DNA from: Buxus sempervirens | Taxonomy: Eukaryota > Streptophyta > Magnoliopsida > Buxales > Buxaceae | Reading direction: 5' to 3' | Assembly: GCA_947561395.2 (NCBI GenBank) | Contig: OX387186.1 | Coordinates: 39,265,220-39,329,219, forward strand | DNA length: 64,000 nt | Program-made: the position numbers and the translations under genes | Part shown: piece after piece, positions 1 through 64,000 of the stretch | Numbering within the stretch: position 1 is the first letter of the stretch | Layout: each line of letters starts with the position of its first letter | Notes under the pieces: generated by a model | What the model was told of the DNA's origin: nothing | What the model saw: the letters and a program-made list of their open reading frames with translations, nothing else | Database searches by the model: none

Positions 1-1565
1 TATAAGTAAAATAACAGTTCATGCACGATTAAGCAATATCGACTAAGGAGGCTCGTATAATCATTCGTATCATTCATGAATACAAAATAGTTCTAGAGAT
101 GAATTCCAGCAAGTTTTAATATAAGAATCCAATATCAAAATCAATAACCTTATTCATACTTTGCTAGGATGCATTAAACAGTCACATCCGATTAGTATAT
201 CAATCACATGCCTCCAGCATGTATTCAATAATAAGAACAAGTGTTTGTAATTTCAGTGTCATTGTAGGACTCACAAAGATAGATAAACCTTTGAGATGAT
301 TCTCAACCAATCGCTATACCACCGTGCGGCTTAGGAGCAATGCTACTAATGATACTCAAGTCCCATGCAGTGCAGCTTAGACAAGAGCCGTAGTCATTGA
401 CTTATTGCACACGTACCTATCAGAGTTGGCATGTACCACCAGCATGCAGCACCAGAATCAATACATGGAGATGGTCGCTTATCCACATGTACAGGGAATC
501 ACCAGCAGCTCACCGGGGTGTCCCTCCAGACATAGGACATTCCCAGACAAACTAACTTGCAAAGGAAGTGCGTCGCACAAGAGAGAAACTCAACCCAAAT
601 GACATATCCCTCAGCTATCTAGCAACAACTATGGATCCATAACCAGCTATGCCCACTAGACTCCAAAATTCCCTAAAATATAATATTTCTATAAGGGTTG
701 GTGCCTAGCGGCATATAAAGGTTAAATCTGTCAATTACTTCAATATTCGGTCATCTGAGTTCTGAATTCTCTTTATAAAGTTTTCTAGTTTATAGTGTCA
801 TTTAGAGTTGTTTTGATAATCAAATAATAGTTAGGTTTTCCAAAAACTAGATTTCTCAATTACTTTCAAAGTTTGGCAACTAATGTTCTAAATATCTTCT
901 TAATTTATTTTTCTGTAAAACAGGGAATTAGATAATTTATTTTGGTCTTAAAACATCTTAATTAATCATTAAAAGTGTCTAAAAATAGTTTGGAATTGAA
1001 TCAGGGTTTGAAATTACGAAAATCTGCAAAATTTGAACAGAGCGCCTAGGATTGCTCAGGATCGCCTCGGCGGTCTGTGGTCGGCGGTAGTTCAAATCAG
1101 AACGCCGACGATACGTCTTCCAGCGGTCTTCGGCGGTCTAATATTTTTAACTAGCGCCGACGATCGTCGAGTACAGTCGAGGTCGGCGGTCATCCAAAAT
1201 CGAATATAAGCAGTTCTAAATCATGATTTTTCTTGTCTAACCTCATTCTATCATACATATAACATTGTTACTAAACTAAATACATCAATAGATCATATAA
1301 AAACATGCTCTTGCGATTAAACGAACGTAAAATACCAAAAACGAATGTAAACGGTGTCACCTACCTCTTTCGTGTGTGGTTTCTCTTCCTCTTTTCCAAA
1401 CAAGGGTTCTCACAGGCACGAGGTAATCCTTGGACGATGAAGAACACCAAAAACCAGACCTTTCCTTCTTCCTCTTCTTCTTCTTCTTCTCCTTCGGCTT
1501 GGTTGTCGTTTGCAGCTATTCAATACGAGCGAAAATACACGAATACGTTTTTAGGTTATTTAATT

Positions 1566-1607
<42 letters not shown>

Positions 1608-1832
1608 CCTCTTGATCTCATGTATCTCACACGCAAACTCTCCTATACACTCTGCCCAATCAGAACACATACCTCGATATCTCATGATCGGATGGTCAGA
1701 TCTGCGTCTAATTCTGGATCTCCACTAATTTGATCATCTCCTACAATAATAAAATATTTTCATCAATTATAACTCTCAAGAATATTATTTATTAATTTAT
1801 TTTATTATTTAAGGAAAATTCGGGGTTTTACA
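1..1832 (+). repeat. LTR family A, left-truncated copy
   Basis: This is the 3' portion of a long LTR that enters from outside the window and ends at 1832 in CGGGGTTTTACA, the terminus also seen at 3993 and 10899. Landmarks shared in order with the complete copy at 7866-10899 include the CTATGGATCCATA region near 630, then a GC-rich block with repeated CGGCGGTC-like words (1040-1190), then an AT-rich 3' end. No coding capacity is visible. The family is probably Ty3/gypsy, judged from LTR length and termini only. Confidence 0.65.
1567..1609. repeat. (AC)n(AT)n microsatellite
   Basis: An uninterrupted run of AC dinucleotides is followed by a short AT run, inside the LTR A copy. Confidence 0.95.
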
Positions 1833-2614
1833 CTTGTTGGTGAATTGATGTATGAAATGTGTGGTTTGGCCGAGACCAAGGGCAAGGGCCTACCGGGCCC
1901 GCCAAAGCCCACGAAACCAACCAGGTGAGGGCTCAAAGCCCTAACTTCACATAATTTGGGCTTTCCAAAGCCCAAATATGGACCATGGGCCCCAAGCCCA
2001 AGGACTAGCCAATTTTTTGCAAAACTAAAGCAAGATAAGTCAAAAAAACTTGGTCGCCACTATGAGGCCCACCCAGAGGCCCGCAAACCAATGCAGGCCC
2101 ACCTTTAGCATGAAAATCACTTAAACCTCAACTTGAATAGATAATTAAATCAATTCACTAAGCTTAAACCCAAAGGGCCTCTTAGGATAGGCACAGGCCC
2201 ACCAAGATACATGTGGACTTAACCAAGCCCACCAAGGACACCGTGGGCCTCCCAATAGGGCCCACCCAATCAGGCTCAAATCACCTAATTAATCAAGATA
2301 AAAGCAATTAAAGGGACCCACACCACTTAGGTGGTCCCACTAGACCTAACCAGTTTGCATGCTGAATTAGGAATCGGGTGAGAAAATCAGTGAGTTGACT
2401 CAAAACCAGGATAAACCTAAGGGACCCGTCACCCGACGGGGTGGACCGGGGTATCTACGGACTTCCCCGGACCACAACCGAGACCCTACTTAGAATCTCA
2501 AAACTGCAGACCAAGCCTTAATAGACAAAATTAGGCACCCAGGTGTCCGCCTGCACCCCATCAGGCGGTGGCGACTCCGAATTTTCCCGTGCGGCGTTCC
2601 CGACGCGCGCACGC
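1833..2614 (+). repeat. LTR family B, 3' part, with primer-site remnant
   Basis: The stretch is rich in GGGCCC and CCAAGCCC words and matches 15530-16300 and 11900-12600 in the same order: GGCCGAGAC, a block of 'gggcctcccaa.agggcccaccc', then 'gacccgtc.cccgacggggtggaccgggg', then a CACCCCATCA end at 2563. Five bases later (2569) comes TGGCGACTCC, the first ten bases of a tRNA-Arg primer-binding site. I read it as the 3' half of an LTR plus a few bases of internal region, cut by the next LTR A copy. There is no gene. Confidence 0.5.
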
Positions 2615-3993
2615 ACCTTAATTTAACTTCTATATAGGTGTTACAATAATTAAATTACTATGAAAAATTATTAACCATTAAATTAGACCTAAAATCCCCA
2701 AATATTTAAAACTGACTTAGGTCGCTTAGCCTGGTCGCTTAGGCGGTCGTGCTGAGCGCCCATACAAATTTCTGCAGATTTCTCAGATTTTCCAAATTTC
2801 TAATTTTTGGGTGATTTCATTGATTTTAATCATTCTAAATTTATTTGTTATTAACCTAAATCACACCTACAACACCCTAGACTTATTTGTATCAATTAAT
2901 TGCAATTCCTTGGTCATCTACCAAGATCAAACCTATATTCTTTAATATTTTTATACTTTTTTTTTCAAGAACATGAAAACTCATTGATGAAAACCAAACG
3001 TATCCATGAAATATATTTTCGTCTAATCAAATCAATTAGGAAGAAATCAAAAACACAGAAATCATGCAGTTCTTCCAGTTTTCAAGTGGTTGTTACTTGC
3101 CTTATCATGCAAAAATCCATCTTCTCTTGAATCCAAACTTCTATTATTTTTCACACCAATCTAAGGTTCTCCAAACAAGATCTCCACCGTTTAAATTGTA
3201 GTTCTACCAGTCATGAACAAAACCTCCAAATTTGAGGTCAATCCGACGGTTGGATCTCTCCTAATCTAATTTTGATGGCTGCTGGTCGGAGGTTTCTGCA
3301 ACAGCTCCTTTCTCTTGTGATCTTTCTATTTTCCTCTTTCTTTCCCTCTATACTCTCCAAACGTGGGAGCTACCTTTTTCTCCTCTTTTTCCTCTATATA
3401 ACTTGATTAAAAAAAACCTTAAACTTGCTTTAATGATTTGCTTAAATAGACAAACCTTAGAGGAGTCCAATTAGGATTAGGAAACCTTCTAATTAATTCC
3501 TACTTTCTCTCCTTTTTCTAATTCTCTTTTTAGTACATTACCTATTAAGTCCCTTACTAAATAAACTCCATCTATTAACAAAATTTTGTCCATATTTCTA
3601 AATATTACCTAAACACCATGTTAAGTCACTTTTTCTCCAAATTAAGGCCACTAATTAAGTATAATTACCCAATTGCTCTTTTTCCCTTCTTTTACGCTAT
3701 AATTATTACTATTCAACTTCAAACCTAACCCAATAAATTTTAACCTTATATTTTCCAATTCTATTAATTATTAAATGATTTAATTCATCAATTTGCCCTT
3801 TTGGAATTTACTAAAATACCCTTTGTCCTCCTAGATTGATTTACTTTGAAAATTCTCTTTTATTTAGAATTTATTATTTATTTGAATTATCAATCCTCTA
3901 AATTTTCACTCTTTTATTTCCACTATAATCAAACCCCTAATTTATTTTATTTATTTATGCCTTAATTATTATCCAAAATTTCGGGGTTTTACA
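2615..3993 (+). repeat. LTR family A, 3' part
   Basis: Starting near 'cttctatataggtgttacaa', the sequence parallels 9490-10899 of the complete LTR A: a 'cgctta(g)g' GC-rich block at 2720-2770, 'ttgctacttgcct' near 3090, 'tctccaccgtt' near 3180, and an AT-rich end in TTCGGGGTTTTACA at 3993. The 5' part is missing. No coding capacity is seen; the short ORF at 2900-3130 is chance. Confidence 0.6.
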
Positions 3994-5346
3994 AATTGTA
4001 TTAATAAACTAGGTAATAGATCGATCATACATACACCCCCTTGCTTCATCCAACATAAAAGTAGATAAGAAATTTGGAGGGTGAGAAGTCCAAGAACAGG
4101 AGAACTTGTCTAACGCAAAATTTGCCATCACATCTATCACTTTGTTGCCCTCTCGAAAGGTGTCCAGAATGAAACACATTGAAAAAGTTTGTTGATTTCA
4201 TAGATGAGTCCTCTGATAATCCATGGCATATCATCTTTGGGATTCTTTAGAAGAGAAATCAGAGTGAGTGAGTCTCCCTCTAAAATAATTTATGATAAAC
4301 CAAGAGCCCTCACCATTTGCATGCCCTGAAGAGCACCCCACGCTTCTTTTTGTATTGCTGATATCTTTCCCATTTCTACTGCAAAACCTCCCATGATTCT
4401 ACCCATGAAGTCTCTACAAAACTCCACCCGCAGATGCCTTTCTTATCGAGCTTTTGAATGCTCCATCAAAGTTGACTTTTATGAATGGAGATGAAGGTGC
4501 TTCCCAAGTAACTAGGATTTGTTTCTTCAAAGGTTGGTTATTAGTTTTGCCCACCCTTTTCAACTGAGAGTCTTCCATCAACTTTACCGTAATGCTGCAA
4601 GCTTTGTCAACTGAAGGTTCCTTGTTTTCGAAAAGAATCGAATTCCTCAATGTTCAGATCGTCCATAGAACATTAGCAATACCTGTTAAAAATTTAAGGT
4701 AGTCATATTCCTTAAATTGATTTAACAATTTACAAACCTGGGCAAACCAGCAACAGAAAGAGTTTCGTGGACCACAGGATTGCATTGAATGGCCAATAGT
4801 TTTAAACCAAATAGCTCTAGCAAATAGGCACTCCAACATGAGATGCAGCAAAGTTTCCACTTGGTCAAAACAAAGCCTGCAACAAACCTCTATTCCACCT
4901 ATTCTGCCATTAAGAAAACTAGAAGAAGCAACACCATCATTTAAACATTTCCAAAGAAACAACTTAATTCTACTAGGAGAGTTAACATGCCAGTACTTGA
5001 GAGCCAAAGGGATTGATCGTGAGGCATAGGAAGGTTAAGGAGCATTTTGTATGCCAAAGCAACACAAAAATTTCCCGAGGAGGTGGCATTCCAGAAGCAC
5101 CTATCTCTTCCCAAAGATGCCGGGATAAGAGTAGCAAGAATTGCTCTCACCGTGGGATAGTCCCAAAATTTTGATAGAAGATGAGTACTCCACATACCTG
5201 AGTTCTGATCAATGAGTTGGCTGACCTTTATGAGGTTAAATTGGTTGTGATTTTTTTTGCACTGTTAGGTGTTCATTGAGCCCAACAATCCATCTGTCAC
5301 TGATTATGTTCATATGAAGCCCATTTGCAATTACCTAGGTCAATCC
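3994..5346 (-). pseudogene. LINE (non-LTR retrotransposon) 3' end, decayed
   Basis: Read on the minus strand, this is the C-terminal part of a plant LINE polyprotein. From 5' to 3' it holds a post-RT segment (around 5300-5200), a zinc-binding reverse-transcriptase domain (zf-RVT; 5007-4654, with 'SPSRIKLFLWK' and C/H-rich 'CCRLCFDQVETLLHLMLEC') and an RNase H-like domain. In the last, the catalytic positions are visible as KVNFDGAF (near 4470), an E in KEAWGALQGM (near 4340) and LEGDSL (near 4280), closing with the typical FREGNKVIDVMANFAL (near 4150). Stops and frameshifts separate these pieces, for example between 4440 and 4410 and after 4300. The RT and endonuclease are absent, as in a 5'-truncated insertion. 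No poly-A tail is evident. It is surely dead. Confidence 0.75.
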
Positions 5347-6490
5347 TTGCTTGATCCAACATTTCATTAGCTAAAGCTATCTCCATCCAAATGATTGTCT
5401 TTGTGTAGCTCGTGCATCCATATATAGTCTTGACCATTTTGGAGTTGCCAAGCTGCCTTCATGAATGTAAAGGGCCGAGTAGGCACAACCCATAGCACGG
5501 CTTGGCATGGGCTGTACTCAACTCGTCTTGCCCATTTAATTTTATAATTATTAAAAAAAATGAAAATTATGTGCAAAAATAAAATAAAATAAATGTTCTT
5601 TCTGTTAATAACTTTTTGTTTACATAAATTTTACTACAATTAAAACAAATTTACCGAAAAAAATACTTTTATTGATAAAAATGGTATCTTGTATTTCTAC
5701 AACTTGGCAACCACTACATTTGCTTCATTATTAATAGCAATAAAAATCTTCATAATGTCAAACAACCCATGGAAGCAATAAATGAGTTCCTACAAAATTC
5801 AGTTCCAATATGTGTGTTATATAAAATAAATGCATAATCGAATAAACCAAAACGATTCAGACCCTCGTTAAAAAGAAAATAGAAGAAGAAGAAGGAAAAC
5901 ACAAAATTAATCAATGAATGGAAATCTAATATCAAGGATCTATATTTCTAATAACATTTGACCCCATCATAAATTAAGAATTGAAAATTTAAATATCCAT
6001 CAATAAAAATAGATAATATAACAAAATCCTAAATTTTGCACAGAGAGAGAGAGAGAGAGAGAGAAATGAAATACCCGAATCATGGCAAAAGCTTCACAAG
6101 CCAAATTGACATGCCTTTTTGAAGACCTTGTGGTACTCATCAAAATCAACAAATGACAGACGAGACATCTTAATCTCAAACTCAATGAAATCATCCTCTC
6201 ATGCAATGGTTGTCTCGATGCTATGGGCAGAGATACGAAAGGAGGAACTAACAGAGAGCCATCGGAGGCGAACTGATATTCTTCCAATCGAGTAGAGCCT
6301 TCATTATAACACGCTAGAAGTTATAGTATGCTAAGACTCAAGTAGTTAATAAGACGTTTTGAGCTACCTACACTCACTTGGATATAGTTATGATATGCTT
6401 GTAACGCCCTGGATCCAGTCTGTTCATTAAAGATATAGACTCATCTCCGAAGGGTTATGTATGGGCCCAAATGCTCATACCAACTCATAT
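5347..6490. other. unassigned AT-rich spacer
   Basis: I recognise no gene here. A GC-richer patch at 5460-5530 ('gggccgagtaggcacaaccca') looks like a small old repeat. A (GA)n run lies at 6043-6064. On the minus strand 6290-6090 has coding-like composition next to a GT, but its frames match no family I know. Confidence 0.5.
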
Positions 6491-7860
6491 TGTTAGTACC
6501 TCATTTTTGCACCTCCAAAAATCAAGAAATGGAAATTTTAACTGGAAAAGTCAAACATCGAGTGGTCAAAAAGTTGACTTTTTAATCTGAAGCAAATCAA
6601 CCATCATACTTCTTTTCATTGAAAGGAAAATTTCGACACAATTCCAACGCAACTGAGTTTGCTCAAATCAGAGTCCGGATGAAGAAGTTATGAGCTAGTC
6701 AAACTTAAGAGGAGTAGAAATTGTCTTTCTGCTCAAAGCCTAGTTCAGCCGCCCAATTTGATCACGGAAGATAGAGGGTCCCGACATGATTCTGACACAA
6801 TTGAGTTTGCCGGAATCGGAGTTCCAAAGAAGAAGATATGAGCAAAACTGGATTCCGGGATGTAGTTTTGCACTTTTGCTAAAAATCTGAATTTGCTGTC
6901 AAACTTTAGTTCAGTGGATAGGGAATCTTGACCTGATTCCAACGCCATTGAGTTTGCTGGGATTGAATATCAGATGAGAAAGTTCTGATCAGTCAAAGTT
7001 TCAGAAAAGCTGCCCATGTGGCAAGAAAGCAGAAAAGGACAAAACAAATAAAAATCAGGAATAAAATAATCATTTTTTATAAAAATATCTTGATTTTTGC
7101 ATTTTAAATAAATAAGAAATCGAATAAAATAAGATGAAATCCAATTTGTTCGTCAAAATGGAGGAGAGTTTGAAATCCGCACATTTAAAAAACGTGCGTG
7201 TCCGCATTGTATGTGAGGACACGCCTCGTCCACACATACAGTGCGGATGCATCCTTATCCAAATCGCCAGCTGGCATATTTTGTTTGGATTGCGCACGTT
7301 TAAAATGCATCATCACTTGGTATGCGGACAAGGCCAATCCGCATACTAAGTGCAGATTAGGCCAATCCGCAGACCATCTGCAGATCCAGCCTGTTTTGTC
7401 TATAAAAAGGCCCCACAGCCCCCCATTGCCTAAGGTTGGCTCCACCCTTCGTCCCCACCTATTCCCTTGCAACCAGTGAGCTTTCAAGCTCTTCTTTCAC
7501 TCTTCAACCTCTACCCAGTTCCTATTTTGCCCCTAAAACCATCCCTTTCATCCTCTCCTTTTCTTCTAATCTCTTGAGGACAAGAAAGAAGTTATTTTTG
7601 GAGCTAGAGGAGGTTCCAAAACTGCTGCCATTATCAACTTGGGGACCAAAACATCTCAAAAGGGAAAAGTAGTAGCAAGGTAAGGTCCCTATTGACTTTG
7701 TATTCAACATATATTTAATTCAAATTTCTTGAATAAGTTTCTTTTTACCTCTATTGAGGTCTGCTTTTGCTACTTAAATCTTACTGTTTGCTTCTCTTTT
7801 GCAAGTTACGGGAGTCCCCATGGTAAGGGGGACTCCTCGTACAAAAAGGATGGGAGGAGA

Positions 7861-7865
7861 GCTTC
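7861..7865. other. target-site duplication, left copy
   Basis: GCTTC directly before the solo LTR; the partner is at 10900-10904. Confidence 0.85.
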
Positions 7866-10800
7866 TGCAACGCCCCGATTCTGGGTCAATTTCCCCAGAC
7901 CCGAGGTGTTAGTGAATGAAGGCAAAAGCATCTAAATCCCGAATAATTTAAAACTTTTTCTTTCTTTCATTATCAGAGTTATTATGCGGAAACAAATTCA
8001 ATTATAATAAAACTTAATTATTTACAAGTAACTTTTATATTCAAGACCGGTTCACATCTACAGACTACCCTTTACAAATATTCCCAAGCTTGTCGACCTC
8101 TCCAAGAATACCTGAAAAAAAAGGGGAAAACTGGAGTGAGAATAAATCTCAACAAGTAGCAATGTGCATGAGGTAAAATAGTCCATAATTTTTACAAAAA
8201 TAGTCATGAGGTGAAACGTTAAAACAAAACCACGATAATAACATACATAAAGCAATTAATAATCCAAACATGTGTGACATGACAGGACTCATGAACTGAA
8301 ACCACTTAATAAGATATTCCTGCCCCCATGGTTGCCACCTCACGACTTACATGATAAATGGAGCCCGCAAATACAGTCACTTCCATTTCCTTCATCAACC
8401 ATCAATGCGGATCACCTCCGATAAAACATGGATGGGCTGGTGCGTACAATCCAAGTCAAAAACAACAAATCCACATCTACGGAATAAACATGCCAGGGAA
8501 ATACCAATCCGATCAAAGATAAATGGACCCTCGACATCACAGCTAATACCAGAGCATGGGCAAGTCACAAGTGAACTTCAAGCACGGCCGGAATACAGCT
8601 ATCAAGTGTGCAAGTCACAAGTAACCTCAAACATGTCCAATATAAAACTCATGTAAGCCGATGTCTCATTGAAGCATGCGGTGGTAACCCAAATAACCAA
8701 TAATCCAATAAATCGTTACCGAACAACAAATTCGGCTAAGACCAGGCCGAGGTAACACAGCAGTTTGGATTGCTGTCCTCATCACAACTATGACGGAATG
8801 CATACTGGGGAGTACCGAACAGGAAATAACTTATCAGCCAATTTCATTCCACTTCCTAGCTAAGCTATGGATCCATACTAAGCATTGCCCGTTAGACACA
8901 ACTCACAATCAAAATCATTGAATAACTTACAATACAATATTCAGTGATAAACCCCATTCAAGGAGACACGTCAAATAAGATGTCCACGATCATCACAAAA
9001 TCTCTGTGTAAACCAAACAGATATTTAAAATAACCAAAATTAGGTCTTAAACAGAGTTCCAGGTCTCTATAACAAGATATAGATGGAAGCATGCACAATT
9101 TCTTAATTAATTGTTTAAACTGTAAATTATTAGTGTGAACACTCCTAACTTACTCGTGTGACAGTGATAGGTTATAGGCTGAATCAGTATTTATAATTTA
9201 CTAAGTGTCATCTCCTTGTTGGTTGTTTATTCTAGGTATTCACTAAAGTATACCCAAAGTTCTCCCTTTAAGAACCCAAGGTGTTAAAATTTATTAACTC
9301 TGTTATTTATTACACCTAGGAGGTAACTTAGGTCTGTATTGAAGTTTTAGAATAGGTTAGGTTACCCGAAATCAAATCTAAATAGGTTGTGACCTCATTC
9401 TACCTAGGACATCTCTAAAAATTTCATCTTTACAATCATTTACCCAAATTTCTATCATTTAATCCAAATTTAATTCCGCCACTTCCTACATCTCAAATTA
9501 ACTTATTTACAGGTGTTACAACTTTAAAATTTTAAGAAAAATCATTAAAAATTAAATCTGGACTTGAATCCCAAAATCTGGAAATTTTGACAGAGGTAGC
9601 TCGAAGGGGCACTTGAGCGACCTAACGGGCGTTGGAGAATTTAGTTTTATTAAAATTACACAGGCGGGGCGCCTGTATTTGCGCTCGAGCAGTCTTCCGA
9701 GCGCTCGGCCAAAAACTCAGTTTTCTGGGTTTTGCTGATTTTTCTGAACTTTCTAGATTTTCTATGATTTTAATTTGAGTCTAAACAAACAAATGTCACT
9801 CTAGACTAATTCTAAGACATCCCAAATCCCATCCTTTTGATTATAAATTCATCTAGGTTTTCTTACTAACTTTCTTCTCTCTTGATCATTACTTTTCTAA
9901 GTTCTTAAAGAAAGTTTGAACCACCAAAACATGCTTCATAAATCACCAAGCTTTGAAAACGAAATCTAACTAAATTAACACCTCAATCCAAACATCTAAA
10001 ACACAAGGAAAACATGCATTTTCTCCAGTTTCAAGGGATTGCTACTTGCCTCTTGGATAAACCCAGATCTGCCGAAATCTCTTCTTGTGCCCATTTTCTG
10101 AACTCGATCGCACCCCCTTAGGCTTCTTCAAATCAAATCTCCACCGTTCAGATTAAAGTCCCTCATGTGTAGATTAAAACCTCAAAATTTCATGACAAAC
10201 CAACGGTTGGATTTTTCTAGAGCTCAGTTCGAAATTGGCTGGTCGGCCATCTTTGCAACTCTTTTTTCTTCATAAAGCTCTCTTTCCTTTTGTCTCTTCC
10301 CTTTTCTATTTTCTTCAACTCCTATGCACGAATTTCCTTCTCTTTTTCTCTCATTCTAATTTGTTTTCAAAACCCTAAAACTCCTCTAAGCCTCTCTTTT
10401 ATAGTCTCACTTGTTAGCACACCCTAATTAGGTTAACCTCACTTTAAACTCTATAACTATTCTCCCTTTCACCCTTCTTCTTAATTTATCTTCTTAAACT
10501 CTCTTTAGAGAATTTCCTAATGAATTTTCGTACTTATTCTTGTCCTAAATTTTTAATTCTAATTAGACTCTTATTATCCACTCATATTGCTAAAATTAAG
10601 GACCCTAAATAATATAATTACCTTTAGGATCCATCTCTTAAACCTTAAATTCATTATTTTACATCCAACCAAGCGAAAATTTGGTCCATTTAAATTTGTT
10701 AACTTAATAATTAATTATCTTATTCCTTACATGAATTTAACAAATTGGAATTGACCAAATTACCCTTCTCTTTGATTTCCTATCTTAACCTTTAAATTTC

Positions 10801-10899
10801 TTCCCAATTCTTCAACTATTATTATTCCTAGTATTTTTCTCAATAATTTATTTCCTAATTATTTATTTATTTTATTTTAGAAAAATCCAGGGTTTTACA
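7866..10899 (+). mobile_element. solo LTR, family A (complete)
   Basis: A 3,034-bp LTR bounded by TGCAACGCCCCGATTC and CAGGGTTTTACA is flanked on both sides by the same pentamer GCTTC (7861-7865 and 10900-10904). There is no primer site, polypurine tract or coding region. The perfect duplication with a single LTR indicates loss of the internal region by recombination between two LTRs. It is nested in LTR B copy 1, so it is younger than that. Length and termini would fit a Ty3/gypsy family, but that part is inference. Confidence 0.85.
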
Positions 10900-10904
10900 G
10901 CTTC
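10900..10904. other. target-site duplication, right copy
   Basis: GCTTC directly after the solo LTR; the partner is at 7861-7865. Confidence 0.85.
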
Positions 10905-11544
10905 TTAGTAAAGTAAAAAAGGGTCATTAGAATAAGGTTGAACTTAACTTTTATTTGCTAATTTGCAGAGGGGTTTGTCCTCTTCCCAAGTCCATTGTAT
11001 CCCTAATCTTCTTCTCCCCCTCTCCCTTCACGTATTGTAGGTTACTTGTTACATCCTATTTGCATGTCTATATGATTGACATCATCATTGTAGGTTAAGC
11101 ATAATAGGAAACATGACATATGCTCTTGTTTCTCTCCTATTCATTGTTTTGTTATGTCCTTGTAATTTGTGCATGCACATCACATATATATCCATGCTTA
11201 GCGCCTAGTAGATTCGTTAAAGGTCCATTTTGTTGCATGCTTGTATCATCATAGATGTCAAGGGATAATCCCTTGTCTTGCATAGATAGCATCTCTCATG
11301 TTTTGTCTCCTCATGCATCAAAACCGTGGCAAGTAGCATGTATTATCATTTTCATATTACTTTCATTTGTCCACTGTTTTTGGAGAGTCCTGGAGTACCA
11401 TACTAACATTTGATAGATGATATTTGGTTTAGTTTATATGCATAATCATATATTGGATGAATTGAATAAATGAATATGCATGGATGTTTTGATGGATTAA
11501 GCCTTGATTTAGACCTTTTGGATCTTCATGGCATCTCCACAAGG

Positions 11545-11559
11545 AGGGGGGGGGGGGGG
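11545..11559 (+). repeat. poly-G run
   Basis: About 13-15 consecutive G residues inside LTR B copy 1. It could be a mutation or assembly hotspot. Confidence 0.9.
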
Positions 11560-12531
11560 TGCGATCATATCCATACTAAACAGGGATGGATCCCTAGAGT
11601 CCCTGTATCAAGATTCAAATGATGGCTTATGATCAGAGTTTTGTTTGTTATCAAAACCCTGTGAAAGAGGCTTGTTTGAGCCAAGAGTGAGTGATTGAGC
11701 CACTGTGGGGTTGTTCTGGAACCCACAGTAGGTCGCGGAAGTCTCTGGGAAGCCGACGAGCGAGGCCCCATGGCTGCTTTGGCCATTTTGGATTTTCGGG
11801 CTGGATCTGCATACAGAGTATGCGGTCAGGCCCAGTAAACCTTCAAAAGCCATTTTTTTTTGGATTCGGATCCACCCGACCTGACTCGATTTTAACCAAC
11901 TTGAACCATTTGGGCCTTTGGGTCAACCCAAGCACATTTTTTGAGACTTGGGCCCAATAAGGCTTTGTGGGCCTTCCAACGAGGCCCACCTTCAGTCTGG
12001 TCCGAACTAGGGCCCATTTCAATAATGGACCCCAAGGCCATTTGGATAATTACCCATGGGTCAAGCCCAAGCCCAATGGGCCCTAAAAGCTTTAACCCAC
12101 TTAATTAATTCGCCTGTTTAATTAATCTAAAACCAAATAACCTAATCCAACAATAGGGTTACCCAATAACCCTAATGGGCCTTGGGTTTGACTTAAGCTC
12201 AACTTGGTAACCAATGGGCCTTCCAACGAGGCCTATATCCGACCCATGTCACCTAAGGCTAAAAAGATAAAATCAACTAAAACAAAGGAGACCCACACCT
12301 TTAATGGTTTCCGCTTAGACCTAAAACTGTGTGCATGTTTTGTTTTAGGAAATAGGGTGAGTTGACTAAAACCAAGGAGACCCGAGGGACCCGTCAACCT
12401 GACGGGGTGGACCGGGGTGTCATCGGACTTCCCCGGACCGTAATTGAGGACTTAGCCAGAATCTCTAAAAAGCCGCAGACCATGCAAAATAGACCCGTTT
12501 AGGTATCCTGGTATCTGCCTGCACCCCATCA

Positions 12532-12742
12532 GGCAGTGGCGACTCCAATTTCTCGCTTTTACCCTTTAGGAGGCACGCATTCCGCCATTGCGCCCCGGTG
12601 CCTCGACGTTCCCGAAGTGCGCACAGATATCAATATCTCATGAGTATTATATCAGGTACGGAAAATAAAATTCTATTAAAGCATGGGAAAATACTAACAA
12701 GTCTCATAAGCAAGTATGACAACTACCAAATCTGATACCAAC
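12532..12742 (+). repeat. residual internal sequence between two family B LTRs
   Basis: TGGCGACTCC at 12537 is the start of a tRNA-Arg primer site; about 200 bp of unrecognised sequence follows before the next family B LTR starts at 12743. Very little internal sequence survives. No gene is present. Confidence 0.45.
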
Positions 12743-15700
12743 TGTAAGCACCTCATTTTTGCGCTCCCGGAAGTGCCGGAGATGCAAACCCTGGACAGAA
12801 AGTTAAAACCTAAGGGGTGGAAAGTTGACCTTTTAATCAGATAAAATTTGGCCACCTTGCTTTATACCATTGGATAGAGAATCTCGACACGGTTCCAACG
12901 CAACTGATTTTGCAGGAATCGGAGTCCGGATGAAGGTTCTGTGGGCCGGTCAAACTTGAGAATGAGCCGAAAGTTGACTTTTTGCCGAACCCCGAGCCAG
13001 GTGTTTAGCCCAGTCCCAATGGATAGAGGACTTCGATACGATTCCAACGCAATTGAGTTTGCTCAAATCGGAGTTCGGATGAAAAAGATATGAACAGTCA
13101 AAGCTAGGGGCATTTCTGGATTTTTGGCAATGCCACATAGGATGCCACATGTGCGCATGGGGGCTCCACATAGGATGCCACGTGGACACAATGAGGGCTG
13201 CACACGTGGCACCTCCTAACCCTTCACCTCCCAACCCTTCACCTCCCCATAAAACCCTTCATGTCCCCATAAAGATTCTTCATTTCCCCATGAGACTCTT
13301 GATTCCCTCATGAGTCTCTTCACTTCCCAACCAATCCTCCACCTCCCATTAACCCTTCACCTCCCCAACAAAAACAACCCTCTCTCCATCTTACACATGT
13401 CACCTCCCCAATAAAAATCCTCCACCTCCCATTAACCCTTCACCTCCCCAACACAAACAACCCTCTCTCCATCTTACACATGTCCCCTCCCCAATAAAAA
13501 TCCTCCACCTCCCATTAACCCTTCACCTCCCCAACACAAACAACCCTCTCTCCATCTTACACATGGCAACCCTCCACTTCCACAAGAGAAAAACCCTTGA
13601 CCTCCCCCAACCTTTCTTCTCCACATGGCAACCATCCACTTTCCCATGAGAAAACTCTCCATCTCCCAAGGATTTTTCAATAACTCTCTAAACAAAACCT
13701 CTCATCTCTCTCATTTACATGGGGGATTTGGCATTTTGATGAAAAAAAAGAAGGACTTGGAATTTTCGAAAATCTCTCCCATCTCTCCAACCTCTCTCCA
13801 AGAAAACCCATCTCTCCCATTCGAACCACTCTTCTCCACCTTCCTTGCTTCCACCACCACCCCACACCACACACAAGTGATCCCAAGCTTCTTCCCTCTT
13901 CTTCTTCTCCACTTGTGCTCCAAGAAGAGGAGGCCCCATTGCTGTTGCTGCGGAAAAGGAGGTTCCCCACTGTTGTTTTGCTTCAAGGAGTGCCATACAC
14001 CTCCACCAACAAGCTTAGGATACCAAGGTAAGGTTCCTGGTTAGATTTGTTTTGACATACATTAAAATGAGTTTTTTTTTATTATTGATTTTTCTGCCCT
14101 TGCCTTCCTCTTTTGCATGGGCTCATTCCCATGTGGTTTTAAGTATGCATTTGCTATTCTTTTCATGGCATGAGGCCCTACAATGGTAAGAGGTTCATGT
14201 AGGGTGTCCTTGGGAGTATTGGAGTTTGGTTTTACATATTTTTAGGTGCTCATTAGGTTGCTGTTTGGGCTTTATTCCAGTAATTATTAGAGGAGAATGT
14301 TCCTCTCTTCTTTGGTCCAATGTACCCCGAAGTAAACCCCCCATTACCCTTCTTGACATTATCTCTTCTCTCACTTTTCGTTTACATTTTCATTTTCTTT
14401 TGGTGTGTTTTTTGCTGTGGCCATATCCCTTAGCATGCATCTGTTCCTACATTAAAAAGTATGCTCCTTAACCCCAAATGACCCCCGGGGAAAATCCATG
14501 AGAGGTGCTGTTGGAGACAGCACCATGTCTTGCTATGTGTTTGCATGAACATGATCCATTACCTCCTTCACCTACTGTTTTTTTGTGGATATGTAGCATG
14601 CCCCGCTGTTGTGTTTACCGAGCCAAGAGGCCACTATTTTGAATCTCAATATATCTCTGTGTACCCATGTTTTTTTTTTACTTGCTGCTCGGTGGTTAGT
14701 AACCATGCCTCCCCATCCTACAGCAGCCCTTCACTTGTCTTTTGGCTTGTGCACACACAAGATATGTCATTGCCGGAGTGGCATGTATGAAGGTCCCCTT
14801 CCCTTCTATAACCTTTATGTTATCTTTGGCCCATCCTTAGCATTGCTTAGCTTCCTTTAAAGGCCATTGTTATTAGCATTGCTTAGCTTCCTTTAAAGGC
14901 CATTGTTATTGTCATTTATTTTTCTTATTGTTTGCTGGGCATGTGTAATTGTTTGGGGGTTATTGGCATTTGCTAGGTCCTTGGCCTTAGTTTGTGTGTT
15001 GATATTCGAGGCTTGCTGTATGTGTATGAATTAGGAGACCAAACAGGGGTGCCAAAACCTCTGTCTCACTGCTGTAGGTGGTTGAAAAGTGAGTGGGGGC
15101 AGCAGCCCCATGCCTCCCTCCTTCCCCCTTCCATGATTGCGAAACTCCCGAAAGAGACCAAATGAGGTGCTTCTCCACTACCTAAACCATTGTGGGCCCA
15201 TGCAGGGGCCCACACAAGTACTGAAAGCCCCTAGGAAGCCCATGAAACCACCCCCATTGCAAAACCCTTAAAATGCATTTTTATGTGTGATCTTTGATTT
15301 TCATTGATTTGAATAATCTCATAACTAAACCAAATGAACCAATAGGGTTTCCGGGTCACCCGGAAACCCAACATGGTACCTGGACCACTGGTCCAACTTG
15401 GAACACTAGTGGGCCTTCCAACGAGGCCCACCAAGCCCACTAAACCGGAAAGCATGCAAATAAGCAAGATTAATCGAAATCAACCCGTTGAACCGGGCGG
15501 GCTAAACCCAATGCGGCCCACCCGAATCTTGTTTGTGGAATGAAGTGTGAAATGCATGGTTTGGCCGAGACTCCGGGTAAGGGCCTATCGGGCCCGCCAA
15601 GGCCCATTAACTAAACCTAAGAAGGGTGCAAACCCTAAACCTCAAGGAACCGGGCTTTCAAACCCAAATTTGGACTACAGGCCCCAAACCCGATGTCCAA

Positions 15701-16279
15701 TTCATTTTGGCCAATATAAGCAAAATAAGTTAAACCTTTTTTGGCAACCCACATGGGGGCCCACCCAGGGCCCGCAAACCAATGCCGACTCACTTCTGAC
15801 ATGAAAATTACTTAAGTTCCAAACTTAAACCTTAATATAAAATCAATTCATTTCACCTAAGCCCACAGGGCCTCCTAGGCTTAGACAGAGGCCCACATGG
15901 GTACATGGGCTTACCCAAGCCCACCAAGGACATCGTGGACCTTCCAACGGGGCCCACCCAATCAGACCCAGATCACTTAAGTAAAGCAGACCCAGATCAC
16001 TTAAGTAAAGCAAGATAAAATCAACTAAAGGGACCCACACCACTTAGGTGGTCCCGCCAAGACCTAACTAAATGGCATGCTGGATTAGGAATCGGGTGAG
16101 AACCAAATAGAAAGTTGACTCAATCCTAGGAAACTCTAAGGGACCCGTCAACCGACGGGGCGGATCGGGGTGTCTACGGACTTCCCCGAACCGCAACTGA
16201 GACCTTACTTAGAATCTCAAGCCGTAGACCAACCAATTAGACTAACTTAGGCACCCAGGTGTCCGCCTGCACCCCATCA
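12743..16279 (+). repeat. LTR family B copy 2
   Basis: It starts TGTAAGCACCTCATTTTTGC and ends CACCCCATCA (3,537 bp), in the same orientation as copy 1. The first 350 bp align with copy 1. The middle contains a CT-rich block (13200-13960) with 83-bp tandem repeats, and the last kilobase is rich in GGGCC words. A 34-bp direct duplication (TAGCTTCCTTTAAAGGCCAT word) lies near 14850-14905. Predicted ORFs of 60-140 codons here overlap in opposite frames and are compositional. TGGCGACTCC follows at 16285. Confidence 0.6.
13333..13580 (+). repeat. 83-bp tandem repeats (about three copies)
   Basis: Units beginning AATCCTCCACCTCCCATTAA start at 13333, 13416 and 13499, an exact 83-bp period, with few differences. 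They lie inside LTR B copy 2 downstream of a TATA-like CCATAAAAC (near 13248). Confidence 0.85.
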
Positions 16280-16329
16280 GGCGGTGGCGACTCCGATTTC
16301 CCGTTTTTTACCAGAGCGACCGTTTTTCA
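16280..16329 (+). other. tRNA-Arg-type primer-site remnant after LTR B copy 2
   Basis: GGCGG spacer then TGGCGACTCC (16285-16294). The rest of the expected match to the tRNA-Arg 3' end is lost, and the sequence passes into an LTR A fragment. Confidence 0.4.
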
Positions 16330-17507
16330 GGTGCGCACACCAACAATTAATCCCAAATCAAATGATACAAGTCTCATCAAAGTTCCATCATATAATCATC
16401 AATATAAACCTACTATATCTACGGATGATAATATTCATCTGCTATATAGAGGTCCGCGGGCTCTACCCCAACAATCGTGTCCTCACTGGAAGTAGCTGAA
16501 AACAAAATCAAACAAAACTGGAATGAGATAAAATATCCCAGCAAGTAGCACATGCATGCTAAAACATTTTACCACAGTTCTAAATCATGCAACGATAAAT
16601 GATTATTATAATATTGACATCAAATCACGTGGAATCTAATAAAACAATATGATTATAAACAAGTGTCGATAAATCAACCGTATCAAAGCAAATAGTTATA
16701 TCTCCACTAATCAAGTATCATCATAGGCCAATGTTATGTAGTTTACTTAAATTGAGTAATACGCTAGAGCCAAATCTACACCTCCATGTATATAATCTAG
16801 TCTACTCAAGGTTTTGGATACTGAAATGATGGTTTACTCAAGTTTTCATCATCCAATGCCGACCTACTCCGAGTTTTGACATTGACAACACCGGCCTACT
16901 CAGGGTTTCGGTGCTGCTCTACACCGGTCATGGCAACACTCATGGCCATGTAATTACAATAATAAAGTTAACACATCACATTACTAAGCTTAAGTAATGG
17001 ATCCAACACAAGCTAAGCCAAAAGCTTAAAACAAAGCCAATCATATAAACCAAGGTGCTCAAGTATATAATCATCGGGACCAAATCCACTCCATCATGGA
17101 GCATCTCAAATAGATGCCATCACGGTGAATTTTCAATAACCAAATCAGTTTTTAAATCAATTCAATCATGAAATAGAAAAAGTAACCCAAATTTGTCCAA
17201 ATCCTAAATTAGGCTAAATCTGCCCAAATCAATGGGAAAACCCAATTATGCAATTCCATAAGTTAAAGCATGTTTATAAGCAACTAATACAAGTATAGGA
17301 AACTACCAATTCAATTAAAATAAGAATATAGAGCATAAACTCGCTAAATTCCAATTCAATACCAAATTTAGTAGAACATGCCCAAGTTCCAAAATTAATT
17401 CAATAAATTAAATCGGCTACTGGAAAACACTTCTAGAGACCTAAATATTGTTTGTACATAACTTAGATTTGTCCAGAAAACAATCTAAGGTATAAAACAT
17501 CTCAAAA
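16330..17507 (+). repeat. LTR family A copy, left part before the Helitron
   Basis: The segment 'gtaaaactggaatgaga....agcaagtagca' near 16520 and the later parts run parallel to 8120-9060 of the complete LTR A. The copy is broken at 17507 by the Helitron and resumes at 22316. No coding sequence is recognised. Confidence 0.55.
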
Positions 17508-18141
17508 TCTATACTATATATAAAGAGAATTGACCCCTTTGGAAAGCGTGCCTAACAAAATACCTCGATTACCATTAGAGTCCTCAGCATCTTTGCCAAT
17601 ATTTCCTGATAAAAGGGTTTGTTTAAATGATACAAACGTCAATGCCACCTCCACTCTCCCTAAACGATCCGTTCTGCTAACCGTTCCCCACGTTGTCTCC
17701 TCTCCTCCGTCTTCTGCTAACCGTTCCCTCCCACGTTGTCTCCTCTCCTCCGTCTGCCTCCCAATGGATTCCTTCCCTTCGAATGCACAACCAGAAAAAA
17801 AGCAAGCCTCCCATTTCATTCACCTCTCACGAGCAGCATCTCTAACCCTCGCAATGGAGTCCTTCCCTTTGAATGCACACCCTGCAAAAAAGCAAGCCTC
17901 CCATTTCATTCGCCTCTCACGAGCGGCATCTCTAACCCTCAGCATCTCTGTCTGTTGCAGCAGCCGTTACTAGAGACGTGTTTCCCATTGGCGAAGCACT
18001 CGACTACCAACGTCAAGCACTTGCAGCCACCACCATCACTCTGAGGTACGCATAGAAACGATTGAGAAATATTGGGTTAGTAATCAACTCAGTGAGCGTT
18101 CATTGGTAGTATCATTTCTTAACTATGAAATAGGAAGAAAA

Positions 18142-18197
18142 AAAAAAGAGAGAGCGAGCAACACAGTGTCTCTCTCCCTCTCTCTCTCTCTCTCTTT
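18142..18197 (+). repeat. purine/pyrimidine microsatellite
   Basis: An A/G-rich run is followed by (TC)n inside the Helitron. Confidence 0.85.
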
Positions 18198-19160
18198 CAT
18201 CCTTTACCTTCGCCTTTTTTTCTTTACTCGATTCATTGTGCTTTTTTTTGATTTCTACTTCGGTGGAGCAAGTGTTTGATTAATTTCATTTTTTTATGGA
18301 TGCAGGAATCATTTGGTTCTCTCTTCTGGAATTTGGGTGCAGAATCAAATATAAGCTTCGAAATTCTCTCTTCTGGAATTTGGGTGCATAATCAAATATA
18401 AGGTTCAAACTAGGTTTTGGTTCCCTCTTCTGGAATTTAGGTTTCGTTTCTCTCTTCTTACCTCTTTTGGAATTTAGGTTTCGTTTCTCTCTTCTGGGAT
18501 AAATTCTCCTTATATGCGTCACTTGGGTTTTCTTTGTTTAACGATTCATTTTTTGTTGTTGATGTCTTCCGTTTCTTGCTCAACTTAATTGACGAACGCT
18601 TATCATGTGTTTGACAAATTGCATGAGGCAGTGTTCCCCTGCTCAATGCAAAAACCAGTTTAAATACATGGTTTCCATTATATAATTCACTTGACAATGT
18701 AACTTTTCCTTAACCCCTTTTTGGTCCACAGGCCTAATCCTCTAGGAACAGGGCTATGATCCTTCTCCTAAAGCACCACCTCTGTGGCCTCATTGTCGTT
18801 AAAAATTCTGCTATGTTCCTTTGAAGAGGCATCATTCCTTTATAACTTCTCCTTGAACTTCTTAGTATGATTTTGTCAACACGGGTTATAGTCTGAGATC
18901 AATAATTCAATAGACATATTATTTATTTGTCAACAAATCTATACGTATTATTTATTTGTCAACAAATCTATACGTATATTTTCGGTAATAAAGTCAATTA
19001 TGAAATTCAATGCATCAAATTCCAATACTAAATTAAAATAAACCACTTAGAAGTCATGTTTAGTATGGGATACTGTGAAACGTTAGAGCATGATCATGCA
19101 TAGTTGTAGAATTTTGATGTTTTACAACAGTTCAGTCCACTTTGTAGTTCAGTTCAATTT

Positions 19161-20190
19161 CAAATGGCTTTATTATGCTTATAATCAAGTGACCTTCTGC
19201 ATTAAATTCCTCAAAGCATTCCAGTTACCAGAAATTTATTATCTGTTGGAAACATGATAAAAAAGAATTTGTAGAATGGTTGTTGTGTCCAGAATTCCTG
19301 GGTTTGTATTTTCTTTTTTTAATTTGTTGTTATTACTTTCACTTAGGCCTAGATAGTTCTGTTTTCATGCATAGTTAATCAAATCACTAAGGTTACTGCT
19401 TATTTTATTTTCAATTCAAATGGCTTTATTATGCTTATAATCAAGTAACCTTCTGCAGTAAATTCCTCAAAGCATTCCAGTTACCAGAAATTTATTATCT
19501 GTTGGGAACATGACAAAAAAGAATTTATAGAATGGTTGTTGTGTCCAGAATTCCTAGGTTTGTATTTTCTTTTTTTAATTCGTTGTTATTACTTTCACTT
19601 AGGTCTTGATAGTTCTGTTTTCATGCATAGTTAATCAGATCACTAAGGTTACTGCTTACTTTATTTTCAATTCAAATGGCTTGATAATGCTTATAATCAA
19701 GTAACATTCTGCAGTAAATTCCTCAAAGCATTCCAGTTACCAGAAATTTATTATCTGTTGGGAACATGATAAAAAAGAATTTATAGAATGGTTGTTGTGT
19801 CCAGAATTCCTGGGTTTGTATTTTCTTTTTTTTAATTTGTTCTTATTACTTTCACTTAGGCTTAGATAGTTCTGTTTTCATGCATAGTTAATCAAATCAC
19901 TAAGGTTACTGCTTACTTTATTTTCAATTCAAATGGCTTTATTATGCTTATAATCAAGTAACCTTCTGCAGTAAATTCCTCAAAGCATTCCAGTTACCAA
20001 AAATTTATTATCTGTTGGAAACATGATAAAATAGAATTTGTAGAATGGTTGTTGTGTCCAGAATTCCTGGGTTCGAATTTTCTTTTTCTAATTTGTTCTT
20101 ATTGCTTTCACTTAGGCCTAGATAGTTCTGTTTTCATGCATAGTTAATCAAATCACTAAGGTTACTGCTTACTTTATTTTCAATTCAATT
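19161..20190 (+). repeat. four tandem 256-bp repeats inside the Helitron
   Basis: Units beginning CAAATGGCTTTATTATGCTT (third: TTGATAATGC) start at 19161, 19417, 19673 and 19930, with a few differences each. The array stops about 45 bp upstream of the captured GIF exon, so it is likely amplified intron sequence. Confidence 0.92.
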
Positions 20191-20237
20191 GTGTCAACAA
20201 ATCTATACATTGACTATTTGTTTTATGTTTGTTGCAG

Positions 20238-20314
20238 TACCTTGATGAAAATAAGAAGTTGATTTTGGCAATATTGGATAATCAAAACCTTGGAAAACTT
20301 GCTGAGTGTGCCCA
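20238..20314 (+). pseudogene. captured exon of a GRF-INTERACTING FACTOR (GIF/AN3, SSXT family) gene
   Basis: A 77-bp segment is bounded by a pyrimidine-rich tract ending in TTGCAG and by the donor GTAAGT. It translates without stops as YLDENKKLILAILDNQ..., continuing through NLGKLAECA. This is the core of the SNH (SSXT) domain by which GIF transcriptional co-activators bind GRF transcription factors. Known GIF genes have this as a small internal exon. I could not identify the preceding exon (start codon) or the following exon within the Helitron, so this is a gene fragment. The splice sites look functional, so it could be spliced into read-through transcripts. Confidence 0.88.
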
Positions 20315-22285
20315 GTAAGTGACTCAGTAACAGTGATTTCAATACTTTCTTATGGTGAAATGAGCACTCTTGGCACCATCTTTCATTTCCTCATATTCTT
20401 TATTATGTGAGTAATTTTTAATCAGACTTTGTCTTAGGAATAAGATTTGATTTTATGCATGTTTTCTCATATGCTGTTGCGTGTTCCCTTGATACATGCT
20501 TAGTTATCTTTTCATTTACTTTCTAGTAAGATTGAAACTATATTAGTGTATCTTATTATACTGGAGACCTTATCTTGAGTGTATTATGGCAGTTATTCGG
20601 TGTATTAAAAACAATGGGGAAAAAAGCACCGCAGTAAACCCACAAGGCATAGGGCCCTAATCTTTAGTCCTTGCCTTATTCAAATGTAGATTGTTTAATT
20701 TCCTCTTCCATAATTCTCCTCCCTTGCCAAGTTTCTTGATCCTCGAAATACAGCACTGCTTAATCTTAAAACTTGGCTGGGTATTTGATGACCAATGATT
20801 GGTCAAGGTCAAATGATCCTCCAACTTCTTCTCAGTCAAGCTTGAAAAGTCCAAGGATATTCTATACTAACAGTAATTTAAAAAGAAGTTTCTTCTTTGC
20901 TACTTTGTGAAATAAATTGATATAAATGTCCCCTTCCTTTTTAAAGTTTAGGGTCCTGCTAGCTTCTTGTATGATGATTGTATGCAAGGGCTTTAGCTCC
21001 TTATGGAGCATCTATCATCCTTCTGCTACGCATCACCATTTTGGTCTAAGCTATTAAATCAAAATTTTCTATATCCCACAAATTGGGGTTTTTTTTTTTT
21101 TTGCAGAAACTAAGGCTTTTTCATGACTTATAACCTTGGCTGTCCACTAGTTTTACAGTCCATGCCATTTTCTCCCCTTTTTTAATAACACTTGCAAAGT
21201 TTCAATAATATGATAAAGATCTTTATAAATTCAAGGGTAAGAATTTATTTCACTGTATCTGACTGTGATAGTAGTTGGATTTGCACTTTGCATTGCTTTA
21301 ATGCTTTTGCAATGTATACTTCAGATGGATAAACAACATACCTTCAACAGTTAAACTGTGTGTGGGATCGGTGATGCATTCGCTACAAAAGGTTCCAGTG
21401 TAGTTGCTGACAGGAGTTCATACTGGCCACTGTTTGGTAATCAAACCGAAGCTGCTATTTAGGTTCACTGGGCGACGGATCCAAGGCCATTGGTTGGGAT
21501 AGATTAATATATTCTTAATCCGATTGAACTTGGATATTTGAATTTTTTTTTTAATTACATAAAACTCGAATCACATATATGCCATGATCCGAGTTGAATT
21601 CAACCAATTTGCAGGCATAATTAATGGGACCTTTATCAACTGTTAACAAGTGGCTAAGTAATTCTTTAGTTCTTTGTATTTATTGTCCAAAATGAAATTG
21701 AATCTAAGTATGATGATAATATATAATGCCAATGCAGGAACAAGGGATAGATATTTAGAAACAGTTCGCTACTTTGCCAGAGACCATCTCAGAAAACTTG
21801 AATCCTTCTTATAAGTCCGTCTCTTTCCGTGTCTCTTTACCGAGTGGTCGGAGTCTCTCTCTCTTTCTAGCTCTCCCACACCCACACAAATATTCACAGA
21901 GTCAGACAGAAAATAATGCAGCATAATTATAAGCTACAAAATGGCCAATAGCTTTCTCATTATCGGAAGTTCTTATTCATGTGTGAAACTTTTAATTTTC
22001 TGAGATAGAGAAAGAAAGGGGACTAACGGTTTAAATCATTCCTTCATTTGCTATAAATAACGTAGAAAAGATATTGTAGAAAGGGTCAATCAAATCCCTC
22101 CTCTTCCTTTTTCTTTTTCTTTCTGTTTAATATTTTCAATTCAATTGTGTCAATTATAGTTTTGCTTCTTTTATGATGCATTTCAGCGAATGCTTTTGTA
22201 AAAATGCTTACTTTTCTTTTTCAATTTTGGATTGAGATGGTTACCAACGTATCCCGCCCACTCGGGTCCCACTTCCAAACAACAT

Positions 22286-22303
22286 ACGTGCAGTACTGCA
22301 CGT
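22286..22303. other. Helitron 3' terminal hairpin
   Basis: ACGTGCAGTACTGCACGT is self-complementary over all 18 bases and lies eight bases before the terminal CTAG. Confidence 0.9.
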
Positions 22304-22315
22304 GCACTCCGCTAG

Positions 22316-22873
22316 TTCAGATTAACTGAAATCAGGGATGGGAGCTCGACAGGACCGCTTGAGCGACCTGGTTGAATGCTCCTTTATTTGTTTAATGTTC
22401 TGGTTTAATCAGATAGGATTAACCACTTGAGAGATCACTCAAGCGGTCTCTGATGTTCTTCAGACAAATCTAAGAATAACAAGGGCGCTTGAACCTGCGC
22501 TCGAGTGCGGGGTCTAGTGGTCCATGGGAAAATTTTGACTACGGCTAATCTGACTCTGTAATTTCAATTTGACCTTCTCTGTCCTTAAATTAATTATTTG
22601 AAACACTTTGTTTCGATTTCTAGATACCTTCAAACTCCAAAATTGTACTCATATGCTTAATTTGATAGAATTTCAACAGTAGATCTAAGAATTTTTCATA
22701 ATTGACTAAACATTGCTCTTCATCCCAAAAACCCAACCAATTCCAAATCAACAGAAATTCATGCTTTAAATTCCGTTAGAAAAATGCTACTTACCGATTG
22801 AAGCTCAAATTCCTACTCCTGAAAAACCTAAGTTTCCATATCTCTTTTCCTCTCAGTCGATTCCTCACTCAAC
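22316..22873 (+). repeat. LTR family A copy, continued
   Basis: This resumes the LTR A copy after the Helitron: 'cgcttgagcgacctg' (22359) and 'gctacttaccgattgaag' (22790) correspond to 9610-9640 and 10030-10050 of the solo LTR. It is cut at 22873 by element 1; the last five bases, TCAAC, should be the target duplication. The remainder should lie beyond the far end of element 1, outside the window. Confidence 0.6.
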
Positions 22874-22963
22874 TGTAGACACCCCAAATTGCACTAGGAA
22901 AATGATGAATTCATTTTATCCTTTGTAACCAACACAAAAAGTCAGATTGAAATATTCTTCTTT

Positions 22964-23105
22964 GTATCCGACAGAAGTCATTGGATACAAGCAAGTGTTA
23001 TTATATTCGACAGAAGTCATCGGATACAAGCAAGTATTATTGTATCCGATGACATGTGTCGGATATAAAAATGTTCACTTGTATCCGACTTGAGTTGTCG
23101 GATAC
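22964..23105 (+). promoter_or_regulatory. array of four 8-9-8 inverted repeats, GTATCCGA type
   Basis: Units at 22964, 23003, 23042 and 23081, each 25 bp, have an exact period of 39 bp. The arms are GTATCCGA...TCGGATAC with single changes (TTGGATAC, ATATTCGA, TCGGATAT). Spacers are CAGAAGTCA twice, TGACATGTG and CTTGAGTTG. The array lies upstream of the LTR TATA box. It is the counterpart of the GTATCCGG arrays of element 2. Confidence 0.9.
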
Positions 23106-23274
23106 AAGTATTTTTGCTAAAAATTGAGTAATTCCGAGAGTTTTCACTTTTTTTTTACTGTTTTACACATCTCTATGAGTGAGAATTCCCGGAAATAGCC
23201 TTAGGGTTTAAGTTGGTGGATTCTAAACATCATTTTGTGTCTAGCATTAGGGTACCCTTTACCCTAGCCTTTGC

Positions 23275-23281
23275 CTATAAA
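23275..23281 (+). promoter_or_regulatory. element 1 LTR TATA box
   Basis: TATAAAC in the context 'tgcctataaacaggaggcct'. The element 2 LTR has the equivalent 'tgcctataaataggagcctcc' on its strand. Confidence 0.75.
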
Positions 23282-25321
23282 CAGGAGGCCTCTCCTCAAG
23301 CAAAGGGCCAAGAGTTGGAGATTGAAGAGCTCCGAGTGAAGAAGGGAAACCTCTGCCCTATTGCTTTCACCACCCCAGGTAAGCCTAAAACCCCTTTTCT
23401 TTTATGTTCTTAAATTCTAGAAATAGTTCTCTTCTTCTACCTTTCTGTAGAATAATGGCCTACTGTTTGTGCTTGAAACCCCTCTCCCTACTCAAAGTAC
23501 CTCGAGACTCTCTCTAGCTGTAAAACGTGAAGAGAGATCTAAGGGAAATGAGAATGGGAGTTGACCCTTAGTCATAGAACCCTCTTGAATGACCTATGAT
23601 TGTGTGAAACCACATTCCCTACTCAAAGTACCCCAAGATTATTTCTAGCCAAAAAAGGCTAAGAGAGAACTAAGGGAAACGAGAACGGGAATGAAACCCT
23701 AGTTATAGAACCCATATTTGATTAATATGCTTTGAATGTTATATGTCATGATGTGTTGAGGCGATTTTTTATACATGCACCCATTGCACTTGTTTTTTTC
23801 GAATCGGCTTGTATTTTGGATCTATCATATTCATTATGATAGATCTGAAATAAATGGCCCCAAGCATTTCTGGGATATTTCTTAATGATTTTCAGGCAAG
23901 TTTATCTTTGATTATTGAAGACCTCATGGTCTAACCTCTCGGTTTTGGGCATCTTTGCTCCATTTTAGGGTTTTTGGCATATTCTCTCCAATCAAAGAGA
24001 ATGGTGAGCCAAATTCGTGCCCTATTTCCTCATGGAGGTTTTTTTTCAATACTCTTTCAAATGATTTTGGTTTGGATTGCATGGATTACACACACTCTAT
24101 CATTGTTTTGGGTTGATTTTACTTAAAAATGGCAAAACTGGACAGTATCTGTACCCTAACTTCGGCCACCCATAACTTCATCATCCGGATGAATTTTGGA
24201 GTGATTCTAAAGACATGTAAAAGGTGAGACTATCTAGTTCATGTCTGTAAAATTTCAGCCATTTTTATGAAGTGGATTTTTGACACCATTCGATCAAAGT
24301 CGACAGGTTAGTTCAGGCCAGATTGCTGAACCTATCACTTTGAATGAGCACCATCTGTTCGTTTTAAGTCCGATTTGAGTGATTTTGATTTCTGTGTTTT
24401 CCTTTGAGAGTCTAATTCAAATCCAATTGGTTTCACAATTGCTTGATTTCATTTGTGACTTGTGTGACTAATTTACTCAGAACTGCCCTATAGCACAATT
24501 CTGTGCTGATCTGTGATCCTCTGAGCATGTTCGTGAGGTCACACAAGTCACATCCGAATGGAGTTTGGTGTGAGGCCTATTTAATTTGAAATATGACACT
24601 TCATACTTCATTCTTGCAAATTTTCACGGATTTATATGGAGCCAATCTCCCCAAATGGATTTCCAAAGTTGCCCACTTGTTACTTTTATCGATTTACAGC
24701 AGCAGATTTCAAATGAGCATAACTCTTAGGGTTTTAACGGGATTCACTTGAAAATCTTCCTGAGTCTTCTATTTATCATAATATTTCAAATGGATTTGGT
24801 TTGATTCAATTTAAATTTGATTTGGATGATTTCAAGACAAATGGCTCCATCTTTTACCGAATTTTCCGGATTTGTCTTAACTTGGTTGTGTTCAAGTTTT
24901 ATTTTGAGTTACAATTATTGGTGATGTCCTAGAAGTGATACTTCCATAAAAGAGGATCTGGAATTCATTGGAATTCTCATGTGGAGGATTATACATGTGT
25001 TTGATTCTTTTCAAGTTTTTTTTATTATTTTAATTAGCAAGCTTTCTTTATTTTGAACATGAACAATACTTGGCAACCACCTTGTGTTGGTGAATGGGGG
25101 TGCCTAACACCTTCCCCCGTTCATAATCTAATCCCCTTACCCATCTCTGGATTTTATTTTCAAGTAGAGTTATTTTTACTGTAGTTTTGCCTTTTTGCTT
25201 ATTTTGATGATTTTGATGTCCATTCACACCTAAAAAAAGAATGGTGGCGACTCTTCCTTTTTTTCGAATCCCGTGTGATGACCGGAAAGTCACTGGATTG
25301 ATTTTTCCCATGTCTCACAAC

Positions 25322-25339
25322 TGGTGATTCTGCTGGGGA
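25322..25339 (+). other. element 1 primer-binding site (tRNA-Arg type)
   Basis: TGGTGATTCTGCTGGGGA lies two bases after the LTR end. It differs by two C-to-T changes from the element 2 site TGGCGACTCTGCTGGGGA. A tRNA-Arg ending in CCCCAGCGGAGTCGCCA would pair with it, the primer type described for Ogre/Tat elements. Confidence 0.8.
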
Positions 25340-26997
25340 CTTATGGATTTAAGCCATGTTTTGTGTTTGTTCATGTTTTATTTTTATTCTTGAATGCTTG
25401 CTGTTTTGTTTATATGTATAGGGCATGTTGGAAGTGTTTTTAATCTGATTTATATGATGAGGCATTTTGAGAACATGGGATGAAAATGTGTATATGCTTA
25501 GGTATGTTTGGTACCATGTTTAGGATTTTTGTTGGCATTACCAAATCATGCCATTGTAATTCAGATTTCGAATGCCTTGAGTTGATGAACATCTGCAATC
25601 CAGATTTTTAAGGATGAATTCAGATTAGGATGACATGTTCAATTCAGGTTTCTAATGTGTACATGTTTTGGGTACCAACTTTGCATGATAAATCTAGTTT
25701 GTATAATGAGGCATTTCGAGAACATGGTATAAAAATGGGTATATGTTTAGCACCATGCTTAGGATTTTTGCATTGCCAAATCATGTCATTTTAATTCAGA
25801 TTTTGAATGCCCTGAGTTGATGAACATGTGCAAACAGGATTTTTAAAGAGAAATTCAAATTAGGATAGCATGTTCAATGCAGATTTTTAAGGTGTACATG
25901 TTTTGATACCAATTGCGCATGATAAAATGTTCATTTTAGAGTTTTAAGGCCATGTTTTAATCAAGAATGTGATGAATATCAAATCTGGATATTTGATGGG
26001 TGTTCTGGATATTTTATCATGGTCAAGCATGATGGGTGATTTCTTTGTATAAAAGGATAACATGTACATATGCTTGTTTGAAGTTTTTGTATGGATGTAT
26101 GAGCATGCTTAGGTTAGGTTGTTTGCCTTGTTCCTTTGTGCATATTTCCAATAAGATATTTGTATTATACCTTGCCTTGGCTTGAAATTGTATGGCTGCG
26201 AAAGAGAGTGGCAAGGGGTTGGGACATTGTGAATGCACCTTGAATTTCAAATGCACTTGAGCACTTTAAACTTTTTGCACAACCTACCCATTACCTATAG
26301 GAAGTTGAACCCGAATGTGTGTAGCTTGGCGCAACGAGGTCGATACTTCGGAAAGCGAAAGTGAAAACATTCACCTTAGAATTTGAGTCAATGATGTGAT
26401 GACAATGGGATCTGTGATTTGATTCCGGGCATCACTAGACTTGAGATCTAAGTTGCCAATAAACCAAAACCCAAAAACCATACGCTTGAAGGTGGAGAAA
26501 CATGTTTTCAGCTAAAGTAAACAATTACGTTTGGGGAATTGGGTGTAATTAAGGGAATGCCGTTTGTATGTTTCACAGGCCAAGGTATAATATGAATACC
26601 ATATTGAAGGTAACACAAGGTGGCAAGGTGAAACCATGTTTTTTTTTATCTTCATGTAAATTAAAAGCCACGGTGTCCATATGTTTGGGATAAAATTTTT
26701 CCCAAAAGTGTTTGTAGCCTAAGGTTGGTGTAACCTATAGGAAGAGTTTTCAACTCAATTTAGAAGTTTTCCTACCCAAAGTCCATGTAAGAGGCAACCA
26801 AGAGTACAAGATCCATGAATTGGTGTCTAACTGTGGAAGGGGCATGTACCCTCATGAATATTCATGTATTTTTTCAAGTATAGGTGTCAAAGTCCAATTG
26901 AAGACTATGTTTAGAAACCAAGTCAAGGTGAACATTAAGTAGGAATGAAAATAACACGATCTAGTGAAAAAATGAGTCAAAAAGGGCTAATTTGGCA

Positions 26998-27139
26998 TTG
27001 ACCGACAACTCAGGTCGGTTAAACAGTATAACCTTCTTATCTGACAGATATCATCGGTTACAAAAGCTTATGTATGTATCTGATTAATTACATCGGATAA
27101 AATAAAGCATAGCTTTATCCAATCTGACATGTCGGATAC
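26998..27139 (+). promoter_or_regulatory. array of four 8-9-8 inverted repeats in the element 1 leader
   Basis: 25-bp units start at 26998, 27037, 27076 and 27115 (period exactly 39). Arms are partly decayed: TTGACCGA/TCGGTTAA, TTATCTGA/TCGGTTAC, GTATCTGA/TCGGATAA, TTATCCAA/TCGGATAC. The first unit is the counterpart of the element 2 unit at 57536: the 9-nt spacer is identical (CAACTCAGG, reverse CCTGAGTTG) while both arms differ in a matched way. Confidence 0.82.
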
Positions 27140-27466
27140 AGCCCGGAAATTGGCAAATTGATTTTTCATCCCAATTTTTTGAGAATAAAATGCCTAAAAC
27201 ATTGTGTACAATCTTTAGGCACCCCAAGGAGAGTATGAAAAGATAATTCAAGTGTTCAAAATATTTAACTTAATCTTCGAACACAAATCCATTTTTCCCT
27301 CAAACTTAAGGAAGATACATAAAAAGGGAACCAAGGTATCATATTTCTTGATATCAATTCACCTCAAACATGTTTCAATCAAACTTTTGAACTTGAAAAC
27401 TGAGGAAATTCAGCAAATCAAAAAAATAAAAATAAAAAAATAAAAAAATAAAAAAATAAGAAAAAT

Positions 27467-28306
27467 CCTTTGGTTGGTCTTTTCATACCCACCAACTCAA
27501 AAATTTGTGGGACCCTTGGAAGCCCTAGAATATTCCATAAAACCTTTGGTTGGTCTTTTTCGTACCAATCAATTCAAAAATCTGTGGGACACTTGGAAGC
27601 CCTAGAATATTCCATAAAACCTTTGGTTGGTCTTTTTTGTACCAATCAACTCAAAAATTTGTGGGACCCTTGGAAGCCCTAGAATATTCTATAAAACCTT
27701 TGGTTGGTTTTTTTGTACCAATCAACTCAAAAATTTGTGGAACACTTGGAAGTTCTAGAGTCTTCCAAAAAAACCTTTGGTTGGTATTTTTCGTACCAAT
27801 CAATTGAATTTTCGTGGGACAATTGGAAGCCCTAGAATATTCCATAAAGCCTATGGTTGGTCTTTTTCGTACCAATCAACTCAAAAATTTGTGAGACCTT
27901 TGGAAGCCCTAGAATATTCCATAAAACCTTTGGCTGGTCTTTTTCGTACCAATCAATTGAATTTTTGTGGGACACTTGGAAGCCCAGAATATTCCATAAA
28001 ACCTTTGGTTGGTCTTTTTCGTACCAATCAATTGATTTTATGTGGGACACTTGGAAGCCCTAGAATATTCCATAAAACCTTTGGTTGGTCTTTTTCGTAC
28101 CAATCAATTGATTTTCTATGGGACACTTGAAAGCCCTAGAATATTCCATAAAACCTTTGGTTGGTCTTTTTCGTACCAATCAATTGATTTTCTGTGGGAC
28201 ACTTGGAAGCCCTAGAATATTCTATAAAACCTTTGGTTGGTCTTTTTCATACCAATCAATTCAAAACTTTTGTGGAACCCTTGGAAGCCCTAAAATATTC
28301 CAACAA
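27467..28306 (+). repeat. eleven 76-bp tandem repeats, element 1 leader
   Basis: Units beginning CCTTTGGTTGGTC start at 27467, 27543, 27620, 27697, 27774, 27850, 27927, 28002, 28078, 28154 and 28230 (75-77 bp). Most carry TGGTTGGT, nine bases (CTTTTTCGT), then ACCAATCA, an inverted repeat with one G-T pair. The ORFs of about 70-117 codons here are the repeat read in several frames and are not genes. A reverse-oriented version is in element 2 at 56690-57090. Confidence 0.95.
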
Positions 28307-28491
28307 TTCTAAAAAATAAAAAAAAAACACAAAAAGAAAAAATCAAAAATCTTGTTCACTTACTTCACCTATCTACAGTTATAGGTGTGTGACTAGGATT
28401 AAATTGGAGCTGACATGTTTTTCTATTTTTCCTTCTCCAGGTACACATACTTGCAACCATTGCTCCCGTAACCATATCAAAAGCCCACACC

Positions 28492-31400
28492 ATGAATCCG
28501 GAAGAGAATCAAGCCACCGTCCCTGCTCAGGATTTTGCTCAACTACAAGTGCAAGTGCCCGGATTGGCCAAAATGCTAGGAGACTTACTGGCGGCTCAAG
28601 CCCAACAAGCCCAAGCCCAAAACCAAGCCTCTACTTCCCATTAAGCACCGCCACCTCAAACCTACGTTCCACCTCCAGCTCAACCCATACTTGAGCCCAT
28701 TTTTGAACCTGCCCCTGAACCTATCCTAATCAGGGAAAATACTGTGGAATATGAGAAAAAGATGGAAAAGGAAAGAGCAAGGGAGGAAATGGAAAGGAAA
28801 CTGCCACATAAGATAGAGAGGATCCAAGAAGAACTCAAGGAGGTGAAGGGGGAAACAGTTATGGAGGTACCACCTTCGATGATCTGTGCATACACCCAGA
28901 TGTATGTCTACCGGCAAAATTCAAATGCCCGGACTTTGATAAATATGATGGCATGGGCTACCCAATGAGCCACCTGAAGTTATACTGCGGGGCTTTATGC
29001 CAGTTTGGCCGGGATGACGGCATACTGATCCAACTCTTCTAGAGGAGTTTGACGGGAGTGGCTCTGAGGTGGTTTGCCACCCTGGACCATAGAAGGATAA
29101 GAAGGTGGAAGGACTTGGCCAATGCTTTTCTGGACCAGTACAAGTTCAACTCGAAGATCGTGCCAGACTGGTACGACGTGATGAGGAGAGCAAAGGAAAG
29201 GAGGAATCTGTAAGGCAATATACCAAGAGGTGGAGAGAGGCTGCCTCCCAAGTTAGGCCACCTATGTTGGAGCCTGAGATGATCTCAACGTTCGTAGGTA
29301 CACTGGGGCAGCCCTTCTACAATCACCTGGTGGGTCAGATTACAACAAATTTTGCAGCTTTGGTACAAGTGGCTAGCTAACTGGATCGAGGAAGGGGTCA
29401 GGTCAGGAAAACTCATTGATTACTCTACTTTGGCCGGACAATCGGATTACTCCACTTCCCTAGCACAGAAGAAAGGGAATGGGTTTAAGAAGAATGGAGC
29501 GAGGAAAGAAGGAGAAGTAAACCTGGTACAGGCTCCTCCTCCCAAAAAACCACTCCACATCAATATTTCTGCACCTCAGCAAGCCCAGCAGGCCTAGCAG
29601 TCATATCAAACCCTACTCAATGTTGATTTCTCCCCCTCTGTGCCTGCAAACCCAAGGAGGGCCTTTACTAAGGAAGATAAGGATGCCTGGATGGCAGCTA
29701 GGAGGAGCAGAGTTTTTACCCCCCTTCCCGTGTCTTTTTCCCAACTGCTACCAACCCTGCTGAAAGGGGAGTATATAACCTTGAAGGAGCCCAACCCGAA
29801 TGCCTCGAAGGGGAGGAATTTTGATTCAGCAGTTACTTGTGACTTCCACATGGGTGCACCCGGGCACTCTACAGACAATTGTTGGATTTTGAAGCACGCG
29901 GTTCAGGATCTGTTGGACCAGAAAGCCCTGGTCTTCAATACTGCCGCGCCTACCCCGTCGAGTAGCGATATTGGACAGAACCCCCTGCCTTATCACAATG
30001 GAACAGGCCCGTCCAACTCAATCACAGCCATATCCTCCATGAGAAGGGCTTTTGATCCATCTCAATTGATAGCTCCTATGGGGACCTTGGTCAAGGTCCA
30101 TTTCTTCCAAGTGAAAGAGGAGGAGGAAGTAAATGTCATCTCTAGAAAGAATGACTGTGCTACTGAGGACATTAGCTCCTATCTGAACCGGGTCTCCTCT
30201 CTTTATGGCCCAAATAAACATTGCAAGGCCTCCTTTGGTCTTTAATTACAATTCACCCACTTTTTCTCCATCCCAGCTAGCAAAAACTCCCGTGGTCATC
30301 CAATGTGACCCCACCATTGTATCCGTTACTTCTTCTATTCCAACAACCTGCAAGCAGCTGCTACCTTTGGTGGTAAATGTTCCACCTATCTGTAATGTTC
30401 AAAAACCAACTCCTACATCCCGGTCCAAACGCCTACCGCTTGTGGTTCATGTCCCCAAACTTGCCTATTCTGAGTCAGCTGTACCATGGAACTACAGCGA
30501 AGGGATAATCAAGAACCAGAACCAAGAAGAGGTGAACCTCATGACGAGGTCAAGGAAATGTGTAGAAGGAGAAGAAAAAGAAAAAGAAACACAAGTGGAG
30601 AAGGAAAGAAAAGAAACAGAAGAAAAGAAAAAAATGAAATGAAAAACAAAAGTAGGGGAAGACACCCCTCAGGGTGCAGAAAAGGAGGTAGCAGACCTCA
30701 TCAAAATAATAAAAAAGAGTGAATTTAATATTGTCGAACAGTTGAATAAAGTCCCGGCCCAGATTTCAATACTGGGACTTTTGCTGAATTTGAAAAAGCA
30801 CAGAGACGCATTATTAAGGGTGCTCCATAGTTCACATGTGTCTCAGGCTATTGATCCAGGATAACTAGGCAAAATGGTTGGTCAAATCTTGTCACACAAT
30901 GTGATAAGTTTCTCGGAAAGTGAAATGAGCCCCGGTAGGTGCTACCATGTTGACCCTTTGCACATCACAGTGCTTTGTAAGGGCAGTATGGTGTCACGGG
31001 TTTTAATTGACAATGGGTCGGCTTTAAATGTCTGCCCATTAATCACTTTTGCCAAACTTGGTCTGGATCAATCCAAGATCAAGCAGAATTGGAGGATTGC
31101 GAGGGCTTTTGATAGCTCTAAGACACATTCCTTAGGGGAGATTGAATTGCCGGTCACCATTAGACCGAATATCTTCAACATCACATTTGAAGTGATGGAT
31201 ATCCCCGCAGCCTTCAATCTGCTCCTAGGGAGGCCGTGGATACACTCGGCTAGGGCAATACCATCCACACTTCACCAAAGGGTGAAGTACATAAGAGGAC
31301 AAAGGGTGAGAACTGTCATAGCTGAGAATTTGGTACCTCCCATTGTGTCACCTGATGTACCCTTTATCAATGTGGATCTAACTGTCGACAAAATTGCATT

Positions 31401-34400
31401 CCACTCGTTTCAGTTCGAAACAGTCAATTTCATACCTGGGGGTGTGAGAAAAAAGAAAAGAAAGGGACTACTGCTGAGAAGATGGTAAGGAAAGTGATTG
31501 AAAAATATCACTTTCGTCCAGGAAAAGGCCTGGGAATTAATTTGCAAGGAATGTAGGAGCCAATAAGGGCAAAGAAGCTGGTCCCTAAAGTAGGGTTGGG
31601 ATTTAAACCTAGAAGATGGAGAAGGATGAAGCAGGAAGAAGGGAAGAATGCAGAAAAGAGAAGTAGAGGAAAATTCCCTCATTTAAGGGAAAATTTTCCT
31701 AAACCCTCATATACAATCCAACTATTCCCTCCCATGGATCAATCCAAACCCCCGTACCGTAATATCAATCCATTCCAAAAGCCTTCTGTTCCAACCCTAC
31801 AACCTTATAGCCTACCTTCTACAATTGAAACAGTGGGCGGGCCGGGGCCACAACCTGAGCAGCAGACGGACTTCTTCGAAGATGTCGGGGCTTTCTTCAC
31901 CATGACTGAGGGCGATAGGACTGAAGAGGATAAAGAGCTGCCTTTCATTGATTGGGCAGCAGTAAGGATTTCAGATGAGGTTATATCTGGATTGGGCCCC
32001 GTGGCAGAAAATGGCAATACAACTCATCCGGTGATGATGGTATCGGATTCAAAGCTTAAGGAGCAGGCTTGCACCATTTTCCCTGCTCCTAAAATTTTTT
32101 TTATTTTGAACAATTGGGAGGAAGCTCCCCTTACCTTCGAAGCGGCGTTTGTTTGGAAAACAGACACGGCTTCCAAAAAAAAACTCCATTAGTGGAATGC
32201 TATTTCCCTGAAGGTCCTAATGAGCCTTCGTCTTCAGGGGAAGTTTTTTTAGAAGGCTCACAAAAAACCCAAAAAGATTTTTCTATTTTTTCTAGAAAAT
32301 TTAATTTTTTAAAAAAGTTTCAAACTATTTATGAACCATACAAGCAAACAGAGTTAGATCAGGTTGAATATGACTTCGACCTTGAGCTCGACTTTGACCT
32401 AATGGGAGTAGAAGAAGAGACCGAGGTTGAAGAAGAAGACCCTCCAAAGGAAATTGAATATCAGTTGGAGCGTCATGAAAGGGGTGTGCAACCTAATATT
32501 GAGGAGACCATTTCAATAAATATTGGGACCGAAGATGACCCGAAAATAGTGAAGATTGGGGCATGCCTATTTGAGGTGCAACGTAATGAAATTTCACGGT
32601 TTTTGGCAGACTACCAAGATGTATTTGCATGGTCGTATCGGGATATGCTGGGGTTGGACACTGACATGGTGGTGCACAAGTTACCAATTTTGCTAGGGGT
32701 TAAGCCCATTAAGCAGAAGCTGAGAAGATTGAAACCTGAATGGACCCTGAAGGTCAAGGATGAAGTGGTCAAACAATTTCAAGCAGGATTTTTGGCGGTC
32801 TCCACATACTTCGAGTGGCTTGCAAATATAGTGCCAGTACCAAAGAAGGATGGGAAAGTCAGAATGTGTGTGGACTATAGAGATCTGAACAAGGCAAGCC
32901 CAAAGGATGATTTTCCATTTCCACACATCGACATTCTGGTCGATAACACTGCGGTACATAGCCTATTCTCATTCATGGATGGTTTCTTGGGATACAATAA
33001 GATCAAGATGGCTAAAGAAGATCAAGAGAAAAAATGTTCATCACACCTTGGGGTACCTTCCACTACACGGTCATGCCGTTTGGGCTCAAGAATGCCGAGG
33101 CAACATACAAGCGGGCCATAATAGCACTATTCTATGACATGACACACAAGGAGATGGAGGTCTACGTGGACGATATGATAGCCAAATCATGCAAAGAAGA
33201 GAACCACTTGATCAATCTGAAGAAAGTGTTTGATCGACTCAGGAAGTATAGTCTACGGCTTAACCTGGCTAAATGCGTTTTTGGGGCTACATCAGGGAAA
33301 TTGCTGGGATTTAAAGTGAGCCGAAAAGCAATTGAGATCGACCCAGCTAAAACCAAGGCCATAATTGAGATGCCATCACCCAGAATAGAGAAGGAGGTTC
33401 GTGGTTTTCTTGGAAAAATTCAATATATAAGCCGGTTCATAGCACAGCTCACTGCTATCTGTGAACCAATTTTCAAGTTGCTAAGAAAGAACAACCCAAC
33501 GGTCTGGAATGATGATTGCCAACAGGCCTTTGACAAGATCAAGGAATATTTGCTGAATCCACCTGTATTAGTGCCACCAACTCCAGGAAGACCACTGATT
33601 CTCTACTTGTCGGTTTTGGAGACATCGATGGGGTGTGTCTTGGGGCAGCATGATGAGACAGGCAGAAAGGAAAGGGCAATTTACTATCTGAGTAAAAAAT
33701 TCACAGAATATGAAGCTAAGTACTCACCGTTGGAAAAGACCTGTTGCACTCTAGTGTGGGCTACTCAAAGACTAAGGCATTACTTCCTTAGTCATTCCAC
33801 ATTATTGATATCCCGGATGGATCCTTTGAAGTACTTATTTGAGAAACCGGCACTAACTGGTAGAACGGCAAAGTGGCAGCTGCTGCTTTCTGAATTTGAC
33901 CTCACATACATCACTCAGAAGGCGATTAAAGGTGAAGCAATTGCCAGCCACCTAGCTGCACATCCTCTACCAGAATACCAACCCTTGAAGACCAACTTTC
34001 CTGATGAGGCAATTCTGTTTAATGAAGAAGAGGAAAGTGAAAGCTTTTGGCAGATGTTCTTTGATGGGGCTGCCAACATGAATGGAAATGGAATAGGGGC
34101 AGTTTTGATCAAGCCAGATGGGCACACATCCAATCGCAGTAAAGTTGACATTCCAGTGCACAAATAATATTGCGGAGTATGAAGCATGCATAATTGGGTT
34201 GCAAGCTGCTCTAGACCATGAAGTGGAGGAACTTGACGTATACGGAGATTCGAGTCTTATCATCTTCCAAACAACTGGTGAATGGAAAACCAAAGATCAT
34301 AAACTGATCCCATATCACCATTATTTCGAAGAAATAAGCACAAAATTTACTCGAATTTCCTTCAACTATATGCCAAGGGCCAAGAATCAGTTCGCGGATG

Positions 34401-35776
34401 CTCTAGCAACATTGGCTTCGATGGTCAGCATGCCAGAAGGGGTAGATATCAAGCCACTAGAAATTGAAGTCAGAGATGAGCCTGCATATTGTCTTGTTCT
34501 AGAGGGAGCACCAGAAGAGGAAGCACCATGGTTTCAAGACATCAAAAATTTCTTGAATGATCGGAGTCTGCCGGAAAATGTCACTTCTACTGAGAAAAGG
34601 ACAATACAGAGATTAGCCGGTCAATTCCTACTAAGTGGTGGACAGTTGTACAAGAAATCACATAATGATATTCTGCTCAGATGTGTTTCCAGGGCTGAGT
34701 CAGAAAGGTTAATTGAGATTGTACATGGAGGAATCTGTGGACCCCACAGGAACGGGCATATGCTTGTAAAGAAGATTCTGTGATTGGGATACTACTGGTC
34801 GACTATGGAGCACAATTGCTGTGTACATGTTAGGAGGTGTTATCAATGCCAAATAGATGCGGATAACAAGCACGCACCCCCAAGTGAATTGCATAACATG
34901 ACATCACCGTTGCCCTTCTCTATGTGGGGCATAGATGTCATTGGCATGATTTTTCCTAAGGCATCGAATGGGCATAGATTTATTCTGGTAGCGATCGATT
35001 ATTTCACCAAGTGGGTAGAGGCAGCTTCATATGCAAACATCACAAGCAACCATGTTATTAAGTTTTTGAAGCACAATATCATTTGTCGCTATGGACTGCC
35101 AAGTGCCATAGTATCAGACGACGCTTCAAATATTAAGAACAAGGATATGAAGAAATTATGTGAGCAGTTTCAGATCACCCAACACAAGTCAGTTCCATAC
35201 AGGCCAAAGATGAATGGGGTAGTAGTAGCAGCAAACAAAAATATAAAGAAAATCATTCAGAAAATGGTAGTGAGTTACAGAGATTGGCATGAAATGCTAC
35301 CACTTGCTCTACATGCCTACAGAACCTCAATCCGAACTTCAACTGGGGCAACCCCGTATTCCCTAGTCTATGGGATGGAAGCAGTTTTGCCAGTGGAAGT
35401 AGAAATCCCATCACTTAGAGTGCTCATGGAAGCTGAATTGGAAGAAGTTGAATGGATACAGTCAAGACATGATCAACTCAATCTGATAGAAGAAAAGCGT
35501 TTGAAGGCGCTCTGTCATGGCCAATTGTACCAGAAGAGAATGGCCCAGGCCTACAATAAGAAGGTGAAGCCTAGAACTTTTCAAGAAGGAAACTTGGTAC
35601 TAAAGAAAATCTTACCATTTTTGGAAGATCCTCGCGGGAAGTTAAAGCCACATTGGGAGGGGCCTTATATCGTCAAGAAGGTCCTGTCAGGGGGTGCACT
35701 CATCTTGATAGAAATGGACGGGACAGATTTTCCTGAGCCAATTAACTCTGATGCAGTAAAAAGGTATTTTCCTTGA
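28492..35776 (+). pseudogene. element 1 gag-pol, Tat-lineage Ty3/gypsy, inactivated
   Basis: The frame starts ATG at 28492 (MNPEENQATVPAQDF). Order: gag (about 28900-29370), a C/H zinc-knuckle-like CDFHMGAPGHSTDNC (near 29850), aspartic protease (IDNGSALNVC near 31010; LLLGRPWIH near 31220), a glycine-rich G-patch-like segment (near 31515), RT (YVDD near 33165), RNase H, a second RNase H (FFDGA, AEYEA, YGDSS; 34050-34430) and integrase (34720 on), with no chromodomain. Disruptions include TAA at 28642, frameshifts near 28860, TAG at 29039, frame changes near 30190 and 30640, TAG near 31555, a frameshift near 33030, another near 34125 and TGA near 34782. The integrase catalytic Glu is Val (NGVVVAAN, near 35218). 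An A9 run before the gag-pro stop (near 32173) is kept. Confidence 0.93.
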
Positions 35777-36750
35777 ATGAATATTACTAGGAAATGATCT
35801 GAGGCCATTTTTCTTTATTACCCTCATTTTAATCCCTAGTCTAGCCAAGTCGTGCCGGTTCGTTTCTTTGATAAACCTAAACTGGACTTACAATCTTATA
35901 CTGGGGCAAAACAAATTGGGGCAAGGCCAATTGGGGCAAAAATAAAGGAAAAAGAAAAAGAGATAGAAAAAGCAAAGAAAAGTGGAAAATGAAAGCCAAG
36001 TACGAAAAGAGAATGAAAAGAATACAATTTGGGGAAAAGGGTCAAATTCATCATGACTGTAAGTCCGTTGACCTATTTTCACATTTGAAAAATTTTGAGC
36101 CTTTAATACCTTTTCTTTCATAAACCAAGCCTAGCCTTTGTTTCGTCCTATTTTTAAGCCCTCGATGATTTTAGTATATTCATTCAAATTTAGAGGAAGA
36201 TTGGTGATGACGGAATGTAGAAGCCGGCCCTAGTGAAAACCATAACTGGCGCTAGGGGCAATATTGGCAAAAGAAGAAAAAAGAAAAAAAAGAAAAAAAG
36301 GTTGAGTTGATCATGTTATCCAAGCTTGAAGAAAAATCGGCACGAGTACTGAGATTGAGCAGATTGGGAATAACGGGGACGAACATGGATGAAAAGTCAT
36401 TTGGGGATGACTCTAAAGGTCCGAGAATAGACAGATCTGATCTCTCCTTATTGCTTGAATTACCCCTTTCATTATTCAACTTGATTTCAATTCTTTTAAT
36501 TGTGTGTGATTAAGTGTTTTGGACCAAAATTTAAAAAAATAATAAAATACCAAAAAAGCAAAAAAAATTATATTTTGGCCAGTGATGAGAAATCAAATAC
36601 TTTTCATAAAACCTTTGTTTTTACAAGCATCTGAGAATTCTGAGGCCAATAGTATAAAAATTTATTTTGGGAATAAAATCCTTTGTCTTTCCACTATTGG
36701 AGTTTGCTTTGATACAAAGGTATGAAAAAAAAATGATGCAATAAAGTGAG
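35777..36750 (+). other. element 1 spacer between pol and the antisense genes
   Basis: No gene is seen. The stretch corresponds to 47210-48151 of element 2, including the 'gccggccctagtgaaaacc' and 'aaaacctttgtttttacaagcatctgag' blocks, and it separates the converging pol and DUF7745-like transcription units. Both polyadenylation regions are likely here, but I cannot assign sites. Confidence 0.6.
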
Positions 36751-37823
36751 CTAATCCCTATCCCCAAGCCGCTCCTCAAGCTCTTGAATCCAAGCCGCCT
36801 GAGCCGCAATAATTCCAGAAGCTCCCTCTGCATCCAGATCACTAAAAAAGGATATGACCTCATCTGAAAGTGCCTGCCTGATCTTCATGCCTCTAAGGTT
36901 GGCTAAAGCATCCTGGTGCTTCTGCCGCAGCACTTGGACTTCAAAGCGGCGAGCCTGCCTCTGCTCCTCGAGTTGCTTTTCCATAGCAATACGGCGGGAT
37001 ATCTGCTCTTCAAGTTGCCTCTCTAGATCAAGGCCTCGTATCCTAATCTCTTGGGCTTCTTGTACCCATATCTGCTGAAGTCGCTTGTGAGATGCTCTTT
37101 CGGACTCCAGGATGTCTTCATAGGTGGGAGCCAAAACTGCAGGAGGATCCTCGAGTACTGGGGCCTGACTCTGAACCTGCTCCGTGCTCCAAAAAAGGTA
37201 GTCCTTCACATGGGACTCTGAGAAGACTGGGCTCCGCATAAAACGAACATATGACCATTCCCTCATCAACCAAGCGTTCAGCTTCATGGTGGTTGGTGAA
37301 AGTGGCTCAAGATAGTCCTCATATCCACTTGGGGTTATAATCCCCTGGGTCGCTCTGAACTGCTGAAGAACTCGCAAGGTGAGGTATAGTACAGCATATC
37401 TCAGGCCTGCTAGAACCAAAAAGTTTCTGTCTCTGAAGCTGATCACTGTCTCTGCATTTGGTTGATAAGTGCCAGGCCACCTCACCTGATCATCCTGGAG
37501 TGTAGTCAAGAAAGTAAACCAACCCTGTTTGCCTCATGGGATGTCAGGACACCCCCGGTTGCTCATCAAGACCAGAACTTTCAGGCTTGGAAAGAAGTAT
37601 CGATTAATCTCCTCAATTTGACTCAGGTGGTCAAGTAACCAAAGCTGCAAAAGGAGAGAAGTATTTCAATGTATTGTAAAAAGAAAAAAAAAGAAAAGAA
37701 AAAAAAGAAAAAAAAGAAGAAGAAAAAAAAAGAAAAGAAAGAGAAAAAAAAGATTTTACTTGTAGGATAGGGGCACATGCCAAGAAGCGCTTCTTTTTCT
37801 TGTGGTAGCAATCAGTCAATGCC
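36751..37823 (-). pseudogene. DUF7745-like antisense gene of element 1, 3' piece
   Basis: On the minus strand this holds the last 64 bases of exon 1 (37823-37760, ending CTACAA|GTAAAA), an intron with a long pyrimidine stretch, and exon 2 (37644-36751; acceptor TTTTGCAG|CTTTGG). Exon 2 aligns with 46331-47209 of element 2 and ends in a Glu/Arg-rich coiled coil. Exon 2 has an in-frame TGA at 37536-37534, where element 2 has Gly. The rest of exon 1 lies 23.5 kb away at 61378-61853 because element 2 inserted here; codons on either side of the ATGCC duplication are contiguous. It is broken by this insertion, a nonsense codon and a deletion. Confidence 0.88.
37819..37823. other. target-site duplication of element 2, left copy
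   Basis: ATGCC directly before the TG of the element; the partner is at 61378-61382. Confidence 0.95.
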
Positions 37824-40114
37824 TGTGAGACATGGGAAAATCACCGGAATGATCATCCCTCTGTCAACACACGGGCTCAACGCAAAAATGGGAGAGTCGC
37901 TACCATTTATGATTTTGAGGTGAGAATGGACACCAAAGAGTTCAAAATAAGCAAAAAGTGAACAAATAAACATTCTAGGATAAAAATAATCCTACTTGAA
38001 AATCAAATCCAGAGATGGGTAAGGGGATTAGATTATGAACGGAAGAAGGTATTAGGCACCCCCATTCATCCACACGAAGTGGTTGCCAAGTGTATGTTCA
38101 TGCTAAAAAGAAAATAAGAAGCTTGCTAAAAATCATGAAAAAGCCTTGAAAAAGGAACAAGTGTATGATATATTCACATGAAGATCCAAATGGATTTTAG
38201 ATCTTCTCTTATGTCAATATCACTTCTGGAGTATTTCAAAAAATGGAAATCAAAGCTCAAGTTGCTCAAAACCAAGTTAAATCAAATCCGGAAAATTCGG
38301 TAAAAAGTATGCCATTTGCCTTGAAATCATTCAAATCCAATTCTAAATTGACCCAAACCAAATCCATTTGAAAGATTAGGGTAAATAAGAGTCTCATGCA
38401 AAATTTCACTTCATTCCGATGAAAAATCTAGGAGTTATGCTCCTTTGAAGTTGCTGCTGGGGATTTTTAAAAGTGGTAAGTGGGCAACTTTGGAAAATTG
38501 TCTAGAAAAATCCACTACATAAAAGTCCACGAAATTTGGTGTGATTGAAGTCTGTATGGCCATTTTTCCAGAGAAACTAGCCTCATACAAAAATCCCTTC
38601 GGATGTGCCTTGGGTGGTCTCCCGAATAGGCCCCGAAGATCACAGATTTACCCAGAAAAGTACAAATGAACAGTTCTGAGTAAATCGGCTACCAATAATT
38701 CAAATGGAATCCAAAAATTATGAAACCAACTGGATTTGAAAATAAACTCATAAAGTAGTACTCAGAAATAAAAATCACTCGAATCGGACTTAAAACGAAC
38801 ACATGGCGGTCCGTCGAAGTGACAAGTTCTGTATTTAAACCTGAACTGTCCACTTAACTTCGATAGAGAGGTGTCAAAAATCCGCTTGATAGAAATTCAT
38901 GAAATTTGGTGGACATAAACTAGACAGCCTCACCTTTCCCATGGTTCTAGAATCGCCCCAAAATTCATCCGGATGATGAAGTTATGGGCGTCCGAAGTAA
39001 GGGTACAGGTGCTGTCAAGCTAAGCCACTTTTGAAAAAAATCAAATCCGAAAATTGACAAAGTGTGTGAGATTCGTGTGAGATGAATCCAAAACCTTTGA
39101 AAAACATTTAAAAACACTCCAGAATTTTATTGAGGCCATTTATTGGAGATTTATCACAATGAATGTAGTAAATCCCCAAATGTGAGCCTATTCACCAAAA
39201 AGTGTAATATGTGTGCAAGAGTGAAAAACCAAGCAAGATCAATACAACCACATATCATGCATATAGATTCAACAAAATAGGTTCTAGCATAGCCTAGGGT
39301 TCCATTCCATTATCGTTTCCCTCTGTTCTCTCTCCCCGTTAAACACGGATCTTCGAAATAATCAAGGGTACTTTGATTATAGAACGGTTTTCAATCAATC
39401 AAAAAGGCCTTATGCTACATGGGTTCTAGCACTAGGGTCAATCCCCAGTCTCGTTTCTCCTAGATCTGCCTTCACGTTTTACGGCTAGGGGAGTCTTGAG
39501 ATACTTTGAGCCGGGGAAGGATTTCCACACATACAAACAAGGCTTTACACTACAGAAAGGTAGAAGAAGAGATCTAGATCTAGGAATGTAAAGACAGAAA
39601 ATAAAAAGAAAAGTTGAGGCTTACCTGAGTTCTGGAGGCGATTCCGCAGCGGTTTTCTTCTTCTCTTGGAGTTCTTCTTTGCGAGAATTCAAAACAAGAG
39701 TTGAGTGCCATTTGCTCAAGGAGGAGGCTCCTATTTATAGGCAAAGGCTAAGGTCATTGGTAGACACAACTTAATGTCTAGAACTCCCCCAACCTAAACC
39801 CTAAGGTTATTTCCACGATTTCCCCTCATTTAATGAGGGACATGATGGTAAAAGTGAAAAGCTCTCGGAAAACCCTAATTTTGAGCAAACTTAAGGTATC
39901 CGGTATGTCAGACCGGATAAAAAAGGGCCTTAAGGTATCCGGTACATGGTACCGGATACACTAAGGCTCACATGTATCCGGTATGAGTATCCGGATACAG
40001 GAAGTAGTACTTGTATCCGGATACAGGTAAAAGTTTATTTTCTTCAAATTCTGTGCTGGCTTTCCAGGAGATAATGATTTTTGATGATTATTTGTGCAAT
40101 TTGGGGTGTCTACA
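37824..40114 (-). repeat. element 2 3' LTR
   Basis: 2,291 bp. It is a near copy of 59078-61377 in the same orientation. A 13-bp deletion near 40020 has fused the arms of the fourth inverted repeat into GTATCCGGATAC, and a small indel lies near 38090. The TATA box equivalent is at 39732-39739. Confidence 0.96.
39896..40024 (-). promoter_or_regulatory. array of 8-9-8 inverted repeats, GTATCCGG type, 3' LTR
   Basis: 25-bp units start at 39896, 39935 and 39974, plus a collapsed 12-bp unit at 40013 (period 39). The second unit has 11-bp perfect arms, GTATCCGGTAC/GTACCGGATAC. Relative to LTR transcription (minus strand) the array is about 155 bp upstream of the TATA box. Confidence 0.93.
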
Positions 40115-40130
40115 ACTACCCCTCTTTGCG
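40115..40130 (-). other. polypurine tract of element 2
   Basis: On the minus strand, CGCAAAGAGGGGTAGT immediately precedes the TGTAGACACC start of the 3' LTR, the expected place for plus-strand priming. Confidence 0.75.
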
Positions 40131-40664
40131 GGAGCTGCGAAGCAGTGAGCTGCAAAGAGTAGACAAGCCCAAATTGCATTCCCTTGAGCATGATTTGCTC
40201 GGTTCAATTCAATTTCTGTAGAAAAACAATTTTTGAGTGGAGATTTGACAAAAAGCCCTAATTTTAAGGGGGGCATTTCTCCAATAATTCTTAAATTCCA
40301 CTGAGCTCTCGTGGCTATGAAGTGGATTTTAAGCCCAAAAATAGGATTTTTGAAAAACTGATTTTTTATCAAACCAAGTTGAAAGTTGAGTGGATATCAT
40401 CCTTTTGACCAGGCACATTTCCCAAAGTTGTCCCAAATTCCACAGAGCTCTCGTGGCTGTGAGGTGGATTTCAAGACAAAAATAGGATTTTGAGAAAATA
40501 GTAAGAATTATAGCACAAGTTTGCTTTTTTCTCTTTTCTTCTTCTTTTTTTTTTCTTTTCTCTTTTTTCTATTTTTTTTCTTCTTTTTTTTTTCCATTTT
40601 TTCTGTTTTTTTTCTCTATTTTTTTTCTGTTTTTTTCCTGTTTTTTCCTATTTTTTTTTCTTTG
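40131..40664 (-). other. region next to the polypurine tract, with internal duplication and T-rich tract
   Basis: Two copies of a segment containing GAGCTCTCGTGGCT (near 40302 and 40446) form an imperfect duplication of about 145 bp. Bases 40521-40663 are an almost pure T/C tract, so the frame starting 40521 is low-complexity. No gene is seen. Confidence 0.65.
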
Positions 40665-40728
40665 GTATCCGGTATGTATATCCGGATAATCAAGGGCCTG
40701 CGGGTATCCGGCCTGAGTATCCGGATCC
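40665..40728 (+). promoter_or_regulatory. two 8-9-8 inverted repeats upstream of the PMD gene
   Basis: GTATCCGG-TATGTATAT-CCGGATAA starts at 40665 and GTATCCGG-CCTGAGTAT-CCGGATCC at 40704, again 39 bp apart. They sit just before the GC-richer segment that I take as the first, non-coding exon of the PMD gene. Confidence 0.88.
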
Positions 40729-40739
40729 ACCAGGTTTAC

Positions 40740-42248
40740 TTAAGTCGCGCGCGACCGCGACTTTTCATTTCTTTTCTTCTTGCTCCGATTACTCAGACCG
40801 GCCATAGACCTTCGTCCTCGACTCCGACGACTCGTCCTGCTTCTTCGGCGATCTCCAGCAACTCCGGCGACGCCTATTGCTGCCGGCGACAACCTGTAGC
40901 TCCGGCGACCTTCACTCATTGCCGAGATCGAGCCCTAGTTCGGTATTTTTCGGGTTTTTTGCTTCCAAGCGACTGTCAGTCGCCATTGCCCAGGCTTCGG
41001 TGGTCCTCTTCGATTTTCGGCATCCCCAGCATCCTTCCTGCTTCCGGCCGATCCTTCTTCCAACCTTGCAATCCCCTGTTCGGCACTATTGGTAAGCAAA
41101 AATTTTTTTTATGGTTGGCCGATTACAACTTGGTTGTGGCTTGGACGAATTTTGCATATTTCTGTCTTAGCAGTTGAGAACTTTGGATTACCCATCAATT
41201 GGCAACTTCTGAATGATTCCTGTTTGAACTGAATTGCTATACGAATTGATCATGCTTGACAGCTTTTCTTGTGAATGCTTGACTTGATTAAGTCTTGTTC
41301 TTCTGATTGCATGCTACCAATGCGCATGCTAGATTGCATGCTAGATTTCTTAATTGCATGCTAGCTGCTGGCTTTCCTTGTGCATGCTCTGATTGTGCAT
41401 GCTAGATTTCTGACTTGGTAAACAATGGCTCATTTTACTGTTCTTGCCGAAAGTTGAAGAGCCCATTTGTTTCTTCATTGCCGAGCTTGAGCCGGAATCT
41501 GTAATTGCTGATCCATGCCATGCTCTAATTTTGGATAGGCTGCTCTCTTTTTTTTTTTTTTTTTTTTTTATCCTGCAATTTGCTGCATTATTTATTGGAT
41601 GGTTTCAAGACCTTGGGTTGACTGCTGATAGAGCTACTGATTGCATGTTGAATTGCTGATTTCCTGTTGGGATTTTTCTGATTTTGATTGGTGATGAATT
41701 CTGACTTCCCATGACTCAGACTACTTTTGAATTGCAAATGCCATGCTGTTCTTTTTTTTTTTTTCAATTTAGCCTGTCAACTTCTTGATTGGCTGCCCTT
41801 TTGCTAAGGATACTTGTGATGCTTCTCAATTTTCTTTGCTAGCTTTGAGCCGGGTAAGCAAGCACATGCTCGGTTGTGTTAAACCTTGGATCCCTTGACT
41901 GCTCGTAACTTCTTTTTTTGACCGGCATTATTTGATACCTTCAGATGGTTTACCGGTGCCATTCTCCCCGGTTATGAAAATTTTTTTTTTTCATTCATCT
42001 TGACCTTCTGACCTGGTTTGCCAATTCTGGCTTTGAATTTCTGTAGCTCTGCTTGCAATTCCCATATCCTGAAATCACAAAATATTTATGAAATATTAAG
42101 CACTGTAGGACTTCTTCAGAAAATGTTTCAGGATTAGAAACAGAAGTATTCCATAATTCACGATAATTTTGAAGAATAATCATGTAAAATTGGATGTGAA
42201 CTGTAAGCAAAGCCAACTTTGAAATTCATAAAATACTTCCCTGTGTAG
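40740..42248 (+). promoter_or_regulatory. probable 5' UTR exon and intron of the PMD gene
   Basis: 40740-41091 is CpG- and GC-richer than its surroundings and ends in ACTATTG|GTAAGC. A T-rich 1.16-kb stretch follows, ending in CCCTGTGTAG directly before the ATG at 42249. This has the layout of a non-coding first exon plus leader intron. The intron reading is inferred from splice-site context only. Confidence 0.55.
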
Positions 42249-45013
42249 ATGGCTAGGAGTCGTTCTCGAGTTAGAGAGGAGGCTGACCCAGCTGATCAGC
42301 CCTCCTCTTCGCGGGCTCGTACGGAGGCGAGTTCCAGCGCCACCGTGTCGGAGCCGCTAGATGTCTCCAGGGAGAGCTCTGCTGAGGTAGGCTTTCAAAA
42401 TTCTTTCTCTCTTCCCTTTTTTATTCTCCTTTCCCACACAACCTTCACACTTTCTCTTGAATTTTAGCCCGTGGTTGCACCGGCTCGGGGTCGAGGCAGA
42501 GGCAGAGGCAGAGTTCAGGATCAGGCCCCTGAGGGCGAGAGAGGCCGTGGCAGAGGCCGAGGCAGAGCCAGAGATACGGCTCAGGAGGGGGTTGCTGTGG
42601 CTCTGGCAGGGGTCTCTGAGGAGTTGAGGGCCTCTGTTCGGGATACAGAGCTCCTCCATGGCTTGGATAGCCACCCTTCCATGTGCATCAGGGCAGATGT
42701 GCCGCTTCCCTATCATTCCTCCCACTTACGAGGTAGCTGGGGCAGATTCAGTGAGTTAGCTCAGTCGCTTTCTCCGGCACTCAGGCGGGAGTTTGGGAGG
42801 TGCCACCTGGATCACTTCCTCAGCATTCCATCATTCAGAGCCGACCGTCCACTCATCTTTGCCATGATGGAGAGATATTTCCCAAAGACTCAGTCGTTCC
42901 ATCTGCCGGACGTGGAGCTGGGGATCCGCCCCTCGGATTTTGTGATGATCACCGGTATCCCATTGACTGGGCGGACCATTGTCTTGGAGCGGCCTTCTGT
43001 GGAGGATATCGGACTTCTCTTGGGATATCAGGCCCTACCACCTACTGCTTGGGATGGAAGGAGTGGCCGGCTCTCCATTAGCTGGCTGCGGGAGAGTCTG
43101 GCTCGTCATTTTGAGAGGAGGCACGAGACCGTCTCTGTGGAGGATGCAGCCTTTGCACCAATCTTCCGACATGTTTTTCTGTTGATGCTTGGGAGCTGCT
43201 TTTTTCCGGAGGATACGACTGGCGTCAGTCCGCTCTTTTTGGACGCCTTGAGAGATTTCTATCAGACCCGCCAGCTAGCATGGGGTCGGCTGATCTATGG
43301 GACCATCCTGGCCGGGCTGTGCCGAGCTGTTCGAGGCTTAGCATCTCCGAGAGGTGATGGAGTCAGCAGCCGATTTTTCTGGCAGATTCTACAGGTATTG
43401 CATTCATCTGTCTGGTTTAATTCCATAGGCTTTATCTTTTCTTGACTGATTTTTCTTTTGCTAGGTGTTCATGTACACCTATATGACCTTCTTCCGCCCC
43501 TCCCCGGTTCCTGAGGTTGCGGATTTCCCTGTGGCCCTGCGATGGTCGGCCTAGGTCCGGGATGCTGATAGGAGCCAGCCTCGCACTGCCCGGGTGCACT
43601 TAGACCGTGCCCGCCGATCTGATGTAAGTCCTCTATTTTTTTCTTTTATTTCCTTTCCTGTATCTTGACTGTACCTGACAGTTTCCTTTTTTGCAGCTCC
43701 TCCTGTCCCGATTTGATGACGTGGATGTTGGAGTGGCTCGTGAGATGGCGGTACAGGACGCCTTCGATAGAGATCGACGACGTTAGCCCTACCAGTGCTT
43801 CCTCGGGAGGCTTGGTAGGGTGATGTACTTAGGAGAGCGCTTGTACTTCCAGCACACCAGCGCACTTCGCATCCCCGTCCCTCCTCCTCCTGTGGGTCCC
43901 GACACACTCCTCCCGGGCTTTGATGTTGATCAGTTCGATCACTTCCTGGATGCGGAGGGGCTTACAGTAGCTGGAGATTATGACGAGTGGTTCCAGAGGG
44001 TGTCTATTGGATGCTTGATGGATCGACCCACTCGTGCCGGGGTGACTGAGATTGGCGGGATCCGTATCCGGATTCATGAGGACACAGTAAGTCTTGTACT
44101 CTCTATATTTTCATCTTTTCTTCCCTTATGTATTTCTGACCCTGCTTCTGTTCTTGTTGGCAGGTACACGAGCTGAATACCATCCGGGACCGGTTTGAGA
44201 GTCAGCGGGCCGCGATCGATGATATGATTGCTGAGCACGATGCGGTCGTGGCCCAGCGGGATGCCCGGATCAGGGAGCTGGAGGCCTTGGTTGCTGAGCT
44301 CCAGGCTAGACAGGTATCTGGCCTTCTTATATTTTCATTTCTTTTATTTTCTTGTTTCTGCTATTCTGATATGCTTGTTTGACTTGTGCAGGGCCCGATC
44401 CATGATCAGGGTGCCTTTTTTGAGCATGATTTCCTCATTCCTGACCCATCTCCTGCTTGGGCCTCTGATCCTGTGGACGTCCCAGCTGCTGATCCAGGTG
44501 ATGCTCCACCTACTGATGCCCCAGTTGCTCCTGCGGATGCCCCGGCTGTTCCAGTGATGGTTCATGAGCCGGAGGAGGTCCCTGCTGCTGACCCAGTGGA
44601 TCCGGATCCTCCAGTGCCTGCTGTAGATATCCCTGGTATGCTTTCTTTAATTTTTCCTCTTTGGTTTATTCTGATGCTTTCATTTCTGATTTTTTTTCCC
44701 TGTTGATCCAGATGTTTCTGCTCCTGGCCATTCTTCTGCTGCCGGGTCTTCTGGATCTGCGGGAGTGGAGGCTACTGTAGCTGTGGGCCCGGTCGAGCCG
44801 GTTGCTGCGGAGCCAGAGGCTTCTTCTGATTCTGTCCCTGTTCCTTCCCCTGATACATCGGACTACTGCATCGAATACCAGCTTCAGTCCTTCATAGGAC
44901 GGAGACCACGCTACATGGCGGAGCGTCTACTGTCCTACTATAGGCGCCGATCATCCCGGGGGAGAGGTCGTAGAGGAGGACGAGGCAGAGGTCGCGTGGA
45001 TGATCCTGCATAG
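42249..45013 (+). pseudogene. PMD (plant mobile domain) gene, antisense in element 2, two nonsense codons
   Basis: Seven coding exons with GT-AG introns of 70-81 bp: 42249-42386, 42468-43394, 43465-43623, 43697-44086, 44164-44313, 44392-44635, 44712-45013 (769 codons). The product has an Arg/Gly-rich N-terminal tract, then a PMD (aminotransferase-like plant mobile domain; FHLPDVELGIRPSDFVMITG in exon 2), a coiled-coil exon 5, an acidic Pro/Ala/Asp-rich exon 6 and an RGG-like tail. PMD occurs in plant MAIN/MAIL1 silencing factors and in transposons; its molecular role here is unknown. In-frame TAG codons occur at 43552-43554 and 43784-43786; the element 1 copy has Leu and Gln there. The start follows a splice-acceptor-like TGTAG. 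Without readthrough it would give only the N-terminal PMD half, about 382 residues. Confidence 0.85.
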
Positions 45014-45229
45014 GAGTAGTTAGAGATTTTAGGATTTTCATGTCTTTTCCATCATCATTGTACCAAAACTTGCATATATATATATATGAAAAAAAACTTT
45101 GATTCATTCTTTCTTGTCTTGCACATCTCTTGTTTCTAAATTTATGCAATTATGACTTGTAAGCAGGTAAAACAGGTAAAAAATTCGGATTTTCCATCCT
45201 TAGCTCTTTTTTTTTTGCTGTTTTTCTTT
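45014..45229 (+). other. 3' region of the PMD gene
   Basis: It includes an (AT)n run (45071-45087), present at the same place after the PMD copy of element 1 (62267-62285). No ORF of note. Confidence 0.55.
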
Positions 45230-45371
45230 GTATCCGGTCTGACATACCGGATACATTGATTGGTCTTTGTATCCAGTATGTTATACCGGATACTCATGGC
45301 ATCCTTTGTATCCGGTACACTTAACCGGATATTAATAAAACCTTTTATATCCGGTCTGAGTTACCGGATAC
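45230..45371 (+). promoter_or_regulatory. array of four 8-9-8 inverted repeats upstream of the DUF7745-like gene
   Basis: 25-bp units start at 45230, 45269, 45308 and 45347, exactly 39 bp apart. Arms are GTATCCGG/CCGGATAC with single variants (GTATCCAG, CCGGATAT, ATATCCGG). Spacers are TCTGACATA, TATGTTATA, TACACTTAA and TCTGAGTTA. The array ends 12 bp before TATAAAT (45384). Confidence 0.93.
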
Positions 45372-45383
45372 ATTAAAAGATGC

Positions 45384-45390
45384 TATAAAT
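45384..45390 (+). promoter_or_regulatory. TATA box of the DUF7745-like gene
   Basis: TATAAAT in 'gatgctataaatgcaacc', 12 bp after the inverted-repeat array. Element 1 keeps 'gctataaaaac' at the same distance. Confidence 0.75.
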
Positions 45391-45500
45391 GCAACCAGCC
45401 TCGGGATTTGAGCATTTTTTACGAGTTTTTGAGTTTAGAAACCCCCTTTTTCGCCTTTTTCCTCCTCCTCTTGAGTTCTAGCTTGCTCCCATCACATCCA

Positions 45501-47209
45501 ATGGAATCCGGATCATCTTCTGCCCCGTTGTTGTCTGTCCACACTGCTTCCCCTGCAAAACAACCTTTTAGATCAAAACCCCCAAATCTCACTAGGTACA
45601 ACCCTGTGGATTCCTTTTACACAAGGTGGGTTAACTCTATGACCCTAGATGAGGAGAGGAGATGGGGTACTACCAATCTAGGCCATACCCTGCTTATTCC
45701 CAAGGTTCCCTTCAGGTGGGAGATTATAGAGGCCATGATTGGTCATTGGGTTCCTGATCTCAACTTGTTTCGTTTTGGGACCCATGAGATGACCCCAACC
45801 ATTGAGGAGGTGGAAACCATCTTGGGCTTGAGGTTTGATGAGAAGGTGGTGAATCCACTTCTTAGGCCCAGTTACAAGAAGGAAACTTCTACTTTCTTAG
45901 GCATAGGGAAGAAGGACTTGGGGGATTCTGACACCCTTTTGACCCTATCTAAGGCCTTTTTGACTGAGAAGCTTTTGAGGGGGGAAGATAAGGAGGCCCG
46001 GTTCAATGCCTTGACCTTGATCGTGGTCAACCAGTTACTTTTCCCTCGGGAGGATGACGAGGTGGACTTGGCCTTGATCTCAGTGATATGCCAGGTTCGG
46101 GAGAGGGAGAGGTTGGCCCCTATGATTTTAGCTGGGATATATCAGGCCTTAACCGACTGCTACAATAGGAAGTCGAAACGCTTCCTAGCATGTGCCCAGA
46201 TCCTGCAGGTAAAAAAAATTTATTTATTTATTTATTTTTTTTTCTTGCTTTTTGGCTTTCTTTTTGCCTTTTTTTTATTTTTTTTTATTTTTTTTATACA
46301 ATGTGCTGACATATCTCTCTTCCTTTGCAGCTTTGGTTACTTGATCATTTGAGCCAGATTGAAGAGATCAATCGACACTTCTTCCCGAGTCTAAAAGTCC
46401 CATTGTTGATGAGCAACAGGGGGTGCCCCGATATTCCAGGGGGCAAACAGGGCTGGTTCATTTTCTTGGGCTCACTTCAGGAGGACCAGGTGAGATGGCC
46501 TGGCACTTATCAGCCCAACGCAGCGACCGTGATTAGCTTCCGTGACCGCAACTTTTTGATCCTAGCGGGCCTGAAGCATGCAGTGTTGTATCTTCCTCTG
46601 CAGGTCCTTCGTCAGTTCCGTGCGACCCAGGGGATTATCATCCCATGTGGATATGAGGATCGTCTTGGGCCTCTTTCTATGAAGCTGAATGCCTGGTTGA
46701 TGAAGGAGTGGTCCTATGTCCGCTTCATGCATGGTCCAGTCTTCTCGGAAGCTCATGTGAAGGATTATCTCTTCTGGATCAAGGAACAGATACAGACTCA
46801 GGCCCCGGTACCCGAAGATCCTCCTGTAGTCTTGGCTCCCACCTATGAGGACATTCTAGAGTCTGAGCGGGCTTCTCATAAGCGGCTTCAGCAGATATGG
46901 GTACGGGAGGCCCAGGAGCTCAGGATACAGGGCACTTATCTGGAGAGGCAGCTTGAGGAGCAGATCTCACGCCGTATTGCCATGGAAGAGAAGCTGGAGG
47001 AGCAGAGGCAGGCCCGTCGCTTCGAGGTCCGTATGATCCGGCAGAAGTACCAGGATACTTTGGCCAACCTTAGGAGTATGCGGATTAAGCAGGTCCTTTC
47101 AGATGAGGTCATTTCCTTCTTGAGTGATCCCGCTGCAGAGGGGGCTTCAGGAGTCATTGCAGCTCAGGCAGCTCGGATTCGGGAGCTTGAGGAGCGGCTA
47201 GGAGACTAG
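45501..47209 (+). CDS. DUF7745-like protein gene, antisense in element 2, intact
   Basis: Two exons, 45501-46208 and 46331-47209, joined by a T-rich 122-bp intron (CTGCAG|GTAAAA ... TTTGCAG|CTTTGG), give about 528 residues with no stop. I chose ATG 45501 (MESGSSSAPLL) because the TATA box at 45384 puts transcription start near 45415 and no ATG precedes it. The N-terminal part (residues about 40-240, with LTRYNPVDSFYTRWVNS and THEMTPTIEEVETILGLRF) and the middle (SLQEDQVRWPGTYQPN; RQFRATQG) resemble the plant DUF7745 family, itself PMD-like. The last 130 residues are a Glu/Arg/Gln-rich coiled coil. Function is not known for the family. It shares its promoter element with the LTR and PMD gene, so co-regulation is likely. 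Confidence 0.8.
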
Positions 47210-48151
47210 CTTTATTTCCTGCACATTTTTCATACCTTTGTACCAAAGCAAACTCCAATAGTGGAAAGACAAAGGATTTAATTCAAAATAAATTTTTATA
47301 TTATTGGCCTCAGAATGCTCAGATGCTTGTAAAAACAAAGGTTTTATGAAAAGTATTTGATTTCTCATCACTGGCCAAAGTATAATTTTTCCTTTTTATA
47401 TTTTTTTTGTATTTTTTTTTTGAAATTTGGTCCATGCACTTAATCACCTATAATTAAAGGAATTGAAACCAGGTTAAATAATGAAAAGGGTAGTCCACAA
47501 AATACTGAGGGATCAGGACCGTCCATCTTAGGACCTTTAGAGTCATCCCCAACTGCCAAAACTGACCCCATTTTGCTCATGCCAACTTTTCTTCAAGCTC
47601 AGATCTCCATGATTAACTCAACCTCTGATTTTCTTTCATTTTTCTTATTTTTTTTCTTTTTGCCCTTTTGCCAATATTGCCCCTAGCGCCAGTTACGGTT
47701 TTCACTAGGGCCGGCTTCTGAATTCCGTCATCACCCATCTTACTCTGATATTTGAATGAACAAGCTAAGATCACCGAGGGCTTAAAAATAGGACGAAATA
47801 AAGGCTAGGCTCAGTTTATGAAAGAAAGGGTATTAAAGGCCCAAAAATTTTCAAGTGTGGAAATAGGTCAACCGGACTTACAGTCATGATGAATTTAACC
47901 CTTTTTCCCCAAATTGCATTTTTTGCATCTTTTTTCGCACTTGGCTTTCATTTGCCATTTCCATTGCTTTTCCTCTCTTTTTCTTTTTCTTTCCTTACTT
48001 TGCCCCAATTTGTTTTGCCCCAATTTAAGACTGTAAATCCGGTTTGGGTTTATCGAAGAAACGAACCGGCTCAACTTGGCTAGACTAGGGATTAAAATTT
48101 TTGAAGGAAATAAAGAAAAATGGCCTCGGATCATTTCCCAGAAATATTCAC
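47210..48151 (-). other. element 2 spacer between the DUF7745-like gene and pol
   Basis: Counterpart of 35777-36750 in element 1. The two transcription units converge here. No ORF is supported. Confidence 0.6.
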
Positions 48152-51100
48152 TCAAGGGAAATACCTTTTTACCGCATCAGAGTTAACGGGCTCAGGAAAA
48201 TCTGACCCATCCATTTCTGCTAAGATGAGTGCACCCCCTGACAGGACTTTCTTGACGACATATGGGCCTTCCCAATTGGGCTTGAACGAACCACGAGGAT
48301 CTTCCAAAAATGGTAAGATTTTCTTTAGCACTAAGTTTCTTTCTTGGAAAGTTCTGGGCCTCACTTTCTTATTGTAAGCCCGGGCCATTCTCTTCTGGTA
48401 CAACTGTCCATGGCAAAGCGCTTTCAACCGCTTTTCTTCTATCAGGTTAAGTTGATCATGTCTCGACTGGACCCATTCAGCTTCTTCTAGTTCTGCTTCC
48501 ATGAGCACTCGGAGTGAGGGGATCTCTACTTCCACGGGCAAGACTGCTTCCATCCCATAGACTAGGGAGTACGGGGTTGCCCCAGTTGAAGTCCGGATCG
48601 AGGTTCTGTATGCATGCAGAGCAAGTGGCAGCATTTCATGCCAATCCTTGTAGCTCACTACCATCTTCTGAATGATTTTCTTTATGTTCTTGTTTGCTGC
48701 TTCCACTGCCCCATTCATCTTTGGCCTGTACGGAGCTGACTTATGATGGGTGATCTGAAACTGCTCACACATTTTCTTCATGTCCTTGTTCTTAATATTT
48801 GAAGCATTGTCTGATACTATGGCACTTGGCAGTCCATAGCGACAAATAATGTTGTGCTTCAAAAATTTGATAACATGGTTGCTTGTGATATTTGCATATG
48901 ATGCTGCTTCTACCCATTTGGTGAAGTAATCAATCGCCACCAAGATGAATCTGTGCCTGTTCGATGCCTTAGGGGAGATCATGCCAATGACATCTATGCC
49001 CCACATAGAGAAGGGCCAGGGTGATGTCATGTTGTGCAGCTCACCTGGGGGTGCATGCTTATTATCTGCATATATCTGACATTGGTGGCACCTCCTGACA
49101 TGTACACAGCAATCATGCTCCATAGTCGTCCAGTAGTATCCCAGCCTCAGGATCTTCTTAGCCAGCATGTGCCCACTTATATGGGGCCCACAGACTCCTC
49201 CATGTACCGTCTCGATTAACCTTTCCGATTCAGCCTTGGCTACGCATCTTAGCAGAATGTCGTTATGTGACCTCTTGTACACATGTCCACCACTTAGCAG
49301 AAACTGACCAGCCAATCTCTGTATTGTCCTCTTCTCAGTAGCAGTGGCATTCTCTGGCAGACTCCGATTGTTCAAGAAATTTTTGATATCTTGAAACCAC
49401 GGAGCTTCTTCTTCCGGTGCTCCCCCTAGAACAAGATAGTAAGCCGGTTCATCTCTGACTTCAATTTCCAGTGGTCTGATGTCTACTCCTTCTGGTATGC
49501 TGACCATTGAAGCCAATGTTGCTAGAGCATCCGCAAATTGATTCTTGGCCCTTGGCATATAGTTGAAGGAAATTCGAGTGAAATTTGTGCTTATTTCCTC
49601 CAAATACTGGTGATAGGGGATCAATTTGTGATCCTTGGTTTTCCACTCACCAGTTGTTTGGAAGATGATAAGACTCGAATCCCCGTATACGTCAAGTTCC
49701 TCTACTCCATGATCCATGGCTGCTTGCAATCCAATTATGCATGCCTCATATTCTGCTATGTTATTGGTGCACTGGAATCTCAGCTTTACTGTGATAGGGA
49801 TGTGTGAACCATCTGGTTTAACCAAGACTGCCCCTATTCCATTACCATTCATATTGGCGGCCCCATCAAAGAACATCTGCCAAGAACTCTCATTTTCCTC
49901 CTCTTCAGTGTACAGAATTGCCTCATCTGGAAAGTTGGTCTCCAAGGGTTGATATTCTGGCAGAGGATGTGCAGCCAGGTGATCAGCTATGGCTTGACCC
50001 TTGATTGCCTTCTGGGTGATGTATGTGAGGTCAAACTCGGACAGTAGCAGTTGCCACTTTGCTGTCCTGCCAGTCAATGCTGGTTTCTCAAATAAATATT
50101 TCAGCGGGTCCATCCGGGATATCAATAGTGTGGAGTGACTAAGGAAATAATGCCTTAGCCTCTGAGTGGCCCATACTAGAACACAGCAAGTCTTTTCCAA
50201 TGGTGAGTATTTGGCTTCATATTCCGTGAATTTTTTACTCAGATAGTAAATTGCCCTTTTTTTTCTACCCGTCTCATCATGCTGCCCCAAGACACATCCC
50301 ATCGATGTTTCCAACACTGACAAGTACAGGATCAGTGGTCTTCCTGGAGTTGGTGGCACTAGCACAGGTGGGTTCAGCAAATACCTCTTTATTGTGTCAA
50401 ATGCCTGCTGGCAGTCCTCATTCCAGACCGTAGGGTTATCTTTCCTAAGAAGTTTGAAAATTGGTTCACAGATAGCAGTGAGCTGTGCTATGAATCGGCT
50501 TATGTATTGAATCCTTCCAAGAAAACCCCTGACCTCCTTCTCAGTTCTAGGTGCTGGCATTTCAATTATGGCCTTGGCTTTAGCCGGGTCAATTTCAATT
50601 CCTTTTCGGCTCACTATAAACCCCAGTAACTTCCCTGATGTAGCCCCAAAGATGCATTTAGCCGGGTTAAGCCGTAGACTGTACTTCCTGAGCCGATCAA
50701 ACACTTTCTTCAGATTGATCAAGTGGTCCTCCTCTTTGCATGATTTGGCAATCATATCATCCACGTAGACCTCCATCTCCTTATGGATCATGTCATGAAA
50801 TAGTGCAGTCATGGCCCGCTGGTATGTTGCCCCAGCGTTTTTAAGCCCAAATGGCATGACTGTGTAGTGGAACGTGCCCCAAGGTGTGATAAATGCTGTT
50901 TTCTCTTGATCCTCCTTAGCCATCTTGATTTGATTATATCCTGAGAAACCATCCATGAAGGAAAACAGGCTATGTACCGCAGTATTATCGACCAGAATGT
51001 CGATGTGTGGAAGCGGAAAATCGTCCTTTGGGCTTGCCCTGTTCAAGTCTCTATAGTCCACGCACATTCGGACCTTCCCGTCCTTCTTTGGTACCGGCAC

Positions 51101-51739
51101 TATGTTTGCGAGCCACTCCGGGTACGTAGAGACTGCCAAAAATCCAGCTTGGAACTGTTTGACCACTTCATCCTTGACCTTCAGAGTCCACTCAGGTTTC
51201 AATCTTCTCAGCTTCTGCTTAATCGGCTTAACCCCTGGTAAAATTGGCAACTTATGCACCACCATGTCCGTGTCCAACCCCGGCATGTCCCGATATGACC
51301 AAGCGAACACATCTTTGTAGTCTGCCAAGAATTGTGACATTTCATTTTTCTGCACATTAGACAAGCATGACCCGATTTTCACAATTTTTGGGTCATCTTC
51401 AGTCCCAAGGTTTATGGATATGGTCTCTTCAATATTAGGTTGGACCCCCTTTTCATGACGTTCCAATTGGTATTCAATTTCTTTTGGAACGTCTTCTTCT
51501 TCGACCTCGGTCTCTTCTTCGACCCCCATGAGATCAAAGTCGAGCTCGAAGTCGAAGTCATATTCAACCTGGTCCAATTCGGTCTGATTATATGGTTCAT
51601 AAGTGGTTTGGACCTTTTTGAAAAATTTAAATTTTCTAGAAAAAATAGAAAAATCTTTTTGGGTTTTTTGTGGGCCTTCTAAACATAATTCCCCTGAAGA
51701 CGAAGGCCCATTAGAACCTTCAGGGAAATGGCATTCCAC
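48152..51739 (-). CDS. pol: element 2 pol: RT, RNase H, second RNase H, integrase
   Basis: An open frame of 1195 codons sits in the -1 frame relative to gag-pro and overlaps its stop by one base. Its first codon is GTG, so it is probably expressed by frameshifting or splicing, not by its own start. Domains by residue: RT about 190-380 with YVDD at 325-328; RNase H about 465-590; a second, archaeal-type RNase H about 615-745 (FFDGA, AEYEA, YGDSS, NQFADALA); integrase with an HHCC-type zinc region (CHQCQ) from about 845 and catalytic D (GIDVIG), D (VSDNAS) and E (GAVEAANKN) about 915-1012; no chromodomain. All catalytic residues are present, so it may be active. The dual RNase H is typical of the Tat lineage. 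Confidence 0.95.
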   Translation of the reverse strand: MECHFPEGSNGPSSSGELCLEGPQKTQKDFSIFSRKFKFFKKVQTTYEPYNQTELDQVEYDFDFELDFDLMGVEEETEVEEEDVPKEIEYQLERHEKGVQPNIEETISINLGTEDDPKIVKIGSCLSNVQKNEMSQFLADYKDVFAWSYRDMPGLDTDMVVHKLPILPGVKPIKQKLRRLKPEWTLKVKDEVVKQFQAGFLAVSTYPEWLANIVPVPKKDGKVRMCVDYRDLNRASPKDDFPLPHIDILVDNTAVHSLFSFMDGFSGYNQIKMAKEDQEKTAFITPWGTFHYTVMPFGLKNAGATYQRAMTALFHDMIHKEMEVYVDDMIAKSCKEEDHLINLKKVFDRLRKYSLRLNPAKCIFGATSGKLLGFIVSRKGIEIDPAKAKAIIEMPAPRTEKEVRGFLGRIQYISRFIAQLTAICEPIFKLLRKDNPTVWNEDCQQAFDTIKRYLLNPPVLVPPTPGRPLILYLSVLETSMGCVLGQHDETGRKKRAIYYLSKKFTEYEAKYSPLEKTCCVLVWATQRLRHYFLSHSTLLISRMDPLKYLFEKPALTGRTAKWQLLLSEFDLTYITQKAIKGQAIADHLAAHPLPEYQPLETNFPDEAILYTEEEENESSWQMFFDGAANMNGNGIGAVLVKPDGSHIPITVKLRFQCTNNIAEYEACIIGLQAAMDHGVEELDVYGDSSLIIFQTTGEWKTKDHKLIPYHQYLEEISTNFTRISFNYMPRAKNQFADALATLASMVSIPEGVDIRPLEIEVRDEPAYYLVLGGAPEEEAPWFQDIKNFLNNRSLPENATATEKRTIQRLAGQFLLSGGHVYKRSHNDILLRCVAKAESERLIETVHGGVCGPHISGHMLAKKILRLGYYWTTMEHDCCVHVRRCHQCQIYADNKHAPPGELHNMTSPWPFSMWGIDVIGMISPKASNRHRFILVAIDYFTKWVEAASYANITSNHVIKFLKHNIICRYGLPSAIVSDNASNIKNKDMKKMCEQFQITHHKSAPYRPKMNGAVEAANKNIKKIIQKMVVSYKDWHEMLPLALHAYRTSIRTSTGATPYSLVYGMEAVLPVEVEIPSLRVLMEAELEEAEWVQSRHDQLNLIEEKRLKALCHGQLYQKRMARAYNKKVRPRTFQERNLVLKKILPFLEDPRGSFKPNWEGPYVVKKVLSGGALILAEMDGSDFPEPVNSDAVKRYFP

Positions 51740-54700
51740 TATTGGAGTTTTTTTTTGGAAGTCGCGTCAGTTTGCCACACAGACGCTGCTTCAAAGGTAA
51801 GGGGAGTTTCCTCCCAATTGTTCATTACAAAATTTTTGGGAGTAGGGGAAATAGGGAAAGCCTGCTCCTCAAGCCCAGCATCCGATGCCATCATCACCGG
51901 GTGGGTACTGCCCTTTTCTGCTACGGGGCCCAGTTCAGAAATGACCTTGTCTGGAACCTTTACTGCGGCCCAGTCAATAAACGGCAGTTCCATGTCTGCC
52001 CCTGTCTTTTCGCCTTCAGTCATGGCGAAGAAGGCTCTAACATCTTCAGAATAGTCTGACTGCTGCTCAGGCTGTGGTCCAGGCCCATCCACTGCTCCCA
52101 GTATTGGAGATGGGTTATAGGGTTGTAGGGCCGAAACAAAAGGCTTTTGAAATGGGTTAATGTTTCGGTATGGAGGCTTGGACTGGTCCATGGGAGGAGT
52201 AATTTGGATTATGTAGGAGGGTTTTGGAAAGTTCACCCTCAGATGCGGGAGTTTTCCTTTGCTTCTGCTCTCCCCTTCTTCATGCTTCATTCTCCTCCAG
52301 CCTCTGGGCTTGAAGCCCAACCCTACCTTGGGGATCAGTTTCTTAGCCGTGATTGGCTCCACCATCCCCTGCAGATTGATCCCCAGGCCTTTCCCTGGGT
52401 GAAAGTGGTATTTCTCCATCACTTTCTTGACCATCTTTTCTGCAGTGGTCCCTTTTTCATTCTTTTTCTCACACCCCCCAGGTATGTAATTGACCGCCTC
52501 AAATTGGAATGAGTGGAATGCAATCTTGTCGACAGTTAGGTCCACATTGATCAAGGGTACATCAGGTGACACGATGGGCAGCACCAAGTTTTCGGCTAGG
52601 ACTGTTATCACCCTTTGCCCTCTTATGTACTTCACTCTTTGGTGGAGCGTGGATGGTATTGCCCTAGCTGAATGTATCCACGGCCTCCCTAGGAGCAGAT
52701 TGAAGGCTGCGGGTATATCCATCACCTCAAATGTGATGTTAAAGATATTCGGCCCAATTGTGACCGGCAGTTCAATCTCCCCTAGGGAATGGGTCTTGGA
52801 GCTATCAAAAGCCCTAACTATCCGCCCATTTTGTTTGATCCTTGACTGGTCCAGATCCAGCTTGGTAAAAGTGATTAACGAGCAAACGTTTAATGCCGAC
52901 CCGTTGTCAATTAAAACCCGTGCAATCATGCAACCATTACAAAGCACTGTGATGTGCAAAGGGTCCACATGATAACACCCACCTGGGCTGATCTCACCCT
53001 CTGAGAAACTTATCACATTATGTGACAAGATTTGACCAACCATTTTACCAAGCTGGTCCGGATCAATGGTCTGGGATACGTGTGCACTTTGTAGCACCCT
53101 TAACAATGCATCCCTGTGCTTTTCAGAATTCAGCAAAAGGCCCAGTATTGAAATCTGGGCCGGGACCTTGTTCAGCTGATCCACAAGATTAAATTCACTC
53201 TTTTTTATTATTTTTATGAGGTCGGCTGCCTCATTTTCTGCACCCTGGGGGGTGTCTTCTCCCACTTTATTTTTTCCCTTCTGTTTTCTTTTTTCATTTT
53301 CTTTTTCTATTTTTTCTTTTTCTGCTTCTGTCTCCTTTTCTTTCTCTTCACCCCCTGCACATCTCCCCGACCTCATCATGAGGTTCACCTCCTCCTGGTT
53401 CTGGTCCTTGACCACTGGAACTGTAGCCGTGATTCCCTCGCTGTAATTCCATGGTACAGCGGCCTCAGAATAGGCTAGTTTGGGGATTTTAACCACTAAT
53501 GGCTGGAGTTTGGACCGGGATGCATGGGCCGGTTTAGGGATAGTATGGGCTGGCTGCACATTTACAACCAAGGGTTGAAGTTTGGAATTTGTGGGGACAG
53601 AAGAAGTGATGGAAGCAGTGGTGGGGTCAAGGCTGATGACCAGTGGAGCCTTAGACGGCTTGGATGGTGAGCAAATGGATGGACTGCAATTGAAGACCAA
53701 TGGGGGCCTTGCAGTATTTATCTGGGCCATGAGTGAAGAGACCCGGTTTAGAGAGGAACTTATGTCCTCAGCAGCAAGATTATTATTTTTTTGGGAGACC
53801 ATGTTGATCTCCTCTTCTTCCTCTTCTGGGAAAAATCGGACCTGGACTGTAGTCCCCACAGGTGCTATAAGCTGAGATGGGTCAAAAGCCCTTCTCGTGG
53901 TGGATATGGCAGTGATGGAGTTGGATGGGCCTGCCCCATTGTGGTAAGGCAGAGGGTTCTGCCCAATATCATTTCCCGACGGGGCCAGTGCAGCAGTGTT
54001 GAACACCAAGGCCTTCTGGTCCAACAAATCCTGGACTGCATGCTTCAATACCCAGCAGTTATCAGTAGAATGCCCCGGTGCACCCATGTGGAAATCACAG
54101 GTGACCGATGTGTCAAAATTTCTTCCCCTGGTGGCATTCGGGTTGGGCTCTTTCAGAGTCAAGTATTCACCCTTTAACAGGGTTGGCAATAGTTGGGAAA
54201 GAGATATGGGTAGAGGGGTAAGAACCCGGTTCTTTCTGTTGGCTAACCAGGCCTCTCTTTCCTCCCTGGTAAAGGTCCTCCTTGGGTTTGCTGGTACAGA
54301 TGGAGTGAAATTGACATTCTGCGGGCTCTGATAAGACTCCTGGGCCTGTTGAGCCTGCTGGGGTTGCTGGGGTACAGAGATGTTGACGTGCAGTGGCTTC
54401 TTGGCTGGAGGAGCCTGGACCAGGTTCACCTCTCCTTCTTTTCGGGCCCCTGTCTTCTTGAACCCAGTTCCCTTCTTTTGGGCCATGGAGGCCGAGGAAT
54501 CAGACTGCCCAGTCAGAGTAGAGTAGTCTATCAGCCTTCCTGACCTGACCCCTTCCTCGATCCGGTCCGCCACCTGCACTAGGGCTGCAAAGTTGGTGGT
54601 GATCTGACCCACCAGATGGTTGTAAAAGGGCTGCCCCAGTGTGCCCATAAATGTGGAGATCATCTCCGGCTCTTGCATAGGTGGCCTGACCTGGGAGGCG

Positions 54701-55449
54701 GCCTCTCTCCATCTCTTGGCGTACTGCCGTACCGGTTCATCTTTCCCCTTGGTCATCCTCATCATGTCGTACCGGTCCGGCACGATCTCAGAGTTGAACT
54801 TATATTGGTCTAAGAAGGCGTCGGCTAGGTCCTTCCACCTCCTGATCCTTCCATGGTCCACTGTAGCGAACCACCGAAGGGCTGACCCGGTCAGACTCCT
54901 CTGGAAGAGCTGGATCAGTATGCCATCATCCTGGCCAAATTGGCATAGGGCCCCGCAGTATAATTTGAGATGGCTCAATGGGCAGCCCGTGCCATCAAAT
55001 TTATCGAAGTCTGGGCACCTGAACTTAGCCGGTAGACAGACGTTCGGGTACATGCACAGGTCTTCGAAGGTGGTGCCTGCATGGCTGCCTCCCCCCTTCA
55101 CTTCCTTCAGCTCTGCCTGGATCCTCTCTATCCTGAGCAGCATTTTCTTTTCCATCTCATCTCGGGCCTTTTCTTTTTCCAGCTCTTTCTCAGACTCCGC
55201 TGTATTTTCCCTGATCAGAATGGGTTCAGGGACTGGTTCAGAAATGGGCTCAGGCATGGGCTGAGCCGGAGGCGGAATGTAGGCCTGAGGTGGTGGTGCC
55301 TGATGGGAAGTAGATGCCTGGTTCTGGGCTTGGGCCTGAGCCGCCAGTAGGTCCCCCAGCATCTTGACCAGACCGGCCACTTGCTCCTGCAGTTGAGTAA
55401 AGTCCTGAGCAGGGACAGTAGCTTGGGCTTGGTTCTCTTCAGTATTCAT
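51739..55449 (-). CDS. gag: element 2 gag-protease polyprotein
   Basis: The frame is open from ATG at 55449 (MNTEENQAQATVP) for 1236 codons; it extends 25 codons further upstream without an ATG. By residue: a Pro/Gln-rich N-terminus, a Lys/Glu-rich helix, a Retrotrans_gag domain about 135-300 (CLPAKFRCPDFDKFDG onward), a degenerate zinc knuckle CDFHMGAPGHSTDNC near 450, a basic/acidic repeat region, an aspartic protease near 845-950 (IDNGSALNV; LLLGRPWIH), a G-patch-like segment near 1015 (GKGLGINLQG...GLGFKPRGW) and an unassigned acidic tail. It ends KKKLQ-TAG just after an A9 run. Structural proteins plus maturation protease; it appears intact. Confidence 0.94.
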   Translation of the reverse strand: MNTEENQAQATVPAQDFTQLQEQVAGLVKMLGDLLAAQAQAQNQASTSHQAPPPQAYIPPPAQPMPEPISEPVPEPILIRENTAESEKELEKEKARDEMEKKMLLRIERIQAELKEVKGGGSHAGTTFEDLCMYPNVCLPAKFRCPDFDKFDGTGCPLSHLKLYCGALCQFGQDDGILIQLFQRSLTGSALRWFATVDHGRIRRWKDLADAFLDQYKFNSEIVPDRYDMMRMTKGKDEPVRQYAKRWREAASQVRPPMQEPEMISTFMGTLGQPFYNHLVGQITTNFAALVQVADRIEEGVRSGRLIDYSTLTGQSDSSASMAQKKGTGFKKTGARKEGEVNLVQAPPAKKPLHVNISVPQQPQQAQQAQESYQSPQNVNFTPSVPANPRRTFTREEREAWLANRKNRVLTPLPISLSQLLPTLLKGEYLTLKEPNPNATRGRNFDTSVTCDFHMGAPGHSTDNCWVLKHAVQDLLDQKALVFNTAALAPSGNDIGQNPLPYHNGAGPSNSITAISTTRRAFDPSQLIAPVGTTVQVRFFPEEEEEEINMVSQKNNNLAAEDISSSLNRVSSLMAQINTARPPLVFNCSPSICSPSKPSKAPLVISLDPTTASITSSVPTNSKLQPLVVNVQPAHTIPKPAHASRSKLQPLVVKIPKLAYSEAAVPWNYSEGITATVPVVKDQNQEEVNLMMRSGRCAGGEEKEKETEAEKEKIEKENEKRKQKGKNKVGEDTPQGAENEAADLIKIIKKSEFNLVDQLNKVPAQISILGLLLNSEKHRDALLRVLQSAHVSQTIDPDQLGKMVGQILSHNVISFSEGEISPGGCYHVDPLHITVLCNGCMIARVLIDNGSALNVCSLITFTKLDLDQSRIKQNGRIVRAFDSSKTHSLGEIELPVTIGPNIFNITFEVMDIPAAFNLLLGRPWIHSARAIPSTLHQRVKYIRGQRVITVLAENLVLPIVSPDVPLINVDLTVDKIAFHSFQFEAVNYIPGGCEKKNEKGTTAEKMVKKVMEKYHFHPGKGLGINLQGMVEPITAKKLIPKVGLGFKPRGWRRMKHEEGESRSKGKLPHLRVNFPKPSYIIQITPPMDQSKPPYRNINPFQKPFVSALQPYNPSPILGAVDGPGPQPEQQSDYSEDVRAFFAMTEGEKTGADMELPFIDWAAVKVPDKVISELGPVAEKGSTHPVMMASDAGLEEQAFPISPTPKNFVMNNWEETPLTFEAASVWQTDATSKKKLQ
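51748..51756 (-). promoter_or_regulatory. A9 run, candidate -1 frameshift site between gag-pro and pol
   Basis: In the sense of element 2 the zero frame reads TCC AAA AAA AAA CTC CAA TAG. A one-base slip back on A-AAA-AAA enters the pol frame, which is open from there. Element 1 keeps the same A9 and stop (32176-32193). Splicing, described for Ogre, is the alternative. Confidence 0.6.
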
Positions 55450-55705
55450 TGTTCTTGCTTTGGATCTGGTCACGGGAGCAATGATTGCAAAAAAGTGTAA
55501 ATGTACCTGAGTAAGGAAAAGCAAAGAAACATGTCAGCTCCCATTTAATCTGAGTCACACACCTATAAATGTAGATAAGTGGGTTAGGTGAACACAAGTC
55601 CGGATTTATTTGTTTTTTTTTTCTATATTTTTCCATTTTTTGTTTTGTTTTTTTTTGATTGTTGGAATATTTTAGGGCTTCCAAAGGTCCCAAAGAATGA
55701 GAAAT

Positions 55706-56680
55706 GTCTAAAATTCAGAGGCTTTTAGACGGCCCAAAGGATACGTGTCTATAATTCAGAGGCTTATAGACGGCCCAAAAAAGTTGTGTCTAAAATTCAG
55801 AGGCTTTTAGATGGCCCAAAGGATTGTGTCTATAATTCAGAGGCTTATAGACGACCCAAAAAAGTTGTGTCTAAAATTCAGAGGCTTTTAGATGGCCCAA
55901 AAAGGTTGTGTCTAAAATTCAAAAGCTTTTAGATGGCCCAAAGGATATATGTCTATAATTCAGAGGCTTATAGACGGCCCAGAGGATATGTGTCTAAAAT
56001 TCAGAGGCTTTTAGATGGCCCAAAAAGGTTGTGTCTAAAATTCAGAGGCTTTTATATGGCCCAAAGGATATATGTCTATAATTCAGAGGCTTATAGACGG
56101 CCCAGAGGATATGTGTCTATAATTCAGAGGCTTATAGACGGCTCAAAATAGGTTGATGTTTGAAATTCAGAGGCTTTCAAATGGCCCAAAAAGGTTGTGT
56201 CTAAAATTCAGAGGCTTTTAGACGGCCCAAAAAGGTTGATGTTTGAAATTCAGAGGCTTTCAAATGGCCCAAAAAGGTTGTGTCTAAAATTCAGAGGCTT
56301 TTAGACGGCCCAAAGGTTATGTGTCTAAAATTCAGAGGCTTTTAGATGGCCCAAAGGATATATGTCTATAATTCAGAGACTTATAGATGGCCCAAAAAGG
56401 TTTGTCTAAAATTCAGAGGCTTATAGACGGCCCAAAGGATATATGTCTATAATTCAGAGGCTTATAGATGGCCCAAAGGATATATGTCTATAATTCAGAG
56501 GCTTATAGATGGCCCAAAAAGGTTTGTCTAAAATTCAGAGGCTTATAGACGGCCCAGAGATATGTGTCTAAAATTCAGAGGCTTTTAGACGGCCAAAAAA
56601 GTTGTGTCTATAATTCAGAGGCTTATAGATGGCCCAGAGATATGTGTCTAAAATTCAGAGGCTTTTAGACGGCCCAAAAA
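55706..56680 (-). repeat. 24-copy tandem array of 25-bp hairpins, period about 40 bp
   Basis: Each unit is an 8-bp arm, the near-constant spacer TTCAGAGGC and the matching 8-bp arm; linkers are 'ggcccaaaaaggtt' or 'ggcccaaaggatat'. Arm pairs come in three types: GTCTAAAA/TTTTAGAC, GTCTATAA/TTATAGAC and GTTTGAAA/TTTCAAAT. In about 21 of 24 units both arms are of the same type (allowing a terminal T for C). Confidence 0.93.
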
Positions 56681-56689
56681 ATTTAATTG

Positions 56690-57095
56690 ATTGGTACGAA
56701 AAAGACCAACCAAGGGTTTTATGGAATATTCTAGGGCTTCCAAAGGTCCCACAAATTTTTGATTTGATTGGAAAAAATAACCAACCAAAGGTTTCTTGGA
56801 ATATTCTAGGGCTTCCAAGTGTCCCACAAATGTTTTGATTTGATTGATAAAAATAACTAACCAAAGGTTTCTTGGAATATTCTAGGGCTTCCAAGTATCC
56901 CACAAATGTTTTGATTTGATTGATAAAAATAACCAACCAAAGGTTTCTTGGAATATTCTAGGGCTTCCAAGTATCCCACAAATGTTTTGATTTGATTGAT
57001 AAAAATAACCAACCAAAGGTTTCTTGGAATATTCTAGGGCTTCCAAGTGTCCCACAAATGTTTTGATTTGATTGATAAAAATAACCAACCAAGGG
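56690..57095 (-). repeat. 76-bp tandem repeats, element 2 leader
   Basis: About five copies with period 75-76 bp, start words at 56705, 56780, 56856 and onward. They are the same repeat as 27467-28306 read on the other strand ('ggaatattctagggcttccaa.tgtcccacaaat'). Confidence 0.92.
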
Positions 57096-57418
57096 TTTCT
57101 TTTTTTTCTTTTTTTTTCTTCAAATTTGCTGAATTTTCTCAGTTTTCAAGTTCCAAAGTTTGACTGACACATGTTTGAGTTGAGTTGGTGTCAAAAAATA
57201 TGATACCTTGGTTTCCTCTTTGATTTTCAAACTTAGGTTAAATCCTGAAAGAATATTTTATTTTATTCTTTTTTGTTTTTTTTTGTATTTTTTTTTGATT
57301 TTGTATTTTTGGGAACATTTCTTATGTTCTTTTCGGGGTGCCTAAGGATGATCCACAGTGTTTAGGCATTTTATTCTGAAAATTTGGGCTGAACAGCCAA
57401 TTTGTGCATTTTTTGAAC

Positions 57419-57560
57419 GTATCCGGTATAATATACCGGATAAGAATATGCCTTATTGTATCCGGTCACCCTAACCGGATACACGCATATGCCTTTGTAT
57501 CCGGAAATATATACCGGATATGAATAGAGTTGTTATTAACCGGCCTGAGTTGCCGGTTAT
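57419..57560 (-). promoter_or_regulatory. array of four 8-9-8 inverted repeats, element 2 leader
   Basis: 25-bp units start at 57419, 57458, 57497 and 57536, exactly 39 bp apart. Three have GTATCCGG/CCGGATA arms; the fourth is TTAACCGG-CCTGAGTTG-CCGGTTAT. Orthologous to 26998-27139 in element 1. Confidence 0.92.
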
Positions 57561-59057
57561 TGCCGAAATGGCCCTTTTTGACCCATTTTTTCACCAGATT
57601 AGTTTTTTTTTCATTCCCACTTGATGTTCACCTTAATTTGACCTTCAAAACTTGCCCCAAATTGGGCTTGGACACCATACTTGCAAAATTCCCCAAATTT
57701 AGGAAAAGAACATGGCTTTACCTTGCCACCTTGTATTACCTTCATTCAATATGGTATTCACATTATACCTTGGCCTGTAAAACATGCAAACGGCCTTCCC
57801 ACATTTACACCCAATTCCCCAAACGCAATTGTGTGCTTTTAGCCGAAAACGTGTTTCTCCACCTTCAAGCGTATGGTTTTTGGGTTTTGGCTTAATTGGC
57901 AACTTAGAACTCAAGTATAGTGATGCCCGGAATCGAATCACAGATCCCATTGTCATCACATTGTTGACCCAAATTCTAAGGTAAATGTTTTCACTTTCGC
58001 TTTCCGAAGTCACGACCTCGGTGCGCCAAGCTACACACATTCATGGTTCAACTTCCTAATAGGTAAAGGGTAGGCTGTGCAAATTGTCTCAAGTGCTCAA
58101 GTGCAATTTTAAAATTGTGGTAACATTCATAACGTCCCAGCCCCTTGCCACTCTTTTTCGTAGCCATGCATTCATTCCAAGCCAAGGCATATATGACAAA
58201 ATAATGAAGCTAAATACAAGCAAGCAAGAACCCAAATATGCACAAAAATATTACATGCCCAAAAAGTGGTATACAAAACATGTTATTTATACAAACCACA
58301 ATTAAACCATGGAAGCATGCTTGAAACCCAAAAGCATTCCCTAAAATCCCAGATTTTCATGCTCTTTTTCATGCTCAAAGTGTACCATTTACCCCAAATT
58401 GAAGCCTAAATTTTTAGCACTTACTTGGCATGGTTCAAAAGTGTTTCAATGAGGTAAAATATGCTTTAAAATCTCCAGAAATATGCACTAAAATTTTCAG
58501 ATTTCTCATGCCCAAAAGTGCATCCTTTATACCCCCAAATTAATGCCTAAAAATTTAGCAACTACTTGACATGGTATATTGGTGAACATACTAAAAAAAT
58601 CCACAATGTGCACTAAAATTCCAGATTTCATGCTCTTGGTTTTCATGCTCAAATTGAATCCCCCTATACCCCAAATCAAAGGCATGGCATAACAAAAAAA
58701 ATTTTTTTTTTAAGCACAAAAAAGTATGCTTTATAGGAATCATGTTTGAATACCCAAAAATTCTGAACCCCTAGATTTCATGCTACTAATTCTCATATTC
58801 AAACCATGGTATTCCAAATTCAAATTAGAGCATGTTATCACCAAATACAACCAAATCATACTTCAAGATAGGCTTTTTCTAAATCAACCTTTAGGTAACA
58901 TCAAGCAAAACATACATGGCTTGATTCATATAAAATTCAAAAGCATCCCAATCTGATTTGAAATACAAGCATATATACAAATGAATTAGACAAAGTAGCA
59001 AGCATTCAAAAATAAGTAAAAAGCATGAATACACACAAAAAGGCTTAAATCCACAAG

Positions 59058-59075
59058 TCCCCAGCAGAGTCGCCA
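59058..59075 (-). other. element 2 primer-binding site (tRNA-Arg)
   Basis: TGGCGACTCTGCTGGGGA on the minus strand, two bases after the 5' LTR end. It matches the 3' end of a plant tRNA-Arg (CCCCAGCGGAGTCGCCA) with one mismatch over 17 bases. Confidence 0.88.
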
Positions 59076-60981
59076 GTTGTGAGACATGGGAAAATCACCG
59101 GAATGATCATCCCTCCGTCAACACACGGGCTCAACGCAAAAATGGGAGAGTCGCCACCATTCATGATTTTGAGGTGAGAATGGACACCAAAGAGTTCAAA
59201 ATAAGCAAAAAGTGAACAAATAAACATTCTAGGATAAAAATAATCCTACTTGAAAATCAAATCCAGAGATGGGTAAGGGGATTAGATTATGAACGGGAGA
59301 AGGTGTTAGGCACCCCCATTCATCCACACGAAGTGGTTGCCAAGTGTACATGCTAAAAAGAAAATAAGAAGCTTGCTAAAAATCATGAAAAAGCCTTGAA
59401 AAAGGAACAAGTGTATGATATATTCACATGAAGATCCAAATGGATTTTAGATCTTCTCTTATGTCAATATCACTTCTGGAGTATTTCAAAAAATGGAAAT
59501 CAAAGCTCAAGTTGCTCAAAACCAAGTTAAATCAAATCCGGAAAATTCGGTAAAAAGTATGCCATTTGCCTTGAAATCATTCAAATCCAATTCTAAATTG
59601 ACCCAAACCAAATCCATTTGAAAGATTAGGGTAAATAAGAGTCTTATGCAAAATTTCACTTCATTCCGATGAAAAATCTAGGAGTTATGCTCCTTTGAAG
59701 TTGCTGCTGGGGATTTTTAAAAGTGGTAAGTGGGCAACTTTGGAAAATTGTCTAGAAATATCCACTACATAAAAGTCCACGAAATTTGGTGTGATTGAAG
59801 TTTGTATAGCCATCTTTCCAGAGAAACTAGCCTCATACAAAAATCCCTTCGGATGTGCCTTGGGTGGTCTCCCGAACAGGCCCCGAAGATCACAGATTTA
59901 CCCAGAAAAGTACAAATGAACAGTTCTGAGTAAATCGGATACCAATAATTCAAATGGAATTCAAAAATTATGAAACCAACTGGATTTGAAAATAGACGCA
60001 TAAAGGAGTACTCAGAAATAAAAATCACTCGAATCGGACTTAAAACGAACACATGGCGGTCCGTCGAAGTGACAAGTTCTGTATTTGAACCTGAACTGTC
60101 CACTTAACTTCGACATGGAGGTGTCAAAAATCCGCTTGATAGAAATTCATGAAATTTGGTGGACATAAACTAGACAGCCTCACCTTTCCCATGGTTCTAG
60201 AATTGCCCCAAAATTCATCCAGATGATGAAGTTATGGGCGTCCGAAGTAAGGGTACAGGTGCTGTCAAGCTAAGCCACTTTTGAAGAAAATCAAATCCGA
60301 AAATTGACAAAGTGTGTGAGATTCGTGTGAGATGAATCCAAAACCTTTGAAAAACATTTAAAAACACTCCAGAATTTTATTGAGGCCATTTATTGGAGAT
60401 TTATCACAATGAATGTAGTAAATCCCCAAATGTGAGCCTATTCACCAAAAAGTGTAATATGTGTGCAAGAGTGAAAAACCAAGCAAGATCAATACAACCA
60501 CATATAATGCATATAGATTCAACAAAATAGGTTCTAGCATAGCCTAGGGTTCCATTCCATTATCGTTTCCCTCTGTTCTCTCTCCCCGTTAAACACGGAT
60601 CTTCGAAATAATCAAGGGTACTTTGATTATAGAACGGTTTTCAATCAATCAAAAAGGCCTTATGCTACATGGGTTCTAGCACTAGGGTCAATCCCCAGTC
60701 TCGTTTCTCCTAGATCCGCCTTCACGTTTTACGGCTAGGGGAGTCTTGAGATACTTTGAGCCGGGGAAGGATTTCCACACATACAAACAAGGCTTTACAC
60801 TACAGAAAGGTAGAAGAAGAGATCTAGATCTAGGAATGTAAAGACAGAAAATAAAAAGAAAAGTTGAGGCTTACCTGAGTTCTGGAGGCGATTCCGCAGC
60901 GGTTTTCTTCTTCTCTTGGAGTTCTTCTTTGCAAGAATTCAAAACAAGAGTTGAGTGCCATTTGCTCAAGGAGGAGGCTCC

Positions 60982-60989
60982 TATTTATA
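60982..60989 (-). promoter_or_regulatory. element 2 LTR TATA box
   Basis: TATAAATA on the minus strand in 'gcctataaataggagcctcc', 156 bp downstream of the inverted-repeat array. Confidence 0.75.
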
Positions 60990-61145
60990 GGCAAAGGCTA
61001 AGGTCATTGGTAGACACAACTTAATGTCTAGAACTCCCCCAACCTAAACCCTAAGGTTATTTCCGCGATTTCCCCTCATTTAATGAGGGACATGATGGTA
61101 AAAGTGAAAAGCTCTCGGAAAACCCTAATTTTGAGCAAACTTAAG

Positions 61146-61287
61146 GTATCCGGTATGTCAGACCGGATAAAAAAGGGCCTTAAGGTATCCGGTACATGGT
61201 ACCGGATACACTAAGGCTCACATGTATCCGGTATGAGTATCCGGATACAGGAAGTAGTACTTGTATCCGGATTGAGTATCCGGATAC
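61146..61287 (-). promoter_or_regulatory. array of four 8-9-8 inverted repeats, element 2 5' LTR
   Basis: 25-bp units start at 61146, 61185, 61224 and 61263 with exact 39-bp spacing. All four are full length here, unlike in the 3' LTR. Confidence 0.93.
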
Positions 61288-61377
61288 AGGTAAAAGTTTA
61301 TTTTCTTCAAATTCTGTGCTGGCTTTCCAGGAGATAATGATTTTTGATGATTATTTGTGCAATTTGGGGTGTCTACA

Positions 61378-61382
61378 ATGCC
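61378..61382. other. target-site duplication of element 2, right copy
   Basis: ATGCC directly after the element end; the partner is at 37819-37823. Confidence 0.95.
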
Positions 61383-61853
61383 CCGTACATCCCCGCCAAG
61401 ATCATAGGGGCCAATCTCTCCTGTTCCCTAACTTGGCAAATGACTGAGATGAAGGCCAAGTCAACTTCATCATCATCTCGTGGGAAAAGTAGTTGATTGA
61501 CCACTATCAGGGTCAAGGCATTAAACCTAGCCTCTTTGTTTTCCCCCCTCATGAGCCTCTCAGTCAGAAAAGACTTGGATAAGGTCAAAAGTGTGTCAGA
61601 ATCCCCTATACCCAATCATGGCCTCAATAATTTCCCACTTAAATGGGATGGAAGGGATGAGCAAGATGTGACCTAGGTGAATAGAATCCCATTTGATCCC
61701 TTCATCAAGGGTCATAGAGTTAACCTACCTAGTGTAGAATGAATCTACTGGGTTGTACCTAGTGAAATTAGGGGGTTTTGCTCTAAAAGGTTGTTTTGCA
61801 GGGGAGGCTGCGTTAACAGATAATAATGGGGCAGAAGATGGTCTGGAAGCCAT
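61378..61853 (-). pseudogene. DUF7745-like antisense gene of element 1, 5' piece
   Basis: The minus-strand frame starts ATG 61853 (MASRPSSAPLLSV), equivalent to 45501 in element 2. Defects: Trp after FYTR is a TAG (61724-61722), and about 57 codons between EAMIG and GDSDTLL are deleted (near 61615). The remaining part, with FNALTLIVVNQLLFP, continues to the element 2 insertion point; the gene resumes at 37823. TATAAAAA (61970-61963) and an inverted-repeat array lie upstream. Confidence 0.88.
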
Positions 61854-61962
61854 TGGGGATGATTGGAGCTTGCTAAGAATCAATGGGAGGAAGAAAAATG
61901 GAGAAAAGGGGTTTTCTAAACTCAAAAAGTCGTCAAAGTGACGCACATCCCGAGGCCAATTG

Positions 61963-61970
61963 TTTTTATA
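61963..61970 (-). promoter_or_regulatory. TATA box of the element 1 DUF7745-like gene
   Basis: TATAAAAA on the minus strand, 12 bp from the inverted-repeat array, as in element 2. Confidence 0.72.
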
Positions 61971-61982
61971 GCATGTTTTAAT

Positions 61983-62121
61983 GTATCAGACATATCAGAT
62001 CGGATACAAGAGGTTCTGTTTATATCCGACGCAAAATATCGGATACAAGATATTTTTCTTGTATCCGATAAATTTCATCAGATACAAAAAAATTACTCAT
62101 CCGATCTGATATATCGAATAC
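61983..62121 (-). promoter_or_regulatory. array of four 8-9-8 inverted repeats, element 1, between the antisense genes
   Basis: 25-bp units start at 61983, 62022, 62061 and 62097 (spacing 39, 39, 36). Arms are GTATCAGA/TCGGATAC, ATATCCGA/TCGGATAC, GTATCCGA/TCAGATAC and TCATCCGA/TCGAATAC. The CCGA/TCGG core matches the element 1 LTR, not element 2. Confidence 0.9.
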
Positions 62122-62332
62122 AAGAAAAAAAGCAAAAAAAAAAAAAAAAGGAAAAGGAAGAAAAAGATCAATTTTTTTTTACCTATATACATGTTATAAA
62201 TGCAGAAAAATGAAAAGAAAAAGAAGGAAAAGAGAGCAGAACAAGAGAAAATGAATAAAAAGTTTTTTTCATATATATATATATACAAGTTTCATTTATA
62301 CAAGGATGATGTAAATACACAAAAATCCTAAT

Positions 62333-64000
62333 CTACTGTGCCTCTGCAGGATCACCCCCACGGCCTCTGCCACGTGCCCCTCTGCGGCCTCCACCTTGAG
62401 ATCGTCAACGACTAAAAACATGGGAGATGATACGATCAGCGGCGTGGCGAGGAATCTGGCCCAGAATGGACTGAATCTGGTACGTAAGGCAGTAGGCCGA
62501 ATTGTTAGGATATGGGCCCGTGGGAACAGAATCTGATGAGGAAGCCTCAGGCTCAGTAGGAGCAGGCTCGGCTGGAAGGATAGCCGCCTTAGGCTCAACT
62601 GGGTCCTCGGCCACAGCAGTCTCAACTCCCACAACTCCGGAAGTCTCAGCAGCAGTAGAAGGAGGATCAGGAACAGAAACAGCTGGATTAATGGAAATAA
62701 AGTCAGAAATTAAAGTACCAAAATGAACCAAAGAGTTGAAACTGAAGTAAACTTACCAGGGACATGAGGAGCAGGAGCAGGAGCCATCACAGGACATGAG
62801 GTACTAACAGGATCAGCTGCAGCAGCAGGAACAGGAGATACAACCGGGTTAGCGGCCGGGGCGTCCTCTGGATCAGCAACCCGAACCGGAGATGGACCAG
62901 GAACAAGAGGATCTGGTTCAAAGGCAACATCATGATCTGGGACCGGATCCTGCAAAAGTTAAATAGTTCATATCAGAACAACAGGGAAACATAGAAATGA
63001 AAGAAATGGAGTTGTAAATAACTAGATACCTGTATAGTCATAAGCTCAGCAACCAAAGCCTCCAGCTCTCTGATCCGGGCATCTCTCTGGGCCACGGTCG
63101 CATCATGCTCGGCAATCATATCATCGACTGCGGCCCGCTGACTCTGAAATTGGTCCCGCAGAGCATTCAGCTCATCTACCTGCCAATAAGAATGAGATTA
63201 GAATCATAAATGCTAAACTGAAGAAAATGAGATAGGAGAAGGTAACTTACAGTGTCGTCATGAACTCGGATGTAGATCCCACCGATCTCTGTCACTCCAG
63301 AGCGAGTGGGTCGATCCATCAAGCACCCAATGGATACCCTCCTGAACTCATCATAGTCCCCAGCTACTGTAAGTCCCTCCACGTCCTCCCAATGATCGAA
63401 CTGGTCAATATCAAACCCGGGAAGGAGGGTGGTGGGACCAACATGAGGAGGAGAAACTGGAATACGAGGTATGCCTGTGTGCTGATAGTACAGGCGCTCT
63501 CCTAGGTACATCACCCTACCAAGCCTCCCAAGGAAGCACTGGTAGGGTTGGCGTCGGAGGTCTCGCTCAAAAGCATCCTGTACTATCATCTCACGAGCGA
63601 CCCCAATATCCACATCATCAAAGCGTGCCAACAGGAGCTGCAAAGAAGAAGAATGATGTCAGATACAAACAAGGAATAGAAAAAGAGACAAGAAAAAAGG
63701 GTGAATAATTTTACATCAAGTCGACGGGCACGATCCAGGTGAACCCGAGTAGTACGGGGCTGACTCTTGTCTGCATCTCTATCCAAGACGGACCACCGTA
63801 TGGCAACGGGGAATTCCGCAGCACCAGGCACGGGGGATGGGCGGAAGTAAGTCATGTAGGTATACATAAATAGCTGGCAAAAGAGAAATCAATCAAGGAT
63901 AAAGAAGATGAAATTTTGGGGGATAAAAACAAAGCAGATGTATCCAGTACCTGCAGGATCTGCCAGAAGAACCTGCAACTAACACCATCGCCCCTCGGAG
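62333..64000 (-). pseudogene. PMD gene of element 1, right part in window
   Basis: Minus-strand exons: end of exon 2 (64000-63951, RFFWQILQ|GTACTG), exon 3 (63873-63715), exon 4 (63637-63251), exon 5 (63179-63030, coiled coil), exon 6 (62949-62757) and exon 7 (62682-62333). Exon sizes and phases match the element 2 gene (159 and 150 bp for exons 3 and 5 in both). No stop occurs in exons 3-6. A TGA at 62407-62405 replaces an Arg codon just before the RGG tail and removes about 24 residues. The N-terminal PMD half lies outside the window, so whether the whole gene is open is unknown. It is a reading-frame-preserved relative of a gene whose gag-pol companion is dead. Confidence 0.85.

Follow-up and report, generated by a model that had tools for sequence, protein, structure and literature searches.

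Phased palindrome arrays common to the LTR, leader and antisense genes of Ogre/Tat-type retrotransposons in Buxus sempervirens: candidate operators of a putative element-encoded regulator

In a 64,000-nucleotide stretch of Buxus sempervirens DNA (hereafter, the window), evenly spaced palindromes accompany the genes of two retrotransposons on both strands, and the question raised by this locus is what might read them. The sequence-only reading had counted 30 inverted-repeat units in eight arrays, each unit 25 bp long (8-9-8) and repeated with a period of 39 bp. This observation is confirmed: 28 units were regular, one lay at 36 bp (62097), and one was collapsed (40013). In the array at 45230-45371, the four units start at 45230, 45269, 45308 and 45347, exactly as the period requires. 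The unit at 62097 is the fourth of the element 1 DUF7745 array and stands 36 bp from its neighbour, the other three being regular (61983-62085). The collapsed unit of the 3' LTR has lost 13 bp between its two CCGG motifs, and its counterpart in the 5' LTR (61263) is intact. Coordinates of the arrays, LTRs and genes are listed in Table 1.

The window contains two nested LTR retrotransposons of the Ogre/Tat type, both with PMD and DUF7745 genes in antisense orientation; these genes occupy the interval from pol to the 3' LTR. Element 2 is on the minus strand; element 1 is on the plus strand, starting near 22.87 kb and continuing from 61386. Element 2 is inserted within the DUF7745 gene of element 1 (37820-37824 / 61379-61386) and is flanked by a 5-bp target duplication, ATGCC; one family member thus broke a candidate regulator gene of another. 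The intron of the element 2 DUF7745 gene, recognised by reading the sequence, is of the GT-AG type. Tandem repeats of 76 bp were present in the leaders of both elements, and a 41-bp type was reported in element 2 alone (27463-28302, 56705-57101, 55705-56678). To the left of element 1, at 19153-20188, lies a 256-bp tandem repeat in four copies that are 95% alike.

Table 1. Palindrome arrays, LTRs and genes of the two nested elements (window coordinates)
Feature	Position	Strand	Remarks
Element 2 DUF7745 promoter array	45230..45371	+	4 units; TATAAA begins 12 bp on
PMD upstream array, element 2	40665..40728	+	2 units
Element 2 3' LTR array	39896..40037	-	3 units (39896-39998) and collapsed unit at 40013
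Element 2 5' LTR array	61146..61287	-	4 units; ~90 bp from LTR start; TATAAA 156 bp downstream
Element 2 leader array	57419..57560	-	4 units
Element 1 LTR array	22964..23105	+	4 units, inner base A
Element 1 leader array	26998..27139	+	4 units, inner base A
Element 1 DUF7745 promoter array	61983..62121	-	Units 61983, 62022, 62061, 62097; TATAAA after 12 bp
Element 2 3' LTR	37824..40115	-	98.1% identity to 59078-61378; true ends a few bases beyond blast limits
Element 2 5' LTR	59078..61378	-	Slightly longer than blast limit; PBS-like TGGCGACTCTGCTGGGGAC next
Element 1 DUF7745 exon 1	61386..61853	-	Interrupted by element 2; remainder in 36760-37824
Element 2 DUF7745 exon 1	45501..46208	+	Pfam PF24924 and PF10536 on predicted two-exon protein; antisense to gag-pol
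Element 2 DUF7745 exon 2	46331..47206	+	Probable C-terminal coiled coil
Element 2 PMD gene	42468..45010	+	PF10536 1.1e-12; PMD in 42468-43442; antisense to gag-pol; probably several exons, start and exon borders provisional
Element 2 gag (G-patch) and pol (RT-RH-aRH-INT)	48152..55533	-	Domain matches

The sequence TGGCGACTCTGCTGGGGAC, a putative primer binding site for tRNA-Arg, comes next after the 5' LTR both in element 2 and in a copy of the gag-only family Z (in stretch L023). A tRNA-Arg primer binding site is given for Ogre/Tat elements in the available part of PMC9289625. According to the accessible portion of PMC6317226, the Ogre/Tat lineage of Ty3-gypsy has an extra RNase H (aRH) between RH and INT, and an extra ORF with a PMD domain is known in Ogre. 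The corresponding domain order (RVT_1, RT_RNaseH, RVT_3, rve) was found in 48152-51766 on the minus strand, and the PMD-type extra ORF is present, PF10536 matching 42468-43445 and both PF24924 and PF10536 matching the DUF7745 gene. Reported frequencies are 57% of Ogre for the PMD-type ORF and 23% of Retand for Transposase_28; the latter had no match in the nine proteins of one scan, nor in the three of another.

Chance was ruled out as the origin of the arrays. At a score of at least 12/16, the window contained 28 matches, 26 of them inside arrays and two isolated (30840 and 47034), while first-order Markov simulations (n = 20, 64 kb each) yielded 0-2 such sites. The whole-genome motif scan proposed in the sequence-only reading gave the same result: in the 676.5-Mb genome, where repeat counts are lower bounds, the exact G-type unit GTATCCGGN9CCGGATAC was found in at least 20,444 places, compared with about 0.05 expected from base composition (40% GC), and the reversed pattern used as control in none. 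The A-type unit GTATCCGAN9TCGGATAC occurred in at least 6,516 places. For units with mixed arms, the counts were at least 1,722 (forward) and at least 1,710 (reverse), about 12,000 being expected with independent arms.

The period of 39 bp was also evident on a larger scale. Adjacent G-type arms 14 bp apart were found at least 11,447 times genome-wide. In 306.5 kb of retrieved sequence, TATCCG-N11-CGGATA occurred 140 times and the same pair one period further 96 times, with no other distance exceeding 5. In reverse order, CGGATA-N16-TATCCG was found 97 times and the N55 spacing 55 times; the N29 and N68 spacings (15 and 9 times) we take to be left arms followed by ATA. CCGN11CGG pairs were separated by 39 bp in 96 cases and by 78 bp in 54, and by any of ten other tested periods in at most 2.

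Recurrence was followed in 20 fetched stretches of 10 kb (L005-L024); these and all other loci used belong to one contig (C1). As these were selected because exact units had been listed there, the frequency of LTR arrays among them is not unbiased. The layout was nevertheless recurrent, with four units in the LTR, two at PMD, three or four at DUF7745 and four in the leader. Five further elements resembling element 2 were picked out from the listing of exact units, where their LTR arrays were separated by 20.1-20.7 kb. The window served to predict where their leader, PMD and DUF7745 arrays should lie, and an array was present in each of these places; the five PMD sites and four of the leader sites were newly seen.

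The distance of 12 bp from the end of the DUF7745 array to TATAAA, noted at first in the two elements of the window, was found at 10 of 10 promoters. The accompanying claim that the arrays mark every promoter holds for DUF7745 and proved too strong otherwise. In the LTR, the array precedes TATAAA by 152-170 bp (20 of 21 LTRs), not by 12 bp, and no TATA[AT]A was present in the 400 bp to the left or right of the leader and PMD arrays. In the retrieved sequence, an array followed 17 of 19 LTR starts of the element 1 or element 2 type. The two starts without one (L011:2122 and L045:2264) are the only ones that were neither chosen for their arrays nor inside the window, so the share with arrays in the family at large may differ. 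At L011:2122, the same LTR start and TATA region were observed with two CCGTA-N7-TACGG palindromes 56 bp apart in place of the array, perhaps a different code in the same position. No array was detected at the expected PMD and DUF7745 places of the L024 element in stretches L042 and L043, the latter of which contains part of a Z copy; the stretch chosen for the leader of the L018 element (L044) contained gag and no array.

Conservation within the unit was unequal. In a half-site profile of 192 units, positions 2-7 (TATCCG) carried 1.4-1.9 bits, a value that is partly due to ascertainment since the units were found by that core; positions 8, 9 and the flanks are unaffected. Position 8 was A or G (0.48/0.52), position 9 was C or T (0.93), and outside the unit preferences were seen for T in position -1 (0.73) and for Y in position -5 (0.91). 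The arms had been described as constant and the spacers as variable. Constancy applies to positions 2-7 only, since element 1 has A and element 2 has G as the innermost base. The spacer is constrained as well: its outermost letters are mostly Y...R, so that the half-site is closer to GTATCCGRY.

Pairwise comparison of six elements of the element 2 type (three used for the LTR, six for the leader, four for DUF7745 and five for PMD) revealed 54 differences in 1,856 arm positions (2.9%), 101 in 1,044 spacer positions (9.7%) and 124 in 1,148 linker positions (10.8%). L027 and L031 were dropped at DUF7745 (one 38-bp step) and L038 at PMD (too near its end). Equal conservation of arms and spacers, which would have spoken against a binding site, was therefore not observed in this small set of elements. 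At the LTR site alone, the flanks were as alike as the arms (5/360, 1.4%, versus 2/192, 1.0%); flank differences were computed without gaps and are mostly inflated.

Three array sites of elements 1 and 2 are orthologous and align with few gaps or none. Inside arrays, one gap event accompanied 158 mismatches between these elements, whereas outside them 48 accompanied 879 (P about 0.002); this contrast stems from the LTR and the leader, as the DUF7745 region had one gap inside and one outside.

The innermost arm base proved to be a property of the whole element. All 24 half-sites of element 1 carried A, and all 28 of element 2 carried G. In 12 orthologous unit pairs, identity was retained at 148/168 positions of the arms (1-7) and at 51/108 of the spacers, while position 8 differed in 24 of 24 cases, the A always belonging to element 1 and the G to element 2. 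In the first leader unit, the spacer caactcagg is identical in both elements, yet both arms are switched. Twelve elements had arrays at more than one site; in these, the proportion of A agreed from site to site, with a mean difference of 0.051 compared with 0.428 after shuffling (0/10,000); for the seven divergent elements alone, the values were 0.060 and 0.452 (0/10,000). These shuffle statistics ignore phylogeny, and the test leaves out the fourth DUF7745 unit of element 1, which the half-site count (24/24) includes. Elements of mixed state (L009, L010/L011 and L006) were mixed at each examined site, L010 and L011 being treated as one element on the basis of near-identical LTR arrays.

Three possible sources of this pattern were considered and rejected. 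Strict coupling of the two inner bases within a unit was not significant, as arms matched in 39 of 62 units of 18 mixed arrays, compared with 36.2 expected (sd 2.6); the genome-wide homotypy is therefore a property of the array or element, and A and G seem to be tolerated together in some families. CHG deamination as the source of A arms was rejected because position 5, the matching CHG cytosine, remained C in 22 of 24 element 1 half-sites while position 8 was A in 24 of 24. Finally, spacers of the same element were not clearly more alike across sites (0.653) than spacers of different elements (0.606; P 0.10), so homogenisation is not an obvious cause of the shared inner base.

Arrays were also observed in family Z, a gag-only, non-autonomous Ogre-type family with LTRs of about 3.7 kb, in some of its copies. 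Of 13 Z starts examined, seven showed an array; two of these (L012 and L020:5734) were LTR arrays of the element 1 or element 2 type within the same span, leaving five starts with arrays of their own. The possibility, raised against the original proposal, of arrays being widespread outside this family is thus partly realised, through some copies of Z. Z loci include L023 4745-8421 and L046 from 7342, and one array class abuts TATAAA. In the arrays of the two LTRs of a single Z element (L023 7229 and L046 9825), the first and last spacers are reverse-complementary (caactcagg ... cctgagttg), which makes the whole array inverted-symmetric; in other arrays, the first and last spacers are similar without exact complementarity. 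The element-wide inner base with diverging spacers, the rarity of indels inside arrays and the arrays in gag-only Z are new here.

Taken from sequence features, namely the dyads, the period, the recurrence, the inner base and selection, the earlier proposal of a shared cis code for one trans-factor appears well supported by inference. In this account a protein dimer would bind each 25-bp unit, whose two-fold symmetry gives a half-site of about GTATCCGRY, and four such dimers would line up at 39-bp intervals, probably in contact or cooperating. Since one type of candidate operator lies upstream of the TATA box for gag-pol in the LTR, in the leader and at the antisense PMD and DUF7745 genes, one factor could act on both strands at once. 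That factor would most likely be the element's own, with the DUF7745 protein as first candidate and the PMD protein as second, and may activate or un-silence its own promoters in trans, by analogy with VANC for VANDAL. We place about even confidence in this account as a whole, in which the arrays would serve a single dimeric DNA-binding factor as operators, the factor being probably a product of the element that activates or un-silences in trans. Against it stand the chance-level agreement of the two arms in mixed arrays, the absence of arrays at the two unselected LTR starts and the absence of a nearby TATA box at leader and PMD arrays. Protein binding, the identity of the protein, the cooperation of dimers and the direction of the effect (activation, anti-silencing or repression) are what we infer from these patterns.

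The candidate genes themselves were compared by dN/dS. Values were 0.05-0.18 for the DUF7745 and PMD genes, 0.08-0.21 for gag and 0.04-0.09 for pol; they are rough, as many dS values were near or above 1, and 20 of the 32 segments contained at least one stop. The DUF7745 and PMD genes are under purifying selection, in the range of gag and near that of pol. The two families overlap in Pfam. A C-terminal coiled coil of the DUF7745 protein is probable, judging from the sequence and from a long helix in the weak model of a relative, P0001, and would suit a dimer. P0001 was the one DUF7745 relative found in the protein database, and its AF2 model is poor (mean pLDDT 45). PDB sequences contained no relative of DUF7745, and viral contigs scanned by pattern and by protein contained no relatives.

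The foremost alternative, which we regard as unlikely, is that the arrays bind a host transcription factor, either a dimer or two paralogues preferring A and G, recruited by several LTR families. It is established that plant LTRs recruit host factors, and the TATA-proximal placement of arrays fits such a factor, as does their occurrence in two LTR families, one of them gag-only; the arrays of Z are explained equally well. However, a single host factor fails to explain the element-wide A or G state inside one genome. Arrays are also located in the leader and beside the antisense genes, in the same places in all five element-2-like elements examined, which points to self-wiring and is more natural for a regulator encoded by the element.

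A role in chromatin or silencing, in which palindromic CG/CHG-rich arrays attract or exclude methylation, siRNA or a nucleosome, is improbable. It would agree with the CG and CHG cytosines of the CCGG/CCGA cores, with the length of a four-unit array (142 bp, about nucleosome-sized) and with the overlap of VANC targets and RdDM targets described in the accessible part of PMC10398659. However, it predicts neither dyad arms, nor the exact 39-bp period, nor the 12 bp to TATA, and the conserved C at position 5 speaks against deamination as the source of the A state.

That the arrays are functionless young tandem repeats, which slippage and recombination among the element's own regions have multiplied and homogenised, is quite improbable. 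A local duplication was indeed observed, units 22964 and 23003 having the same spacer and nearly the same linker, and same-element spacers are slightly more alike across sites, but that excess is not significant. Moreover, arms are kept while spacers and linkers diverge, spacing is held against indels at the LTR and leader, and the orthologous sites of elements 1 and 2 have remained nearly free of gaps. Very improbable, finally, are RNA hairpins acting in packaging, processing or translation of genomic RNA: on reading the sequence, a unit can form an 8-bp stem with a 9-nt loop, and the leader, PMD and DUF7745-region arrays lie within genomic RNA, but the DUF7745 arrays stop before the TATA box and so lie outside that gene's transcript, and sense-RNA hairpins were rejected on the direction of mixed units, which in element sense were 15 A-left versus 6 G-left, opposite to G-U tolerance (rows not independent).

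An operator read by a factor of the element itself has partial parallels in known systems. Retroviral trans-activators (foamy virus Tas, and HTLV Tax with its repeats) act on repeated sites in the LTR and an internal promoter; the likeness lies in the element-encoded factor and repeated sites, and the sites and proteins are unrelated to those described here. The analogy drawn in the sequence-only reading was with the VANC anti-silencing proteins, which are described in parts of PMC5735166 and PMC10398659 as recognising clustered short motifs in non-coding regions of Arabidopsis VANDAL (MULE) elements. The arrays reported here are likewise clustered, sequence-specific motifs in the non-coding regions of a TE family. 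According to the same partial sources, motif types vary by VANDAL family, and the unrelated TE AT9TSD1 has VANC6 motifs, as gag-only Z has arrays here. The analogy is sound in its logic but not in site architecture: the VANC21 motif, as given in the available part of PMC5735166, reads YAGTATTAY, a non-palindromic nine-base word whose copies all face the same way, whereas the sites here are 25-bp dyads with an exact period, their dyad symmetry and conserved arms being those expected in general of a TE-encoded dimeric regulator. VANDAL elements are also MULE DNA transposons with a DUF1985 protein, in contrast to the LTR retrotransposons of the window, and DUF1985 had no match at E up to 10 in the three proteins scanned. 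A defining trait of VANC is that the protein binds its motif and strips DNA methylation in trans.

Retand and Grande offer a parallel in gene arrangement. In the accessible portions of PMC11963269 and PMC7264820, antisense accessory genes, proposed to be regulatory, lie between pol and the 3' LTR as they do here; Grande gene23 has its own promoter, and Retand TRP28 is predicted to bind DNA. The proteins differ, being TRP28 or others there and PMD and DUF7745 here, and those portions describe no operator common to the LTR and antisense promoters. The Arabidopsis PMD proteins MAIN and MAIL1 are linked, in the available part of PMC9899485, to the 'DOWN' promoter motif CATGCAGTTT and to TE silencing. 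The likeness lies in the PMD superfamily and in its link to a promoter motif; CATGCAGTTT is unrelated to GTATCCGR, and direct binding is not known for MAIN/MAIL1 either, as far as that part of the source extends. A palindrome array common to the LTR and antisense promoters was not reported in the accessible parts of the literature searched, which was mostly open-access. Literature found on 39-bp palindrome arrays concerned oyster satellites, and for the bare 8-mer words, no title among the matches listed concerned a plant TE promoter.

In its broader form, which we put forward tentatively and with somewhat less than even confidence, the proposal is that a regulator encoded by these LTR elements themselves, DUF7745 or PMD, reads the phased palindrome code of the LTR, leader and both antisense genes, that regulator and code shift in specificity jointly, element by element inside one genome, and that Z parasitises the system. 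The accessible text of PMC6317226 asks whether extra and antisense genes have any function, and that of PMC11963269 and PMC7264820 calls it unknown. A phased operator tying the antisense genes to the LTR offers a cheap test of whether such genes are self-recognising regulators. If true, these elements would provide natural protein-site pairs in LTR elements for specificity coevolution and for its theft by non-autonomous elements.
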